Of a stretch of DNA of 64,000 bases, positions 1-64,000 are shown in pieces. How positions within the stretch are numbered: the stretch's first letter is position 1; each line of letters begins with the position of its first letter. The translations under genes were made by a program, and so were the position numbers. The notes below the pieces were generated by a model. The model did not search any database. It saw only the letters and a list, made by a program, of their open reading frames with translations, and was not told the DNA's origin. This DNA is from Pseudoxanthomonas mexicana (GTDB lineage Bacteria > Pseudomonadota > Gammaproteobacteria > Xanthomonadales > Xanthomonadaceae), in the NCBI RefSeq assembly GCF_001556105.1, contig NZ_LSIF01000036.1:22778-86777 (forward strand). The letters are read 5' to 3'.

Positions 1-549
1 GGGTTCGCCCGCTGACGAAGGTGCGCGCGCCGCGATCGCCGCGACATCCACCGGACCGCTCAGCAGGTGCGCATAGCGGTCCTCGCGCTGGCCGGCACCG
101 CGCGGGATCTGCACGACGAGCGCGGCATCGCGCTGGATCAGGCGGTCGAGATGGTGGCGCACGTCGTCCGCGTCGTTGAACTTGAACAACCGCTCGCTGC
201 GCGCGAGCAGCTCGTGCACCGTCTGCGCGCCACGCAGCGTCAGCAGCCCCAGCAGCACGGCCTGCTGCTGCGGGATGCCGAAGAACGCCGCGGTGCGATG
301 TTCGTAGCGCTCGGCGCGCGAGGAGAACACCTGCTTCGCCAGGCCCTTCTGCTCCAGCTGCCGCAGCGCGTGATTGACAGCGCCCGGATCCAACGCCATC
401 ACCGGCTCGCGCGCGGTCTTCTGGTTGGCGGCCGCCTGCGCGGCGTTCACCGTCAACGGATAGGTTTCCGGCGTGGTCGCTTCCTTCTCGATCAGGCAGC
501 CCAGCAGACGGGCCTCGGCGACATTCAGGACGGGCGCGGTGTCTTCCAT
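1..549 (-). CDS. yceH: YceH-family protein (DUF480), C-terminus cut by window edge
   Basis: The reading frame starts at an ATG and stays open to base 1, giving 183 visible residues of a family usually about 215 long, so only the C-terminus is missing. The N-terminus ([20 protein letters not shown]) and the following [13 protein letters not shown] stretch are characteristic of DUF480, a tandem winged-helix fold. The cellular role of YceH is not established. It is transcribed away from the phosphatase gene, with about 110 bp between the two starts. The plus-strand frame over the same bases is a shadow. Confidence 0.88.
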
Positions 550-662
550 GGAGGGATCGGCAACAGGAACGGGCCGGCAGGATAACCCGCGCACCGTCGT
601 GTCGAACGACGCGTGTAACACCGGTCGGCTAGAATTCCCGCACATTCGAAATGGGATCTTCC

Positions 663-1571
663 ATGCGCGTTTCCCTGCTCGCCGCCGGCCTGGCGGCTTC
701 ATTGTTGACCTTGGCCGCGTGCAAGCGCACCGAACCGGCGGCCGCGCCGGCCGATGCCGCCGCACTTGCCCCGGCCGTCATGACGACGAAGCCCACCGGC
801 ACGCACGACAACCTCAACGCCGTGGCGTGGGTGCAGACCTCGGTCGAGTACCGCGCGATCACCACGCAAACCTTCCGCACTGCTGCCGACCACCTGGACG
901 TCGCACTGAAGGACAGGCACTGGGACGCGCTGGTACCGAGCGAACGCGGCAATGCCGCCGCCGGCCTGAAGCCCGCCGTGGTGATGGACGTGGACGAGAC
1001 CGTGCTGGACAACTCGCCGTACCAGGCGCGCCTGATCCGCGACGGCAAGGAATACGACGAGATCAGCTGGGACCAGTGGGTCGCCGAGAAGAAGGCCAAG
1101 CCGCTACCGGGCGTGGTCGATTTCGCCAAGACCGCCACCGCGAAGGGCGTGACCGTCCTGTATATCTCCAACCGCGCCGTGCATCTGAAGGAGGCGACGC
1201 TGGCCAATCTGCGCGAGGCCGGCCTGCCGGTCGCCGACGACAGCGTCTTCCTCGGCCTGGGCACGGTGCTGGAAGGCTGCGAGCAGAACGGCAGCGAAAA
1301 GAACTGCCGCCGCCGCCTGGCCGGCCAGCAGTACCGCGTGCTGATGCAGTTCGGCGACCAGATCGGCGACTTCGTGCAGGTGGAAGCCAACACCCGCGAC
1401 GGCCGCCTGGCGCTGTTCGACGAATACGACGACTGGTTCGGCGAGCGCTGGTGGATGCTGCCCAACCCGACCTACGGCTCGTGGGAGCCGGCGCTGTTCA
1501 ACAACGCCTGGGACCAGCCGCCCGCCGCCCGCACGCAGGCCAAGCGCGACGCACTGGATTACGCGCCGTGA
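663..1571 (+). CDS. HAD-family acid phosphatase lipoprotein (class C / e(P4)-like 5'-nucleotidase)
   Basis: 302 residues. A lipoprotein signal peptide ends in the lipobox LAAC with Cys20, so the mature protein should be membrane-anchored and face the periplasm. The HAD nucleophile motif DVDET lies at residues 109-113 and is followed by LDNSPY, as in e(P4)-type acid phosphatases that remove phosphate from nucleotides. An upstream in-frame ATG at 651 exists; 663 is preferred because the signal peptide begins there and a GGGA precedes it. The stop overlaps the GTG start of pyrF, so the two are probably co-transcribed. The substrate cannot be read from the sequence. Confidence 0.85.
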
Positions 1572-2290
1572 TTGCACGCGGCCCGGTCGCGCTGACCGCG
1601 CGCGAGCGCCTGATATTCGCGCTGGACGCGCCATCCGGCGCCGAGGCGCTGGCGTGGGTCGACCGGCTGGGCGACGCGGTGCAGTTCTACAAGATCGGCA
1701 TGGAGCTGCTGGCGAGCGGCGACTACTTCACCGTGCTGGATGAACTCGCGCGCCGCGACAAGCGGGTGTTCGTCGACCTGAAGTTCTTCGACATCCCCGC
1801 CACCGTGGCCGGGGTGATCCGCGGCCTGTCGCGCTGGCCGGTGACCTACGCCACCATCCACGGCTGGCATGCGGGGATGATGGAAGCGGCGGCCGAGGCG
1901 CGCGCCGGCGAGCTGCGCCTGCTGGCGGTGACCGTGCTGACCTCCATGGACGGCAGCGACCTGCATGCCATGGGCATCAACGGCGAACCGGGCGAGATCG
2001 TCGTGCAACGTGCGCTGGCGGCGCAGACCGCCGGCATCGATGGCGTTATCTGCTCGGGCCAGGAGGCCGGCATGATCCGCGCCGCGACCGGATCCGGCTT
2101 CTCCATCGTCTGCCCCGGCATCCGCCCGGGCGGCCCGGTCGGCGACGACCAGAAGCGCACCGTGGGCGTGGCCGAGGCGTTCGCGCTGGGCGCGGACGCC
2201 ATCGTGGTGGGCCGGCCGATCAGCAAAGCGCAGGATCCGCGCGCGGCGGCGGAAGCGATTCAGCTGGAAATCGTCAGCAGCATCAGTTAA
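1568..2290 (+). CDS. pyrF: orotidine 5'-phosphate decarboxylase
   Basis: 240 residues starting at GTG, overlapping the preceding stop. It catalyses the last step of UMP synthesis, decarboxylating OMP in the cytoplasm. The N-terminus has the LIFALDAPS strand carrying the first catalytic Asp, and the lysine motif reads [15 protein letters not shown]. The C-terminus has the phosphate-binding [11 protein letters not shown] segment. Length and motif order match bacterial PyrF. The start was set by the GTG overlap and by where homology should begin; the same frame is open far upstream but that part is non-coding. Confidence 0.95.
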
Positions 2291-2301
2291 TTCAATAACT
2301 T

Positions 2302-2315
2302 AAATAAGCTTATTT
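2302..2315. promoter_or_regulatory. 14-bp perfect palindrome upstream of a promoter-like sequence
   Basis: AAATAAGCTTATTT reads the same on both strands and lies just after pyrF, seven bases before a -35-like hexamer. In GC-rich DNA such an AT-rich perfect palindrome stands out and could be an operator. It is not followed by a T-tract as a terminator would be. Function is inferred from position only. Confidence 0.3.
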
Positions 2316-2321
2316 CAGGTA

Positions 2322-2350
2322 TTGCCTTAGCATTCGGGCGCAGGTAGGCT
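2322..2350 (+). promoter_or_regulatory. sigma70-like promoter for a candidate small RNA
   Basis: TTGCCT and TAGGCT are separated by 17 bp, a good spacing with moderate matches to the -35 and -10 consensus. Transcription would begin near 2357, just before three consecutive hairpins and a terminator. No protein start fits between this promoter and that terminator. Confidence 0.35.
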
Positions 2351-2356
2351 GTGCGC

Positions 2357-2458
2357 ATCCGGCCCTTGGGCCGGAGATGTGCCACAACACTTCGTCCTCC
2401 GGTTTCGACCGGATTTCAGGAGGTCCGTGACGTCGCAAGACGCCCGGCCTCCTTTTTT
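2357..2458 (+). ncRNA. candidate structured small RNA ending in a rho-independent terminator
   Basis: About 100 nt can fold into three hairpins. The first is a 7-bp stem with CTTG loop (2358-2375). The second is TCCGGT closing a TTCG tetraloop (2398-2413). The third is a terminator in which AGGAGG pairs with CCTCCT, with an inner CGTC-GCAA-GACG stem, followed by T6 (2418-2458). Stable UUCG and GNRA tetraloops together with an immediate T-tract are typical of a stable, independently transcribed RNA. A 5' leader or attenuator of the downstream lipoprotein gene is the main alternative. I cannot assign it to a named RNA family. Confidence 0.45.
2418..2458 (+). terminator. rho-independent terminator
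   Basis: AGGAGG and CCTCCT flank an inner GCAA-capped stem and are followed directly by six T residues. It lies about 90 bp before the next start codon, so it ends either the candidate small RNA or the pyrF transcript. Confidence 0.7.
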
Positions 2459-2548
2459 ATTGCCCGGCGACGGGCAACTTGCGACGGCCATGCTTGCCCG
2501 CCTCCGCCTCGGCCGCGAAGATGCGGGGCGACTGGGGAGTCACACTGC

Positions 2549-3436
2549 ATGAAGCCGAAGCCGTCCGCGTCCGTCCTGCGCGTGCTGGCAGCCCTCGGGC
2601 TGTCGCTGGCGCTGCTGGCCGCCTGCAAGAAGCGCGAACCCGTGGAGCTCGCCGGCGCCGCCAGCGAACCCGCCGCCGCCGTCCGCCAGCTGGCGACCCA
2701 CCTGCAGCGCAACGATCTGGTTGGATTCGCGCGTGATGCCGTCCCGCCGGACGTCCACGCGCGGCTCGACATCGCCTGGCGCGCCGGCCAGAGCCGCTGG
2801 CCGCTGACCGAGCTGCCGCTGGAAGACAAGCTGGTGCCGATGCTCGCCGCGCTGTCGGCGAAGGATGCGGAACGGACACTGGGCCTATTCGGCGTGCAGT
2901 ACGTGAAGAACGAGGGCGACTACACCCAGGAGGAACGCGACCACTACGCGCAGGTGATCGCGGCCCTCGGCGACTGGGCGCAGCAGGCGCCGCTCGGCGA
3001 TCCCGCGCTGGCCAAGGCCACGCTGGCACGACTGGCGCCGGCGGCGCGCCGCAGCGGGCTGAGCACCGAGCAGGCCCTGAACGACGCCGGCATGACCGCC
3101 AGCCTGCAGCGGCTGACGCCGTTCTTCATCGAGGCCAAAGCCACGTTCACGCGCTACGGGCTGCCGCTGGACGCCACGTTCGCCGACCTGCGCACCGGCC
3201 TGGTCGAACAGAAGGGCGACATCGCCACCGTGCGCATCCATTACCCGCTGGGCGAACGCGAGATCGATACCGTCGTCAGCCTGACCCGGCGCGATGGCCA
3301 GTGGTACCTCACCGACTACCTCAGGCATGCCGAGGATGTACTGGCGGGCGCCGCTCCTGCACTGACGCCTCCCGCTTCGCCGGTCACGGCACCTGGAAAC
3401 GGCACGGCCCCCTCGCCAGCCCCGCCCGACCGCTGA
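2549..3436 (+). CDS. uncharacterised lipoprotein
   Basis: 295 residues. The N-terminus is a basic stretch, a hydrophobic core and the lipobox LLAAC with Cys26, so the product should be a periplasm-facing lipoprotein. The mature part is mostly helical by composition. Near the C-terminus is a small beta-rich segment (RIHYPLGEREIDTVVSLTRR, then DGQWYLTDY) reminiscent of NTF2/DUF4878-type C-termini, and the tail is Pro/Ala-rich. I do not recognise the family; similar lipoproteins are common in xanthomonads. The ATG at 2549 is chosen because the signal peptide starts there, although the frame is open upstream. Confidence 0.75.
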   Translation: MKPKPSASVLRVLAALGLSLALLAACKKREPVELAGAASEPAAAVRQLATHLQRNDLVGFARDAVPPDVHARLDIAWRAGQSRWPLTELPLEDKLVPMLAALSAKDAERTLGLFGVQYVKNEGDYTQEERDHYAQVIAALGDWAQQAPLGDPALAKATLARLAPAARRSGLSTEQALNDAGMTASLQRLTPFFIEAKATFTRYGLPLDATFADLRTGLVEQKGDIATVRIHYPLGEREIDTVVSLTRRDGQWYLTDYLRHAEDVLAGAAPALTPPASPVTAPGNGTAPSPAPPDR

Positions 3437-3581
3437 TGCCGGGCGAGGAAGATTCCTTCCCAATCATCCACTTGTTCCAGACGCAGCACGATTTTCACCA
3501 CGCTGGGCCTGGATGAACGAGCCGCACCCTGCGCTGTAACCGCTTTCCAGCCGGCCACAGGCGTGGGCCATAATGCGGCCG

Positions 3582-6269
3582 ATGCCTGAACAGAATTCCC
3601 TGCCGTTCCCGGACGGCCCAACCCCGACGCCGTCCGGCAAGAAGCCCGCCGCGACGGATGCGCCTGCGCCCGACGCGTCGCCCGATCCCGTGGCCGGCGA
3701 CGATGCGCCGGTGACTGCAGGCGTGCCGATGGCGCCCCCGAGCGCAACGCGACAGGCCAAGCGCCCCCTGTGGGCGCGGATGCTGGGCCGCCTCGCCGAT
3801 CCGTGGCTGGCGCTGAACATCGAGCCCGGCGTGCCGGCCGACCTGCTGGACGGCCGCCCGGTCTGCTACGTGCTGGAAGACTACGGCCTGTCGAACGCGC
3901 TGATCCTCGACCGCGCCTGCCGCGACGCCGGCCTGCCCTCGCCGCTGGTGCCGCTGCCGGTCGGCGGCAATCCGCTCGGCCGCAAGCGCGCGTACGTGGC
4001 GCTGTCGCGCCGCAACGCCAGCACGCTGATTCCCGACCAGATCAGCGCCAAGACCCATTCCGGCTCGCTGGCCAAGCTGCTGCAGGCGCATCGCGCCAGC
4101 CCGACGCTGGACGTGCAACTGGTGCCGGTGTCGATCTTCGTCGGCCGTGCACCGGACAAGCAGAGCGGCTGGTTCTCGGTACTGTTCTCCGAGAACTGGG
4201 CCATCGTCGGCCGCTTCCGCCGCCTGCTCGCCATCCTGCTCAACGGTCGCGGCACCATCGTGCGCTTCGCGCCGCCGGTATCGCTGCGCGGCACCGTCGA
4301 CGAAGGCCTGGAACCCGAACGCACCGTCCGCAAGCTCTCGCGCGTCCTGCGCACGCACTTCCACCGCATCCGCGAAGCGGTCATCGGCCCCGACCTGTCG
4401 ACCCGCCGCCTGCTGGTGGACCAGGTGCTGGCCGCCGACCCGGTGAAGGAGGCCATCGTCGAGCAGGCCCGGCGCGACAAGTCCAAGCCGGAGGATGCGT
4501 GGAAGAAAGCGCACGCCTACGCGTGGGAAATCGCCGCCGACTATTCCAACCCGGTGGTGCGTTCGGCCAGCTTCCTGCTGAGCCATGTGTGGAACCAGAT
4601 CTACGACGGCGTGCTGGTCCACCACCTGGACAAGTTCAAGGAAGCCGCGCCGGGCCATGAAGTCGTCTACGTGCCCTGCCACCGCAGCCACATGGACTAC
4701 CTGCTGCTGTCGTACCTGCTGTACGAACGCGGCATCGTGCCGCCGCACATCGCGGCCGGCATCAACCTCAACCTGCCCGTCGTCGGCACGCTGCTGCGCA
4801 AGGGCGGCGCGTTCTTCATGCGCCGCAGCTTCCGTGGCAACCCGCTGTACTCGGCGGTGTTCACCGAATACGTAGCGCAGCTGGTCTCCGGCGGCTACTC
4901 GCTGGAGTACTTCATCGAAGGCGGGCGCTCGCGCACCGGCCGGCTGCTGCCGCCCAAGGGCGGCATGATCTCGATGACGCTGCGCGCGTTCCTGCGCCAG
5001 CCGCGCAAGCCGGTGCTGTTCCAGCCGGTCTACATCGGCTACGAGAAGCTGCTGGAAGGCACCAGCTACCTGGACGAACTCAGCGGCCGACCGAAGGAAA
5101 AGGAATCCATCTGGGCCGTGCTGTGGGGCATCCCCAAGGTGTTGCGACAGAACTACGGCCAGGTGGTGGTGAACTTCGGCGAGCCGATTCCGTTGAACGA
5201 CGCGCTGGCCAAGCACGCGCCGGAATGGGACGGCACGCCGGTCGGCGAAGAGGAAAAGCCGGCGTGGCTGTCCGACATCGTCGATGCGCTGGCCCAGCAG
5301 ATCCAGGTCAACATCAACCGCGCCGCCGACGTGAACCCGATCAACCTGCTGGCGCTGGCGCTGCTGTCCACGCCCAAGCACGCGATGGGCGAAGCCGACC
5401 TGATCGCGCAGATCGAACTGTCGAAGACGCTGCTCGCCGAACTGCCGTACTCCGACCGCGTCACCGTCACCCCGCACTCGCCAGACCGCATCATTTCCCA
5501 CGCCGAAGACATCAACATGCTGCAGCGGATCAAGCATCCGCTCGGCGACGTGCTGAGCGTGGACGACGACACCGCGGTGCTGCTGAGCTACTACCGCAAC
5601 AACGTACTGCACCTGTTCACGGCGTCGTCGTGGATCGCCTGCTGCTTCCAGAACAACCGCCGCATGAGCCGTGCCGGCGTGCTGCGGCTGGGGCGCACGC
5701 TGTATCCGTTCCTGCAGGCCGAGTTGTTCCTGCCGTGGAGCGAGGACGAGTTCGCCGAGCGCATGGAGCGCACCATCGAGGTCTTCGTCCGCGAAGGCCT
5801 GCTGCAGCAGGTCAACGACGACGATGGCGGCATCCTGGCGCGCAGCGCCGGCCAGACCGACGAGGTGTTCCGCCTCCGTGCGATCGGCCACTCGCTGCAA
5901 CAGGCGTTCGAGCGTTACTACATCGCCATCTCGGTGCTGGTGAAGAACGGACCCGGCACGCTGGGTGCCGCCGAACTGGAAAGCCTGTGCCAGCAGGCGG
6001 CGCAGCGCCTCAGCCTGCTGTACGCGCCGGCGGCGCCGGAGTTCTTCGACAAGACGCTGTTCCGCGGCTTCATCCAGAAGCTGCGCGAACTGAGGCTGGT
6101 CTGGCCGGACGAGAACAGCAAGCTGCTGTTCGACGACCGCCTGGACGCATGGGCGCGCGACGCCAAGGCCATCCTCGGCCGCGAGCTGCGCCACACCATC
6201 GAGAAGGTCAGCCCGGAAGCGGTGAAGGCCACCGTACCCACCGAGCCGGCGGCTACGGCGCAGGACTGA
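3582..6269 (+). CDS. plsB: glycerol-3-phosphate 1-O-acyltransferase
   Basis: 895 residues. It acylates sn-glycerol 3-phosphate at position 1 at the inner membrane, the first step of phospholipid synthesis. The acyltransferase motifs are all visible: HRSHMDY (HX4D) near residue 367, the GGAFFMRR block, and the glycerol-phosphate-binding FIEGGRSRTGR near residue 444. The N-terminal 60 residues are Pro/Ala-rich and variable. An in-frame ATG nine bases upstream is an alternative start. It converges on the acyltransferase-like gene on the other strand. The 899-residue minus-strand frame over it is a shadow. Confidence 0.95.
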   Translation: MPEQNSLPFPDGPTPTPSGKKPAATDAPAPDASPDPVAGDDAPVTAGVPMAPPSATRQAKRPLWARMLGRLADPWLALNIEPGVPADLLDGRPVCYVLEDYGLSNALILDRACRDAGLPSPLVPLPVGGNPLGRKRAYVALSRRNASTLIPDQISAKTHSGSLAKLLQAHRASPTLDVQLVPVSIFVGRAPDKQSGWFSVLFSENWAIVGRFRRLLAILLNGRGTIVRFAPPVSLRGTVDEGLEPERTVRKLSRVLRTHFHRIREAVIGPDLSTRRLLVDQVLAADPVKEAIVEQARRDKSKPEDAWKKAHAYAWEIAADYSNPVVRSASFLLSHVWNQIYDGVLVHHLDKFKEAAPGHEVVYVPCHRSHMDYLLLSYLLYERGIVPPHIAAGINLNLPVVGTLLRKGGAFFMRRSFRGNPLYSAVFTEYVAQLVSGGYSLEYFIEGGRSRTGRLLPPKGGMISMTLRAFLRQPRKPVLFQPVYIGYEKLLEGTSYLDELSGRPKEKESIWAVLWGIPKVLRQNYGQVVVNFGEPIPLNDALAKHAPEWDGTPVGEEEKPAWLSDIVDALAQQIQVNINRAADVNPINLLALALLSTPKHAMGEADLIAQIELSKTLLAELPYSDRVTVTPHSPDRIISHAEDINMLQRIKHPLGDVLSVDDDTAVLLSYYRNNVLHLFTASSWIACCFQNNRRMSRAGVLRLGRTLYPFLQAELFLPWSEDEFAERMERTIEVFVREGLLQQVNDDDGGILARSAGQTDEVFRLRAIGHSLQQAFERYYIAISVLVKNGPGTLGAAELESLCQQAAQRLSLLYAPAAPEFFDKTLFRGFIQKLRELRLVWPDENSKLLFDDRLDAWARDAKAILGRELRHTIEKVSPEAVKATVPTEPAATAQD

Positions 6270-6294
6270 TGCCGTCCGCTGGCCGGGACGCCGG

Positions 6295-7014
6295 TCAGGA
6301 CAAGGCGTGGAACGAGCGCGTCAGCCACGCTTTCGCAGGCAGCGCGCGCGCGGGCTCGCGGATCAGACGGTGCAGCGGCGAACCGCATTCGGACAGATAC
6401 GGCTCGTCCTCCATCACCAGCACCATGCGCAGCAGGTCCACACCACCGGGCAGGATCGCCGGCGGCAGGTATTCGCGGAAGCCGTAGTGTTCGAACACGC
6501 CATGCAGGAAGGGTTCGCAGGCCATCAGGCAGAACTGGATGCGCGCTTCCTGCGCCCAGCGATACGCCTCTTCCATCAGCCGGTCCACCACCGGCTTGCT
6601 GCGCTGGTCGGCCTGCACGGCGAACCGCGTGCCCACCGCCACGTGCGACAGCGGCCAGGTGCGTGCGAACGCGTCGATCTGGAACAGGCTGCCGTACTCC
6701 ACCTGCACGGCGAGCGGCGCGAAATCGTGCAGGCGTAGCGTGGCGATGGCCTGCGCGCCTTTCTCCACGGCCAGCGTGGTGCCGCAGGCATCCAGGCCGT
6801 CGGTGACCCGTCGGCTGCGGTCGCCGAAATGGCCCTGTTCGTGGAAGTAGACTTCGCGACGCAAGCGCGGCACGTCGCCCAGCGAGTCGCCGGGCAGCAT
6901 GCGCCGCATCCGCAATCCGATGCCGGCGAGCGCGTCCTCGGTCGACGCCGCCGCGATCCGCGCCTCACGCGCCGATGACGGCATCCGGTGGTTGAACGGC
7001 TTGTCCTGCTCCAT
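6295..7014 (-). CDS. GNAT-superfamily N-acyltransferase-like protein
   Basis: 239 residues starting MEQDKPFNH. The order of segments RRMLPGDSLGDVPRLRREVY, a mid-region LSHVAVGTRFAVQ, and MACEPFLHGVFEHYGFREY fits the GNAT-like N-acyl amino acid synthase / PEP-CTERM-associated acyltransferase group. FEHYGFR is the usual GNAT C-terminal motif that packs near the acyl-carrier pantetheine. No regulator or exosortase gene is adjacent, so the substrate is unknown. The longer in-frame start 33 bases upstream lacks a plausible ribosome-binding site. Confidence 0.65.
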   Translation of the reverse strand: MEQDKPFNHRMPSSAREARIAAASTEDALAGIGLRMRRMLPGDSLGDVPRLRREVYFHEQGHFGDRSRRVTDGLDACGTTLAVEKGAQAIATLRLHDFAPLAVQVEYGSLFQIDAFARTWPLSHVAVGTRFAVQADQRSKPVVDRLMEEAYRWAQEARIQFCLMACEPFLHGVFEHYGFREYLPPAILPGGVDLLRMVLVMEDEPYLSECGSPLHRLIREPARALPAKAWLTRSFHALS

Positions 7015-7295
7015 GCCACTCCCTCGCCACGGCGCAGTCGCGCACATGGTCTGTCATTGGGAACCGCGGTGCCGGCAGGACGGCAGGCGGTCATTGGGTC
7101 GTAGGGGAAATCCCCACACCTGGCTATCAAGCAAGCATCGCGCCAACCGGAGCGCTTCCCGGGAATCGGCAGCGAAGGACCGCGATGCGGGCATCGCACC
7201 CCCGGACAGCGCTCACCGGAGCGCCGGCGATCGGTCAAGGGTGACGCCCAGCGTCAGATTCGAACTTCAGAGGTGGGTCGAAAGGTGTCGCTGCG

Positions 7296-7502
7296 TCAGG
7301 CCGGCTCGTCCGGGATCTGCGCGCTTTCCAGCCGCGCAATGCAGTCCTTGAGCCACAACTTGCGCTTCTTCAGCCGCTTGATCGCAACCTCATCCGCGTC
7401 CGCGTCGTCCGCCAGGCGCGCGATGGCCTCGTCGAGATCACGGTGCTCGGTCCGCAGCGTGGCGATCTTGTCAGCGATGTCGGCGGGGTTGTCTGTTTCC
7501 AC
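7296..7502 (-). CDS. YdcH-family small coiled-coil protein (DUF465)
   Basis: 68 residues from a GTG start. The sequence is almost wholly charged helix: [15 protein letters not shown], then [19 protein letters not shown], the DUF465 signature of YdcH-like proteins whose function is unknown. A longer form from an ATG 51 bases upstream is possible, but those extra residues ([11 protein letters not shown]) do not look like the family. It is divergent from ttcA with 59 bp between the starts. Confidence 0.8.
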
Positions 7503-7561
7503 CCGTCGAGCGTACACCGCTGGCCGCGGGGGCGTCACCGCACCCCGGTACAATGACGGCC

Positions 7562-8464
7562 ATGAGCGCCGTCCTGCCCCTGCCCGACCCCGTCCTGCGC
7601 CGCACGGTCGCCGATCCGCGTCACGCCGGGCACGCGCAGGGCAAGCTGGCCAGGCGCCTGCGCCGGCAGGTCGGCCAGGCGATCGCCGACTTCGGCATGA
7701 TCGAGGACGGCGACAAGGTGATGGTCTGCCTGTCCGGCGGCAAGGACAGCTACACGATGCTGGACATCCTGCTGCAGTTGCAGAAGAAGGCGCCGGTGCG
7801 CTTCGAGCTGGTGGCGGTGAACCTGGACCAGAAGCAGCCCGGCTTTCCCGCGCATGTGTTGCCGAAGTACCTGGAACGCGTCGGCGTGCCGTTCCACATC
7901 ATCGAGCAGGACACCTATTCGGTGGTCAGCCGGGTGATTCCGGAAGGCAAGACGATGTGCTCGCTGTGTTCGCGCCTGCGCCGCGGCGCGCTGTACCGCT
8001 ACGCCGAGGAGAACGGCTTCACCAAGATCGCGCTGGGACACCACCGCGACGACCTGGTGGCGACGTTCTTCCTCAACCTGTTCTTCCACGCCAAGCTCTC
8101 GGGCATGCCGCCGAAGCTGCTGTCGGACAACGGCAAGCACGTGGTGATCCGCCCGCTCGCCTACGTGCGCGAGGACGACATCGCCGAATACGCCGACGCC
8201 AAGGCCTTTCCCATCATTCCCTGCAACCTGTGCGGCAGCCAGGAAAACCTGCAGCGCAAGCAGGTCAAGAAGATGATGGACGCGTGGGAACGCGACACGC
8301 CCGGCCGCATCGAGACCATCGCACGCGCGCTGGGCGACATCCGCCCGTCGCAGCTCAGCGATCCGGCCCTGTTCGATTTCCGGTCACTCGGCCATCGCGA
8401 CGGTGCCGCACTGCCCGGCGCAGACCAGTGGCTGGCGGGCGATCCTGTCGCCGACGACACCTGA
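7562..8464 (+). CDS. ttcA: tRNA 2-thiocytidine(32) synthetase TtcA
   Basis: 300 residues. TtcA is an ATP-dependent, iron-sulfur enzyme that thiolates cytidine 32 of certain tRNAs. The PP-loop SGGKDS lies at residues 58-63. Two CxxC motifs, MCSLCSR near 132 and PCNLCG near 220, are those that hold the cluster. [17 protein letters not shown] is the conserved mid-domain helix. ATG 7553 is an alternative start nine bases upstream. Confidence 0.94.
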
Positions 8465-8527
8465 TACTCCCCTTCGACCACGCCCACCGCGGCATGGCCT
8501 TTCCGCTTTCCAGAGACCTGTCTTTCG

Positions 8528-9430
8528 ATGTTCTTCCGCAATCTGACGCTGTTCCGCTTCCCCACCTCCCTCGATTTCTCCCAGCTCGATGAACTGCTCC
8601 CGGAGGCCGCCCTCAAGCCGGTCGGGCCGCTGGAGCTGTCCTCGCGCGGCTTCATCTCGCCGTTCGGCCGTGGCGAGGACGCGCTGTCCCACCGCATCAA
8701 CGACGCCATCTGGCTGAGCGTGGGCGGCGAGGACAAGATCCTGCCCGGCGCCGTGGTCAACGACCTGCTGCAGAAGAAGCTGCAGGAGATCGAGGCGAAG
8801 GAAGGCCGCAAGCCCGGCGGCAAGACCCGCAAGCGGCTGAAGGACGACCTGCTGCACGAACTGCTGCCGCGCGCGTTCGTGAAGCCCTCGCGTACCGACG
8901 CACTGATCGATCTGGAGCATGGCTTCATCGCCATCGACGCGTCCTCGCGCAAGACCGGCGAGAACGTGGTGTCGGAAGTGCGCCGCGCGCTGGGCAGCTT
9001 CCCCGCGTTGCCGCTCAACGCCGAAGTGGCGCCGCGCAACGTGCTGACCGGCTGGATCGCCGGCGAAGCCTTGCCGGAAGGTTTGTCGCTGGGCGAGGAA
9101 TGCGAGCTCAAGGACGCGATGGACGGTGGCGCGGTGGTGAAGTGCCAGAACCAGGAACTGCAGAGCGACGAGATCGCCAAGCACCTGGAAGCCGGCAAGC
9201 AGGTCACCAAGCTGGCGCTGGTGCTGGACGACCACGTGTCCTTCGTCCTGGGCGAGGACCTGATCGTGCGCAAGCTGAAGTTCCTCGATGGTGCGGTCGA
9301 CCAGTTGGAGAACACCGAGCACGACGACCTGCGCGCCGAGCTGGATGCGCGCTTCGCCCTGATGTCGGGCGAGGTGAAGCGGCTGTTCCTGGTGCTGGAG
9401 CACGCGCTGAAACTCAGCAAGGCCGACTGA
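8528..9430 (+). CDS. rdgC: recombination-associated protein RdgC
   Basis: 300 residues beginning MFFRNLTLFRF, the standard N-terminus of RdgC. The protein forms a ring-shaped dimer on DNA and limits RecA function, and is nucleoid-associated. The family segments GFISPFGRGE, EGRKPGGKTRKRLKDDLLHELLPRAF and the C-terminal LDARFALMSGEVKRL are present at the expected places, and the length is typical. It follows ttcA after 63 bp. Confidence 0.95.
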   Translation: MFFRNLTLFRFPTSLDFSQLDELLPEAALKPVGPLELSSRGFISPFGRGEDALSHRINDAIWLSVGGEDKILPGAVVNDLLQKKLQEIEAKEGRKPGGKTRKRLKDDLLHELLPRAFVKPSRTDALIDLEHGFIAIDASSRKTGENVVSEVRRALGSFPALPLNAEVAPRNVLTGWIAGEALPEGLSLGEECELKDAMDGGAVVKCQNQELQSDEIAKHLEAGKQVTKLALVLDDHVSFVLGEDLIVRKLKFLDGAVDQLENTEHDDLRAELDARFALMSGEVKRLFLVLEHALKLSKAD

Positions 9431-9472
9431 GCGCACGCGACCGCGGCGGCCCATCCGCTACCATCGTCCTCC

Positions 9473-10261
9473 ATGCCGTCCCTGCTCCAGCGCCTGATCA
9501 CCCGCACGCCGCGCAGCGTGGAGCGCGATACGGTAACGGTGACGCTGGAGGATGGCCGCGTGCTGGACGTCCAGCGTGTCCGCGACCCTCGCGCCAAGCG
9601 GCTGAAGCTCAGCATCGACGAGCGTGGCGCGCGCCTGACGCTGCCGTGGCGCGCCAGCCTGGTGTCGGGCGACCGCTTCCTGCAGCAGCACCGCGGCTGG
9701 CTGGCCGAGCAACTCGCCCGCTACATGCCGCACGACGACCTGCCCGCTTTCGTCCCCGGCGTCACACCGCACCTGCCGCTGCGCGGCGAGGACGTTCCGC
9801 TGCACTGGCACGAGGGCCGCTTCGCCCGCATCGAGCGGCTGGAGGATGGCGTCCACGTGCGCCTGCCTGCGCGCGTCAGCGATGCCACGCTGCGGCGGAC
9901 GCTGCGCGCGTTCTACGAGGCCGAAGCCCGTGCCGACATCGGGCGATGGCTACCGGCCTACCTTGCCGGACTGCCGCGTGCGCCGCGCCAGATCCGCTTG
10001 AAGGTGATGTCCTCGCAATGGGGCTCGCTGGCCCCCGACGGCACGCTGACACTGGATCTGGCGCTGGTGCTGGGCCGTCCCTCGGCGTTCGAGTACGTCC
10101 TGGTCCATGAGCTCTGCCACCTGCTGCAGGCCAACCATTCGCCTGCGTTCTGGGCGGAAGTCGAGACCCGCTTCCCCGCGTGGCGCGATGAACGGCAATG
10201 GTTCCACGCCCACGGGCGTCCGCTGAAGGCCCGGTTGCACCGGCTGTTGCAGGCGCGCTGA
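9473..10261 (+). CDS. YgjP/SprT-type zinc metallopeptidase (DUF45)
   Basis: 262 residues. The zinc-binding HELCH motif is at 212-216, followed by NHSPAFWAEVETRFPAWR, which provides the third ligand region of the YgjP/WLM group. The N-terminal RDPRAKRLKLSIDERG strand pattern matches DUF45. No signal peptide is visible, so it is cytoplasmic. The physiological substrate of this family is unknown. It starts 42 bp after rdgC and may share its transcript. Confidence 0.85.
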   Translation: MPSLLQRLITRTPRSVERDTVTVTLEDGRVLDVQRVRDPRAKRLKLSIDERGARLTLPWRASLVSGDRFLQQHRGWLAEQLARYMPHDDLPAFVPGVTPHLPLRGEDVPLHWHEGRFARIERLEDGVHVRLPARVSDATLRRTLRAFYEAEARADIGRWLPAYLAGLPRAPRQIRLKVMSSQWGSLAPDGTLTLDLALVLGRPSAFEYVLVHELCHLLQANHSPAFWAEVETRFPAWRDERQWFHAHGRPLKARLHRLLQAR

Positions 10262-10341
10262 GGCCCTTGTCGAGCAACGTGATTCATCTCATGTCCTGAA
10301 TGAGACGTTCGTCACGATTTTGAAGGTAAGCCAGTACTTTC

Positions 10342-10364
10342 GGTCCCGCAGGGAATGCGGGACC
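10342..10364 (+). other. 9-bp perfect hairpin in a leader region
   Basis: GGTCCCGCA and TGCGGGACC pair perfectly around a five-base loop. There is no T-tract, so it is not a standard terminator. It precedes the next gene by about 120 bp and could be part of its leader. Nothing else is obvious in this intergenic stretch. Confidence 0.3.
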
Positions 10365-10482
10365 GCTACCCGGCCCCTCCTTCCTATCGATGCCGCCCAT
10401 GGACCGTCGCCCCATTCTCCCTCCGTTGTCTTCCCCGCCTCCCGTCGCGGACCGTCCTCGCGAATCGGGAAAAGTGGAGTCG

Positions 10483-11019
10483 ATGCGCGGGTTCTCGCTG
10501 TACGCGATTCCACCCTCGGAGACGGCCGCCAGTCTCCAGGCCCGACGCGCCGTGATGAGTCGCAAGAGCCTGTCGGTGGAAGAAGCCTCCGCACGTGCTC
10601 GTGAACGACGCCACGCCGCCAGCAAGATCCAGCGGTTCGATCGCATTGGCGCACTGCTCGTCGTGTTGCTGGTGACTGCGGCGGCCGTCGCGTGGCTCGG
10701 CAGCGCGCAAGGGTCGATTCCCACCCTGTTGGCGGGTTACGGCCTGCTGGGCCTCGCGATCGCGGCGCTCGTGGCGCGCCTGACGCGCACGCCCGAGGCG
10801 GGACGGCTGCCGCTGGAGCGCTATTACCTGCCCGACGAACAACTGGCAAGCGCGGACGACATCACGCTGCTGCGCCGCCTGGCGCAGGAAGACCGCGAAC
10901 TGGATGCGGTCACTACCGCGTGGTGGCGGAGCAGCGCACCGATCCGCAAGGGCGACGTGGCGCTGGCCGTGGAATTCCATGCCGCCAAGCACGGCGGCTC
11001 AGCGCGTCAGAAAGCCTGA
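10483..11019 (+). CDS. uncharacterised small inner-membrane protein
   Basis: 178 residues from the ATG of MRGFSLYAIPPSE, which has a GGAG just upstream. In-frame ATGs at 10390, 10399 and 10555 are alternatives; the extra N-terminus from 10390 is Pro-rich and not convincing. Two hydrophobic segments, around IGALLVVLLVTAAAVAWL and LLAGYGLLGLAIAALVA, form a probable helical hairpin between a basic N-terminal and an acidic C-terminal cytoplasmic part. No family is recognised. Its 3' end overlaps the convergent hydrolase gene by 21 bp. Confidence 0.6.
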   Translation: MRGFSLYAIPPSETAASLQARRAVMSRKSLSVEEASARARERRHAASKIQRFDRIGALLVVLLVTAAAVAWLGSAQGSIPTLLAGYGLLGLAIAALVARLTRTPEAGRLPLERYYLPDEQLASADDITLLRRLAQEDRELDAVTTAWWRSSAPIRKGDVALAVEFHAAKHGGSARQKA

Positions 11020-11844
11020 TATCAGCGCGGCGACGCGCGCAGGATCTTCCATGTGCAGGTGATGCGTGCCGGCCATGACATGCAAGCGGCCATCCGGCAG
11101 CAGCGACGCGCGATGCGAGCGCAAGGGCTCGGGAAAATACGGTTGCGGCGGGTCCGCATAGACCACCATCGTCGGGCAGGCGATGCCGGCCACCAGCGCC
11201 GCCAACTGCGCTTCATCCAGCCGCTGCGGCGTGGGAAGCGTCAGGCGCGGGTCGCTGCTCCAGACGAATCCGCCCTCCACCGGCCGTACACCACGCTCGA
11301 CGAGCAGTCGTGCTGCCGGCTCGCTCAGCTGGTTGGCGAGCATGCGCGCCCGGATCGGTGCCGCGAGATCGGCGAACACCCGCAATTGCTTACCCGGCAA
11401 CGCACGTGCGGCCGCGATCGACTCGCGCCAGCGGTCGGCGGTGCGTTCCACCGTCTCCGCAAGGCCACCCAGCGCCTCGATCACGACCAGTCGCTGCACG
11501 CGTTCCGGCACCGCGGCCGCCATCAGGCTGGCGATGCCGGCACCCATCGAATGACCGAGCAGCGAAAACGTCTCCCATCCCAGCGCATCGGCGATGTCGA
11601 GCACCGCGTTGACCGCGACGCCACTGGTGTATTCGGCCCCCGGCGCGAGATGCGCGCTGCGTCCATGGCCCGGAAGGTCGGGCGCCACCAACTGCACGCC
11701 GGGCAGATGGTCCGCCAACGGGACAAAGCTGGCGGCGTTGTCCAGCCAGCCATGCAGTGCGAGCACGCGCGGACCTTCGTCGCCGGTCCGCAGGCCAGTG
11801 ATCCGCCCCAACGGAATGTCGACCGCGAAGTCGCGCAGCGTCAT
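10999..11844 (-). CDS. alpha/beta-fold hydrolase
   Basis: 281 residues. The oxyanion [10 protein letters not shown] block, the DLPGHGRS strand-loop and the nucleophile elbow GHSMGAG (Ser99) are classic for alpha/beta hydrolases, and the C-terminal [10 protein letters not shown] supplies the catalytic His. The substrate cannot be inferred; the closest types are esterases and epoxide-hydrolase-like enzymes. Its ATG overlaps the hemH stop in an ATGA arrangement, so it is translated from the hemH transcript. Confidence 0.85.
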
Positions 11845-12809
11845 GTCCCCGCACCGGCAACACGCTGCGCCAGCGATGCCAATGCGTCGGCGTGCAGGGC
11901 ACCGTCATTGAGGCAGGGCACGTAGCGAAGCTCACCACCTCCCGCTTCATGGAACAACTCTGCGTTCTGCATGGCGATCTCTTCCAGCGTCTCGAGGCAG
12001 TCCACCGCGAAACCGGGACAGACCACGTCGACGCGTTGCACACCACGCGCCGCCAGTGACTGCAGCGTGCGGTCGGTGGCAGGCTCCAGCCAGCGCTCCT
12101 TGCCGAACCGGGACTGGTAGGTCAGCGTCCATTCGTCATCGCGCAAGCCCAGCGCCTGCACGATCGCGCGCGTGCTGGCCTCGCAGCGCTGCGGGTACGG
12201 ATCGCCGTTGCGCGCCACACGCTGCGGCAGGCCATGGTAGGAAAACAGCAGGTGGTCGCCGGCGCCGTGACGCTCGCGCCATTGCCGGATCGAGGTCGCC
12301 ACGGCCGCCACCCAGCCGGGATCGACCGAATAGTCCTCGATGAACTGCACATCGAGCCCCATCGCCTCGCGCGCGACCACATCGCGTACCGATTCCGTCG
12401 TGGTCGTGGAGTACTGCGGGTACAGCGACAACACCACGACGCGACGGATGCCGTCGGCGCGCAGCGCGCGCAGGCGCTCGGCCAGGGCCGGCCGGCCGTA
12501 GCGCATCGCATCCTGTACGCGCCAGTCCGGCAACGCTGCCTGCACGGCCTCGGCGAGCCGGCGGGTGTACACCGCCAACGGCGAGCCTTCCGGCATCCAG
12601 ATGCTGGCGTACTTTTCTGCCGCCTTCGGTCCGCGAAGCGGCAGGATCACGCCCCGCAGCAGCGGTTGCCACAGCAGCCAGGGAATCTGCACCACGCGGC
12701 GGTCGCTGAGGAACTCGGCAAGGTAGCGGCGCACCGCCGGTGCGGTGGGCGCCTCGGGCGTGCCAAGGTTGACGAGGAGCAGCGCAGTAGCGGGCGTGGT
12801 GGCTGGCAT
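11841..12809 (-). CDS. hemH: ferrochelatase
   Basis: 322 residues. It inserts ferrous iron into protoporphyrin IX, the last step of protoheme synthesis. The N-terminal [12 protein letters not shown], the middle [11 protein letters not shown], the catalytic-His motif FSYHGLPQR and the CLETLEEI block near the C-terminus are diagnostic. The length matches bacterial enzymes. It forms a two-gene unit with the hydrolase that overlaps its stop codon. Confidence 0.95.
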
Positions 12810-12965
12810 CCGCGTATTGTGTCAGAGCGTTGCGGCCACGCCGATGCCGTGCGACGTTCCGACGCCGCGGATGCAGGCCGGCCATTGTCAGCACTGATTC
12901 ATCCGCCCCCGCCTACTTTCAGCCAGCTGCAGCCTCCTGCTGCGAAATCCCCTGATGGAGCCGCC

Positions 12966-13820
12966 ATGAACCGCACCTCCCGCCGCCTGCTGCCGCCCAC
13001 CGCCCTCGCGCTGGCCGCCGCCCTGTTCGCCGGCCAGGCCATCGCGGGTCCCAAGGAGGACGAGCGCGCGACCAACGCCGTGCGTGTCCTCAACGAGATC
13101 CAGCGCATCCCCGAGAACGGCATTCCCGACAAGCTGCTCGACGAAGGCAAGGCGATCATCGTCATCCCCGACACGCTGAAGGCAGGCCTGGTCATCGGCG
13201 GCCGTCGCGGCCACGGCCTGATGTCGGTGAAGAGTGCCGACGGCAGCTGGTCGCAACCGGTCTTCATCAAGCTCACCGGCGGCAGCATCGGTTTCCAGGC
13301 CGGCGTGCAGTCGTCGGACGTGGTGCTGGTGTTCCGCAACGACCGTTCGCTCGACTCCATCGTCAACGGCAAGTTCACCCTCGGCGCCGATGCCGGCGTC
13401 GCCGCCGGCCCGGTCGGCCGGAACGCGAGCGCGTCCACCGACGGCCAGCTGAAGGCGGAGATCTGGTCGTGGTCGCGTGCACGCGGCCTGTTCGCCGGCG
13501 TGGCGCTCGACGGCGCCGTGCTGCAGATCGATGACGACGCCAACACCGCGGTCTACGGCAGCGCGGCCACGCCGCGTGCCATCTTCGAGAGCCGCGTGGG
13601 CCAGCCGTCGAATGCCGTGGTCGGCTTCCGCGACGAGCTGGAAGAAGTCACCGAACTCGCCCGCGGCAATCGCGGCACGACGGGCCCGGCAGCTACCGCC
13701 GCCCGTGCGCCGGCCCCGGCGGTCGCGCCGGTCGTCGTCGAGGCGCCTGCCCAGACACAGGGATTCGAGCCCGTGCAGGACGGCGAAGTGCGCACCGAGC
13801 CGCTGGATGGCTCCCCGTAA
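12966..13820 (+). CDS. secreted SYLF-domain (Ysc84-type) lipid-binding protein
   Basis: 284 residues. A Sec signal peptide ends near AGQAIAG. The SYLF domain follows with DEGKAIIVIPDTLKAGLVIG, GRRGHGLMSVK, GGSIGFQAGVQSSDVVLVF and TLGADAGVAAGPVGR, a domain that binds phosphoinositides in eukaryotes and is of uncertain role in bacteria. The last 60 residues are Ala/Pro-rich linker. The protein is probably periplasmic. Upstream 156 bp separate it from the divergent hemH. Confidence 0.87.
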   Translation: MNRTSRRLLPPTALALAAALFAGQAIAGPKEDERATNAVRVLNEIQRIPENGIPDKLLDEGKAIIVIPDTLKAGLVIGGRRGHGLMSVKSADGSWSQPVFIKLTGGSIGFQAGVQSSDVVLVFRNDRSLDSIVNGKFTLGADAGVAAGPVGRNASASTDGQLKAEIWSWSRARGLFAGVALDGAVLQIDDDANTAVYGSAATPRAIFESRVGQPSNAVVGFRDELEEVTELARGNRGTTGPAATAARAPAPAVAPVVVEAPAQTQGFEPVQDGEVRTEPLDGSP

Positions 13821-13901
13821 CGGAAGTAATGGGCGGTGGATCGCCATCCCGGCGGTCCGCCTGCGCTATCCTGAGCGCCCCAACTTTCCTGCGAGCACAC
13901 C

Positions 13902-14123
13902 ATGGGCGGTTTGAGCATCTGGCATTGGATCATCGTGCTGGTGGTCGTGTTGCTCGTCTTCGGCACCAAGCGCCTGCGCAACGCGGGTCAGGACCTGGGC
14001 GAAGCGGTCAAGGGTTTCAAGAAGGGCATGAAGGACGACGACAAGCCGGCTGGCCAGTTGAACGACCAGTCGCGCACCGATGAGTCCAGCGCCGCCAAAG
14101 AGCGCGACCGCGACGCCAACTGA
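13902..14123 (+). CDS. tatA: Sec-independent translocase subunit TatA
   Basis: 73 residues. A single N-terminal membrane helix ([16 protein letters not shown]) is followed by the [20 protein letters not shown] amphipathic helix and a charged tail, the TatA/E layout. TatA oligomers form the pore that passes folded twin-arginine substrates across the inner membrane. First gene of tatABC, 24 bp before tatB. Confidence 0.96.
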
Positions 14124-14147
14124 TCCGGCGGGACGCCCGCCGCGACC

Positions 14148-14621
14148 ATGTTCGATATCGGTTTCAGTGAACTGCTGGTCATCGCGGTCGTCGCGCTGAT
14201 CGTGCTGGGTCCCGAACGCCTGCCCAAGGCGGCGCGCTTCGCCGGCCTGTGGGTACGCCGTGCGCGGGCACAGTGGTACTCGGTCAAGGACGAGCTGGAG
14301 CGCGAGCTCGCCTCCGAGGAACTGAAGCGCAACCTCAAGGACGCCCAAGACGCCTTGCGTGATACCGAACAGCGCATCCGCGACAGCACGCGGGAAACCG
14401 AACAGCAGTTCGAAGACGTCCGCCAGGCCGCGCGGGATGACGCCAAGGCACTGCGCGACGACGTCGAATCCGCGATCACGCCCCCGGCGCTGGCGAAGCC
14501 GTCGGCAGCCATCGCGGAGCCGGCGCCCGAGCCGACCCTTGCGCCCGTAGAGGACGCCCCGGTCGATGCACCGGAAGCTGGCACCACCGCCGACCTGTTC
14601 CCGCCGAAGGAGACGCGATGA
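14148..14621 (+). CDS. tatB: Sec-independent translocase subunit TatB
   Basis: 157 residues. The N-terminus MFDIGFSELLVIAVVALIVL followed by GPERLP is the TatB signature, and a long charged amphipathic region and a Pro/Ala-rich tail follow. TatB with TatC binds twin-arginine signal peptides. The end of the gene overlaps tatC by four bases (ATGA), which implies translational coupling. Confidence 0.96.
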   Translation: MFDIGFSELLVIAVVALIVLGPERLPKAARFAGLWVRRARAQWYSVKDELERELASEELKRNLKDAQDALRDTEQRIRDSTRETEQQFEDVRQAARDDAKALRDDVESAITPPALAKPSAAIAEPAPEPTLAPVEDAPVDAPEAGTTADLFPPKETR

Positions 14622-15373
14622 ACCGCGAGTCCTCGGGTCAGGAGGCCGAAAGCAGCCTGATGGAACACCTGCTGGAGCTTCGCACGCGACTGATGCGCGG
14701 ACTCGCGGGCACCGGCCTCATCCTGCTCGCGCTGCTGCCGTTCGTACGCCAGCTCTATGACCGCCTCGCCCAGCCGCTGATTTCCCAGCTGCCCGCCGGG
14801 CAGGCCACGCAGATGATCGCCAGCGACCCGACCTCCGGCTTCTTCGCGCCGATCAAGCTGGCGTTCTTCCTCGCCCTGTTCCTGTCTTCGCCGTGGCTGC
14901 TGTTCCAGGCGTGGAGTTTCGTCGCGCCCGGCCTGTACAGGCACGAGAAGCGGCTGGCGATGCCGTTGCTGGTGTCGGCCATCGTGCTGTTCTACGCGGG
15001 CTGCGCGTTCGCCTACTTCCTGGTGCTGCCCAGCGTGTTCCATGCGCTGACGGTGTTCACACCGGACATCGTGACGCTGGCGCCGGACCCGGCGAAGTAC
15101 CTGGACTTCGTGATGGTGATCTTCCTGGCCTTCGGTGTCAGCTTCGAGCTGCCGGTGGCGCTGGTGATCATGGTGCTGCTGGGCTGGGTCACGCCGCAGC
15201 AGCTGCGCGAGGGCCGCGGCTACGCCATCGTCGGCGTGTTCGTCATCGCCGCGCTGATCACGCCACCGGATGTGGTGTCGCAGCTGATGCTCGCGATTCC
15301 GATGTGCCTCTTGTATGAGGTCGGCATCATCGCGGCGGGCTGGCTGAAGCCGAAGGAACAGCCCGCTTCGTAG
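14618..15373 (+). CDS. tatC: Sec-independent translocase subunit TatC
   Basis: 251 residues with six predicted membrane segments. The MEHLLELRTRLMR cytoplasmic motif, PTSGFFAPIKLAFF and the FGVSFELPVALVIM helix are conserved TatC landmarks. TatC is the receptor for twin-arginine signal peptides. The stop codon is followed at once by a perfect GGTGGGC/GCCCACC hairpin. Confidence 0.96.
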   Translation: MNRESSGQEAESSLMEHLLELRTRLMRGLAGTGLILLALLPFVRQLYDRLAQPLISQLPAGQATQMIASDPTSGFFAPIKLAFFLALFLSSPWLLFQAWSFVAPGLYRHEKRLAMPLLVSAIVLFYAGCAFAYFLVLPSVFHALTVFTPDIVTLAPDPAKYLDFVMVIFLAFGVSFELPVALVIMVLLGWVTPQQLREGRGYAIVGVFVIAALITPPDVVSQLMLAIPMCLLYEVGIIAAGWLKPKEQPAS

Positions 15374-15391
15374 GGTGGGCCTCGGCCCACC
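15374..15391. repeat. short intergenic palindrome between convergent genes
   Basis: GGTGGGC, loop CTCG, GCCCACC forms a perfect 7-bp stem directly after the tatC stop and before the convergent membrane-protein gene. Such units are common between genes in xanthomonad genomes and may act as transcript-end structures. There is no T-tract. Confidence 0.45.
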
Positions 15392-15403
15392 GATCTTCGA
15401 GGC

Positions 15404-16285
15404 TCAGACCTCGATCCGCGTCGACGCGCCCGGCCCAGCCGCCGTATCCGTACCGGCACCGAGCATCTGCTGCCATGCCGCGTAGGCCGCGCCGGCCAGT
15501 ACCGGCATCACGACCGCCATCAGGGTGAACTGCCAGAGCCCCATCGCGATGGTGCCGCCGACGGCCAGCGCCAGGATCGAGGCCACCAGCAGCGAGCCCA
15601 TGCCGACGGCGAAGATGGCGATGCCGGCCAGCAGGTAGAACACCAGCATCGCGGTCCAGTTCTGCACGCAGGCGCGCAGGCTGTTGCGCATGGCGTCCAT
15701 GACGTGCGCGCCGGAGAACAGGATCTGCGGCGATGCGATGAACGTCATCCACTTCACCGCCACGAAGACGACGGTCACCAGCAACAACCACAGCAGCAGG
15801 CGACCGGCCGGCAAGCCTTCCACTAACGAAGGATCCGGCTGGCCACCGGCGGCCGCGATGGTCTGCATCTTCTGGTAAACGTCGGCCAGGTGCTGCAGCT
15901 GTTCGGTGCCCACCATCACGAACAGCAGCGCCCCCATGACCAGCGCCGCCAGCAGTTGCGGCAGCAGCGTAGCCAGCAATGCGGGCGCATGGCCGTCACG
16001 GACGGGCTGCAGCAGGTTCGACGGTTGTGCCGTGCGCCCCTCGTCCACTTCGCGCACGGCCCAGAGCATGCCCGCGAAGAACAGCGGCCCCGCCAGCACC
16101 AGCAGGAACTGCATGGCCAGCGTCATCGCCGGCACTGTCACCGCCACCAGCGCCACAACCATCGACAACAGACCCCAGAGTACCGCCAGCGTCGCGAGCG
16201 GCACGGGCGCGCGCTTCAGCAGGGCGAAGCCCGCCAGCAGCCATTCTGCGCCCGCACTGGCCGGCACCTTGTTGATCGTCGACAT
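15404..16285 (-). CDS. BPSS1780-type integral membrane protein
   Basis: 293 residues with about six hydrophobic segments arranged in pairs. The opening VPASAGAEWLLAGFALLKRAP and the AGPLFFAGMLWAVREVDEGR segment followed by a loop are typical of proteins annotated as BPSS1780-family membrane proteins, whose function is unknown. The C-terminus is a short polar tail. It converges on tatC. Confidence 0.75.
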   Translation of the reverse strand: MSTINKVPASAGAEWLLAGFALLKRAPVPLATLAVLWGLLSMVVALVAVTVPAMTLAMQFLLVLAGPLFFAGMLWAVREVDEGRTAQPSNLLQPVRDGHAPALLATLLPQLLAALVMGALLFVMVGTEQLQHLADVYQKMQTIAAAGGQPDPSLVEGLPAGRLLLWLLLVTVVFVAVKWMTFIASPQILFSGAHVMDAMRNSLRACVQNWTAMLVFYLLAGIAIFAVGMGSLLVASILALAVGGTIAMGLWQFTLMAVVMPVLAGAAYAAWQQMLGAGTDTAAGPGASTRIEV

Positions 16286-16318
16286 CGGGGTTCTCTGGGA
16301 GAGGTACAGCAGGAGGAC

Positions 16319-17050
16319 TCAGCGCGCGTGCAGGCCACGCGCATGGCGGACGAACCGCCGCAATAGTTTGCGGGCTTGCGGCGCCGCCGTCACGCTGCGG
16401 GCGATCGTGCCCGGGCAGCGGCCTTCGCTACGCAGGTGCTCGGCACGCGCATGCACGTAGCCGCGCATGTGGTGGGTGGCGAATTCGGGGTGGAACTGCA
16501 CGCCCCAGGCGCGGTCGCGCCAGCGGAACGCGTGACAGTCGTCCTGCTCGGAGCGCGCCAGCACGGTGGCGCCTTCCGGCGGCCGCGCCACGGTCTGCAC
16601 GTGGGTGGCGTGGGCGGTGAATTTCAGCGGCAATGCCGAGAACAGCGGATCGTCCTGCGCATGCGGGTGCAGGTCGATGTGGACGGTGCCGGATTCGCGC
16701 CCGGCCGGGTTGTAGGCGACTTCGCCACCGAGGGCATGCGCCAGCAACTGGTGGCCATAGCAGATGCCCAGCAGCGGCAGGCCTTCGTGGGCGGCATCGC
16801 GCAGCCACTCGGCGCTGCGTTCGCTCCAGTCGGCACGGTCGGTGACCATCGCAGCGGAGCCGCTGACGATGACACCGGCAAACCCTTCGCGCGAAGGCAG
16901 CGTATCGCCGCGCTCGACATTCGCCACCACGGTCTCGTCCGCTTCCAGTCCGGCGGCCACGCGGATCCAGTGCGGGAAGCCGCCATAACGCCGCATCGAA
17001 CGCACCGGCTGGCCGGTTTCGACGATGAGGAAAGGGGCGTTCACGGGCAT
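16319..17050 (-). CDS. class I glutamine amidotransferase-like protein
   Basis: 243 residues. The nucleophile elbow GICYGHQL places Cys97, and WGVQFHPEF supplies the catalytic His, both as in class I glutamine amidotransferases of the GuaA N-terminal type. It stands alone with no partner synthetase next to it, like YfeJ/PuuD-like stand-alone proteins. The start is the ATG of [13 protein letters not shown]; the longer frame upstream would run into glyQ on the other strand. It is divergent from glyQ with 91 bp between starts. Confidence 0.85.
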
Positions 17051-17104
17051 ATCCACGACGGCGTCAAACAGGCAAAAAGCGGCGGAAGGACAAGGGCTTG
17101 CCCG

Positions 17105-17110
17105 TATACT
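17105..17110 (+). promoter_or_regulatory. possible -10 element for glyQ
   Basis: TATACT stands 32 bases before the glyQ ATG and is one mismatch from consensus. No convincing -35 hexamer is seen at 16-18 bp, so the promoter may rely on an activator or be coincidental. Confidence 0.35.
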
Positions 17111-17141
17111 AGCCCGCTTTTCCGCAGTGCACGATGACGCG

Positions 17142-18074
17142 ATGGCCGGACAAACCATTTCACCGGTAACCACCTTCCAGGGCCTGAGCTTCCAGGCCCT
17201 GATCCAGACCCTGAACCAGTACTGGGCCGACCAGGGCTGCGTACTGATCCAGCCGCTGGACCTGGAAGTCGGCGCCGGCACCTTCCACCCCGCGACCTTC
17301 CTGCGTGCGCTGGGACCGGAACCGTGGAATGCCGCCTACGTGCAGCCGAGCCGCCGCCCCACTGACGGCCGGTACGGCGACAACCCCAACCGGCTGCAGC
17401 GTTACTACCAGTACCAGGTGGTGATGAAGCCGAACCCCGACAACCTCCAGGAGCTGTACCTGGGCTCGTTGAAGGCGCTGGGCATCGACCCGCGCGTTCA
17501 CGACCTGCGCTTCGTCGAGGACAACTGGGAATCGCCGACGCTCGGTGCCTGGGGCCTGGGCTGGGAAGTCTGGTTGAACGGCATGGAAGTCACCCAGTTC
17601 ACCTACTTCCAGCAGGCTGGCGGGCTGGAATGCCGCCCGGTGCTGGGCGAGATCACCTACGGCCTCGAGCGCCTCTGCATGTACCTGCAGAACGTCGACA
17701 ACGTCTACGACCTGGTGTGGACGGTCGGCCCGCAGGGCGTGGTGAAGTACGGCGACGTCTACCACCAGAACGAGGTGGAACAGAGCACGTACAACTTCGA
17801 GCACGCCGACGTGGAGGAACTGTTCCACCGCTTCGATGCCTGCGAGAAGGAAGCGTTGAAGCTGGTCGACGTGGGTCTGCCCCTGCCCGCCTACGAGCAG
17901 GTCTGCAAGGCCAGCCACAGCTTCAACCTGCTGGACGCGCGCCGCGCGATCTCCGTCACCGAGCGCCAGCGCTACATCCTGCGCGTGCGCAAGCTGGCGC
18001 AGGCGGTGGCTGAGGCGTACTACGCGCAGCGCGAGAAGCTGGGCTTCCCGGGCGTGAAGAAAGAAACCGCTTAA
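17142..18074 (+). CDS. glyQ: glycine--tRNA ligase alpha subunit
   Basis: 310 residues. The alpha subunit of the bacterial alpha2-beta2 glycyl-tRNA synthetase carries the class II catalytic core. [37 protein letters not shown], and [15 protein letters not shown] with NPNRLQ(R)[10 protein letters not shown] are diagnostic. The ATG at 17142 is followed by a short variable leader ([10 protein letters not shown]). The beta-subunit gene follows 41 bp later. Confidence 0.96.
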
Positions 18075-18075
18075 A

Positions 18076-18104
18076 GCCCCTCTCCCGCAGGGAGAAGGGA
18101 ACAA
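18076..18104. repeat. short palindromic unit between glyQ and glyS
   Basis: CCCCTCTCCCGCAGGGAGAAGGG forms an imperfect hairpin of a type scattered in xanthomonad intergenic regions. A related form (TTCTCCCCGCACGCGGGG) lies just after glyS at about 20308-20330. Both lack T-tracts. Confidence 0.4.
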
Positions 18105-18121
18105 CTCAAGGTTGCATGTAC

Positions 18122-20296
18122 ATGAGCGAACAAAAATCCCTGCTGATCGAACTGGGCACCGAAGAGCTGCCGGTCAAGGCGCTGCCGGGCCTGGCGCAGG
18201 CCTTCTTCGACGGCGTGACCGTGGCGCTGGAGAAGCGCGGCATCGGTTTCGAGCGTGGCGACGCCAAGCCGCTCTACACGCCGCGCCGCCTCGCCGTGCT
18301 GCTGCCTGCCGTGGACGTGGAACAGCCGGAGCAGACGTCCGAAGTGCTGGGCCCGTACCTCAACATCGCGCTGGACGCGAACGGCGCGCCGACCAAGGCG
18401 CTGGAAGGCTTTGCCACGAAGTCCGGCATCGACTGGACGCAGCTGGAACGCACCACCGACGGCAAGGGCGAGCGTTTCGTCCATCGCGCGGTGAAGCCCG
18501 GCGCACAGACCGCCGACCTGCTGGCCGACATCGTGCGCGACGCGCTCGCCGGCATGCCGATCCCCAAGCCGATGCGCTGGGGCGACCACGACTACGCCTT
18601 CGCACGGCCGGTGCACTGGCTGGTGCTGCTGCTGGGCAAGGACGTGGTGCCGGCCGAGGTGCTGGGCGTGACGTCCGACCGCATGAGCCGCGGCCATCGC
18701 TTCGAGCACGACAAGCCGGTGTGGATCAACGACCCTGACGACTACGTCATCGCGCTGGAAGGCGCGAAGGTGCTGGTCGACCCCGACGCCCGCCGCGCGC
18801 GCATCGTGGCCGAGGTGCACAAGGCGGCCGAGCAGGCCGGCGGCAGCGCGCGCATCACCGACGACAACCTGGAGCAGGTGGTCTGCCTGACCGAGTGGCC
18901 GGCGGCGGTGCTGTGCAGTTTCGAAGCCGCCTTCCTGGCCGTGCCGCAGGAAGCGCTGATCGAGACGATGGAGATCAACCAGAAGTTCTTCCCGGTGCTC
19001 AGCGACGGCGGCAAGCTGACCGAGCACTTCATCGGCATCGCCAACATCGAATCGCAGAACGTCGGGGAAGTACGCAAGGGCTACGAGCGCGTGATCCGCC
19101 CGCGCTTCGCCGATGCGAAGTTCTTCTTCGACGAGGACCTGAAGCAGGGCCTCGCATCGATGGGCGACGGCCTGAAGACCGTCACTTACCAGGCCAAGCT
19201 GGGCAGCGTCGCCGACAAGGTCGCGCGCGTGGCCGCGCTGGCGGAAACCATCGCAACGCAGGTCGGTGCCGATCCCGCGCAGGCACGTCGTGCCGCGACA
19301 CTGGCGAAGAACGACCTGCAGTCGCGCATGGTCAACGAGTTCCCCGAACTGCAAGGCATCGCGGGCCGCCACTACGCGCTTGCCGCCGGCGAGCCGAAAG
19401 AGATCGCGCTGGCCATCGACGAGGCCTACCAGCCGCGTTTCGCCGGCGACGACATCGCGCTGTCGCCACTGGGCAAGGTGCTCGCCATCGCCGAGCGCCT
19501 GGACACGCTGGCCGGCGGTTTCGCCGCGGGCCTGAAGCCGACCGGCAACAAGGACCCGTTCGCGCTGCGGCGTAATGCGCTGGGCTTGGCGCGGACGGTG
19601 ATCGAGAGCGGGTTCAACCTAGATTTGAATGAGTTGATCCGCTTTGCTTCAGGCAAGGTCCTTGAGCAAATCATGGCGATGCGCGAATCTGACCGAGCAG
19701 CAGCAAAAGCCCACGCTGAAAGCAAAGGCGTGCCCATCAATGAGGTTGTTTGGGCACAGCTCGCGTCCTTGAGTGAGGTCGGCTATGAGGAAATTTATCC
19801 CTTCATCCTCGACCGCCTGCGCGGCTACTACGCCGACAAGGGCGTGCCCGCCGCGCACTTCACCACGGTGGCGGAACTGAAGCCGGCCTCGCTGTACGAC
19901 TTCGACACGCGCCTGGATGCGATCGGTACCTTCGCCACGCTGCCGGAGGCCGAGGCGCTGGCCGCGGCCAACAAGCGCATCGGCAACATCCTGAAGAAGG
20001 CCGACATCGCCATCCCGCACGTGATCGACCGTGCGCTGCTGACCGATCCGGCCGAAAGCGCACTGGCCGAAGCGGTGGAAGCCGTGCTCGGCGAGACCGA
20101 CGAAGCGCTGCATCACCATGACTACGTCACCGTGCTGAACCACCTCGCCCGCCTGCGCCCGCAGGTCGATGCGTTCTTCGACGGCGTGATGGTCAACGCG
20201 GACGATCAGGCGGTGCGCGCCAACCGCCTGGCCCTGCTCAAGCGCCTGGCCGACCGCTTCCGCGCGGTGGCGGCGATCGAGCATCTGTCGAGCTGA
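18122..20296 (+). CDS. glyS: glycine--tRNA ligase beta subunit
   Basis: 724 residues (726 from an ATG six bases upstream). The beta subunit binds tRNA-Gly. [25 protein letters not shown] and the [19 protein letters not shown] block are diagnostic. It is longer than the 689-residue E. coli protein. The extra length and a clear shift to AT-richer codons (TTG, TTT, AAA, GTT) coincide at about 19618-19805, encoding a helical stretch starting [14 protein letters not shown] and ending near [11 protein letters not shown]. The reading frame stays open and the normal family sequence ([11 protein letters not shown]) resumes after it. Confidence 0.95.
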
Positions 20297-20430
20297 GTTG
20301 GGTTCCCTTCTCCCCGCACGCGGGGCGAGGGCGTATTCCGCATGCGGTGACCGACGGGTCGCGTGAACCGCGAGCTGAAATACGCGCCCACCCTTCACCC
20401 CGCTTAACCCGCACCGGGTATCCTTCGCGC

Positions 20431-22215
20431 ATGCGTCGAATCCCCCGCTTCGCCACCGCCCTGTACCTGTTTGTCGCCACCGCGCCCGCGTGGGCGGCGA
20501 CCACAGTGGAGAAGGTGGAGGTCGTAGGGCTTGATGACGAGTTGATGGTCGAGAACATCAACGCCGCGCTGTCGCTGAACGACTCGCTCGGCAAGCGATT
20601 GGGTGAATCGCGGCTGGAATACCTGCTTGGCGAAGCAGTTGCCGAGACGCGCGAAGCGCTGGAACCCTTCGGCTACTACTCGCCTACCGTCACCCTCGGC
20701 GCGCCCCGTACCGAAGGCGCGGACAATGAAACGCTGACGGTGACGGTGCGGGTGGCGCTTGGCGAACCGGTGCGCGTGCGCCAGCGCGACCTCTCCATCG
20801 ACGGCGAAGGCGGCGACGACCGCTACCTGAAGGAAGACCTGGCGTCGTTCGCACCAAAGGTCGGCGACGTCTTCGATCACACCACATACGAAGCGAGCAA
20901 GCTGGCCATCGTGCGGCGCCTGGCCGATCGCGGCTACTTCGATGCCGACTTCACCCACCGCCGCGTCGAGGTCACGCGCGCCGACCACGCCGCCGACATC
21001 GCACTGGGCTGGGTCAGCGGCATCCGCTACGACATGGGCGTCACCACCTTCCACCAGGACAAGTTCAACCCGGGCCTGCTGGAGAAGCTGGTGTACTGGG
21101 AAGAAGGCAGCTACTTCCACCAGGGCAAGCTGGACCGTCTGCGCGAATCGCTGGTGGGCCTGGACTATTTTTCCAGCATCGACATCCAGGCCAATCCGGA
21201 CAAGGCCGAGGACGGCCGCGTGCCGATCGACGTGAAGCTGGAACTGGCCAAGCGCGACATCTACACCGCCGGCCTCAGCTACGGCACCCAGAGCGGCCCC
21301 GGCATCCGTCTGGGGCTGGACCGCCGCTACGTCAACTCGCGCGGACACAAGCTGTCCACGTTCCTGGACTACGCGCAGAAGCGCAAGACGCTGCTGACGC
21401 AGTACCGCATTCCCGCGTTCAAGTGGCTGGACGGCTGGTACACCCTCGGCGTGCAGGCCAGCGACGAGCAGACCGACTACATCGACCTGCGCCATGTCGA
21501 GTTGACCGGCAGCCGCAGTGGCCAGGTCAGCGAGGACTGGACCGCCATCGCCTCGATCCATTCGCTGCGCGAGCGCTGGCGCTACGTCGAGAACGATCCG
21601 CTCACGGGCCTGCCGGATACCACCGTGCAGTACGCCACCTTCAGCTATCCCTCGCTGCGCGCGGACTACACCAACACGCCCATCGGCTCGAACCGTCCCG
21701 ACCAGCTGGCCGGTTCCATCCTGCTGCGCGGTGGCCTGGACGGTGCGGGATCGGACGCCAACTTCCTGCAGTTCCACATGCGCGCGCGCTGGTCGCAGCG
21801 CTACAAGACCAACAGCTCGCTGATCGTGCGCGGCGAGTACGGCCACACGTTCACCAGCTCGCTGGTGGCGATGCCGCCGTCGCTGCGCTTCTTCGCCGGC
21901 GGCGACCGCAGCATCCGCGGCTATGCGTGGCGCGAAGTCGGTCCGCGCCGCGGCGACTACGCGCTCGGCGCGAAGAACGTGCTGACCAGCAGCGTCGAGT
22001 ACGAGTTCTATCCGAAGGGCGGCCCGTACGGCGGCGCGGTGTTCGTCGACACCGGCAGCGCCTTCGATGGCACGCGCCCCGATCTCAGCACCGGCATCGG
22101 CGTCGGCTTGCGCTGGCGCTCGCCGGTGGGACCGGTGCGGCTGGACGTGGCGCACGGCCTGAACGATCCGGATTCCAGCTTCCAGATCTACCTGAACATC
22201 GGGACGGATCTGTGA
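20431..22215 (+). CDS. tamA: autotransporter assembly outer-membrane protein TamA (Omp85 family)
   Basis: 594 residues. A signal peptide (FATALYLFVATAPAWA) is followed by three POTRA-like repeats to about residue 270 and a C-terminal 16-strand barrel of the BamA/TamA type, with RFFAGGDRSIRGYAWREVGP as the conserved L6-loop region. TamA works with TamB to insert some beta-barrel proteins and move lipids across the envelope. The stop overlaps the GTG start of tamB, so the two are translationally coupled. Confidence 0.92.
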   Translation: MRRIPRFATALYLFVATAPAWAATTVEKVEVVGLDDELMVENINAALSLNDSLGKRLGESRLEYLLGEAVAETREALEPFGYYSPTVTLGAPRTEGADNETLTVTVRVALGEPVRVRQRDLSIDGEGGDDRYLKEDLASFAPKVGDVFDHTTYEASKLAIVRRLADRGYFDADFTHRRVEVTRADHAADIALGWVSGIRYDMGVTTFHQDKFNPGLLEKLVYWEEGSYFHQGKLDRLRESLVGLDYFSSIDIQANPDKAEDGRVPIDVKLELAKRDIYTAGLSYGTQSGPGIRLGLDRRYVNSRGHKLSTFLDYAQKRKTLLTQYRIPAFKWLDGWYTLGVQASDEQTDYIDLRHVELTGSRSGQVSEDWTAIASIHSLRERWRYVENDPLTGLPDTTVQYATFSYPSLRADYTNTPIGSNRPDQLAGSILLRGGLDGAGSDANFLQFHMRARWSQRYKTNSSLIVRGEYGHTFTSSLVAMPPSLRFFAGGDRSIRGYAWREVGPRRGDYALGAKNVLTSSVEYEFYPKGGPYGGAVFVDTGSAFDGTRPDLSTGIGVGLRWRSPVGPVRLDVAHGLNDPDSSFQIYLNIGTDL

Positions 22216-25200
22216 GGAAGCACAAGCTCCCCGACAACCTCACGCCCGAAGAGCGCGACGCGCGCATCGCCGAACTGCGCGCCCGCCGCAAGGCACGCAT
22301 GCGCACGCTGGCGATCCGCAGCGCCATCGGCACCGGCGTGCTCACCGTGCTGTTGTGCATCGGCCTGTACTGGCTGCTGCAGACCGTCGCGGGTCGCGAT
22401 GTGCTGCTGGCGCAGATCAAGGCGCGCCTGCCGGCGGACGCCTCGTTGAACTACCGAGAGGCCGAAGGCCCCATCGCCGGCCCGCTGACGCTGCGCGGCG
22501 TGGACTTCCGCTGGGACAAGATCCGCTTCACCGCCGACGAGGTGTACCTGGAGCCGGACCTGCGACCCCTGCTCGGCAAACGCCTGCGCCTGGATGTGCT
22601 GAAACTGCGCGGCGCGATGCTGGACGTGCCGGAAAGCGACGAGCCCTTCGCGTTGCCGCAGTGGCCCGACCTGCTGCCGCAGATCGAGATGCCGCTGGCG
22701 ATCCAGGCCGATGCACTGGAGATCGACCGCTTCCTGGTCCGGCAGGGCGGCCAGCCGGTCATCGACATCACGCGCGCCACCGGCGGCATCGACATCGGCA
22801 ACGGCTACGTGATCGCCGAGACGCTGGCCATCGCCAGCGACCGTGGCGCCTTCGGCGTGCACGGCCGCTATGCGCCGCGCGACGGCTATGCCACCGACCT
22901 CACCGCCACCGGCGTGTTTCCCGCGACGCTTGGCCGCACGCCCGCGCGCATCGGCCTGGTGGCGCGCGGCAACCGTGCCCGCATGAACGTCGGCGTATCC
23001 GGTGCCGCCCCCGCGCCGCTGCGCGCCACCCTCACGCTGCGCGGCGAAACGAAACCGACCTGGAACTTCGCCGCGAAGACCGAAGCGCTGGACCTGTCGC
23101 TGCTGGGCGTGATGGACGACAGCACGCCGGTCTCGTTCGACCTCGTCGCCAAAGGTGCGGGCGGTGCCGCCGACCTGCAGGGCAAGGTGCAGCAGGGCGA
23201 TATCGCCGTGGTCATCGAGCCCTCGCATGCGCGCATCGACGGTGAAGTGCTGACCGTGGAACCGTTGGCGATCCGCGCGTTCGATGGCTATGCCTCGCTG
23301 CGCGGCCGCGCCGACTTCACCGTGCCGGAGAACCCCGAGTTCCGTTTCGCCGTCAACGCGCGCGGACTGCGCTGGGGCACCGAAGCGGACAGTATGATCG
23401 GCGCCGAAGGCGATTTCGGCCTCGCCGGCAAACTGGAAGCGTGGGCGGCCATCGGCAAGGCCACGCTGACGCGCGGCGACGACAGCGCACTGCTCGAATT
23501 CAACGGCAGCGGCAATGCCGAGCGCGCGCAGTTGCAGACACTGCGCGCCACCATGCCGACCGGCACGCTGGACGCCACCGGCACCGTCGGTTGGTCGCCC
23601 GTGCTGGACTGGGATGTCACCGCCACGCTCGCAGGCTTCGATCCCGGTTACTTCGCGGCGGGCTGGAACGGCAATGTATCCGGCCAACTCGCGTCGAAGG
23701 GCAAGCAGCGCGAAGACGGCCTGTTCCAGGGCACGCTGGACGTACCGAAGCTTGCCGGCCGCCTGCGCGACCGGCCGCTGGACGCACGCGGCACGTTCGC
23801 GCTGGACGGCGACAACGGCGAAGGCGACCTTGCGTTGTCGCTGGGCGGCAGCCGCGTCACCGCGAAGGGCAAGGTCGGCGACACGCTGGACGTCGACGCC
23901 ACGTTCCGCCCGTTCAACCTGGCCGACCTGCTGCCCGATGCAAGCGGCACGCTCGCCGGCACGCTCAGCCTGACCGGCGCGCGCACCGCGCCGAACATCG
24001 ATGCGGATCTCGGCGGCGAGAACCTGCGCTGGAACGACTGGAGCGCTGGCGCGATCAGTCTGCGCGGTCGACTGCCGTGGCGCAGCGGCAGCGGCGAACT
24101 GGTGATGCAGGGCAGCGCCATCGGCGTGGGCACCGTGCTGGACACCGTCAGCCTCACGGCGCGTGGCGCGGTGGAGGACCTGCGCGTCGACGGCGATGCA
24201 CGCAATGCGATGGGCGCGGTGGCGTTGTCGGGCAGCGCGCAGAAGCGCGGCGCCAACTGGCAGGGCACGCTGGATGCGCTGCGCATCGCGCCGTCGAAGG
24301 GCAACCCGTGGACGTTGCGGCAGCCGGCGCGTTACGCGCAGAACGGCGCCAACTGGACGCTGTCGGAAAGCTGCCTGGGCTCGGACATCGGCGGCGCGCT
24401 GTGCGCCAGCGCCAACTGGCCGCGGCAAGGCCTGGACGTCCGCGGCGAAGCGCTGTCGCTCGCCCTGGTGCAACCGTGGCTGCCACCCAGCGATGGGCGC
24501 CCGCTGACGCTGCGTGGCGAGTTCACGCTGGACGCCACGCTGCGCCCCGCCAGCAATGCATGGCAGGGCGAAGTTCACCTGGCCTCGCTCGATGGTGGCC
24601 TGAAGATGGGCGCCACGGCCCACGGCGAAATCATCCGCTACGACAACTTCACCCTCGACGTCGACTTCACGCCACAGCGCATCCAGGGCCGCCTCGGCAC
24701 CGGCTTCAAGGGCGATGGCTATGTCGACGCCACCTTCAACACCGGCTGGGATGCGTTCGCGCCGTTGAAGGGCGACCTGTACTTCAACAACTCGCGCCTG
24801 TTCTGGCTGGAACTGTTCTCGCCGGACCTCGTGCGTCCGCAAGGCAAGCTGGCCGGCCACATCGGTGTCGCCGGCACACGCGGCCGTCCGCTGCTGAGCG
24901 GCGAAGCCACACTGGCCGAATTCACCGGCGAACTGCCCGCGCTCGGCGTGTCGCTGGCCGACGGCAGCGCGGAGCTGGTCGCGTTGTCCGATGGCAGCGC
25001 GCGCATCAATGGCAGCATGAAGACCGTCTCGTCGACCGGTGGCACCGGCGCCGGTGGCGTGCTCAACGTGGCCGGCACGCTGGGCTGGAACAACGACACC
25101 ACGCCGCTGCAGTTCCAGGTGCGCGGCGACAACGTGCTGGTCGCCGACACCACCGACCTGCGCGCGGTCGCATCGCCGAACGTCCAGGTGGGCTTCGCCG

Positions 25201-26045
25201 ACAACACCATCCAGGTCCGCGGCGAGGTCGGCATTCCGTCTGCCACGATCGACGTGGAGAAACTGGACGATGGCGTGTCCGCATCGGAAGACGTGGTGAT
25301 CCTCGATCCCGTCGATCCCGAACGCGCGCCCAGTTCGCGGCTGGACCTGGACCTCGCGCTCAAGGTCGGAGACCAGGTCAACCTGAAGGGCTACGGTCTG
25401 GAAGGCACACTGGCCGGCACGCTGCGCGTGCGCTCGCAACCCGGCCGCGAAATGCTGGGCACGGGTCGCCTCGACGTCGACGGGCGCTACGAGGCTTACG
25501 GGCAGAAGCTGCGCATCACCCGCGGCGAGCTGACCTGGAGCAACAACGCCGTTTCCGATCCGCGCATCAACATCCGCGCCGAGCGCGAGGTGGTCAGTGC
25601 CGGCGTCACCGCCGGCATCGACGTCACGGGGCGCGCCAGCCAGCCGCGCGCGCGCGTCTGGTCGAATCCGTCGATGGCCGAATCCGAAGCCCTCGCCTAC
25701 CTCGTGCTGGGCCGCGCGCTCAACACCGCCAGCAGCGACGAAAGCCAGCGCATCAACGCGGCTTCCTCGGCCCTCGGCGCAGGCGCCGGCCTGCTCGCAT
25801 CCCAGCTTGGCGCGAAGATCGGCCTGGACGATGCCGGCGTACTGGAATCGCGCACGCTGGGAGGCTCGGTGTTCGGCGTGGGCAAGTACCTGTCGCCGAA
25901 GCTGTACGTCAGCTACGGCGTGTCGATGGTCGGTTCCGGCTCCGCGGTCACGCTGAAGTACCTGCTGCGCAAGGGCTTCGACGTGGAAGTGGAGTCCAGC
26001 ACCATCGAGACGCGCGGCTCGGTCAACTGGCGCAAGGAAAAGTAG
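22212..26045 (+). CDS. tamB: translocation and assembly module protein TamB (AsmA-like/DUF490)
   Basis: 1277 residues from a GTG that overlaps the tamA stop. A basic N-terminus precedes one membrane anchor at about residues 38-60. The bulk is repeating beta-strands forming the long periplasmic groove. The C-terminal DUF490 part shows TRGELTWSNNAVSDPRINIRA and MAESEALAYLVLGRALN. TamB spans the periplasm to TamA. The frame is open far upstream of the GTG but that part is a shadow of tamA; the 1446-residue minus-strand frame is a shadow of this gene. Confidence 0.93.
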   Translation: MRKHKLPDNLTPEERDARIAELRARRKARMRTLAIRSAIGTGVLTVLLCIGLYWLLQTVAGRDVLLAQIKARLPADASLNYREAEGPIAGPLTLRGVDFRWDKIRFTADEVYLEPDLRPLLGKRLRLDVLKLRGAMLDVPESDEPFALPQWPDLLPQIEMPLAIQADALEIDRFLVRQGGQPVIDITRATGGIDIGNGYVIAETLAIASDRGAFGVHGRYAPRDGYATDLTATGVFPATLGRTPARIGLVARGNRARMNVGVSGAAPAPLRATLTLRGETKPTWNFAAKTEALDLSLLGVMDDSTPVSFDLVAKGAGGAADLQGKVQQGDIAVVIEPSHARIDGEVLTVEPLAIRAFDGYASLRGRADFTVPENPEFRFAVNARGLRWGTEADSMIGAEGDFGLAGKLEAWAAIGKATLTRGDDSALLEFNGSGNAERAQLQTLRATMPTGTLDATGTVGWSPVLDWDVTATLAGFDPGYFAAGWNGNVSGQLASKGKQREDGLFQGTLDVPKLAGRLRDRPLDARGTFALDGDNGEGDLALSLGGSRVTAKGKVGDTLDVDATFRPFNLADLLPDASGTLAGTLSLTGARTAPNIDADLGGENLRWNDWSAGAISLRGRLPWRSGSGELVMQGSAIGVGTVLDTVSLTARGAVEDLRVDGDARNAMGAVALSGSAQKRGANWQGTLDALRIAPSKGNPWTLRQPARYAQNGANWTLSESCLGSDIGGALCASANWPRQGLDVRGEALSLALVQPWLPPSDGRPLTLRGEFTLDATLRPASNAWQGEVHLASLDGGLKMGATAHGEIIRYDNFTLDVDFTPQRIQGRLGTGFKGDGYVDATFNTGWDAFAPLKGDLYFNNSRLFWLELFSPDLVRPQGKLAGHIGVAGTRGRPLLSGEATLAEFTGELPALGVSLADGSAELVALSDGSARINGSMKTVSSTGGTGAGGVLNVAGTLGWNNDTTPLQFQVRGDNVLVADTTDLRAVASPNVQVGFADNTIQVRGEVGIPSATIDVEKLDDGVSASEDVVILDPVDPERAPSSRLDLDLALKVGDQVNLKGYGLEGTLAGTLRVRSQPGREMLGTGRLDVDGRYEAYGQKLRITRGELTWSNNAVSDPRINIRAEREVVSAGVTAGIDVTGRASQPRARVWSNPSMAESEALAYLVLGRALNTASSDESQRINAASSALGAGAGLLASQLGAKIGLDDAGVLESRTLGGSVFGVGKYLSPKLYVSYGVSMVGSGSAVTLKYLLRKGFDVEVESSTIETRGSVNWRKEK

Positions 26046-26047
26046 GC

Positions 26048-27106
26048 GTGCCGCCGTCGCTGACGGCACGCCGCCTGCCGGCCCAGGGCATCTGCACCCC
26101 TGTCGCGACTGCACCTGCGGACGCCGTGCGACACCTGGCCGCGATGCAGGCGCAGGACTACCACGCCGCGCTGTGGGCGGTCGGTCTGCGCACGGAAGAC
26201 GCGACACGGGAGCAGGTCGAAGATGCCATCGCGCGCGGCGAGATCGTGCGCACCTGGCCGATGCGGGGCACGCTGCACCTGCTGGCCCGCGACGACGTGC
26301 GCTGGATGGTGGCGCTGCTGGCGCCGCGGGTGCAGGCCGCGAACGCAGCACGCATCGCACGCGACTTCGGCTTCGACGCGCCCACGCTGGCGCACGGTCG
26401 CCACGTGATCGAACAGGCGCTGGCGGGCGGTGCGCCGATGTCGCGCACGGCGCTGTACGCGCGAATGGAGGCGGCAGGCATCGCCAGCAACGGACAGCGC
26501 GGCCTGCACCTGCTGAACTGGCTGGCACACGAGAGCGTGATCTGCCAGGGCCCGAGGCATGGCAAGCAACCGACGTTCGTGCTGCTCGATGCGTGGATAC
26601 CGGCCGCTTCGTCGCTCATGCGCGACGAGGCGCTGCATCGGCTGGCGCTGCGGTACCTGCAAGGCCATGGACCCGCGACGGTCGACGATCTCGCCTGGTG
26701 GTCCGGACTGACGCGGAAGGACGCACGGCAGGCGTTGCAGTCGGCGGCGTCCACGCTCGAGCAGGACACGCACGACGGCGTCACCTGGTGGTGGCGCCCC
26801 GATGCGCCCGCGGCTTCGCGCTCGCGCGCCGTGCACCTGCTGCCCGCGTTCGACGAATACCTGATCGGTTACCGCGACCGCACGCCGGTGTTGGACGCGG
26901 CGCAGACGCGACGCATATTCAGCGTCAACGGCCTCGTGGCCGCCACGGTGATCATCGAGGGACGTGTGGCGGCTGCATGGAAGCGCGGGGCCGCGGGTGG
27001 CGACGAGGTCGTGCTCGATCCGCTGCGCGCGCTGGACGACGTCGAACACGCCGGCATCCGCCATGCGGCGCAGCGTTGGCGGCGCTTCCTCGGCGACGCG
27101 GACTGA
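26048..27106 (+). CDS. winged-helix HTH_42 (AlkZ/YcaQ-like) protein
   Basis: 352 residues from a GTG two bases after the tamB stop, in the same frame. The segments AAMQAQDYHAALWAVGLR (with the QAQ motif), TWPMRGTLHLLARDD and LLPAFDEYLIGYRDR are the landmarks of the HTH_42 family that includes the DNA glycosylases AlkZ and YcaQ. In AlkZ the first Q-x-Q motif is catalytic, so a DNA-repair glycosylase is plausible but not proven here. Its tight spacing suggests transcription with tamAB. Confidence 0.82.
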   Translation: MPPSLTARRLPAQGICTPVATAPADAVRHLAAMQAQDYHAALWAVGLRTEDATREQVEDAIARGEIVRTWPMRGTLHLLARDDVRWMVALLAPRVQAANAARIARDFGFDAPTLAHGRHVIEQALAGGAPMSRTALYARMEAAGIASNGQRGLHLLNWLAHESVICQGPRHGKQPTFVLLDAWIPAASSLMRDEALHRLALRYLQGHGPATVDDLAWWSGLTRKDARQALQSAASTLEQDTHDGVTWWWRPDAPAASRSRAVHLLPAFDEYLIGYRDRTPVLDAAQTRRIFSVNGLVAATVIIEGRVAAAWKRGAAGGDEVVLDPLRALDDVEHAGIRHAAQRWRRFLGDAD

Positions 27107-27188
27107 CCACGCGACACAGGCCGTCATTGCCGCACCGCGGCAGGCCCGATATCGTCACCGTCTTCCTTGTTCCCGCTGGATGCCGACC

Positions 27189-29330
27189 ATGCGCCACCGA
27201 CTTTCGACATCCGCCCTCGCCTTGGGCGTGGCCCTGTCCCTGCCCGCCCACGCCGACGAAGGCATGTGGATGCCGTCGCAACTGCCGCAGCTGGCCAAGA
27301 CGCTGCGCGACGCCGGCTTCAAGGGCGACCCGAAGACGCTGGCCGACGTCACCGCCGCCCCGCTGAGCGCGGTGGTGCGCGCGGGCGGCGGCACCGGCGC
27401 ATTCGTCTCGCAGGACGGCCTTATCCTGACCAACCACCACGTCGCCTATGGCGTGATCCAGTACAACAGCAAGCCCGCGCACAACCTGATCGACGATGGC
27501 TTCGTCGCCGCCGACCGCGCGGCTGAGTTGCCCGCGAATCCGGATTTCCGCGTGCTGGTCACGGTCGGCTACGACAAGGTCACCGACACAGTGCTGAAGG
27601 AGACCGCCGGCAAGACCGGGCGCGCCTACTTCGACGCGGTGGACCGCGCCAGCAAGGCCATCGTCGCCGACTGCGAAGCCAAGGGCGGCGTGCGCTGCAG
27701 CGTCGCCAACATGTACTACGGCACCGACTTCTACCGCATCACCCAGCTGGAGCTGCGTGACATCCGCCTCGTCTACGCGCCGCCCCGCGCGATCGGCAAC
27801 TACGGCGACGAGATCGACAATTTCATGTGGCCGCGCCACACCGGCGATTTCACCCTGCTGCGCGCCTACGTCGGCAAGGACGGCAGGCCCGCGCCCTACA
27901 GTCCCGACAACGTGCCCTACCGCGCACCCGCGCACCTGACGCTGGCGAAGGACGGTCCGAAGACCGGCGACTACGCGATGCTGGCCGGCTACCCCGGCAT
28001 CACCTACCGCCATCGCACGGCCGCCGAGTTCGAAGAACAGATCATCTGGACGCTGCCCACGCGCGTGGCGGTGTTCGACCAGCTGATCGACGTGGTGGAA
28101 GCCGCGGGCGCCAAGGATGCCGATGCGAAGACGTGCTATGCCGCGCAGCTGCAGTCGCTGAAGAACCAGCGCAAGCGCGCCGCTGGCGAACTGGAAGGCC
28201 TGCGCCGCAGCGACGCGGCGCGCGTGCGTGCAGACGACGAACGCGGCATGCTGGCCACGGCGGCAGCCGCCAAGGAACGCGCCGACATTGATGCGCTGGC
28301 TGCTTCGATCGCCGGCGGTTCGGCGATGCGCGAACGCGAACTGCTGCTCACCCTGTTCGGCGCGCAATCGCAGCTGATGCGCGCGGCCATCACGCTGGAG
28401 CGCCTGCGCGTGGAATCGGCCAAGCCGGACGCGGAACGCGAGAGCGGCTTCCAGGCGCGCGACCACGCCATGATCGAAGGCATCCTGAAGCAGGTGCAGC
28501 GGCGCTACTCGCCCGAGGTGGAGAAGGCGCTGCTCACCGTCCTGCTGACGCGTTACCAGCAATTGCCGGACGCGCAGCGCCTGCCCGCCTTCGATACCGC
28601 GTTCGGACGCACGCCTGCCGCACTCAAGCAGGCCCTCGACACGCTATACGCCGGTACGAGACTCGGCGACGAAGCCGAGCGCCTGTCGCGCTTCGCGGCA
28701 GCGCGCGAAGGCAAGCCGCTGGCCACCGATCCGCTGATCGCACTGGCGGCGACGTTGGTGCCCGTGCAACTGACGCTGGAGAACGAACGCAAGACGCGCG
28801 AAGGCGAGCAGCTGCGTCTGCGCCCGGCCTACATGCGCGCGCTGTTCGCCTGGCGCCAGCAGCAGGGACGCGCGCTGTATCCGGACGCCAACGGCACCCT
28901 GCGGGTGAGCTTCGGCAAGGTCGACGGCTTCTCGCAGCGCGACGGCGTGGAGTACACGCCAGTGACGACCGTGGCCGGTATCGTCGAGAAGAACACCGGC
29001 ACCGTGCCGTTCGATGCGCCCAAGCCGCTGCTGGACGCCATCGCCAAGGGCGGTTTCGCGGACACGGAGGATCCTGCACTGAAGACGCAGACGGTCAACT
29101 TCCTCACCAACCTGGACACCACCGGCGGCAACTCCGGCTCGCCCGTGCTCAACGCGCGCGGCGAACTGATCGGCCTGAACTTCGACAGCAACTGGGAGTC
29201 GGTCAGCGCCAGCTGGATGTTCGACCCGCGCTACAAGCGTGCCGTGCACGTCGACATGCGCTACCTGCGCTGGCTGATGGGCAAGGTGTATCCGGCGCCG
29301 CACCTGTTGAAGGAAATGGGCGCGCAGTGA
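27189..29330 (+). CDS. S46-family dipeptidyl-peptidase (DPP7/DPP11 type)
   Basis: 713 residues with a 22-residue signal peptide ending SLPAHA. The chymotrypsin-like triad is visible as His84 in LTNHHVAYG, Asp near 220 in RHTGDFTLLRAY, and Ser near 649 in GGNSGSPVLN. DEGMWMPSQLP at the mature N-terminus is typical of S46. These periplasmic enzymes release dipeptides from peptides in protein-feeding bacteria. Whether it prefers acidic (DPP11) or hydrophobic (DPP7) residues cannot be decided by eye. An ATG at 27180 is an alternative start. The stop overlaps a small downstream gene. Confidence 0.93.
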   Translation: MRHRLSTSALALGVALSLPAHADEGMWMPSQLPQLAKTLRDAGFKGDPKTLADVTAAPLSAVVRAGGGTGAFVSQDGLILTNHHVAYGVIQYNSKPAHNLIDDGFVAADRAAELPANPDFRVLVTVGYDKVTDTVLKETAGKTGRAYFDAVDRASKAIVADCEAKGGVRCSVANMYYGTDFYRITQLELRDIRLVYAPPRAIGNYGDEIDNFMWPRHTGDFTLLRAYVGKDGRPAPYSPDNVPYRAPAHLTLAKDGPKTGDYAMLAGYPGITYRHRTAAEFEEQIIWTLPTRVAVFDQLIDVVEAAGAKDADAKTCYAAQLQSLKNQRKRAAGELEGLRRSDAARVRADDERGMLATAAAAKERADIDALAASIAGGSAMRERELLLTLFGAQSQLMRAAITLERLRVESAKPDAERESGFQARDHAMIEGILKQVQRRYSPEVEKALLTVLLTRYQQLPDAQRLPAFDTAFGRTPAALKQALDTLYAGTRLGDEAERLSRFAAAREGKPLATDPLIALAATLVPVQLTLENERKTREGEQLRLRPAYMRALFAWRQQQGRALYPDANGTLRVSFGKVDGFSQRDGVEYTPVTTVAGIVEKNTGTVPFDAPKPLLDAIAKGGFADTEDPALKTQTVNFLTNLDTTGGNSGSPVLNARGELIGLNFDSNWESVSASWMFDPRYKRAVHVDMRYLRWLMGKVYPAPHLLKEMGAQ

Positions 29331-29494
29331 CGCCCGACGACGACCCGCACCCCATCGAGCCCGAGCCGCCGCTACCGAGCGACTGCTGCAACAGCGGCTG
29401 CCCGATCTGCGTGCACGACCTGTACACGGAACAGCTGCAGCACTACCGCGAGCAGCTGGCGGCGTGGAAGGCGCGGCATCCGGGTTCCCAATAA
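29327..29494 (+). CDS. oxidoreductase-like domain small protein
   Basis: 55 residues from a GTG overlapping the peptidase stop (GTGA). The core DCCNSGCPICVHDLYTEQL is the signature of the short oxidoreductase-like domain (PF09791 type), in which the CC-x3-C-x2-C cysteines probably bind a metal. A Pro/Glu-rich N-terminus precedes it and a helical C-terminus follows. Its function is unknown. The overlap suggests coupling to the S46 peptidase transcript. Confidence 0.75.
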   Translation: MTPDDDPHPIEPEPPLPSDCCNSGCPICVHDLYTEQLQHYREQLAAWKARHPGSQ

Positions 29495-29502
29495 GCGCGC
29501 CG

Positions 29503-29616
29503 TTGTGGGAGCGACGTGAGTCGCGAAGAAACATCCAGATTCAAGGTGCGGCCGTTGGAGGCGAAGGCTCCTTACGGCCGGACGACGCTTGATCGCGACT
29601 TACGTCGCTCCCACAA
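29503..29616. repeat. REP-type inverted repeat pair
   Basis: A 24-base arm TTGTGGGAGCGACGTGAGTC plus GCGA (29503-29526) recurs inverted at 29593-29616 with a single mismatch. Between the arms lies a second inverted pair around CGGCCGT and ACGGCCG, so the whole forms a long branched cruciform. This GGGAGCGAC-type unit is a frequent REP element in xanthomonads. It sits between the small CDS and the convergent mnmG end. Confidence 0.8.
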
Positions 29617-29630
29617 CCGCGTCGCTCGGC

Positions 29631-31520
29631 TTACGCCACGCGCGTGCGGCGCGCGCGCTCCAGGTGCACCAGCAGCAGCGAGATGGCGGCAGGCGTCATG
29701 CCGGGGATACGCTGCGCCTGGCCGATGGTCTCGGGCTGCACGCGATCGAGCTTCTGCTGCACTTCGGCCGACAGGCCACGCACGCCGGCGAAGTCGAAAC
29801 CGGCCGGGATCGGCGTGGATTCGTTGCGCTGCTGGCGTTCGATCTCGTCGCGCTGGCGATCGAGGTAGCCGGCGTACTTCACGCCGATCTCCACCTGCTC
29901 GGCGACCTGCGCATCATCCACGGCGGGACCGATGGACGGCACCGACATCAGCCTGGCGTAGTCCAGCTCCGGACGCTTGATCAGGTCCAGCACGTTGGTC
30001 TCGCGGCTGACCTGCACGCCGAGCGTGTCGGCGACCTCGCGGCCCAGCGCGTTCGCCGGCGTGGCCCACAGCGCGCGCAGGCGGCCGGTCTCGCGTGCGA
30101 TGGCCTCGCGCTTGGCCTCGAAGCGCTGCCAGCGCGCGTCGTCGACCAGCCCCAGCGTGCGGCCGGGTTCGGTGAGGCGCAGGTCGGCATTGTCCTCGCG
30201 CAGCTGCAGCCGGTATTCGGCGCGGCTGGTGAACATGCGGTACGGCTCCTTGGTGCCGTGCGTGATCAGGTCGTCGACCAGCACGCCGAGATAGGCTTCG
30301 TCGCGGCGCGGCGACCACGCCTCCTTCTGCTGCACGAAACGGGCGGCGTTGAGTCCGGCGAGCAACCCCTGCGCGGCAGCTTCTTCGTAGCCGGTAGTGC
30401 CATTGATCTGACCCGCGAAGAACAGGCCGGCGACCGCCTTCGTCTCCAGCGATGCCTTCAACCCACGCGGATCGAAGAAGTCGTATTCGATGGCGTAGCC
30501 CGGGCGCGTGATATGCGCGCTTTCCATGCCACGGATGCTGCGCACCAGCGCCAGCTGCACGTCGAACGGCAGCGAGGTGGAAATGCCGTTCGGATAGATC
30601 TCGGCGACGTCGAGGCCTTCCGGCTCGACGAAGATCTGGTGGCTGGCCTTCTCGGCGAAGCGCACCACCTTGTCTTCGATGGACGGGCAGTAGCGTGGAC
30701 CGATGCCTTCGATCTGGCCGGAATACATCGGCGAACGATGCAGCGCGCCACGGATGATCTCGTGCGTCTGATCGCTGGTGTGCGTGATCCAGCACGACAC
30801 CTGGCGCGGATGGTCGGCCACGCTGCCCATGAACGACATCACCGGCAACGGATCATCGCCCGGCTGCTCTTCCATCACCGAATAGTCGAGCGAACGGCCA
30901 TCAATGCGCGGCGGCGTGCCGGTTTTCAAGCGATCGACGACGAACGCGCCTTCGCGCAACCGCGCAGCGAGCGCCGTTGCGGGCGGATCGCCGGCGCGAC
31001 CGGCGGCGTACTGCGTCTCGCCGACATGGATCTTGCCGGCGAGGAACGTGCCGGCCGTCAGCACGACGGCCGGCGCATGGAAGGTCAGGCCGGTCTGGGT
31101 GACCGCACCGCGCACGGTGCCGTTCTCGATGAGCAGGTCATCGACCGCGCCCTGGAACAGGGTCAGGTTGGGCTGCGCTTCCACTGCGCGCCGGATGGCA
31201 CTGCGGTACAGCGCGCGATCTGCCTGGCAGCGCGTCGCGCGCACGGCAGGACCCTTCGACGCGTTGAGCGTGCGCCACTGGATGCCGGCGCGGTCGGCCG
31301 CCCACGCCATCACGCCGCCCAGCGCATCGATCTCCTTCACCAGGTGACCCTTGCCGATGCCGCCGATGGCCGGGTTGCAACTCATCGCACCCACCGTTTC
31401 CACGTTGTGCGTCAGCAGCAACGTGCGGGCACCGGCGCGCGCGGACGCGAGCGCGGCCTCGGTGCCGGCGTGGCCGCCGCCGATGATGATGACGTCGTAG
31501 TGGTGGAAGCTGGAACTCAT
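29631..31520 (-). CDS. mnmG: tRNA uridine-5-carboxymethylaminomethyl modification enzyme MnmG
   Basis: 629 residues. With MnmE it installs the cmnm5 group at wobble uridine 34 of several tRNAs. The FAD-binding [15 protein letters not shown] lies near the N-terminus, followed by [20 protein letters not shown] and [14 protein letters not shown]. The C-terminal [16 protein letters not shown] helix binds MnmE. The ATG of [10 protein letters not shown] is the standard start; the frame is open about 350 bases further upstream but that region holds terminators. Confidence 0.96.
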
Positions 31521-31596
31521 GGCGAAGGTTCGGTGGCGAGTGCCCGTGGATGGGGCGGGTACGGACGAGGGGATCCGGCATGGCGATCCGGCAAAG

Positions 31597-31613
31597 TTGG
31601 CACGCTTCCTGCT
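31597..31613 (+). promoter_or_regulatory. sigma54-like (-24/-12) promoter
   Basis: TTGGCACG, four bases, CTGCT matches the RpoN consensus TTGGCACG-N4-TTGCT at all but one fixed position, with the invariant GG and GC dinucleotides separated by ten bases. It points away from mnmG. Transcription would start near 31624, about 115 bases before a perfect terminator. No enhancer site was identified. Confidence 0.45.
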
Positions 31614-31623
31614 GTATTCCCAT

Positions 31624-31739
31624 GCACCCGTCGTGGCAAGCGACCAGGGGCGCCGGGTTGGTAATTGGAACAGGGGCCAGCCATGCGCACGCCGGGGATG
31701 CCGGGGGCCGGTAGTCGGGGGACTACCGGCCCCTTTTTT
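31624..31739 (+). ncRNA. candidate sigma54-driven small RNA
   Basis: The stretch from the predicted start to the terminator has no convincing reading frame and repeats short GGGG runs (in CCAGGGGCG, ACAGGGGCC, GCCGGGGATG and the terminator loop) plus GGA triplets. It lies in the divergent leader of mnmG. Existence is inferred from a promoter-like sequence plus a strong terminator with no gene upstream of it on this strand; I cannot name an RNA family. Confidence 0.4.
31704..31739 (+). terminator. strong rho-independent terminator with 13-bp perfect stem
   Basis: GGGGCCGGTAGTC and GACTACCGGCCCC pair perfectly around a GGGG loop and are followed by T6. On the minus strand there is no T-tract, so it acts on plus-strand transcription, where no protein gene lies upstream for over 300 bases other than antisense to mnmG. 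Confidence 0.8.
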
Positions 31740-31762
31740 ATGCGCGCAGGATACCAGAGCAA

Positions 31763-31792
31763 GAAAAAAAGCCCGGCAAAGCCGGGCTTTTT
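31763..31792. terminator. bidirectional rho-independent terminator
   Basis: GCCCGGC, AAA, GCCGGGC has an A-tract on its left and a T-tract on its right, so it can end transcripts from either side. On the minus strand it fits as the end of the glycine/tyrosine-rich lipoprotein gene about 180 bp upstream. The remainder of the 450-bp gap between mnmG and that gene shows nothing else. Confidence 0.75.
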
Positions 31793-31970
31793 CGTTAGGC
31801 GCCGACGCCCGATGGGGCCGGAACAGGGGGGATCCAGATTTCCCCACCGGACGTCGACATTGAACCTTCAATTCCCGCTTACGTCAGAAAGCGACGCAAC
31901 CGGTCAAATGATGTTCAACGCCTGCGGCAGCGGCAGGAGAGGGCGACGATTGGATCGGCCAAGGGGCGGA

Positions 31971-32606
31971 TCAGCGCTCGTGCTGGCGGACGCCACCACC
32001 GTCACGTGGCGCGGGACGGGACGGTGGCGCCGGTCGCTCCATGCGGGGCGACGAGAACGGCCGCTCCGCACGCGGCGGCGGCGCCGCACGCTCCATGATC
32101 CTCGGCCGTTCGGCCGACCGCGGCATCGAGGGCGATGACATCACGCGCGGCGGACGGTAGCCACCTTCGCCCACGCGGGGCTGGCTGGGTGCCGGCGCCA
32201 TGTGGCCAGGACGACCCGGGATCAGGGGCTGCGCCCCGCCCTCACGCCAACGGCCCGTCGAGTCACGCCACGGCGGCGGACGATTACCGCTTCCGCTGCT
32301 CGGTGGCGGATTGTTGTCGCCGGGGCGTGGGGGATGTGGTGGGCGCGGCGGGTAGTACGGATAGTGCGACCCGTAATAGCCGTAGTACGGGTAACCGGAA
32401 TAGCCGCCGTAGCGGTAAGGACTACCATAGCCATAATTGCCGTACACGCCGCCACCGTAGTAGCCACCGTACGGATCCGAGTATTGCGTGCTCGGTCGGC
32501 CGTGGTAGTAGCCGCCCGGCGCGGTATCGCCCATGTAGTCATATGTCGCACAGCCACCGAGGGCCAGGCTGGCGAATGCGATGGTCAGTAATGATGTGCG
32601 CTTCAT
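31971..32606 (-). CDS. low-complexity Gly/Tyr- and Pro/Arg-rich lipoprotein
   Basis: 211 residues. A lipoprotein signal with lipobox LGGC (Cys19) begins the protein. Residues 25-90 are Gly/Tyr repeats (YGGYYGGGVYGNYGYG style), and the remainder is Pro/Arg/Ser-rich and probably disordered. No enzyme domain is visible. Comparable low-complexity envelope lipoproteins are common in this family. The compositional bias also produces long shadow frames on the other strand. Confidence 0.7.
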   Translation of the reverse strand: MKRTSLLTIAFASLALGGCATYDYMGDTAPGGYYHGRPSTQYSDPYGGYYGGGVYGNYGYGSPYRYGGYSGYPYYGYYGSHYPYYPPRPPHPPRPGDNNPPPSSGSGNRPPPWRDSTGRWREGGAQPLIPGRPGHMAPAPSQPRVGEGGYRPPRVMSSPSMPRSAERPRIMERAAPPPRAERPFSSPRMERPAPPSRPAPRDGGGVRQHER

Positions 32607-32746
32607 GGCGGAACCCCGTTACTCTGCAGCCGCAGCATCTGCCCGGGGCATTGAATCCGTGCTTAACCTGACCGGCAGCCGCGGCAGACGCGAGCGTGCA
32701 CTCGCAGGCAAGGCTGAGCTCCCGGGTGATGCGCTAACCTTTCCGC

Positions 32747-33709
32747 ATGCCGATGCCCCTGCCCACCTTCGACGACGTCCTCGCCGCCGCTGCGCGTATC
32801 GCCCCTCACGCCCATGCCACTCCGGTCCTGCGCTCCAGTGCGCTGGACGCGATGGCCGGCTGCGAGCTCCACTTCAAGGCGGAGCCGCTGCAACGGACCG
32901 GCGCCTTCAAGTTCCGCGGGGCCTGCAATGCGGTCTGGGCACTGGACGACGCCTCGGCGGCACGTGGCGTGGTGACGCACTCGTCGGGCAACCACGGTGC
33001 GGCCCTGGCGCTGGCGGCCCGTACCCGCGGGATCCCCTGCCACGTGGTTGTGCCGAAAGGCGCCAATGCGGCGAAGCTTGCGAACATCGCCCGCTACGGC
33101 GCGCACCTGCACACGTGCGAGGCGACCATCGATGCCCGCGAAGCCTCCGCCGCCCGCGTGCAGGCCGAGACCGGTGCCACCCTGATCCACCCCTACACCC
33201 ATCCGCACGTGATCGCCGGCCAGGGCACCGCCGCGCTGGAACTGCTCAACGCACACGGACCACTGGAGGCCCTCGTGGCACCGGTCGGCGGTGGCGGCCT
33301 GCTGTCCGGCACGGCGATCACCGCCGCTGCCACCGCGCCGGGCTGCCGGATCGTCGGCGCTGAGCCGGAAGGCGCCGCCGACACTGCGGATTCCCTGGCC
33401 GCAGGCGAGCGCCGCATCGATTTCGTCCCCGATACCGTCTGCGACGGTCTTCGCGGCACGTTGGGCGAACCGAATTTCGCCCTGTTGCATGCACATCATG
33501 TCGAGGTCCTGACGATCCCCGACACCGAAACCCTGGCGGCCATGCGGCTGCTGTGGCAATGCCTGAAACTGCTGGTGGAACCGTCGTCCGCGATCGCGCT
33601 GGCGGCCGTGCTGCGGCACCGCGACCGCTTTGCCGGCCAGCACGTCGGTGTACTTCTGTCGGGCGGCAATGTCGACCTGGATGCATTGCCGTGGGAGCAC
33701 GCCACATGA
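32747..33709 (+). CDS. PLP-dependent threonine/serine dehydratase-like enzyme
   Basis: 320 residues, fold type II. The PLP-lysine motif reads GAFKFRGACN, the substrate loop is HSSGNHGAALA, and the phosphate-binding glycine loop is PVGGGGLLSG. This is the catalytic domain of threonine dehydratase or serine racemase without the regulatory ACT domain of biosynthetic IlvA. The preferred substrate is not clear. ATG 32753 is an alternative start. It overlaps the YdcF gene by four bases. Confidence 0.85.
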   Translation: MPMPLPTFDDVLAAAARIAPHAHATPVLRSSALDAMAGCELHFKAEPLQRTGAFKFRGACNAVWALDDASAARGVVTHSSGNHGAALALAARTRGIPCHVVVPKGANAAKLANIARYGAHLHTCEATIDAREASAARVQAETGATLIHPYTHPHVIAGQGTAALELLNAHGPLEALVAPVGGGGLLSGTAITAAATAPGCRIVGAEPEGAADTADSLAAGERRIDFVPDTVCDGLRGTLGEPNFALLHAHHVEVLTIPDTETLAAMRLLWQCLKLLVEPSSAIALAAVLRHRDRFAGQHVGVLLSGGNVDLDALPWEHAT

Positions 33710-34314
33710 ACACCCGGCGCCGGAAAACGAAGCGCGGCGTTTCGGCCTGGCTGTGGCGGCTGGTGCTGCTGGTGCTGCTCTGGCTGGTCGGTGTTGCCGC
33801 CTACATCGTCTGGGTCGGGCAGCGCGACGACGCCGCGCCCGCCGACGCGATCATCGTGCTTGGCGCCGCTGCCTACGACGCCAAGCCATCGCCGGTCTTC
33901 GAGGAACGCATCCGCCACGGCATCGACCTCTACAACCGCGGCCTGGCACCGACGCTGATCTTCACCGGCGGCTACGGCGGCACCGGTGCGCGCTTTTCGG
34001 AATCCCAGGTCGCGCGCCGTTACGCGATGCGCGAGGGTGTGCCGGAGAAGGCGATCCTGATCGAATCCCTCTCTCGCAACACCCACGACAACCTGCGCCA
34101 GGCCCGCATGCTGATGCAGCAGCACAAGCTGCACACCGTCATCATCGTCAGCGATCCGCTGCACATGGCGCGTGCACTGAGGATCAGCCGCAGCCTCGGC
34201 ATCCGCGCCGTTGGTTCACCCACGCCCACCAGCCGCTTCCGCAGCTTCGCCACGCGCTGGCGCTTCCTGCTGCAGGAGGTCTATTTCTTCCATCGCGACC
34301 GGCTGACGCGCTGA
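33706..34314 (+). CDS. YdcF-family membrane-anchored protein (DUF218)
   Basis: 202 residues. A basic N-terminus and one membrane helix (LVLLVLLWLVGVAAYIVWV) are followed by the DUF218 domain: DAIIVLGAAAYD, TLIFTGGYGG and SRNTHDNLRQARML. The family includes SanA/YdcF/ElyC-like proteins linked to envelope metabolism, with unknown chemistry. ATGA overlap with the preceding dehydratase suggests one transcript. Confidence 0.85.
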   Translation: MNTRRRKTKRGVSAWLWRLVLLVLLWLVGVAAYIVWVGQRDDAAPADAIIVLGAAAYDAKPSPVFEERIRHGIDLYNRGLAPTLIFTGGYGGTGARFSESQVARRYAMREGVPEKAILIESLSRNTHDNLRQARMLMQQHKLHTVIIVSDPLHMARALRISRSLGIRAVGSPTPTSRFRSFATRWRFLLQEVYFFHRDRLTR

Positions 34315-34360
34315 CGGCCTGGCGTATCATCGGGCGGTCGCACACCCCACGGGAATCCGC

Positions 34361-34789
34361 ATGAAGATCGACGGCACGCGCCGGCAGGACCGCGCCACCG
34401 AACTCGTCCTCAACTACTACGCCGCGTTCAATCGCGGTGATTGGGAGAGCATGCTCGCGATGCTGAGCGACGACGTGGCGCACGATCTCAACCAGGGCGC
34501 GCGCGAAGTGGGTCGCGAGGCCTTCGCGGCCTTCCTCGGCCGCATGAACGCCAGTTACCGCGAACAGCTGCGTGACATCGTGGTGCTGGTCACGCAGGAC
34601 GGCCAGCATGCGGCCGCCGAGTACATCGTGCATGGTGAGTACCACCACACCGACGAAGGCCTGCCGCCGGCGAACGGCCAGACCTACGTGCTGCCGGGCG
34701 GTGCGTTCTTCGATATCCGCGACGATCGCATCGCGCGCGTCACCAACTACTACAACCTGCAGGATTGGATCCGGCAGGTCGGCGGCTGA
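34361..34789 (+). CDS. SnoaL/NTF2-like fold protein (ketosteroid-isomerase related)
   Basis: 142 residues. NYYAAFNRGDWESMLAMLSDDV is the typical first helix of SnoaL-like proteins, and the C-terminal strands include GGAFFDIRDDRIARVTNYY. The fold holds many small enzymes and binding proteins, so no reaction is proposed. It lies 46 bp after the YdcF gene and converges on bioC. Confidence 0.82.
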   Translation: MKIDGTRRQDRATELVLNYYAAFNRGDWESMLAMLSDDVAHDLNQGAREVGREAFAAFLGRMNASYREQLRDIVVLVTQDGQHAAAEYIVHGEYHHTDEGLPPANGQTYVLPGGAFFDIRDDRIARVTNYYNLQDWIRQVGG

Positions 34790-34805
34790 CGCCGCCTCCC
34801 CCGCT

Positions 34806-35702
34806 TCACTCGCCGCGCCGGCGGATCGGGATCCTCGACAGCGGCACTGCCGCAATGTCTTCGCCCTGCTCCCGAATCGGCGCCCCCGGCGGCGGCGCCC
34901 ACGCATGCGCGTAGATGACGTCCCACGTGCTCGGCAGCTTGCCATCCGCGCGCCGCAGCGGTTCGTACGCGGTCGCCGCGGCGGCGAACCGTGCGCGTCC
35001 GGTGAGGGTATGCCGACGGTGCTGCAGCGCATTGGTCGCCCCCATCGCGCGCAGCTCGCGCATCAGTGCCGGCAGGTCGTCGTAGGTCAGGGTGAAGCGG
35101 TCACGGTCTAGCACCGGATCGCGGAAGCCCGCCAGCATCAATGCATCACCGAACTGCGCGATCGGCGGGAACGGACTGACATGCGGGGTGTCGTCGGCCT
35201 GCGCGAACGCGTCGCGCAATTCCTGCAACGTCTCCGGACCGAAGGTCGAACACACCAGTAGACCGCCGGGCTTCAACACACGACGGAAGCCGTTGAACGT
35301 GGCGGGGAGATCGTCCACCCACTGCAGGCTGAGGTTGCAGAACAGCACGTCGACGCTGCCCTCCATCAACGGCAGTGCGCGCTGATCGGCGCAGACACGC
35401 TGGAACGGCTTCCACCACCCCGCCTGCTTCTTCGCTTCGCGCAGCATCGGCAGCGCCATGTCCAGTGCGATCACCTGCGCCTTCGGCCAGCGCTTGCGCA
35501 TCGCCGCCGCCGCGTGCGCGGGGCCGCAGCCGACGTCCAGCACCACCTTCGGATCCGCTGCGTCCCGTCCCTGGCGCAGCGTCAGGTAATCCAGCGACTC
35601 CATCAGGCGCTTCTCGACCTCGTGCTGAAGCGCCGCCGCCGCGTCGTAGCCGGCGGCGGAGCGCGAGAAGGCGCGGCGGATATGGCGTTGGTCGAAGGTC
35701 AT
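34806..35702 (-). CDS. bioC: malonyl-ACP O-methyltransferase
   Basis: 298 residues. BioC methylates malonyl-ACP so the ester can be extended by fatty-acid synthesis to the pimeloyl precursor of biotin. The N-terminus QRHIRRAFSRSAAGYDAAA is the BioC signature, and VVLDVGCGPAHAAAAM is the SAM-binding motif I. Its start overlaps the bioH stop by four bases. Last gene of bioB-bioF-bioH-bioC. Confidence 0.93.
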   Translation of the reverse strand: MTFDQRHIRRAFSRSAAGYDAAAALQHEVEKRLMESLDYLTLRQGRDAADPKVVLDVGCGPAHAAAAMRKRWPKAQVIALDMALPMLREAKKQAGWWKPFQRVCADQRALPLMEGSVDVLFCNLSLQWVDDLPATFNGFRRVLKPGGLLVCSTFGPETLQELRDAFAQADDTPHVSPFPPIAQFGDALMLAGFRDPVLDRDRFTLTYDDLPALMRELRAMGATNALQHRRHTLTGRARFAAAATAYEPLRRADGKLPSTWDVIYAHAWAPPPGAPIREQGEDIAAVPLSRIPIRRRGE

Positions 35703-36475
35703 GCGGCTGCGCCTTGCGACAGCGACTGCATGAAGCGATCGACCTCGTCGGCGACGAGATCGGCGTGACCCAGGAACGGCGCGTGCCCGCCACCGGCAAT
35801 CTCGATGAAGGTGGAACGCGGCGACATCGCGGCCGCCGCCTGCATCGCCTTCGACGGCACCAGCAGGTCGCGACGCCCTGCCAGCCACAGGCTGGGCACG
35901 GACAGCGCGGGCAACGTTGCGCGAAGGTCGGACTGTTCAAGCAACTGCAGGCCGGCCCGCAACGCGGGCGATGCGGGTCCGCCGCGCGCGAAAAGATCCT
36001 GCTTCAACGTCCGCAGTTCGCTGCGCGCATGTTCGGAGCCCATCGTGTCCAGGGCGAGGAAGCGGTCCAGTGTCCCGCCGTAGTCGTCGTGGAGGTCGCT
36101 GCCGAACTGCGCGAAGACGCTGGCGAGCACCGCATGCTGCCAGCCGTCCCCCCGCACGAAGCGCGGCGTCGCCGCCACCATCGCCAGGCCGCGCACCTGC
36201 GGCGACGTTGCTGCCGCATGCAGGGCGAACAATCCTCCCAACGACCACGCCAACCATGCCGCCGGTGGCGTGCGCGCAAGGATGGCGTCGACGGTCGCGT
36301 CCAGCGTCAGCGCGACCTCACTGTCGCGGCTGTGGCCATGCCCGGGCAGGTCGACGAGATGGAGTGTGTAGCGGTCGGACAGGCGCTGCACCAGCGGGGC
36401 GAACACGCCACCGTGTAGTGCCCAACCGTGCAGCAGCACCACGGAGGGGCCACTGCCAAGGGTTTCGATATGCAT
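35699..36475 (-). CDS. bioH: pimeloyl-ACP methyl ester carboxylesterase
   Basis: 258 residues. BioH removes the methyl group from pimeloyl-ACP methyl ester, ending the modified chain extension begun by BioC. VLLHGWALHGGVF, VDLPGHGHS and the nucleophile elbow AWSLGG (Ser78) are as in E. coli BioH, with GGHAPFLGH near the C-terminus supplying the His. It lies 54 bp after bioF and overlaps bioC. Confidence 0.92.
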   Translation of the reverse strand: MHIETLGSGPSVVLLHGWALHGGVFAPLVQRLSDRYTLHLVDLPGHGHSRDSEVALTLDATVDAILARTPPAAWLAWSLGGLFALHAAATSPQVRGLAMVAATPRFVRGDGWQHAVLASVFAQFGSDLHDDYGGTLDRFLALDTMGSEHARSELRTLKQDLFARGGPASPALRAGLQLLEQSDLRATLPALSVPSLWLAGRRDLLVPSKAMQAAAAMSPRSTFIEIAGGGHAPFLGHADLVADEVDRFMQSLSQGAAA

Positions 36476-36529
36476 GCCGCGTATTGTCGCCGATCCCGCG
36501 GGATGCAGGATCGCGAAGGCGGCGTTCCG

Positions 36530-37729
36530 TCAGGCGACCGCGCCGTGTACCCGCTGCACGGCATCCCACGAACGCGCCAGCGTTGTCACCAGCCCGTCCA
36601 CGTCCTGCAGCGAGTGCAGCGCCGACAGCGTCACCCGCAGGCGGGCCTTGCCGTCCGGCACGGTCGGCGGGCGGATCGCCGGCACCAGATAGCCCGCGCT
36701 GTCGAGCGCGGCAGACAGCGCCAGCGCCGTGCCATCGCTGCCGCACAGCACCGGCTGGATCGGTGAATCCGACGCCATCAGTTGCAGGCCGGCCCGCTGC
36801 GCGCCACTGCGGAAACGGTCGACCAGCGACTGCAGCTTCTCGCGTCGCCACTGGTCGCGGCGCGCATGCTTCACGGCCACGCGCGTCGCCGCGGCCAGCG
36901 CCGGCGGCATCGCCGTGGTGTAGATGTAGGGGCGCGCGGTTTCGGCGAGATGCTGGATCAGCGTCTCTTCGCCCACGACCACCGCACCGTAGCCGCCCAA
37001 CGCCTTGCCCAGCGTGACCAGTTGCAGCGGCACGTCGGCCACGCCCATGCGGGCTTCCGCCACGCTGCCGCGGCCTTCGGGGCCGCGCACGCCGACGCCA
37101 TGCGCGTCGTCGACGAAGAACAGCGCCTGCTGCATGCGGGCGACAAGACTCAGCGAGCGCAGCGGCGCGGCATCGCCATCCATGCTGAAGACGCCGTCGG
37201 TGACCAGCATCGCAGCACCTTCCGGCTGCAGCTTGAGCTGGCGCAGCGCACCTTCGGGATCGAGGTGCGGGTAGCGCCGCAGCTTCGCCCCGGCCAGGCG
37301 CGTGGCATCCAGCAGGCTGGCGTGGTTGAGGCGGTCCTGCACGCAGACATCCCCGTCCTCCAGCAGCGCCTGCTGCACGGCGAGATTGGCGAGGAAGCCG
37401 CTGCCGAACAGCAGCGCCCGCGGATAGCCGAGCCAGTCGGCGACGTCGCGCTCCAGCGCCTCATGCGACGCGTGGTGGCCGCTGACCAGGTGCGATGCGC
37501 CAGCGCCGGCACCCTCGCGCGCAGCCGCATCCTGCAGCGCGTTGGTGACTTCGAACTGCTGGGCGAGGCCGAGGTAATCGTTGCTGCTGAACTCGGTCAG
37601 CCAGCGGCCATTGACCTCGACGCGCACGCCGTCGCGACGCGTGACGGTGCGGCGCGTGCGTTGCCGGCCCAGTGCGATGCGTTGCTGGCGCTGGGCGAGG
37701 ATGCGGTCGTGCAGGTCGGTGCGGGTCAT
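36530..37729 (-). CDS. bioF: 8-amino-7-oxononanoate synthase
   Basis: 399 residues. BioF is a PLP enzyme that condenses pimeloyl-ACP with L-alanine. [39 protein letters not shown] and the lysine motif [11 protein letters not shown] near residue 240 are diagnostic. The ATG of [10 protein letters not shown] is the natural start; the open frame upstream enters the 115-bp gap to bioB. Confidence 0.95.
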
Positions 37730-37844
37730 GTCGGCGTGGCCTGGCGATGAAGGCGCCGGGACACAGCGGACGACCGACGACGACGCGCCGGCCGCGTTAC
37801 CGCGCCAGCGTGCGTCGTCCGGTACTGCCCCCTGTTGCCCCGAC

Positions 37845-38921
37845 TTATGCCGCCCGGCCGCAGCACGGCTCGGAACGGGTGATGTCGGCATGCACCGTAC
37901 CGCTGCCCGGGGCATCGGTTCTGTGATGGTCGTGCACGTTTTCCACCTGCACCGCCATCGGCCGCAGGCCGAGGCGGGCGAACAGGGCCTGGTCGCGCTC
38001 GGTGTCCGGGTTGCCGGTGGTCAGCAGCTTCTCGCCGTAGAAGATCGAGTTGGCGCCGGCCAGGAAACACAGCGCCTGCAGCTCGTCGCCCATCGCCTCG
38101 CGACCGGCCGACAGGCGCACCATCGAAGCCGGCATCACCAGGCGGGCGATGGCGATCGTGCGGACGAACTCGAACGGGTCCAGCTCGGTGGTGCCGTGCA
38201 GCGGCGTGCCCGCCACCTGCACCAGCCGGTTGATCGGCACCGAGTCGGGATGCGACGGCAGGTTCGCCAGCGCCTGCAGCAGGCCGGCGCGCTGCGCGCG
38301 CGATTCGCCCATGCCGACGATGCCGCCGCAGCACGTCTTCATGCCGGCCTCGCGGACATGCTCCAGCGTGTCCAGGCGGTCCTGGTACTGGCGGGTGTGG
38401 ATGATGTCGCCGTAGAAGTCGGGCGCGGTGTCGAGGTTGTGGTTGTAGTAGTCCAGCCCGGCATCCTTCAGCGCGTGCGCCTGCTCGCCGCTCAGCATGC
38501 CGAGCGTGGCGCAGGTCTCCAGGCCCAGCGCCTTCACGCCGCGGATCATCTCGGCGACCTTCGGGATGTCGCGGTCCTTCGGCGAGCGCCAGGCCGCCCC
38601 CATGCAGAACCGCGACGCGCCGGCCGCCTTCGCCTGCGCGGCCTTGGCCAGCACCTGCTCGGCATCCATCAGCTTCTGCGCGGACACGCCGGTGTCGTAA
38701 CGCTGCGCCTGCGGGCAGTACGCGCAGTCCTCGGGACAACCGCCCGTCTTCACCGACAGCAGCGTGGAGACCTGGACCTCCGCCGGATCGAAATGGACCC
38801 GGTGCACCGACGCCGCCCGGTGCAGCAGCTCGGGGAACGGCAGGTCGAACAGGGCCAACAGTTCCTCGCGCTGCCAGTCATGGCGCAGCAGAGGCGTGTC
38901 GGTAGAAATGTGAGCGGACAT
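37845..38921 (-). CDS. bioB: biotin synthase
   Basis: 358 residues. This radical-SAM enzyme inserts sulfur into dethiobiotin. The radical-SAM cluster motif is GCPEDCAYC with Cys62, Cys66 and Cys69. Ligands for the auxiliary cluster appear in [11 protein letters not shown] and [13 protein letters not shown], and VRLSAGRE carries the conserved Arg. First gene of the biotin cluster, divergent from comF by 61 bp. Confidence 0.97.
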
Positions 38922-38949
38922 CGCGGCCTCGCAGGCATACAGTCGGGGA

Positions 38950-38978
38950 AGTCTGAAAACCGGACCTCGCCCTGTCAA
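38950..38978 (-). promoter_or_regulatory. sigma70 promoter for bioB
   Basis: On the minus strand a perfect TTGACA (38973-38978) is followed after 17 bp by CAGACT (38950-38955). Transcription would start near 38943, leaving a leader of about 20 nt. The -35 lies right at the comF start codon, so the two divergent genes share the region. Confidence 0.55.
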
Positions 38979-38982
38979 CCGC

Positions 38983-39687
38983 ATGGATGCCTTGAAAGTT
39001 GACGGTTGGTGGCAATACGCCACTCGCCTGCTGCTGTCCCCGCGTTGTGTCATCTGCCGTGAACGCGGCTTCAACGGCATCGATCTGTGCGCTTCATGCA
39101 CCACGCGATTGCCCTGGAATCTTACGTCCTGCCTGCGGTGCGGCATCCCGTTGGCCACCGTTGGCGCGTGCGGGGAGTGTCTGCAACGGCCCCCTGCATT
39201 GACGTACACCCGGGCGGTCTTCGTCTACGGATTTCCGCTGGACCGGCTGGTGCCGCGTTTCAAGTTCCACCGTGATCTCGCTGCCGGCCGGCTGATGGCG
39301 GGCCTGATGACCCAGGCCCTCGCATCGGCGCCACGCCCCGACGCGATCGTGCCGGTGCCCCTGCATTCGCGTCGCCTGCGTGAGCGCGGCTACGACCAGG
39401 CGCTCGAACTGGCGCGGCCCCTGGCCAGCGCGTTCGGCCTGCCCCTGCGCCCTGACCTGCTCCAGCGCATCCGTCCGACCACGCCACAATCCGAGCTCGA
39501 CGCCAGCCAGCGGCAGCGGAACGTCGCCAAGGCGTTCGCGGTGCCGCCGCGCATCGCCCTGCCTGCCCATATCGCGCTGGTCGATGACGTCATGACGACC
39601 GGCGCCACCCTGCAGGCCGCGGCCCGCGCACTGCTCAGCGCGGGTGCCGCACGCGTGGATGCGTGGGTCTGCGCGCGCGTGCCCTGA
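38983..39687 (+). CDS. comF: ComF-family phosphoribosyltransferase-like protein
   Basis: 234 residues. An N-terminal zinc-ribbon shows [20 protein letters not shown] and CGEC. The PRTase domain follows, with [18 protein letters not shown] and the PRPP-binding motif [13 protein letters not shown]. ComF is linked to DNA uptake in naturally competent bacteria. The start is the ATG of [10 protein letters not shown]. Confidence 0.9.
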
Positions 39688-39705
39688 CGACACGCGCCTG
39701 TTGCA

Positions 39706-41499
39706 TCAGGGCGTGACCCCGGTCGCGGTGACGCGGCATTGCAGCGTCAGCACGATCTGTCCCCCTGCAGGGAAGGCCGGGATGGTTACGCCAGTGCCGG
39801 TCAGGGTGGCGACCGGCACCGTGGCGCCAGGACAGGTCGCGCCGCCCGTCGCGGTACAGGTGGCAGTCGCCTGGGGGTCGGCGCAGTTCAGGCCCGCGCC
39901 CGGCGCGTCGCGGATGACGGTCCCATTCGCCGCGCTCGGACCGGGATTGCTGGCAGTCACGGTGTAGGTGACCACGCTACCCGACAAGGCGGTGGTGGGA
40001 CTGGCGGACTTGATGATCGACAAGTCGGTACGCGGGATGCGCACGTTGCGGAAGACGCAGCTCAGCTGGTCGCCCGCTGCCGGGGCGAACGCGAACGAAG
40101 CGCCAGTGCCGGTGGGTGCCGACCCGCCGTTGCGCGCATTCGTGCAGGCATAGGTCGTGGTGTAGTCCGAAAGGTTGGTGCCCGCCGCGCCGGTTTCGGA
40201 GAACGTATAGCTGGCGCCCGCCGTCGCCGGGCTGACGATCGCCACCTGCGTCGGCGCGGTGGTTGCGCCGGTCGTCGTCACCGACGCACCGGCGCCGGCA
40301 CCAGCACCTGCGATGGCGAGCGCGAACTGGTCCGAGGCCTGCAGGCGTCCGTCTGGCAGTTCCTTGCTCAGCCGCAGGACCGGGCGTGCGGTATTGGTGA
40401 TGGCGCAGACGATCTGGTTGTTGGCCGCCGGTGTGACGTTCCAGGTGGGCGATGCCCCGGACGGTGTGAATGCGATCCCGTTGCGCGTGCAGCTGATCGC
40501 CGCGGTGTATGCACCCGTCAGCGTGGAGGCACTGCCGCTCGCCATCGTGTCGCGCAGGTAGTACGTCGTGCCCGTGGTCACCGCCAGCGCGCCCGTGCTC
40601 GCCTGCTGGCCCACACCGGTACCGGACGTGGTGGCCTCGCGCACGGTCCCGGCGGTCGACGTGGTGCCGATCTGCACCGTGAACTGGTCGCTCGCCTCGG
40701 CGCGCGGTGCGCCCAGCACCTTGTCCAACGTGATGGTGGTGCCATTGCCGGTGATCGAGCCGTTGCAGCCGGTCGCACTCGCCGCCGCCGCCGGATCACG
40801 GAAGGCCGTCGCAGGAATGATGACCGGTGCGCCGCCGCCTGGCAGCGTCCAGCGCAGCCGGGCGAAGTTGATGCCACCATGGTTGAGCCAGTACATGCGC
40901 ACCAGCGCACAGCTGTTCGCATTGGCGGCGGTGAAGCTGCCGAGCGTGGCGTAATCGTCCTCTCCACTCGTCCAGTTGTTGACGGTGCCAACTGGCACGT
41001 CGTACGACGCCGTGCGGTAAGCCGTGTTGGCGTAGTCGCTGGAGAAGCCCAGCTCCACGTTGTCGTCATGGGCGATGCTGACGTTGTAGGTGCCCGCCTG
41101 CGGGAACTGGATCAGCGCATACGAAACCCGTCCCATCGCCTGCAATCCGCAGGACGTGGCACTGGCGGATCCGATGCCCGAGTGACACAGGTTGTAGCCC
41201 GTCTGCCGATAGTTGATGTCTGCCGCCGTGCCCGTGCGTACGGCATTGGCGGCGTTGGCCGCGATGGCGCGCAGTGCGTTCAGGCGATCAGCGCCGGTAC
41301 CCGTGTTGTTGGCGAAGGTGGGACGCCCTGCCGGCCCTGTGTAGGTGCCTACGTTCGCGTCGCCGCGGTAATCCTCCCAGCGCACGGTCTGTGCGGTGGC
41401 GTTACCCAGGCATGCCGCCAGCAACGCGCCGGCCATCCAGCGCCCGTATTTCAACGAAAGGGATCGTGCGATCCCCGTTCCCCTGTCGTGTTGTGCCAT
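39706..41499 (-). CDS. secreted PA14-like / DUF11 repeat protein
   Basis: 597 residues. A signal peptide ends near GNATAQ. Residues 40-230 include SYALIQFPQAGTYNVSIAHD and RMYWLNHGGINFARLRW, a PA14-like carbohydrate-binding layout. Two prealbumin-like segments rich in Thr/Ala/Gly follow. A DUF11 domain ends the protein: TDLSIIKSASPTTALSGSVV then YTVTASNPGPSAANG. No sortase, autotransporter or C-terminal anchor is visible, so it is probably periplasmic or exported by an unknown route. The 683-residue plus-strand frame over it is a shadow. Confidence 0.75.
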   Translation of the reverse strand: MAQHDRGTGIARSLSLKYGRWMAGALLAACLGNATAQTVRWEDYRGDANVGTYTGPAGRPTFANNTGTGADRLNALRAIAANAANAVRTGTAADINYRQTGYNLCHSGIGSASATSCGLQAMGRVSYALIQFPQAGTYNVSIAHDDNVELGFSSDYANTAYRTASYDVPVGTVNNWTSGEDDYATLGSFTAANANSCALVRMYWLNHGGINFARLRWTLPGGGAPVIIPATAFRDPAAAASATGCNGSITGNGTTITLDKVLGAPRAEASDQFTVQIGTTSTAGTVREATTSGTGVGQQASTGALAVTTGTTYYLRDTMASGSASTLTGAYTAAISCTRNGIAFTPSGASPTWNVTPAANNQIVCAITNTARPVLRLSKELPDGRLQASDQFALAIAGAGAGAGASVTTTGATTAPTQVAIVSPATAGASYTFSETGAAGTNLSDYTTTYACTNARNGGSAPTGTGASFAFAPAAGDQLSCVFRNVRIPRTDLSIIKSASPTTALSGSVVTYTVTASNPGPSAANGTVIRDAPGAGLNCADPQATATCTATGGATCPGATVPVATLTGTGVTIPAFPAGGQIVLTLQCRVTATGVTP

Positions 41500-41572
41500 G
41501 TCGTGCGCTGCGTGATGCTACATCGAATAAGTGTGAACACTATCACGCTAGTCGCGCCTCATCTTGAATGCG

Positions 41573-42475
41573 CTATGCCGTTCGGCGGGCAAGATCGAAC
41601 GCCAGTCCGGCGAAGATCACCGCACCCACCCAGTTGTTGTGCAGGAAGGCGCGGAAGCACGCGTCGCGTTCGCGGTGACGGGCCATCCAGAATTGTGAGG
41701 CGACCAGCAAGGCGGCGACACCCATGCTTGCGAAGTAGTACATGCCCAGCCCCGCATGCCGTCCCACGAGGTACAGCGCGACGAACATGAGTGCATACAG
41801 CACGCCCTGGACGACCAGGTCCAGATCGCCGAACAGGATGGCGGTGGATTTCGAACCCGCACGCAGGTCGTCCTCCCGATCCACCATCGCGTACCAGGTG
41901 TCGTAGGCCGTGGCCCACAGGATGTTGGCGCCGTACAGCACCCAGGCCACCGTGGGGACCTCGCCCTGCACCGCCGCGAAGGCCATCGGGATGCCCCAGC
42001 CGAACGCCAGCCCAAGGTAGACCTGCGGCAGGTAGGTATGGCGCTTGAGATATGGGTAAGTGGCCGCCAGGAACAGCCCGACCACGCTCAGCCAGACGGT
42101 CAGCCGGTTCATCGTCAGCACCAGCGCGAATGCCGCCAGCATCAGCATGGCGAACACGATCAGCGCTTCGCGTCCCGACACCGCGCCCGTGGCCAACGGG
42201 CGGCCGCGCGTGCGTTCGACCTGCGGATCCAGCCACCGGTCCGCGTAATCGTTGATCACGCATCCCGCTGAGCGGGTCAACCACACACCGGCGGTGAACA
42301 CGAACAACGTCCACGTCGACGGCACGCCGTCGGCCGCCAGCCACAACGCCCACCAGGTCGGCCACAGCAGCAACAGCACGCCGATCGGCCGGTCGCCACG
42401 CAGCAGCTTCCAGTACTGGCCCAGGCGTTCACGCCAGTGCGGTGTGCCGGCTTTTTCGAAAGGCTCGTATCCCAT
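41573..42475 (-). CDS. ubiA: 4-hydroxybenzoate octaprenyltransferase
   Basis: 300 residues from the ATG of [10 protein letters not shown]. An in-frame start 66 bases upstream adds residues unlike the family. The inner-membrane enzyme prenylates 4-hydroxybenzoate in ubiquinone synthesis. The first Asp-rich motif is [17 protein letters not shown], the second [13 protein letters not shown], and about eight membrane helices surround them. Confidence 0.94.
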
Positions 42476-42574
42476 GCGTGAAAGGGTAGCAGGCCCGCCC
42501 CAGGCGTCCGTATCCCCCAAGCCCGCCGCAAACTGGGCCATCGCATCGGTTTGCGGCTAGAATGCCGGTCCCGT

Positions 42575-42616
42575 GCGCCCGTAGCTCAGCCGGATAGAGT
42601 AGTGGCTTCCGAAGCC
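42575..42616 (+). pseudogene. truncated tRNA-Arg(CCG), 5' half only
   Basis: Bases from the acceptor stem (GCGCCCG) through the D arm and anticodon loop (CTTCCGAAG) are those of tRNA-Arg, but after GAAGCC the sequence diverges and no T-arm or CCA follows. The complete copy downstream shares 36 contiguous bases with it. The break in the anticodon arm marks where the island joins the chromosome. It cannot give a functional tRNA. Confidence 0.85.
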
Positions 42617-42704
42617 GCTGCTCATAGGCCAAAATCGGGAACCGCAGTGTCACCGGGCTACTACTCAAAAGTGGCTGGCCCGAAGCAAAAAGTCCTTTAA
42701 AAAC

Positions 42705-42781
42705 GCGCCTGTAGCTCAGCCGGATAGAGTAGTGGCTTCCGAAGCCATTGGTCGGGGGTTCGAATCCCTCCAGGCGCGCCA
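42705..42781 (+). tRNA. tRNA-Arg (anticodon CCG)
   Basis: 77 bases fold into a full cloverleaf. The acceptor GCGCCTG pairs with CAGGCGC, then discriminator G and encoded CCA. The D stem is GCTC/GAGT, the anticodon stem GTGGC/GCCAT with loop TTCCGAA, and the T loop TTCGAAT. Anticodon CCG reads CGG. The acceptor differs from the broken copy (CTG versus CCG at the stem end) with its own matching 3' strand, so it was probably brought in by the island and replaces the disrupted gene. Confidence 0.95.
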
Positions 42782-43142
42782 TATTCCCTGTGACAATTCT
42801 GGGACGCCACTGGGACAACTTCTAGTCAAGCTCTTCGGCACGATGAGTAGAAGCCTCCTGCCGGCCCACGGCGAGGCCATCCAAGGATGATCAAGATCAG
42901 TCTGCCCACAGACCGACACTTCGCTGGCTCAAGAGGCGAATGATGGCGGTGCGTCGAAGCAAGGGGGAGCTGATCAACTGCCTACTCCTCAGCGTCGCAC
43001 GCTTTGCTGGCGTACGCCGATAACTACAACCGCCTACGCCCCGAAGGGGGACGCTCGCTTGCATGCTTTACTCGGGCAATCTCGGGATCTTCCAAGTGGG
43101 CCCAGCGCGGCTATCGGTTTCCGCTGGAATGAACTTCCAGAG
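42782..43142. other. island edge, no gene recognised
   Basis: About 360 bases after the tRNA show no convincing coding frame. Close to the tRNA, CTGGGACGCCACTGGGACAAC holds a short direct repeat of TGGGAC that could be an integrase arm-binding site. A short plus-strand stretch near 43005 translates as LAYADNYNRLRPEGG, faintly like the end of an IS3-type transposase, too short to call. Confidence 0.4.
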
Positions 43143-43520
43143 CTATCCCGCGTCCTTGTACATATCAAGCGCTTTCAGAACGTTAAGAGAAGCGGAAAGC
43201 TTTCTGAGGGATGCGGCGGCTCTTACCGATTCAGAGGAGTACTGCTCTGCACTAATCTTGATGTTGTTCAGGGCATCTCGCAACCGGACAAGCTCGAACA
43301 AGAAATCAAGACCTATCTCTCCGGTAAGGAATCGATGCTCGCAAGTTAGGCACTCCCTACCGCGCTGGAACCAATTTAAGTCGTTGTGGGCGCTGTGGTA
43401 GCGGCGCTGGGTATAGTCGTCCGTATCCCACGTAACATCCGCACCCGGAATCGCTTTGCACACCCGGATGCCCTTGCATTCCGGACACCACATGCTAGTT
43501 CCACCGCCAAACCTAGCCAT
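43143..43520 (-). CDS. zinc-ribbon protein resembling the NrdR N-terminus
   Basis: 125 residues. CPECKG near the start and ECLTCEHRFLTGEI about 50 residues later form a four-cysteine zinc ribbon. The second half resembles the RRRECL-x-C-x-x-RFTT stretch of NrdR, but the ATP-cone is absent and the C-terminal half is an unmatched helix. The ATG is preceded by GGTGGA. It is the last gene of the minus-strand defence array, 27 bp after the restriction endonuclease gene. Its role is unknown; a small DNA-binding or regulatory protein is possible. Confidence 0.55.
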   Translation of the reverse strand: MARFGGGTSMWCPECKGIRVCKAIPGADVTWDTDDYTQRRYHSAHNDLNWFQRGRECLTCEHRFLTGEIGLDFLFELVRLRDALNNIKISAEQYSSESVRAAASLRKLSASLNVLKALDMYKDAG

Positions 43521-43547
43521 AATTTCCACCGTGGTGATAATGGCGCG

Positions 43548-44750
43548 TTAGACCAAATCGTAGCGAATGCTGGGCGGGAAAATCAGCCCTATGTTGCGTG
43601 GGTCCATCTTGAACAAGTATCCGTGGTCCCTCGCCCGCGGACGCCGCCCGGGATCGCGGGCTAACAAATGAAGCACAAAGTCCAGCTCGATGTGTCCCCG
43701 CTCGAAAAGCGACTCTAGATTCGAAATCATCGGCGCACGCGTATGTACTGCTTGAACGTAGTGAAATTCTTCCTCGCCATCCGCGCCGCGGCGAACGGCG
43801 GCTTTCACCCAGAACGTCTGTTGGTGCTTTTCAGCTAGGACTTGTCGTAACCCTTCCATGCCCCATTGCACTACCTTGGTGGGCGACAAGATCGTGCCGT
43901 GCATTGCATGCAGATCGGCGCCCAGGACCGACAAGAACAATCTTAGGGTGTTCGGGACATTGTTCAACGAGCAGTACAACTGTCGTCGCCCATCCTTGTC
44001 GTACCCGTATGTTTGCAATAGGGACACCGCAGTTCCGATCGCACTTTCGCTCCAATCGGGAACCTTCGAGAAGAGGGTTATCCGGTTCGCTTGTCGCGTA
44101 CCACCGGAAGTCCTCGAGGCCTTGATCTCGATGCCCTTGTAATCCGGAGATTTGCTCGAGTTGGCTGGGATGCCCAGCAATGTCTCGAGCGTCATTCCCA
44201 CGCCCGTCGGCCCGGATCGAAGGCTCCTCACGTACCCTCGTGCGGCGACGTCCCGAAGTTTCGTGAGCAACTCGTCCGCTGGTGCGTTCTTCGCGATCGC
44301 GATCGCTTGGATTAGGTTGCCCAGCGGGCTAGCCGGATCCTTGAGGGAATCGAAGACCCCGGGCACGCTGGTGTTAGCGATATAAAGCTGCCCTTCGTGC
44401 GCAAAGAGCGCCAATAGGTTCCCGGCCTTGGCATACTTCGGCAAGCCGGTCACCCAGATCCGGGGGTCGCCATCCTTGGTTTCCGGACGATACAAGGAGG
44501 CCTTTGCCTCTTCCCTCGCGCTCCCAGTCAGGTGCCAAGCGGTAACCACTACCTTCGCGTCAGGCCCCTTGGACTGGGCCTCGTAGTCGTGCAGGCCTTC
44601 CCGGCGCAGGTAGTCCCGTAGCTGGCCGTGGGCATCCATAATCGACTTGGACAAGCCCGTTTCCGTCGGCACGAGGAAGCCCGCCTCCACACCTTTGTCG
44701 GCGAGGACACGGATCACTTCCTCAATTTGTCGGTCCGCGCGCTCCAGCAT
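43548..44750 (-). CDS. MvaI/BcnI-family type II restriction endonuclease
   Basis: 400 residues. The C-terminal half has TGVGMTLETLLGIPANSSKS followed by PDYKGIEIKASR, the nuclease core of the MvaI/BcnI family, with Asp203, Glu208 and Lys210 as the likely metal-binding and catalytic residues. MvaI and BcnI cut CCWGG and CCSGG and are about 240 residues, so the first 170 residues here are an additional domain (it contains DPRIWVTGLPKYAKAGNLL). The gene follows the Dcm-type methyltransferase by 53 bp, as expected for a restriction-modification pair. The exact site recognised is inferred, not shown. Confidence 0.85.
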   Translation of the reverse strand: MLERADRQIEEVIRVLADKGVEAGFLVPTETGLSKSIMDAHGQLRDYLRREGLHDYEAQSKGPDAKVVVTAWHLTGSAREEAKASLYRPETKDGDPRIWVTGLPKYAKAGNLLALFAHEGQLYIANTSVPGVFDSLKDPASPLGNLIQAIAIAKNAPADELLTKLRDVAARGYVRSLRSGPTGVGMTLETLLGIPANSSKSPDYKGIEIKASRTSGGTRQANRITLFSKVPDWSESAIGTAVSLLQTYGYDKDGRRQLYCSLNNVPNTLRLFLSVLGADLHAMHGTILSPTKVVQWGMEGLRQVLAEKHQQTFWVKAAVRRGADGEEEFHYVQAVHTRAPMISNLESLFERGHIELDFVLHLLARDPGRRPRARDHGYLFKMDPRNIGLIFPPSIRYDLV

Positions 44751-44803
44751 CGCTATCCCCCTCGTCCCCTAAGAGTGGGATGTCATTGTCTCACCTGCAA
44801 GCG

Positions 44804-46084
44804 CTATGGGCGCAAGATCTTCGCGAGGTGCTCGCCAACGGCCTGTGCCAGTCCCACGGGAACGGCATTCCCGATCTGAGTATATTTCGGCACTTCGCGG
44901 TCGAACACGCCTTCGCGGGGATTGCCCGCCCGTCGAATGCCGCCCGTCGAGCGCTTGCCCTCGAACTGGTACCAATCGGGGAACATTTGGAGCCTTGCCC
45001 ACTCGCGTACCGTCAGGATGCGCGGCTGCGAGAAATGCACGTAGTCGTCTGGCAACGACGTCGCAGTGATAGTCGGGCCCTCATCTCCCCATTTGAGGGG
45101 AAGGACACGCTGGGCGAATTTCTTTGTCCGGAATTTCTCGGGGACGATGCCGCCATTGTCGATCATCGCCTGGAATTTCTCGACGATCTTGGGGCTGTGC
45201 TTGCTGTACTCATGCTCGGTGACGGAGGCGCCCTTGCGAAGCGGCGACCCTCCTTCCCTCGGCGTCCTCAGCCACCTTTGGATCGCAGTCGTCGCGGCCT
45301 TGGGATAAACCAACGTCGCGCCGCCATTGGCGTACTTGTCGTCTACGAGGTCGCCAAGGAGCTCGATGGGATGCGGCGCGTGCTGCCTGCCATTGGGTGG
45401 CGGCAAGAACCCGCGCTCGACCGCGTCCACGGAGTCACTATCCGCGAGCAGCGGAGACTTAACGTCCTTGCGAATGCCGACCATCAGGACGCGCGGGCGG
45501 TTCTGCGGGACTCCGTAGTCCTTGGCGAAAACGAGCCTGTACGCAACCCGATAGTCCTTCAGGCCGCTGAAGGTCTGGAACACCTGCTTCCAGATGTCCC
45601 CCTTTTCGCCGCCGTCATTCCACTTGGCGTGGAGTAACCCGCGGACGTTCTCGAACAAGAACGCGCGTGGCCGCAGTCGGTGCACCAGCGCCGCCATGTC
45701 TTGGAACAAGTGGTTCGAGGGCAATTGCTCCTTTTCCACCGAATACGATCGGCGATGGCCAATTCCCGAAAAGCCTTGGCAGGGCGGCCCGCCAACCAGC
45801 AGGTCCAGTTCCCCATGCCCGAATTGGAATTCGCTCTTGAAGCGCCTCTCCAGGGATTTCACGTACGACTCACTGGCGACCATCGACTTGACGTCCGCGG
45901 CATGGAACGCCGACTCCTTCAAGAGCGGGTTGATCTCCTTCCTATTCTCGATGTACGTCCGGCGCGCATCGTCGTTGAGCTCGTTGACGAACACGGGGAA
46001 GAATCCTGCGTTCTCCAATCCAAGCGAGAGGCCACCGCAACCTGCGAAGAGGTCGACGACCTTGAGTGACTTTTTCGGATCCAT
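44804..46084 (-). CDS. DNA (cytosine-5-)-methyltransferase, Dcm/DrmMII-like
   Basis: 426 residues with the ordered C5-methyltransferase motifs: DLFAGCGGLSLGLE (SAM binding, residues 11-24), GGPPCQGFSG (catalytic Cys102), FENVRGLL (144-151), QNRPRVLMVG near 207, and the closing QIGNAVPV. The target-recognition region lies between about 220 and 330. Adjacent Vsr and MvaI/BcnI-type genes suggest a CC(W/S)GG-like target. In DISARM class 2 a cytosine-5 methyltransferase (DrmMII) marks CCWGG in the host, so it could serve the DrmAB genes too. Confidence 0.93.
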   Translation of the reverse strand: MDPKKSLKVVDLFAGCGGLSLGLENAGFFPVFVNELNDDARRTYIENRKEINPLLKESAFHAADVKSMVASESYVKSLERRFKSEFQFGHGELDLLVGGPPCQGFSGIGHRRSYSVEKEQLPSNHLFQDMAALVHRLRPRAFLFENVRGLLHAKWNDGGEKGDIWKQVFQTFSGLKDYRVAYRLVFAKDYGVPQNRPRVLMVGIRKDVKSPLLADSDSVDAVERGFLPPPNGRQHAPHPIELLGDLVDDKYANGGATLVYPKAATTAIQRWLRTPREGGSPLRKGASVTEHEYSKHSPKIVEKFQAMIDNGGIVPEKFRTKKFAQRVLPLKWGDEGPTITATSLPDDYVHFSQPRILTVREWARLQMFPDWYQFEGKRSTGGIRRAGNPREGVFDREVPKYTQIGNAVPVGLAQAVGEHLAKILRP

Positions 46085-46129
46085 GGGGTTCTTGATGGTT
46101 ACTCCGGTTCAATGATGCCGCCGACCTGA

Positions 46130-46582
46130 CTAGGGATCCAGGCGCCGTGGCTTTGCATTTTGTCGTGCTTCTACCAATAAATCCAGGAGTTTCTTGATCG
46201 CCTTTTCCCGCTTCGGGATCGTGGCCAGGGAACACTCCCAGATCGTGATTACCTTCCATCCGTCGCGGCGGAGCCGTGCCCGGTTACGCTTGTCCCTGGC
46301 CTTGTTCGAGTCGAACTTTTCCCGCCAGAAAGCGCTGTTTTTCCCCGGGATCCTCCCCTTCTGGCATGAGTGGCCATGCCAATAGCAGCCGTGTACGAAA
46401 ACGACGGTGCCAAGGGCGGGGAAGACAAGGTCCGGCCTACCTGGCAGCGACTTGCCATGTAGCCTGTACCTGAACCCTGCCGCCCACACCGCCTTCCGAA
46501 CGATCAACTCTGGCTTGGTGTCCTTCGATCGTATCCGCGCCATACGGGCGCTTCTCTCGGCAGGGGAAAGCGTGTCGACCAT
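46130..46582 (-). CDS. vsr: very short patch repair endonuclease
   Basis: 150 residues. RMARIRSKDTKPELIVRKAV, GRPDLVFPALGTVVFVHGC and YWHGHSC reproduce the Vsr fold with its catalytic Asp and His residues. Vsr nicks at T:G mismatches that arise when 5-methylcytosine deaminates, so its place 45 bp upstream of a cytosine-5 methyltransferase is functionally consistent. It also supports C5 rather than N4 methylation in this cassette. Confidence 0.93.
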   Translation of the reverse strand: MVDTLSPAERSARMARIRSKDTKPELIVRKAVWAAGFRYRLHGKSLPGRPDLVFPALGTVVFVHGCYWHGHSCQKGRIPGKNSAFWREKFDSNKARDKRNRARLRRDGWKVITIWECSLATIPKREKAIKKLLDLLVEARQNAKPRRLDP

Positions 46583-46655
46583 ACGTCATGATAGTTCGTG
46601 GCCGATTGGGAAATCCAGGCCATGGTGCCGCGTGATTGTCTCAATTTCTGGGACG

Positions 46656-48371
46656 TTAGCCCTCTTGCCCGCCATATTCGTCCGTGGCCGCCGCTTTCGG
46701 CTTCCGACTCGCCCTCTTTGGCTTCTCCGCGGGAACGAGCTCGGGATCCACCACCGGCACGAGGCCCAAGGACTTCATCGCCCCTTGGAGGGCAGACAAT
46801 GCAAGGGAAGGGTCGCCTCCTAAGTCCACCTCGACTTCCAGCAAAATCTCGCCCGTGGCTGGATCCACGCTTGGAACTACTGGCCGCAGCGAGCGATCCA
46901 GCAAGCTAGCTAAAAGTTCTCTCGGGGGCTGCCCCCGCTTCTGAAGCTTCGCCTTGAGTGCGAGCCGCGCGACGGTTCCGTGGGGCAGCCGGAATTTGGC
47001 CTCGTCTACTTGGGCCGAGGCAACCACACCATCCGCGCCCAGCGATGCCTTCGCGACTCCCGTGTTGGGGTCCAAGCCAGTCAAAACTCGCTTTGCGCGA
47101 AGCCCTTGCAGAAGTTCGGCATAGGCGCCACTTGCGGGCAGAGTGCGCTCAATGAAGTCGAAGCCGGCGAGTCCAACTCGTTCGACTTGATTTCCAGCCT
47201 CGTCCCAACGGCGGGTTGAATGAACCTGCAGCGCTTTCCCCTCTACTACGAACCTTGCCGCGGTGATCGCACCCAGAAAGGCACTGCGCGTTGGTCCCTT
47301 CGCCTCGCGCGAGATACCCCCCAGACCGCAGTAAAGTCCCGACAGGATGCTGGCTAGGATAGCCACACCCTTTCCGACTGGCCGAGCGCCGACCCATCGC
47401 TGCAGTTGTTCTGCTCTGGGTGCGAGCAGGAAGATCATCAGGGCGCGCTGTCCAACCCCCCCGGTGTCGTCGATCTTCGAGTCGCTCAACTCGATCCTAT
47501 TGTCCAAGACTTTCCGTAGCGTATCGAGGAATGCCTCCACCTCCGCTCCCTGATGGCCTTGCTGGGAATCGATGGCCAGCAACTGTTCGACGAATGAAAT
47601 GGGATCGATACCATCCTTCGTGGAAACCTCATGGAGCATCGTCGCGGCGGTGATGTAGATCCGTTCGTCCCCTGATTCAGCCTGCCCCGGGTGAACCGCT
47701 CGATAAGCGTGATGCGCGAATCGAGTGAGTGCGTCACTGGACCGGGACGCATCCGCATGCTCGGGCAGGGACAGCAGCTCGCATGCCGTCGTGATCGGAG
47801 CACTACCTCGCCTTGCAAGGGAACCAATGCTGGCAATCGCCCCAGCAAGCTTTTCCAAGGCCGTCGAGTCGATGCTTGGAATTTCATCCGCGCCCTGGTT
47901 TCCTTCATCTTGCATCGGGGAATCGCCAAGCGAGAATGCAAGCCCGGGTTGTTCCTCCGCCAATCCGCCACCCTCAGAGAACAACGATGGATCCGTCTTG
48001 ATTTCCAGAGCCGCCGGAACCGTGTCGTCAAATGTTTCCATGCGAGCTTCTATATCTAGCGCCGCATCCACGGAAGGCGCCCAACAAGCCATGACGTCCG
48101 TCAAGAGCAGCGGCTGGCTCACGCGCAAAGCTTCATTCATCGACGCGTCTCTTGGTACCTCGAGCAAGAACACGCTCCCCCAAGCTTCATCTCCCTTTGC
48201 GCGCTTGATGGAGGCGTCCGTGACGATGGCCTCCGCCAACAGCGGGGTATCCTGGACCGGCACGAAGCCTCGGGCGAATGCCTGCATCAGTCGATCCTGA
48301 TGAATGGCCACGAAGCGTCGCGGTTGGCCATTCTGCTTGGCGCCGCGCGCCCTACTCTTCGATTTGGTCAT
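46656..48371 (-). CDS. uncharacterised 571-residue protein of the DrmAB-like operon
   Basis: No known domain is recognised. The N-terminus is basic (KSKSRARGAKQ), residues 130-180 are acidic and probably disordered, the middle (about 185-420) is predicted helical with RALMIFLLAPRAEQLQRWVG and AILASILSGLYCGLGGISRE, and the C-terminus ends in a basic Lys/Arg/Ala tail. There is no signal peptide or nuclease motif. Its start lies inside the end of the upstream ATPase gene (20-bp overlap), so the two are translationally coupled and likely partners. It could be a highly diverged counterpart of DISARM DrmE, but nothing visible proves it. Confidence 0.7.
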   Translation of the reverse strand: MTKSKSRARGAKQNGQPRRFVAIHQDRLMQAFARGFVPVQDTPLLAEAIVTDASIKRAKGDEAWGSVFLLEVPRDASMNEALRVSQPLLLTDVMACWAPSVDAALDIEARMETFDDTVPAALEIKTDPSLFSEGGGLAEEQPGLAFSLGDSPMQDEGNQGADEIPSIDSTALEKLAGAIASIGSLARRGSAPITTACELLSLPEHADASRSSDALTRFAHHAYRAVHPGQAESGDERIYITAATMLHEVSTKDGIDPISFVEQLLAIDSQQGHQGAEVEAFLDTLRKVLDNRIELSDSKIDDTGGVGQRALMIFLLAPRAEQLQRWVGARPVGKGVAILASILSGLYCGLGGISREAKGPTRSAFLGAITAARFVVEGKALQVHSTRRWDEAGNQVERVGLAGFDFIERTLPASGAYAELLQGLRAKRVLTGLDPNTGVAKASLGADGVVASAQVDEAKFRLPHGTVARLALKAKLQKRGQPPRELLASLLDRSLRPVVPSVDPATGEILLEVEVDLGGDPSLALSALQGAMKSLGLVPVVDPELVPAEKPKRASRKPKAAATDEYGGQEG

Positions 48372-49551
48372 AAAGGTTGCCGGGCGGAAGCCTGTCCGCC
48401 AAATTCTGGGGTTGGTTCAAGATGAGTAGCTCAAGGTACTCGCGTGCGCGCGAAGCCATTACATACAACTGCATTTTGGCCTGCTGGGCGCTGGCGCCAC
48501 CATTGTCAAGGAATGGGTCGACAATGAAAACGGCGTCGAATTCCAAGCCCTTTGCGCTCTGGAAGTTAAGGATAGTGACCGACCCACCCTTGTCGAACTT
48601 CAGGTCCTCGGGTGGATGCTCTCGCCTTTCTCTGTAGGAATAGGTTTGGACGACCATGCCGCTGTTGACCAACCTGCTCGCGAGGCTATTGAACACCTTC
48701 TTCCTAAGAACATCCCGCATACAAAGCACGCCAATGTCTTCGCCAGGGTTGTTAGATGCATGCGCCGCTATCCGGCGTCGGATCACTTCAAGGCTCGACG
48801 CCAACACCACCTTGGGTTTCGACCTTCCTACCCTCGAAGGGATGTCGGGCACGCCAGAGGGCAGTCCGATATAGAAATGCTTGGCGAACTCGGCGACCTG
48901 CTTGCTGTTGCGGTAGTTCTTCCGAAGCTGGTATCGACGCTCTTTGCCCAAGGCAAGCGCCGTTGCGACTTCCTCAATCGTAGAATTGGCGCCCTCTTGC
49001 AGCCTTTGGTTCTCATCCGCGAAAACCGTAATCGCGGGTTTGGAGTCTCCTGCGTCCACCTGCGCAAGCATCGAAATGAAATTTAGGGCCGAGTACATGT
49101 CACGGGGGAAATCCTGGCCTTCATCGATGATCAAGTGGCCCCAATGCGCCCTGCTCCCAACGCTGCCGGCCGCAGCGGCAAACTGCTTCAACATCTCCTG
49201 CCAATCATGCACCCATTCGTTGCTCGGCAAGCTTGGTGGCGCCGCCCTGAACATCCTTCGCCACCATCCAGACGCCCAAGAATGCATCGTCGACGTGTCG
49301 ACGTCTTGGGCCACGGAATCTCGGGAAATCGTGTACGTCGACAGAACCTTGCTGAACATCATGACCCGCGGCACAAGGGCTTTGTCGGGCTTCTTTTTCG
49401 ACAGGGCTTGGAGATACGCGGCCCTGTGGAATGCCATCACGGTCTTGCCCGTGCCCGGGGGACCGACGACCAGTATGGTTTCAGCGGGGGGCGCCCCGTT
49501 GTAGATCGCCTTCTGTTCTGCATCCAAGTCCGTGAGCCTAGGAAATCTCAT
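48352..49551 (-). CDS. small SF1 (UvrD-like) ATPase/helicase
   Basis: 399 residues. Walker A is GPPGTGKT (30-37), Walker B LIIDEGQD (140-147), VFADENQRLQ is a motif-III-like segment near 176, and motif VI is YVMASRAREYL near 367. All SF1 hallmarks are present, but the protein is little over half the length of UvrD, so accessory 1B/2B domains are missing or minimal. It lies nine bases after the DrmB-like gene and overlaps the 571-residue protein. A motor or remodelling ATPase in the same complex is likely. Confidence 0.85.
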   Translation of the reverse strand: MRFPRLTDLDAEQKAIYNGAPPAETILVVGPPGTGKTVMAFHRAAYLQALSKKKPDKALVPRVMMFSKVLSTYTISRDSVAQDVDTSTMHSWASGWWRRMFRAAPPSLPSNEWVHDWQEMLKQFAAAAGSVGSRAHWGHLIIDEGQDFPRDMYSALNFISMLAQVDAGDSKPAITVFADENQRLQEGANSTIEEVATALALGKERRYQLRKNYRNSKQVAEFAKHFYIGLPSGVPDIPSRVGRSKPKVVLASSLEVIRRRIAAHASNNPGEDIGVLCMRDVLRKKVFNSLASRLVNSGMVVQTYSYRERREHPPEDLKFDKGGSVTILNFQSAKGLEFDAVFIVDPFLDNGGASAQQAKMQLYVMASRAREYLELLILNQPQNLADRLPPGNLYDQIEE

Positions 49552-49560
49552 GGACGTCCC

Positions 49561-51375
49561 TCACGACTGGTACTCCACCAATTTGTCGAGCTTGAAGAAC
49601 GGCTCCATGTCACCAATACCGACCAACGCGCGCCTGTCCAGCAACGAGTTATTGAACGCGCAACTGGTCTCCGAAACAAGCATGCATGCGTGACAGGACG
49701 CCGCGTTCATGCCGCCGATCCCTTGTCGGTCGCTTTCCTTGCAAACAGGATCCGCGGAACACCACGACACGTCGAGTAGAGCAGCCTCAAGCAACGCACC
49801 TAGGCGTTTCGGCTCACCCATCCTAACCAAGCCCCCGAGTGACCCTTCCGAGTCCCCATCAGCGGTGTACAGAAGGATCCCGCACATCTTGGAGCCCACA
49901 CTGCCAGCGTAGATTCGCTCGCGGATAGAAGATGCTGAGTATCCCGCGTCGAAGCTAAGCCGGCGAATCATTGCGTGGGCCAATGAGTGCAAGAGTAGGA
50001 AGCGCGGACTTGCCATCGATGCGTCCCAACCTAAGCCCGCAGCCGTGCTCGCGAGGTGCGAAAGCCTCCTTTCCAGCCCCCCTTTCACGTTCGACTCCCA
50101 TTCGCGGACAGCATCGGCATCGAGCTGAAGGAAGATCCCTTCGCCCCAAGCTTCAACACCCGGGTACCACCCCAGAGGATGACTCCCTAGGTCGACCGGG
50201 ATGATCGCCCGCTGTTCGTCTGGCGTAAGGCGGCGGAAGCCAAGCAAGGCACGCACCTCCCTTAGCCGCCTGACCATCGATATGGCCTTGATGGTCCGGA
50301 TGAGTTCCGGCGGCCAGTCATCGGGGAGCATAGTCCGCTTGATGTCGAGGAATCTGGAGGAGATATCCCGGCGGCCGGACAAGGTCTCCCATTCGTCGTG
50401 GAGGATGGCGGCCTGAGCGTCCGTGAGATCATCGTCCTCGTCCGTGACGGCATTCGATTCAGGGCGTAGCGCCCTTGCCAACGCATCCAGTGCTTGGCCA
50501 GCGTCGCAACCGTATCGTCCAGCGAGCTGTTCGGCCATCGCCGTTGCCGTCATAAGAATCTTCGCAATGGCTACCTGCGCAGAGTCCAGCGACTTGATCA
50601 TGTCCCAGCTTGGATGGGTCTGCCAGGCGTCGGCTAAGTCAGCCGCGCTCATCTGGCCATCGATCGGCAACAGGTCCAGAGCGGAAATGGACTTGGGGAA
50701 ATGCAGGTTGCTAGCAGCGCGGCGGTAGACCCAAAGAGGTTCGCCGCAACCAGACTCGTTGAGTTGCCACGGCTGCCCTCCTTTGCAATGCATACCCATG
50801 GGGGCCTCGACCTGAACCAAGCCGACGAAGTTCCTCTTGGCCCCGCAAGAGCAACGAACGCTGATGGCGGACCAGTCGCCACCGCCTTGTCCTGTCGTCT
50901 CGAACCACATCTGAGCACCCTGCCGACTGCAAGGGCCCTTCCCGCCGGCGGACGAAGAATGCGCCCACCAGTGCCAGTCGACATCCGACATATGCCCATT
51001 CTTGCAGGCTGCGACGAAGCCCATCGGCGTCAGTTCACCCTTGCACTTGGGGTTCGCGCACTTCGGCACGCCGTACCCGTTCGCCAGATCTTGTTGCCCG
51101 GTGACCATGCGCATAAGCCGGCAGCGCGGGCAGAAGTGCCAACGCGGGAACCGGTGTATCGCGACTGGCTCCAAGCTCTCGCTCGCGACTGGCGTCCTGA
51201 TGGGGCGCTTCAGCTTACGCTCGAGGTGGCTATCCTCAATCAGATGCGTGCCATTTGCGCCCCATCGGCTGATGTCCGCCATCACGAAGGATTCTTGGCC
51301 GATGTCGATGATGGAACCCACGCCGAACGGCGCAACGAGTTGCCCTTGCCTGATTGATCTCTTACCCATTGTCAT
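49561..51375 (-). CDS. DrmB-like DUF1998 protein
   Basis: 604 residues. The N-terminus VAPFGVGSIIDIGQESFVMA and zinc-binding pairs FCPRCRLMR, CANPKCKG and CSCGAKRNF match DISARM DrmB. The C-terminal DUF1998 domain reads HSLAHAMIRRLSFDAGYSAS, GILLYTADGDSEGSLGGLV, CSADPVC and ASCHACMLVSETSCAFNN, with cysteines that probably bind zinc. In DISARM, DrmA and DrmB form a DNA-translocating complex. Here the start overlaps the stop of the DrmA-like gene by four bases (ATGA), the same pairing. A second ATG six bases in is an alternative start. Confidence 0.88.
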   Translation of the reverse strand: MTMGKRSIRQGQLVAPFGVGSIIDIGQESFVMADISRWGANGTHLIEDSHLERKLKRPIRTPVASESLEPVAIHRFPRWHFCPRCRLMRMVTGQQDLANGYGVPKCANPKCKGELTPMGFVAACKNGHMSDVDWHWWAHSSSAGGKGPCSRQGAQMWFETTGQGGGDWSAISVRCSCGAKRNFVGLVQVEAPMGMHCKGGQPWQLNESGCGEPLWVYRRAASNLHFPKSISALDLLPIDGQMSAADLADAWQTHPSWDMIKSLDSAQVAIAKILMTATAMAEQLAGRYGCDAGQALDALARALRPESNAVTDEDDDLTDAQAAILHDEWETLSGRRDISSRFLDIKRTMLPDDWPPELIRTIKAISMVRRLREVRALLGFRRLTPDEQRAIIPVDLGSHPLGWYPGVEAWGEGIFLQLDADAVREWESNVKGGLERRLSHLASTAAGLGWDASMASPRFLLLHSLAHAMIRRLSFDAGYSASSIRERIYAGSVGSKMCGILLYTADGDSEGSLGGLVRMGEPKRLGALLEAALLDVSWCSADPVCKESDRQGIGGMNAASCHACMLVSETSCAFNNSLLDRRALVGIGDMEPFFKLDKLVEYQS

Positions 51376-54300
51376 CCCCTCGCCACGGGCTTCAACATCA
51401 CGTCAGGGTCAACGTTCCGCACGGAGCGCATTGCCTCGTACAATCCCGCTGCCTCGGGATCCCCGAAATCACGCACGAGCGCCGTCGATATTGTCCAAAA
51501 CTGCCTTCCCGGGCTCGAGTAAAAGACCTGCCTGCCCGCTTGCGCCTCCTCCTCCCAAACCTTGACGATCCGATCAATCTCAACGTCAACGTCAATCGCT
51601 TCCCCAGGATCGGCAAGGCGTATCCTCCTGCGGAAGTCACTCAACAAGCGGGCGACGCTAGGATTGCTGAAGTCCACGTCCCTAGCCTTTTCGTTTGCGC
51701 GGTATTTTGTTGCGTGGCGGATCATCGCGATGATCGCCGAATGGAGCGTCCGTTCCCGCGCAGGAGGGGCGTATGGCGTGACGCTTGTGGGCTCGACGAA
51801 ACGATAGAAGGAGTCGTGGTAGGAGCGGAAGTCCTCGTAGTGCGACCTGTCCCTTGGCTTGGCGGGCGAGTACAAGGTCAAGACGAGACCTGGCGCTTCC
51901 CCGCGGCCTACGCGACTCGATGCTTGGATGTACTCCGATGTCAACTTAGGTTGGCCATTTACCATCATCAAGCCAAGCCGGTCGACGTCCACACCAACCG
52001 AGATGATGCTCGTGCAAGGAACGAAGTCCACTGCGGGGCTGGTGTTGGTGCCGCGGCGTTGAAGGGTCCTGATGGCTTCGCCCATGTCGTTAGCCATCTG
52101 AGAGCTCAGCTCCATGATCTGGTCGACGATGCGCGCATCGTCTTGCACCGTCGCGATGGCCTTGATTCGATCCGGGATTTCCTGAGAGGCTGCCGTGATG
52201 GTGCGACCGAGTTCCCTACGGCTGTTCAAGTACGCGAGCACGCTCCAATAAGCGTCCTGCATCTCTTCCGGCAATTCGACTTCCTTGCTTGCTTGCAGCA
52301 ACGCCGCGGCCACCCAAACCATGGAAACGACCGGCGTGGTCGTCCCTTGCCCCATCGCCCCCAAGTACATGCGGCCCGGCTTGCTAGCCAAGTCCTCCAG
52401 TCTAAAGAAGTAGGCGTCTTCCCAGGTTCTGACCGGAGAAGGGAATACGGTCGATTCCCTCCCATAGATTCCCTTGACCTGTTCGCGCGAATTCCGGATC
52501 GTCGCCGTTGACGCGATGACCTTTGCGCCCTTGCCCCCGCTTCTGGCCCGAATGATCGAATCGATTGCGACTTCGTACGGCGCGCAGATCGATCCCAGCG
52601 GCCCGGAAATTAGGTGGAGCTCGTCTTGGATGACCAGCGATGGTGGAGGTGCATCGTCAGACGGGCCACCGAAGAACGCGGAGGGCCGCTCGTCCCAGGT
52701 CAGTCCGGCGAACTTGTCGAGCGTCCCGAGGAGCACCGAAGGCGGCTCCTTGTATAGGGCGTCGTCCACCACTTGCATCGGGATCATTGAGTGGAAGGCG
52801 CAGTTTGGGCTCAGGCAATGGAAATGGAAATGTGACGGCCCACATTGGACGCCAACCTTGCCTGATGTTTCGTCGACGATGTTTGTCGAGCAAGCGGGAC
52901 ATCTGTCCAGAAGGAACGGATTCTTGGCGCCGCTGGCGGCGCCACTCCATTCTTCGTGCAGCTCCATGGCTTTTGCGAAGCTATTGGGCGTGAGACTCTG
53001 GCCCACCCATAGCCCCACCGAGAAAGGCCGCGACCCGAGGCGGCCAGAGTATTCCCTCCGCAACAACTCTAACGCACTCACCAGCATTCCGGTTCTCTGG
53101 AATTGCTGGGTCGTTAGCATCCTCAACGTGTACCTGCTCAATACTGCTGCTGCTCGGTCGCGCTCCCCGTGAATCAGCCGCCGGCGAATCAATTCGAAAG
53201 CCGCCACCAAGAGGTACGCCTCTGTCTTGCCGCCACCCGTCGGGAACCAGATCACGTCGACGACATCGTGGTCGTCCCGCGACTGGCAAGCAGCCTTGAG
53301 CCCGGGAGCGACGTCGTCTAAGAGAGATGGAATCACGCCAAGGAAGAAGGCAATCTGGAAGGGCCTCCACTGGTACCCAAGCCCGCGGCCCAGCTCCGGC
53401 ACGCTCCGGCACTCTTCCGCTGGGTATGGGCCACCACGCCCGACCCTATCCATTCGCATCTGCCAGTACATAGCACGATTGGCCAGTTTGAATGCTTCGA
53501 ACGCAACTGGATCCGACAACAACTTGATCCCAAGGTCGATGCGCTCCCTCCAATCTTGGCAACGCGCGGCCAGAAGGAGCCCTTCTTGTTCATCTGCTTC
53601 GCGGGCACGGCATTCTTGCTCAGCAAGCCAACTACCAAAGGCATCGCTTAGGCCGGAGAGCACGACCTGCAACTGGCCAACGTCATCGTTGAAGGCGAGG
53701 AACTCAACGTCCCTATAGCGTGGATCTAGGCCACCATCGTCGGCGACCTCGAAAGTAGGTGCGCGAACCTCGGCCGTTGGCATGAATGATGAGCGCACTT
53801 GCTCGCATTTCCCGCTAGCGGCAAGGTCCCAGGTGGCGGCAACCCCGTGCCCGCGGGCGAAAATCGGTGAATTGCGGTACAGGTACCTGACCTCCGCCTC
53901 GTCTTGGTCACTTGATGCCGCTGATCGAGGCCTCGGGTACGGAAGTATTTCCCCTTTCTCCGCTGACACACTTAGCTCGACTTGGAAGAGGACCTCCGCT
54001 GGGTCCAATGCACTTGACGCCTTCTCCAACGAATTAACCAGGGTTACCGTGACAAGGTGGCCCCCGTTTGGCCATTGGCGTGCATTCACATGGAGCCATG
54101 CACGGCCAGCGAGCACCGCAATCGGTAGCTTTGCATCCAAGATCGGTATGCGTACTTGCTCCTTGCCAGCCCTTGGGATTGGCTTGCGCTTCCATTGGCT
54201 CGCACTACGCCCTCTCTTGTTTCCGTTTTCCCCAGACAGCTTTTCGTATGACGCCGCGCTTACTTCACAGATCAGCGCCGTATCGCGTCCAATAAGGAAG

Positions 54301-54563
54301 CTCAAGCCCATAGATGAAGGAAGCGCCCGATGGCTCGCACCAAGGGATTCACCCGCATCCTCATCGGCCGACGCGCCTTCAGCGCCCGAACCATCATCCG
54401 CTAGCTCGACATCCTCCTCTCGCGGGAAGAGCATGCCAATCATGTAGCGAAGCAGCGGGGAACCAGCAAATTCCTCCTCTTCGCCATCCGCAGGCCCGAC
54501 TAGCCTTGATCTTAGATAGCCGACGAACCGCTCCCTCGAATCCCTCTTTCCAGAGTTATCCAC
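51372..54563 (-). CDS. DrmA-like SF2 helicase
   Basis: 1063 residues from a GTG with AAGGGGGG five bases upstream, overlapping the end of the preceding gene by eight bases. The longer ATG start at 54611 lies deep inside that gene and is less likely. Walker A is FPTGGGKTEAY near residue 440, the DEAH-equivalent is VIQDELHLISGP near 645, and motif VI is IQASSRVGRGE near 880, followed by SHYEDFRSYHDSFYRFVEP. This form of the helicase motifs is that of DISARM DrmA. The first 400 residues are family-specific. It presumably loads on or scans invading DNA with the DrmB-like partner. Confidence 0.88.
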   Translation of the reverse strand: MDNSGKRDSRERFVGYLRSRLVGPADGEEEEFAGSPLLRYMIGMLFPREEDVELADDGSGAEGASADEDAGESLGASHRALPSSMGLSFLIGRDTALICEVSAASYEKLSGENGNKRGRSASQWKRKPIPRAGKEQVRIPILDAKLPIAVLAGRAWLHVNARQWPNGGHLVTVTLVNSLEKASSALDPAEVLFQVELSVSAEKGEILPYPRPRSAASSDQDEAEVRYLYRNSPIFARGHGVAATWDLAASGKCEQVRSSFMPTAEVRAPTFEVADDGGLDPRYRDVEFLAFNDDVGQLQVVLSGLSDAFGSWLAEQECRAREADEQEGLLLAARCQDWRERIDLGIKLLSDPVAFEAFKLANRAMYWQMRMDRVGRGGPYPAEECRSVPELGRGLGYQWRPFQIAFFLGVIPSLLDDVAPGLKAACQSRDDHDVVDVIWFPTGGGKTEAYLLVAAFELIRRRLIHGERDRAAAVLSRYTLRMLTTQQFQRTGMLVSALELLRREYSGRLGSRPFSVGLWVGQSLTPNSFAKAMELHEEWSGAASGAKNPFLLDRCPACSTNIVDETSGKVGVQCGPSHFHFHCLSPNCAFHSMIPMQVVDDALYKEPPSVLLGTLDKFAGLTWDERPSAFFGGPSDDAPPPSLVIQDELHLISGPLGSICAPYEVAIDSIIRARSGGKGAKVIASTATIRNSREQVKGIYGRESTVFPSPVRTWEDAYFFRLEDLASKPGRMYLGAMGQGTTTPVVSMVWVAAALLQASKEVELPEEMQDAYWSVLAYLNSRRELGRTITAASQEIPDRIKAIATVQDDARIVDQIMELSSQMANDMGEAIRTLQRRGTNTSPAVDFVPCTSIISVGVDVDRLGLMMVNGQPKLTSEYIQASSRVGRGEAPGLVLTLYSPAKPRDRSHYEDFRSYHDSFYRFVEPTSVTPYAPPARERTLHSAIIAMIRHATKYRANEKARDVDFSNPSVARLLSDFRRRIRLADPGEAIDVDVEIDRIVKVWEEEAQAGRQVFYSSPGRQFWTISTALVRDFGDPEAAGLYEAMRSVRNVDPDVMLKPVARG

Positions 54564-56214
54564 GCATCCCCCCTTCAAAATGCCTCGTCGCGCTGTCCGC
54601 CATTCGCGCATGGACTCGTTCGAGGGTTTCCGGCACGGCGAAAATTGCTAATGCGAAGTTCGCCCGCGTCATGCCGAGATAGAGCATCCGGCCCAATTCA
54701 TCGTCCCCAGATCGAGGCCCGGTGAGACATAGCACCAGAAAGCCAGATTCTAGTCCCCGAAACGCGTCGATACTGGCGTATGCAAGTCGCGCATCCCGTC
54801 CCACTGAAGCTCCCCATGGCTTGACGCCAAACCCTCCCAGGTGGGCGACCTCATTGGCCAAGTCCATGGGACTCTCGTCGTTGGTTATGAGCGCAATGCT
54901 CGCGAGCGAGATATCTTCGTCCAGCCATTCCCGAATACGTTCCGATATGGCATTTGCCGCCTCCTTACGGTCTTCGACGGCCAACATCGTCGGGCGCTGG
55001 CCCCTTCCGCTAACTATCGCGTGGCCTAGCGGAACGCCAGCAGCCAATTCGACGGTCGTGATGATCTCCGGGGTGTTGCGGCAGTTCTTGGAAAGCTTGG
55101 GGCGCACTGACGCCGCCGAAGACAGCATCGCCACGCCGGCGTCCATTTCCTTCCTCGTATATGGCGACTGGTAGTTCACGTCGCCAAACCATGCCCATCT
55201 CCCCAGCTTGATCCCTCCTTCGACCACGGAGTCCAGAAGCTCGATTTTTTCCTTGGAGAGGAGCTGCTGGCCTTCGTCGACGATCAATACGGACACCTTC
55301 TGCCGCTCTGCAGGAGGAAGTGTCTCGATTTCACCTAAGGTGGCGATGGCCCTGCCGATGTCGGATTGTTCTCGTAGCACGGCTGCCAACGCGTCCGTGC
55401 CCACCACGAAGAGCAGGGAGTCGCCCGCACCAATCGATCGCCTTGCCATTTCCGTCGCTAAAAGCGTCTTCCCGCATCCTGCGGGAGACGAACAGTAGAT
55501 GCGTTCGGCGCCAGCCCAATGATCCAGAATTTCGTACTGTTCTTCCGTCAGGGCAAGCATTTCTTCGTTGAAGCGATCACGTGCCAAGGCCAAAGCCTGC
55601 ACACGCTCAAACTCAGGACGAAACAATCGAACGAGCTCGGCAACATCTCGTTCGGCGATCTTGCGCGAAGAGCTATTCTTCCGTGCCCAGTACTGCGCAA
55701 CGCCTTCCAAGAAGAGCTGGAGCTTCGCTGGACTAGCAAGGTCTTCACGGGCACCAATTAATTCTTCGGGAAACTCGGGGCCACCCAGCAGTTCCCCCAA
55801 GTCACTCCGTCCCATCCCAGCTAGGATCACGCAAAACCCTGCCGGGTATGCCGTCGCAAATCCCGCGCCTAGCCTAGGCGCAACGTAATTTCGGTCTAGC
55901 GAGAAGAAGGCATCCTTGGCCTGTACGAGTGGTGACTTGCCTCTGGTGACAACGCGGCCAAGTCGATCTTCGTAGTGCCATCGACCTCCTTTGCAGGACA
56001 CATCGCCACCCTTTACTTCGATAGCGACGAGGCCTTTTGCCCCAACGAGCAAGAAATCGATCTCACCCCAACGCTGGTAGGCATGCTCGGCGAGGTTTAG
56101 CGAGTTAAGTGCACGTGCGGCGCCTCCACCCCAATCTACAGATCGCAGGAGCGAAAGGACCTTCCTTTCGGATCCAGTTGCCTCAGCAGCTGGCATGTTT
56201 GGAATGACTTGCAT
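54556..56214 (-). CDS. NERD nuclease-domain / SF1 helicase fusion protein
   Basis: 552 residues. Residues 40-110 form a NERD domain with EIDFLLVG and AIEVKGG (Glu51, Asp53, Glu66, Lys68), the restriction-endonuclease-like active-site pattern. From about 225 an SF1 ATPase follows: SSPAGCGKT (Walker A, 242-250), VLIVDEGQ (309-316), KNCRNTPEI and a late YLGMTRANFAL. A GAGGGG lies six bases before the ATG. It is the first large gene of the array, upstream of and overlapping the DrmA-like gene. NERD-helicases occur in defence islands; here it may supply the nuclease function that DrmC gives in classical DISARM. Confidence 0.85.
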   Translation of the reverse strand: MQVIPNMPAAEATGSERKVLSLLRSVDWGGGAARALNSLNLAEHAYQRWGEIDFLLVGAKGLVAIEVKGGDVSCKGGRWHYEDRLGRVVTRGKSPLVQAKDAFFSLDRNYVAPRLGAGFATAYPAGFCVILAGMGRSDLGELLGGPEFPEELIGAREDLASPAKLQLFLEGVAQYWARKNSSSRKIAERDVAELVRLFRPEFERVQALALARDRFNEEMLALTEEQYEILDHWAGAERIYCSSPAGCGKTLLATEMARRSIGAGDSLLFVVGTDALAAVLREQSDIGRAIATLGEIETLPPAERQKVSVLIVDEGQQLLSKEKIELLDSVVEGGIKLGRWAWFGDVNYQSPYTRKEMDAGVAMLSSAASVRPKLSKNCRNTPEIITTVELAAGVPLGHAIVSGRGQRPTMLAVEDRKEAANAISERIREWLDEDISLASIALITNDESPMDLANEVAHLGGFGVKPWGASVGRDARLAYASIDAFRGLESGFLVLCLTGPRSGDDELGRMLYLGMTRANFALAIFAVPETLERVHARMADSATRHFEGGMRG

Positions 56215-56262
56215 CTCCCCGCCCCTCTACCACTCCAGTCGCATCTTCCCAAGATGGAACGC

Positions 56263-56514
56263 TCATTGAACGACGTCTGGCGATCCCACCATCTCATCCG
56301 CCACGTGTTCCACAAGGTCTTCGATCCGGCACCCGAAGTAAGTACAGAGCTTGTCGAGCACATCCGTCTGAACGTTGGCCCCGTGCTGGTTAGCCAACTT
56401 TGAGAGCGTCATTCGGTTAAGTCCGGTCGCTGCGGCAATTTCCTGCAGCTGGATCCGCTTCCGCTCCCGGAACTCAAGGTCAGCTATGCGCTCTCGCAGC
56501 TTAAACCTTAACAT
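56263..56514 (-). CDS. XRE/Cro-type HTH regulator
   Basis: 83 residues from the ATG of MLRFKLRERIADLEFRERKR, the usual start of this group; a longer frame adds 10 hydrophobic residues of doubtful value. The helix-turn-helix is IQLQEIAAATGLNRMTLSKL, and the tail LDKLCTYFGCRIEDLVEHV is typical of small repressors that control defence or mobile genes. It lies 48 bp upstream of the NERD-helicase gene and probably represses the array and the divergent excisionase promoter. Confidence 0.85.
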   Translation of the reverse strand: MLRFKLRERIADLEFRERKRIQLQEIAAATGLNRMTLSKLANQHGANVQTDVLDKLCTYFGCRIEDLVEHVADEMVGSPDVVQ

Positions 56515-56537
56515 AAGATAAATTCCGCTTATTAAAA

Positions 56538-56615
56538 CTATCAAACGATCTTGCTTTTCATCATTCGATAGCTAATATCGTCATCTCACGATGATTTAAA
56601 CCATCATGCGATAGC
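56538..56615. promoter_or_regulatory. AT-rich divergent control region with repeated operator-like sites
   Basis: CATCATTCGATAGC (56559-56572) and CATCATGCGATAGC (56602-56615) are direct repeats with one mismatch. A related inverted copy, CTATCAAACGATC, lies at 56538-56550. ATGAT and ATCAT also form an inverted pair around TTTAAAC at 56590-56607. These sit between the XRE gene and the excisionase-like gene, so they are likely binding sites for one of these two proteins. Confidence 0.55.
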
Positions 56616-56639
56616 GATTATTTGCACAGGAGAATGCTG

Positions 56640-56876
56640 ATGAGCATCACGTACCTTACCACCGAACAGCTGTCGGAACGCATCCACTACGACGTCCGGA
56701 CCATCCGCAACCGCCTCAAGGACAGCGTCCTGCTGGAAGGAATTCATTACATCCGTCCCTTTGGTGGGCGGAAGCTGCTTTTCCTTTGGGAGGCCATTGA
56801 GCGCGACATCCACACCGCCTCCTCGGCGCATGTCCCGCTGATTCCGATGGCCAACGGCGGAGTGGCGCATGGCTAA
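56640..56876 (+). CDS. excisionase/AlpA-like HTH protein
   Basis: 78 residues. AGGAG lies seven bases before this ATG, which decides against the ATG six bases earlier. ITYLTTEQLSERIHYDVRTI followed by RNRLKDSVLLEGIHYIRP is a winged-helix/MerR-like excisionase fold that reads DNA next to attachment sites. Its last eight bases overlap the integrase start, so the two are expressed together and are probably the recombination module of the island. Confidence 0.78.
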   Translation: MSITYLTTEQLSERIHYDVRTIRNRLKDSVLLEGIHYIRPFGGRKLLFLWEAIERDIHTASSAHVPLIPMANGGVAHG

Positions 56877-58185
56877 GGTTCGCGCGCGCCCCGAGACCAA
56901 CTGCCTCTACCTAGACTTTTCGTTCCGCGGCAAACGATGCAAGGAGCAGACGGCCCTGAAAGACACAGCGGCCAACCGACGAACTCTGGAGGCCTTTGCC
57001 AACCGCATCAAGCGCGAGATGGCCAAGGGCAGGTTCGACTACCGGGCGTTCTTTCCAGACAGTCCTCGCGCCGCCCAGTTTGACGGCGACATGGAGGCCG
57101 CCCCGACGGTTGTGGCGACAAGCGGCAATACCTTGCCAGATATGGGCCCTGCTATGCCGACGCCGACGCTGACGCAGTTCGCCGGGACCTGGTACCAAGA
57201 GAACCTGCCGCGCTGGCGCCAGACTCATGCCGACACGGTTCAAGGGACCCTGCGCCAGCACATTCTTCCCAAGCTAGGTGACAAGCCGCTGGCTGAAATC
57301 ACCCGAGCAGACTTGCTGGCCTTCCGGGCCGAGCTGGGCAAGCAAACCGGCAAAGGCGGCGGCGCCTTGTCTCCCTCGCGGATCAATCACATCATGACGC
57401 CGTTGCGTATGCTGATGGCCGAGGCCTCCGAGCGCTATGAGTTCCTCACCCCGTTCCGGAACATCAAGCCGCTGCGCCTGCCCAAGCTCGACATCCAGCC
57501 GCTTTCGCTGGATGAGGTCCACCGTGCGCTCGGCACCGTCCGAAAAGACTGGCATCCGTACCTGGCTGCCCGCTTCTTCACGGGGATGCGGACAGGCGAG
57601 ATCAATGCGCTGGAGTGGAAGCACATCGACTTCGAGCAGGATCTGATCCTGATCCGCCAGTCGATCGTCAAAGGGAGGTTGGAGAACACCAAGACCGATG
57701 GTTCGATGAGGGATATCCCCATGGTTCCCTTGGTGCGCACGGCCCTGCTTGAACAGCGGAAACTGGTTTCTGAGGATTGCCGCTGGGTTTTTGCACAGCG
57801 CAACGGTGATCCGATCAACTTGGTCAACTTCACCAACCGGGTCTGGCATCCCCTGCTCCGCCATCTCGGCTTGGCGCCCCGCAGGCCGTATCAGACTCGC
57901 CATACGGCGGCCACGCTGATGCTGGCCTCAGGCGAGAATCCGGAGTGGGTGGCCCGGACCTTGGGCCATGCCAATACGGAAATGTTGTTCCGGGTCTACT
58001 CGCGCTACGTGCCCAACCTTACCCGCAACGACGGCAAGGCCTTCACGGGGCTGGTCACCGCCTCCTCCATGCCGACCAGTAGCACTCCCCGGACGAAGGA
58101 TGCCCCTCAGGGCACGACCACTCCCTTATCTGTGCTGACGCGCAAACAGCTCGAAGCCTTGGTCGCTCAACTTCAGCAGCAGTAG
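56869..58185 (+). CDS. tyrosine-type site-specific integrase
   Basis: 438 residues. The N-terminal 60 residues (TNCLYLDFSFRGKRCKEQTA) are an arm-type DNA-binding domain of the DUF3596 kind. A core-binding domain spans about 100-200. The catalytic domain shows Arg241 (TGMRTGEINALEW), Arg344 in YQTRHTAAT, His367 in TLGHANTE and the nucleophile Tyr377 in FRVYSRYV. The usual first His of HxxR is Tyr here. It is the likely recombinase for insertion at the tRNA-Arg gene, although it lies 14 kb from it, with the defence array in between. Confidence 0.93.
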   Translation: MAKVRARPETNCLYLDFSFRGKRCKEQTALKDTAANRRTLEAFANRIKREMAKGRFDYRAFFPDSPRAAQFDGDMEAAPTVVATSGNTLPDMGPAMPTPTLTQFAGTWYQENLPRWRQTHADTVQGTLRQHILPKLGDKPLAEITRADLLAFRAELGKQTGKGGGALSPSRINHIMTPLRMLMAEASERYEFLTPFRNIKPLRLPKLDIQPLSLDEVHRALGTVRKDWHPYLAARFFTGMRTGEINALEWKHIDFEQDLILIRQSIVKGRLENTKTDGSMRDIPMVPLVRTALLEQRKLVSEDCRWVFAQRNGDPINLVNFTNRVWHPLLRHLGLAPRRPYQTRHTAATLMLASGENPEWVARTLGHANTEMLFRVYSRYVPNLTRNDGKAFTGLVTASSMPTSSTPRTKDAPQGTTTPLSVLTRKQLEALVAQLQQQ

Positions 58186-58303
58186 CGGCTCCGCCGAGAA
58201 CACCCCCCAACCGCCGAACAAGCCCCGCTTGACGCTCTTGCGTCGAGCCGAGTCCTCCTGCGTCTCAGAACCCACTCGACATCTACTTATCCAAGGAAGA
58301 CCC

Positions 58304-59161
58304 ATGAACAAGCACCCCCTCATCACCCAACCCGTCACCTTCGATGCCGTTCTCGAACCTGGCCTGATCTGTGGCGATGGCCTCCAGTCGGTACGCGTGC
58401 TCCATCCGGACGGCGAGCTCGCCGCGTGGACCTGGCATCACTTCGATGCAGCCAACACGGACTCCGTGCTGACTGCCACCGTGAGCATCCACCCCCTTGG
58501 CTATCCCGTGGGACTGACCTCGGTCATTGATCGCATCCAGTGGCAGCCGGCCTTGCAGGTCATCGACTTGATCCCCGAGGTCACAGGCACCGCGAAACTG
58601 GTCGCTCGCTTTCGCGCGTTGGTGGATCAGATCCGCCACCCGGGTATGCAGCAGCTGCTCCAGGACGTCTTCGCCCTGCGCCCGCTGTTCTACAACTACT
58701 GGAACGCGACCATCGAGGTCGACGGCAAGGCCTGCTCCCTAGCGCAGAAGGCCATCACGAATGCCGAGCTGGTGCAGTGGGGAGTTGGATTGTCGTCTTT
58801 CCAGCGCGCAGTGGGCATGACGTTCGCCCTGCTCCGAAACGCAGGACAGGCTTGGCCACGCGAGCAATGGTCCGATGGCGAACATGCATTGCACCTGCTC
58901 CGGCAGATCGATGGATCCATGTCGCATCTTGCCCAAGGGTACTCGGAGGATGCAGACGTGCTGAGGGAACTGATGGAGCACGAGTATCGCCTCTCTCTCA
59001 GCCCGCTGGCCTTGTCCACCCTGGAGCATGTCAATCACTTGGCTGACATGAGCTGGCTTGATGCCCACTGGGATGGACTGGACGGACAACAGGCTGGCAC
59101 CCGGAGCAATCTGGTTTCCCTGAACGCCTTCCGGCGTCGTCGAGCTTCGAGGTCTAGCTGA
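58304..59161 (+). CDS. uncharacterised island protein
   Basis: 285 residues from the ATG preceded by AAGGAAG. The sequence is a mixed alpha/beta protein with WQPALQVIDLIPEV, FRALVDQIRHPGMQQLLQDV and a long helical C-terminus ending in a basic RRRRASRS tail. The HPGMQQLLQDVF region is faintly like helical segments of HD-type or TraI_2 relaxase proteins, but no HD metal motif is seen, so no function is proposed. It follows the integrase by 118 bp. Confidence 0.65.
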   Translation: MNKHPLITQPVTFDAVLEPGLICGDGLQSVRVLHPDGELAAWTWHHFDAANTDSVLTATVSIHPLGYPVGLTSVIDRIQWQPALQVIDLIPEVTGTAKLVARFRALVDQIRHPGMQQLLQDVFALRPLFYNYWNATIEVDGKACSLAQKAITNAELVQWGVGLSSFQRAVGMTFALLRNAGQAWPREQWSDGEHALHLLRQIDGSMSHLAQGYSEDADVLRELMEHEYRLSLSPLALSTLEHVNHLADMSWLDAHWDGLDGQQAGTRSNLVSLNAFRRRRASRSS

Positions 59162-59223
59162 CACCCTCATTCTGTCCAATATGGACGCAGCCGACGATCT
59201 GGCTGTAAGACTGCTTCACAGGC

Positions 59224-59586
59224 TCAACCATTCTGTCCGCTTGCGATGGATTGAAGGTATCGCAGGACCTTGTCCGTTTCGCCGGCGCCGATGACCTGCA
59301 GGATCGTCCTGCCATTGAACACCCTCACGGGCGCCCTTCCCATCAGCAACAGCGCATCATGCGAGGCACGCTTCATCTCCAAGACTACGGCCGAGATGTG
59401 CTCGACATCCGCCAGCTTCCTCTGCAAAGCAGAAGTCCGCCAGATCTCTGGCTGCCTCTCCTCTTGGCATTCCAAGGCCGCCGCTAGCTCCGGAAGCGCC
59501 AAGCCGAGGCGGGCGGCGACTTGCGCCGGGTCAATAGAGGATTGCCCAGCTGGACGCTCCTCGGTACCCGCTCCAGTCCTGCTCAT
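59224..59586 (-). CDS. MbcA/ParS/Xre-type antitoxin-like protein (DUF2384)
   Basis: 120 residues. The C-terminus LLMGRAPVRVFNGRTILQVI with GAGETDKVLRYLQSI matches the toxin-binding domain of Xre-MbcA-ParS antitoxins, where a G-[RKT]-T/P-x-E/I-x-L pattern precedes a GE-x4-V helix. Residues 18-60 (DPAQVAARLGLALPELAAAL) form a helical N-terminal DNA-binding-like part. Such antitoxins usually sit beside a RES-family NAD-degrading toxin; none is adjacent here. Confidence 0.6.
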   Translation of the reverse strand: MSRTGAGTEERPAGQSSIDPAQVAARLGLALPELAAALECQEERQPEIWRTSALQRKLADVEHISAVVLEMKRASHDALLLMGRAPVRVFNGRTILQVIGAGETDKVLRYLQSIASGQNG

Positions 59587-59692
59587 TACCCAATCTCCCG
59601 GACGTCATGGATCGACATGTTCGCGATCAAGCGTCTCACTCGCTGATATCTGCGGTAGCCATGCTCTCACCCAAATAACCCGAGGCCATCAC

Positions 59693-59977
59693 ATGACCAT
59701 GCCAGATGAACGAACACGCGCTCTATTGTGGGCAGGGAGTTTCCTTGTCGACATTGCGCGTGACGATGTACTTCCTATGCCTCTCAGGCGAAAGGCCGCA
59801 ACAATCGCGAGACACTTCCCCACTGTGGAAGACGTCGCCTGGCTGGCGGAGTCCATTCGCGACTCTGTTCTCAGCATCCAGTTGGCCTCACCAGAACAGG
59901 CACTTCCAGAACAGAGTGACTGGGACTTCGAACCGTTGAGACATTCCACGAGGCTTAGCTGGCCCGAAGGCCCATAA
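59693..59977 (+). CDS. BPSL0761-family small protein
   Basis: 94 residues. MTMPDERTRALLWAGSFLVD followed by ARDDVLPMPLRRKAATIARH and FPTVEDV is the conserved pattern of the BPSL0761 family, short proteins found mainly in proteobacterial accessory regions near DUF2384 antitoxin-like genes. The function is unknown. The ATG is the family start; the open frame upstream is a shadow of the minus-strand antitoxin-like gene. Confidence 0.72.
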   Translation: MTMPDERTRALLWAGSFLVDIARDDVLPMPLRRKAATIARHFPTVEDVAWLAESIRDSVLSIQLASPEQALPEQSDWDFEPLRHSTRLSWPEGP

Positions 59978-60098
59978 TTTCAAGAGCTGGCAGCCATCCA
60001 GTGGCGCGGCAACCGAACGGACCCTACGACCTGAGATATCGAACACTCCTGCAATTCGAGCAGCAGCACCGGATTGTTCCATCAAGAGCATACGCGTC

Positions 60099-60476
60099 AT
60101 GACATTCGCTCAACAGAAGCCATCAAGTAGCTTCCTACGGGGACTATGTGAAAACGGAACCATTTCCCCGAGGCTGTTCGCCGAACAGTTCCGCATTGAC
60201 TTGAAGACGCTGGCTGATCTGGCACACGTCTCGCCAGAAGCCATCTCGCATGTTCCGGAGTCGGAGCTATTGCAGGACTACATGCACAGCGCCGCTAGCG
60301 TGATATCCGCACTTCTCGAGTGCAGTGACTTGGACATCGAGCGCGCCATCACCTGGTTTCGTCATGCTCCATTGATCGAGCTGGGAGGCGATACCGCCGA
60401 GCAGTACGTGTCTAAAGGGAGGACCGCCGCGGTTCATGCATACGCTCTGAACCTAGCGGTAGGAGCCACGGGTTAA
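60099..60476 (+). CDS. MbcA/ParS/Xre-type antitoxin-like protein (DUF2384)
   Basis: 125 residues. ISPRLFAEQFRIDLKTLADL followed by AHVSPEAI is an N-terminal helix-turn-helix-like part. IERAITWFRHAPLIELGGDT with AEQYVSKGRTAAVHAYALNL is the toxin-binding domain pattern (W-x3-P-x6-G-x-T-x3-x5-GR-x3-V). No RES toxin gene follows; the next gene is an unrelated unknown. It may act in trans or have lost its partner. Confidence 0.68.
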   Translation: MTFAQQKPSSSFLRGLCENGTISPRLFAEQFRIDLKTLADLAHVSPEAISHVPESELLQDYMHSAASVISALLECSDLDIERAITWFRHAPLIELGGDTAEQYVSKGRTAAVHAYALNLAVGATG

Positions 60477-60620
60477 CTGTGAATCGCGCGTCCAAGACCT
60501 GGCTAAAGCGGTCATGTCCGCCTCAAGGCTACTACCGAATGGAACTCGCGAGGCAGACGAACGTGCACTAGTATCTGCCGAACAGCGCCAACCATCATCC
60601 TCTTGGGGAAGGGGAGCCGA

Positions 60621-61508
60621 ATGAGAATTGAGCCATCGGTTGTCAGTGATCTGGTCACCAAAGCCGACCGACTGCAGCTCGCCGCTGTCATCCCTGCGGA
60701 CTTCGGTCGCATGGATGTCGCCAGGGAGTTGTCGGACCTACGATCTCGCCTGTCAAAGAAGATCGACGAGAAGCTGCAGCCCTGGTTCATCCTACTGGAC
60801 GAAAGCGTCCAGTTCTTTGTGCAGTTCGAAAGGTTCTTGTATCAGTTCCCACTGAGTAACGAGCTCATGGGTTACGCCGTCATGGTCTCCAAGCTCAAGA
60901 GGGACATTCTGTCGATAAGGGAGCTTCTTGCCATCGGGCAAGACATGACGGCCCGGGTTCTTGCTCGAACTTTTATCGAGGACATCGAGATCGCGATGGC
61001 GTTGGCACTTAGTGCAGACACGTGCCGTGCCTTTGCGAGCACACATGATACGAACGACTTCTGGAACAAGCATATCGGCTACGGCAAGGTGTACGACAAG
61101 ATGACCCAGTATCTTCTTGCGTGCGGCGTTCCAGAGGATCGAGCACGTGTACTGGTGGAGCGTCATCGGGAAGCCAAGAAGATGTTCTCAGAGAGCACGC
61201 ATGGAGGTCGCAACTCATCGTTGTTCAGCGCCTTCTCACCAGCACTATCGGATCCCAGCCAAGTCAACTTCCTTTCCTTAGGCGCACTTACCTACGCCAC
61301 AGCCGAGTTGGCGCTCTTTGTCGCTCAGGAAACGCATGCCTTTGCAGGTTCGGTTGTGAACGGGACCATGCATCCTCGACCGCTTCATCTGTATGAGGAA
61401 TTTGAGACAACTGGCAGATTCATGACCGCTGCCGGTTCCGCCTACGTGCTTCAGGAACTCCTACTTCGGTACGAGGAGTCGCTCCAATCTCTGGGAGACT
61501 CGCTATGA
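60621..61508 (+). CDS. uncharacterised helical protein
   Basis: 295 residues from an ATG preceded by GGGGAAGGGGAG; a start 18 bases earlier would lie inside that ribosome-binding site. It is mostly alpha-helical, with SRLSKKIDEKLQPWFILLDE, RELLAIGQDMTARVLARTFI and a GALTYATAELALFVAQETHA segment. The pattern loosely recalls DUF5677/HEPN-like helical bundles, but no R-x4-6-H nuclease motif is evident. No function is assigned. Confidence 0.68.
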   Translation: MRIEPSVVSDLVTKADRLQLAAVIPADFGRMDVARELSDLRSRLSKKIDEKLQPWFILLDESVQFFVQFERFLYQFPLSNELMGYAVMVSKLKRDILSIRELLAIGQDMTARVLARTFIEDIEIAMALALSADTCRAFASTHDTNDFWNKHIGYGKVYDKMTQYLLACGVPEDRARVLVERHREAKKMFSESTHGGRNSSLFSAFSPALSDPSQVNFLSLGALTYATAELALFVAQETHAFAGSVVNGTMHPRPLHLYEEFETTGRFMTAAGSAYVLQELLLRYEESLQSLGDSL

Positions 61509-61586
61509 CCTACCTAGGCTGACACGGTAAGAAGTTCCAGCCACTGAACACAGAAGCCCGACTGACCAACAGAACAGGTGAAATGA

Positions 61587-62459
61587 ATGAAGTATCTGAA
61601 AGGTGAGCGCGTGGTCCACCCAGGAATGCCAGCTTGGGGGATCGGTGAAGTCCTCGAGGAAAGCAGCGAGGATCACGTACGGATCTTCTTTGTCGGTACC
61701 GGGGAGAAGAAGCTTTCCTTGAAGCATGTCATGCCGGTTCGAGTCTCAGGGAACGAGGCGGCGCATCCCATTCTGGACAACCTGAGGATTTCAAAGTCTG
61801 CCAGTGGCATCCGCTATCAGAGTCTGCCAGAGTCTATCCAGATCTTCCTGGCGCAGTTCCCCGGAGGATTTCGGGGGGAGCGATTTGCAAGACATGAGCG
61901 GGACTACAAGGACAAGGCCAACAGGCAAGCCTCTGACCTTCTCGGCAAGGAGCCATTCGACGCACTCCTGGCGGCAGGTGATCACGCCGAGGTGGTCCGA
62001 CGCGCCCTCAAGCTCATCAATGCCACGAATCTAGTGTATCCGGGCGAGAAGATCTCCCTCCGCGACGGCCTGAAGAGTGAAGCGGGACGCAGTCTTTTCT
62101 CGTTGGCTCTTCATGGACTTTTGCACGGAGACGACTCTTTTGAGGGTCGGTTCTCTGGGTTCGCCAAGGTGTTGGATGGCATCGGTGCTGGTAAGTGGAC
62201 AACAGCCACCTACTTCCCGTTCTTCCTTCGCCCCGATCAGTACATGTTCGTCAAGCCAACGATCACACAGTTCGCGGCTGAGCTATGTGGGTTCGAGTTG
62301 AATTACACGCCCCAGCTCAACTGGCGAACCTATCACTCTGTACTTGGCTTCTCCCGCTATCTTTTTGACGCTCTAGAGGAGCTGGAGCCGCGAGACATGA
62401 TTGATGTCCAGTCCTTCATGTGGTGCATAGCGCCCGGTACTTATGCCGACGGGGAGTAG
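61587..62459 (+). CDS. DUF3553-type N-domain protein of unknown function
   Basis: 290 residues. The first 55 residues (KGERVVHPGMPAWGIGEVLE and DHVRIFFVGTGEKKL) form an SH3-like beta-barrel as in DUF3553, otherwise found at the C-terminus of UvrD-type proteins. The rest is helical and contains no motif I recognise. Its 3' end overlaps the next gene, an antitoxin-like protein, by 17 bases, so the two are coupled and might be a toxin-antitoxin or effector-regulator pair. Confidence 0.7.
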   Translation: MKYLKGERVVHPGMPAWGIGEVLEESSEDHVRIFFVGTGEKKLSLKHVMPVRVSGNEAAHPILDNLRISKSASGIRYQSLPESIQIFLAQFPGGFRGERFARHERDYKDKANRQASDLLGKEPFDALLAAGDHAEVVRRALKLINATNLVYPGEKISLRDGLKSEAGRSLFSLALHGLLHGDDSFEGRFSGFAKVLDGIGAGKWTTATYFPFFLRPDQYMFVKPTITQFAAELCGFELNYTPQLNWRTYHSVLGFSRYLFDALEELEPRDMIDVQSFMWCIAPGTYADGE

Positions 62460-62862
62460 TTTGGCAGCCACTGCGGCGACTTACCGCTTGGAGCTGGCGC
62501 GAAACTACCTATCGGGGCAGGCAGTGCAGTCGGCTCTCGGCATTGATGCGGCGACGCTTACGGTCTGGCGCAAGCAACGGAGACTGCTCGCAGTTTGGCA
62601 TCGACCCATCAATGAGTGGCTCTATCCGGACTTCCAGTTTCGGGATAACGCTTTGATTAGGGAGATGCCCGACCTGTTAGCCGTCTATGAGACCTACTAC
62701 AGTCACGTCTGGAAGAACACATGGGGCATAGTGGAGTGGTTTATGTCTCCACATTTGCTGCTGGACAGTGAGCGGCCGGCAGATGTGATGGCCAGAGATC
62801 CCCAGCAAGTGCTCACTGTCGCGCGAACGGAGTTTCTTCAGTACCCATCTACCTTCTGGTGA
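62443..62862 (+). CDS. HTH plus MbcA/ParS-like toxin-binding domain protein
   Basis: 139 residues. NYLSGQAVQSALGIDAATLT with VWRKQRRLLAVWH is an N-terminal helix-turn-helix, and the C-terminus IVEWFMSPHLLLDSERPADV followed by MARDPQQVLTVART follows the DUF2384-like pattern. The start lies within the end of the DUF3553 gene. It is the third such antitoxin-like gene within 3.7 kb. Confidence 0.66.
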   Translation: MPTGSSLAATAATYRLELARNYLSGQAVQSALGIDAATLTVWRKQRRLLAVWHRPINEWLYPDFQFRDNALIREMPDLLAVYETYYSHVWKNTWGIVEWFMSPHLLLDSERPADVMARDPQQVLTVARTEFLQYPSTFW

Positions 62863-63022
62863 CCAGAAGATTCGCTGCTGCAAGCCGGGCGTCTGCCAAG
62901 CTCCCAAGGACAGGTGAGCTCTGAGTTCGGAATCGAATGCACTCTCGATAACGCGGATTCCGCGCAGCATCTTCCCGAAGCTTGAGTCGTATCCGGCTCT
63001 TGGGGCTTGTTAGCTCGTCTAC

Positions 63023-64000
63023 CTAACCAAGGGTGGTCTCGGAAGAGGAATGCTTGCCCATTACGCCTTCGATAAGACTCATCAGATTCTGCTGGCGTTG
63101 CGTGTAGAACGTATCAAAATCGTCGGCACGCAAAGCTGCTGTCGGGATTCGATGGCTCTTGAGAAGGATATCCATTCCAACAGTGTCAAGTTGCACCTGC
63201 CGATGTGCTTGAAGGGAGACAAGATAGCTGGATGGTGCGGCGCCGCCGATCATGCGATTCGCTTTGTATGAGATGGGGGTCTTATTGATGATCGAGTCGT
63301 ATCGACGGCGGGCGATGCCCTGCTTCTCGCACCAGTCACGCGGGAAGATGTGATGAATGTCGAGGGCGACCTCGTCTGCCTCCAGATCGCGAATGCGGGA
63401 CTTCCAGAACAAGTCATGGGCTCCTTCACGCAGAACGAGTACGTTGATGCCCTTGTACGCAGCACTGAGGCGCGAGGTCAGAGATGCCAGACGATCTACT
63501 TGAAACGCTGCATCACCGATCGTCCGTGGGGCCGCGCCATCGGACTCGATCCATGCCACCAGCTCTTCCACGTCATTGGCCATGCGAGTCTCGACCGCAC
63601 CGCCGTACAGTTCTCCAAGAATTCCGCACCAGAACCACTGAGCCAGCTTCTGGTGAATGCGCGGCTCGCGCCAGCGCTCATCAGCGCCGACAAGAGCCAG
63701 CACCGCAGCCAAAGGAGCCAGCTGGGTCCTGTAAGGCAGATCCCGGGGTGAGGTGAAACATTCTTGTCTGAGGAATTTGGCTGCGCGCAGGAATCCCTGC
63801 TCTACCTGGTCAGCCCAACGCTGGTAGGCCTCGAGTGGCAGTTCCAGTACCGAGGCTCGCTTGGCACTGACAGGCGTCACCTGCTTCCCCGTCTTGCCCT
63901 CGGCCAAATCAGCCCGCCGCTTCTCAAGGGTGTGCAACATGGTGACGACGTCCCCCCGCTTTTGAGTAGCACGCCGGTTTGGAGTCCAATTCCCCAACCC
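63023..64000 (-). CDS. GmrSD-like (DUF262/DUF1524) protein, N-terminus beyond window
   Basis: 325 codons are visible and the frame is open at the right edge, so the N-terminal DUF262 NTPase part lies outside. The visible part shows WFWCGILGELYGGAVETRMA, a region typical of these proteins, and a DIHHIFPRDWC motif, the His-Me (HNH/DUF1524) nuclease centre. GmrSD-type enzymes are type IV restriction systems that cut modified phage DNA. The apparent first residue at 63997 is a TTG inside the frame, not a start. It is convergent with the antitoxin-like gene; the 160-bp gap shows nothing else. Confidence 0.8.
   Translation of the reverse strand, partial: GLGNWTPNRRATQKRGDVVTMLHTLEKRRADLAEGKTGKQVTPVSAKRASVLELPLEAYQRWADQVEQGFLRAAKFLRQECFTSPRDLPYRTQLAPLAAVLALVGADERWREPRIHQKLAQWFWCGILGELYGGAVETRMANDVEELVAWIESDGAAPRTIGDAAFQVDRLASLTSRLSAAYKGINVLVLREGAHDLFWKSRIRDLEADEVALDIHHIFPRDWCEKQGIARRRYDSIINKTPISYKANRMIGGAAPSSYLVSLQAHRQVQLDTVGMDILLKSHRIPTAALRADDFDTFYTQRQQNLMSLIEGVMGKHSSSETTLG

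Follow-up and report, generated by a model that had tools for sequence, protein, structure and literature searches.

Here, we report that a ten-gene operon on the minus strand of a stretch of Pseudoxanthomonas mexicana DNA is, as far as its sequence tells, a new DISARM variant on a distinct branch with a predicted role in defence, very probably against phages. The whole stretch analysed, 64,000 nucleotides in length, is called the window below. The initial annotation had already read the operon as a DISARM variant, in which a NERD domain and/or the restriction enzyme replace DrmC; the DISARM-related gene set and the placement of a NERD nuclease–SF1 helicase fusion (NERD-SF1) where DrmC would be expected hold, but the restriction enzyme as a replacement does not.

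Gene content and setting of the operon

The operon spans positions 43143–56544, and all ten open reading frames described initially, with mostly overlapping or short junctions, were confirmed in length and strand (minus for every operon gene). The first gene encodes a 93-residue XRE/Cro-type HTH regulator (56263–56544; Pfam HTH_26, 52.3 bits, cut-off 22). After a gap of 48 nt comes NERD-SF1 (552 residues, 54556–56214; Pfam NERD, 29 bits, cut-off 22.1), which overlaps by 56 nt a DrmA-like SF2 helicase of the YprA family (1079 residues, 51372–54611; PADLOC DrmA, 589.6 bits). DrmA overlaps by 4 nt a DrmB-like DUF1998/MZB protein (604 residues, 49561–51375), and a gap of 9 nt separates DrmB from a small UvrD-like SF1 ATPase (399 residues, 48352–49551; Pfam UvrD_C_2 and AAA_19 above cut-off) that in turn overlaps by 20 nt the gene of a 571-residue protein, P5 (46656–48371). 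Gaps of 73, 45, 53 and 18 nt then lead through a Vsr mismatch endonuclease (150 residues, 46130–46582; NCBIfam vsr, 141.6, cut-off 97.85), a C5 cytosine methyltransferase (426 residues, 44804–46084; Pfam, 192.1 bits; TIGR00675, 160.4, cut-off 100.65) and an MvaI/BcnI-family restriction endonuclease (400 residues, 43548–44750; Pfam PF15515, 166.7 bits, cut-off 25) to the last gene (128 residues, 43143–43529). The NERD, DUF1998 (MZB), C5 methylase, Vsr and MvaI/BcnI identities assigned initially are all backed by Pfam profiles above cut-off. For the last gene, called a zinc-ribbon protein, the reading frame stands but the ribbon match is sub-threshold (NrdR, 16.5 bits, cut-off 27.2), i.e., it is possibly a zinc-ribbon protein. 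All ten genes point the same way, no gap exceeds 73 nt, and they may well be co-transcribed.

A tRNA-Arg(ccg) gene (42705–42781, plus strand; ARAGORN) marks an island edge, with a GC drop from 0.66–0.71 to 0.59 nearby and a 36-base copy of the 5' half of this tRNA at 42581–42616. On the other side of the operon, a tyrosine integrase (56869–58185, plus strand; Pfam Arm-DNA-bind_2 and Phage_integrase above cut-off) likely belongs to the island carrying the operon; a repeat of the tRNA end that would mark the far island edge was not found in the 64-kb window.

Recurrence of the five-gene core

NERD-SF1, DrmA, DrmB, the small SF1 and P5 occur together at the window and at six further loci, one of them on a Deinococcus plasmid, and the neighbourhood survey proposed initially thus recovers the five-gene set in distant taxa. 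Four more loci (L028, L033, L035 and L036) have DrmA-DrmB-SF1 in common, three of them with a P5 relative; NERD-SF1 was not found in the retrieved stretch of any of the four, nor P5 in that of L036. At L071, a DrmB of the window clade stands without an SF1 gene beside it. Candidate defence genes, PDC-M61A/B, come after the L001 core, and L005 has an HhH-GPD glycosylase at the locus. Comparison with L001 shows more differences at the third codon position than at the first and second in five of the five core genes; because of this excess and because the same genes occur together elsewhere, the core set is not a product of chance.

The survey comprises 47 DrmB loci, i.e., the window, L001, 25 loci out of genome draws plus 20 plasmid records, the last chosen among the matches listed (30 of 63) in a way that favours window-like DrmB. 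The genome draws overlap (G001, G108, G574 and G709 were drawn twice, G001 being outside the 25). L020 and L055–L057 fell below the cut-off and were left out, L072 (193 bits, contig end) was counted, and the contigs of L010, L070, L071 and L072 are short or truncated.

DrmA and DrmB form a distinct branch

Profile searches against the Drm families, as suggested initially, matched DrmA and DrmB and neither DrmC nor DrmE. The window DrmA aligns with the solved DrmA structure 7s9v (E 2.1e-133), and its PTGGGKTEAY, DELHLI and QASSRVGR motifs are present as first noted; all 44 DrmA rows of the alignment contain GGGKTEAY, QDExHL and RVGR and vary slightly at other motif positions. All 44 rows also have, at sequence level, an acidic segment (more acidic than basic residues) at the aligned position of the trigger loop, which in Serratia DrmA covers residues 176–232 according to the available part of PMC9142583. 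DrmB, a separate DUF1998 gene beside DrmA, scores 238.5 bits with PADLOC DrmB and 409.6 with NCBIfam NF038324 (DrmB_fam; cut-off 240).

The 11 branch members form a single clade in the DrmA tree (SH-aLRT 100; built without L010, L038 and L071), and a matching clade is seen in the DrmB tree (support 96; built without L072). Three weak DrmB matches outside the 47 loci, L030–L032, served as outgroup. A tree that groups the window and L001 with the DISARM clade that carries DrmC was rejected (AU p 6e-96, the groups having been chosen after tree inspection), and the window DrmA reaches 803.4 bits with NCBIfam DrmAS, below the cut-off of 950 that four of four tested DrmC-clade proteins pass (1230–1416). 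The helicase clearly belongs to the wider DrmA family but lies outside the clade that accompanies DrmC and under the NCBI DrmA cut-off, so that half of one outcome initially named as a refutation applies. DrmA had no confirmed match in viral contigs and one partial match in phages.

DISARM reportedly comes as class 1 and class 2, a division ascribed to Ofir and colleagues (2018). Compared with the gene lists of the two classes as quoted in the available part of the PADLOC paper (PMC9252829), the window operon has in common the separate adjacent DrmA and DrmB, a DNA methylase and the acidic segment at the trigger-loop position; it differs in having NERD-SF1, the small SF1 ATPase and P5 instead of DrmC, DrmD and DrmE, and in its separate DrmA clade. 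The matches listed for the ten proteins include neither DrmD, the Snf2 helicase of class 1, nor an adenine methylase; their single methylase is of the C5 type. The earlier statement that no DrmE-like protein (DrmE belongs to class 2) is recognised agrees with the matches listed for the ten proteins, which include neither PADLOC DrmE nor Pfam DrmE_C, at a sensitivity that could miss a distant DrmE: the PADLOC DrmE models failed on the candidates L042, L027 and L026. Pfam DrmE gave 28.2 bits for L044 (cut-off 27) and a below-cut-off 25.2 bits for L029.

NERD-SF1 and DrmC were not found together in 47 loci

Among the 47 DrmB loci, NERD-SF1 was found in 21 and DrmC in 10, never both, which makes NERD-SF1 an alternative partner that recurs; the 25 loci from three Pseudomonadota genome draws have the NERD-helicase at 13, DrmC at 5 and both at none (Fisher p 0.001 for 47 loci and 0.015 for 25, relatedness ignored). 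This exclusivity is partly clade structure rather than independent events. Thresholds were 250 bits for DrmC and 500 bits for NERD-SF1. Please note that, among the 16 loci scored for neither gene, 7 show weaker NERD-profile matches (64–105 bits), which are the small SF1 gene in L028, L033, L035 and L036 and other proteins in L044, L081 and L083, that L079 alone among the loci without DrmC has a DrmC-profile match (13 bits), and that another gene of L041 is annotated as phospholipase D family.

In keeping with the initial observation that no PLD motif is recognised, the DrmC profile is silent over window positions 40001–60000. The HxKxxxxD...G(S/T) pattern is silent there too, and it fails to pick up 8 of the 10 DrmC loci, which leaves the profile as the true test for DrmC; DrmC is also absent among the PADLOC matches listed for the ten proteins (for two proteins, 25 of 62 and 25 of 30). 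The NERD D and ExK of NERD-SF1 are retained by 20 of the 21 rows aligned, L072 ending ahead of this region, and the helicase motifs are present in the alignment of the window and 20 other loci. NERD-SF1 is a candidate DNA-degrading effector in DrmC's place.

One may instead regard the operon as ordinary DISARM minus DrmC that works with an unlinked PLD nuclease, NERD-SF1, the small SF1 and P5 being bystanders. According to PMC9142583, the DISARM systems tested can do without DrmC, which is often missing, and may recruit other PLD nucleases, as has been proposed; the window DrmB, moreover, exceeds its NCBI family cut-off. However, this DrmA clade keeps these partners in different phyla, and the AU test and the DrmAS score both set the window DrmA apart from the DrmC clade, which makes this reading unlikely.

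The restriction-modification cassette

The MvaI/BcnI-family endonuclease adjoins the C5 methylase, the family composition of an MvaI/BcnI-type restriction-modification system; it matches R.MvaI (2oa9) with E 3.5e-5, and Vsr matches the solved mismatch endonuclease 1cw0 with E 4.1e-28. The C5 methylase scores 147.7 bits with the best PADLOC model of DrmMII, the C5 methylase of class 2 DISARM, versus 245.1 with a type II MTase model, and solved MTases match it over part of its length only. The MvaI/BcnI and EcoRII families cut CCWGG or CCSGG, and the methylation site of the window enzyme is predicted to be CCWGG-like. DISARM is described as methylating CCWGG in the available part of PMC5957327.

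Such an enzyme lies near the core in 3 of the 11 small-SF1 loci (MvaI/BcnI in the window and L033, EcoRII in L035). For the remaining eight, Pfam searches covering their genomes or plasmid records gave no MvaI/BcnI or EcoRII above cut-off in seven; in the eighth, G1073 (locus L079), an EcoRII gene next to a C5 methylase was located on a separate contig. A C5 methylase is in the retrieved stretch of 7 of the 11 branch loci, and in G141 and G001 it is the genome's only C5 methylase match; G344 gave no C5 methylase match. The two replacements for DrmC put forward initially fare differently: NERD-SF1, never seen with DrmC, fits, but the restriction enzyme was rejected, since MvaI/BcnI or EcoRII is absent at most relatives. 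Vsr, the C5 methylase and the MvaI/BcnI enzyme are an attached restriction-modification module.

These counts also bear on a reading in which all ten genes are one integrated system, with MvaI/BcnI as the effector recruited by DrmAB and NERD-SF1 as an accessory. The co-directional genes with their short gaps and the enzymes near the core on two Photobacterium plasmids speak for it; yet seven of the ten other branch loci have none above cut-off in their genomes or records, G1073 has only the unlinked EcoRII, the enzymes of L033 and L035 are separated from the P5 gene upstream of them by 5.4 and 2.8 kb that contain other genes, and the core is tightly overlapping while the cassette is not. We consider one integrated system unlikely as well.

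The small SF1 ATPase and P5

The core helicase motifs of the small SF1 are present and conserved over 11 rows (alignment A6). Together with P5, this ATPase may take the place of DrmE, as put forward initially. P5, listed initially as a 571-residue unknown, had no match in three profile libraries; the window protein has no Pfam match, DarT included, at E up to 1, and profile searches against solved-structure sequences gave chance-level matches only. A protein-database search with the 16-row P5 alignment gave no match either, the candidate list being perhaps swamped. In AF2 models and fold comparison, the N-terminus has a DarT-type ART fold, the middle is a helical domain that may resemble ADP-ribosylglycohydrolases, and a further domain is YbjN/secretion-chaperone-like. 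By eye, no conserved His/Arg/Glu set is seen at the N-terminus, where the 16-row alignment is poor. The metal-binding Asp motif of ADP-ribosylglycohydrolases is DTDT; no motif of this type was seen by eye before the conserved SGxYxGLG segment of the middle domain (alignments A2 and A5). The catalytic residues of P5 look absent in these alignments.

The window P5 is linked to its Photobacterium-type and Deinococcus relatives by gene position and by hmmsearch chains among 679 neighbour proteins (A2 to L005 1.9e-13, A4 to L005 7e-12, A4 to L034 1.3e-7, A2 to L033 3.2e-4, A3 to L001 1.2e-3, A4 to window 2.9e-3). With hhalign, the window family matched the Photobacterium-type family weakly (probability 10.7, E 0.0029) and the comparison with the Deinococcus protein was negative (E 0.18). 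A P5 profile scan gave 2 of 369, a lower bound, as the P5 of G048 and G344 were missed in the same draw. Phage or plasmid spread of the 571-residue gene was considered and rejected, given no match in viral contigs and none for the window protein by tblastn against plasmids; diverged relatives are on plasmids in L033, L034 and L035.

P5 might be an ADP-ribosylation module, either working or conditional, that would sense or mark phage ssDNA and license NERD-SF1. In Azospirillum (L039) a stand-alone DarT gene directly follows DrmA-DrmB-NERD (Pfam DarT, 43.9 bits, cut-off 22.5). We hold this role to be quite unlikely; if true, P5 would join transferase and hydrolase in one chain, and this DISARM branch would couple restriction to DNA ADP-ribosylation.

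Relation to known systems

ARMADA, BRIGADE and TALON also have a YprA-family helicase in a defence setting, TALON with a NERD nuclease too (Bell et al. 2025 preprint, PMC12458937, available part). In the window, however, the helicase and the DUF1998 part are separate genes, whereas ARMADA is described there with a fused OB-CON-DUF1998 and a nuclease on the YprA helicase, plus BrxHII and PglX, neither of which has a match listed in the window operon; the TOTE-type TPR-CSD/TBP genes of TALON were not found in it. PADLOC RTasNERD-Hel, the best PADLOC match of the window NERD-SF1 (92.8 bits), C3a187 and Nhi likewise combine a NERD domain with an SF1 helicase, but the window partners are DrmA and DrmB, and the operon has no reverse transcriptase. 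Type II systems of the MvaI/BcnI or EcoRII kind with Vsr likewise place the endonuclease next to a C5 methylase and Vsr, but here the cassette joins a DISARM-like core within one operon. In the literature listings and the available parts of PMC12458937, PMC9142583, PMC9252829, PMC10952713, PMC11090510 and PMC5957327, we saw no account of DrmA-DrmB together with NERD-SF1; the Figure 1 legend of PMC12458937 speaks of many DISARM-like classes that are uncharacterized, among which, in its supplement, this branch may figure.

A DNA-repair or element-maintenance operon outside phage defence, for which one could cite repair by YprA/MrfA relatives (PMC12458937, available part), Vsr and the L005 glycosylase as repair enzymes, and the nearby integrase and tRNA, is very unlikely in view of the DISARM-type split of DrmA and DrmB with a segment at the trigger-loop position, the restriction cassette and the candidate defence genes after the L001 core.

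Proposed working

We favour, with moderate confidence, an anti-phage system that is DISARM-like but on a branch of its own, with the following division of labour. The C5 methylase would mark host DNA at the predicted CCWGG-like sites, and Vsr would repair the T:G mismatches left by deaminated 5-methylcytosine. DrmA-DrmB, restrained by the acidic trigger loop, would load onto phage DNA that is unmarked and either single-stranded or with a 5' overhang, and would translocate, P5 and the small SF1 ATPase possibly serving as adaptor and accessory motor. NERD-SF1 would be the helicase-nuclease that cuts DNA, the job given to DrmC in DISARM, and MvaI/BcnI would act as a type II enzyme of the same operon, shielded by the same methyl mark.

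P5, with its predicted DarT-like and ARH-like folds, is added to the DISARM neighbourhood, and the frequency of the NERD-helicase, together with its intact nuclease motif, makes the question of the missing nuclease of DISARM directly testable.

Organization and genomic setting of the operon

The initial annotation had described ten minus-strand genes forming an operon at 43143-56544 of the window, and all ten are present as claimed. From the gene for NERD-SF1 (a NERD nuclease fused to an SF1 helicase) to that for P5, the 571-aa protein encoded at 46656-48371 (minus strand), the core is packed with overlaps of 56, 4, and 20 nt and one 9-nt gap; the spacing of the last four operon genes is 73, 45, 53, and 18 nt. 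Pfam, PADLOC, and NCBIfam matches identify an XRE regulator, NERD-SF1, DrmA, DrmB, a UvrD-like ATPase (the small SF1 protein), Vsr, a C5 methylase, and an MvaI/BcnI endonuclease, while P5 has no match in any of the three collections. DrmC, DrmD, and DrmE are not among the families listed from these collections for the ten proteins, the PADLOC families of two proteins being the best 25 of 62 and the best 25 of 30.

The GC content of the window falls from 0.66-0.71 to about 0.59 around 42 kb, near a tRNA-Arg (42705-42781) whose 5' half has a 36-base copy at 42581. A tyrosine integrase is encoded at 56869-58185 on the strand opposite to the operon. The operon region thus looks like an integrated island, of which the far edge was not located in the window. 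The gene at the window end (63023-64000, minus strand) is HNH-like by eye, matches PADLOC PDC-M55C weakly (30.1 bits), and is negative in Pfam; it possibly encodes a GmrSD-type restriction protein, the next in the island. A 290-aa protein with DUF3553 is encoded at 61587-62459 (plus strand), adjoining a 139-aa gene of no known kind.

Relatives of P5 and the SF1 branch

Searching about 5.8 billion proteins with P5 (7996 candidates scored) gave 10 matches, including the window's own. When 84,980 species genomes were scanned with a pattern, a single locus emerged, L001 of Pseudomonas sp. BN102. A P5 profile scan of 369 Gammaproteobacteria found at least two matches, the genome of L001 and G141, a lower bound because two later finds escaped it. 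L001 has the same five core genes in an order identical to the window, preceded by a divergent C5 methylase and followed by the PADLOC candidate pair PDC-M61A/B (L001, 11734-15174). The G141 locus (L005) contains a C5 methylase, NERD-SF1, DrmA, DrmB, SF1, P5, and an HhH-GPD glycosylase, and its P5 aligns with the window P5 family at E 2.5e-10 (hhalign). Because this glycosylase stands in Vsr's place with a C5 methylase at the same locus, it would suit repair of deaminated 5-methylcytosine.

DrmB-family loci were collected from Pseudomonadota genomes, sampled in three draws that overlap (398, 369, and 385 genomes), and from plasmids (63 matching records, 20 of them fetched), giving 47 loci with the window and L001, which we profile-scanned over all reading frames. 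A small SF1 gene follows DrmB immediately in 11 of the 47; the draws contributed 5 such loci among their 25 (L005, L028, L069, L070, L079), and plasmids of Photobacterium (L033, L035) and Streptomyces (L036) are also represented. Walker A, Walker B, ADxNQ, NxRN, KGLxFD, and SRA-type motifs are kept with minor variation over the 11 SF1 rows. P5 comes after SF1 in 10 of the 11 loci (the exception is L036), the most distant P5 links being weak and partly position-based. NERD-SF1 is present in the window, L001, L005, L034 (a Deinococcus gobiensis plasmid), L069, L070, and L079, in the last three of which it comes last, not first; it was not found within the fetched stretch of L028, L033, L035, and L036. 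All five core genes occur together at L001, L005, L034, L069, L070, and L079, the P5 link being weak for the most distant. In L036, a 1273-aa sigma-70-domain protein (1136-4957; MzaA match, 135.1 bits) is encoded just upstream of DrmA.

NERD-SF1 and DrmC

Across the 47 loci, DrmC occurs in 10, NERD-SF1 in 21, neither in 16, and both in none; for the 25 loci from the draws alone, DrmC occurs in 5, NERD-SF1 in 13, and neither in 7. With kinship ignored, Fisher p for this exclusivity is 0.001 (47 loci) and 0.015 (25 loci). The D and ExK of NERD-SF1 are kept in all 20 aligned rows covering that region, and the acidic residue preceding the D in 19 of them. NERD-SF1 is likely the nuclease of the SF1 branch.

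NERD-SF1 without the small SF1 gene was seen at 14 more DrmA-DrmB loci (L026, L027, L029, L039, L045, L046, L067, L068, L072, L075, L077, L078, L082, L084). A UvrD-like gene lies upstream in L026, L039, L046, L082, and L084; L029 has one protein with a sub-threshold DrmE_C match; and in L039, an Azospirillum plasmid locus, a DarT-family gene (12628-13230; Pfam DarT, 43.9 bits) comes immediately after DrmA-DrmB-NERD. Genome G1073 has, on contigs 14, 16, and 43, two DrmB loci (L077, L079), each with NERD-SF1, and, on a contig separate from both, an EcoRII-type gene near a C5 methylase. In L024, L025, and L041, genes of 368-379 aa (XRE by annotation in L041) and 167-171 aa precede DrmA-DrmB, and the profile scan found neither DrmC nor NERD-SF1; this set is another recurrent DISARM-like arrangement.

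Phylogeny of DrmA and DrmB

Quick trees with SH-aLRT support and without bootstrap were built for both proteins. In the DrmA tree (47 rows, 3 as outgroup), the 11 SF1-branch rows form one clade (SH-aLRT 100), and all 10 DrmC rows fall inside a different 15-row clade (SH-aLRT 100). The DrmB tree is concordant, with a branch clade of 12 rows (SH-aLRT 96); the extra row is L071, on whose contig the SF1 gene is not visible. With groups named post hoc from the tree, topology tests rejected placing the window and L001 (p 6e-96) or the entire SF1 branch (p 1e-5) with the DrmC rows. The NCBI DrmA model (cut-off 950) is passed by all four DrmC-clade proteins tested (1230-1416) and by none of five others (window, 803; L005, 789; L034, 854; L039, 910; L045, 844).

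Window DrmA aligns with the solved DrmA 7s9v at E 2.1e-133, residue 81 falling on 216. PMC9142583 places the trigger loop of Serratia DrmA at residues 176-232, and at this position all 44 DrmA rows have a segment with more acidic than basic residues; therefore, judging from sequence, trigger-loop autoinhibition may be shared.

Methylation and restriction

A C5 methylase is found within the fetched stretch of 7 of the 11 branch loci (window, L001, L005, L028, L033, L034, L035). In genomes G141 and G001 the locus C5 methylase is the sole such match genome-wide, and G344 has no C5 methylase match in its genome. Identity among the branch enzymes is mostly only 22-41% (window versus L001, 31%). Near the core, a classical endonuclease is encoded in the window and L033 (MvaI/BcnI) and in L035 (EcoRII). 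Neither family exceeded the cut-off in the genomes or records of seven of the eight other branch loci; for the eighth, in G1073, an EcoRII gene was found on a contig other than that of the locus, with a C5 methylase about 1.2 kb away. MvaI/BcnI and EcoRII enzymes cleave at CCWGG or CCSGG. According to PMC5957327, CCWGG is the site methylated by DISARM. The simplest reading is a putative CCWGG-type mark common to the DISARM-like and restriction layers.

Classification

Because DrmC, DrmD, and DrmE were searched for here and not found among the families listed for the ten proteins, the operon should be filed as DISARM-related, in neither DISARM class 1 nor class 2. The DISARM-like branch to which it belongs is real and recurrent; its likely nuclease is NERD-SF1, and it further comprises P5 and a small SF1 ATPase. 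The member in the window carries a restriction-modification cassette inside the same operon.
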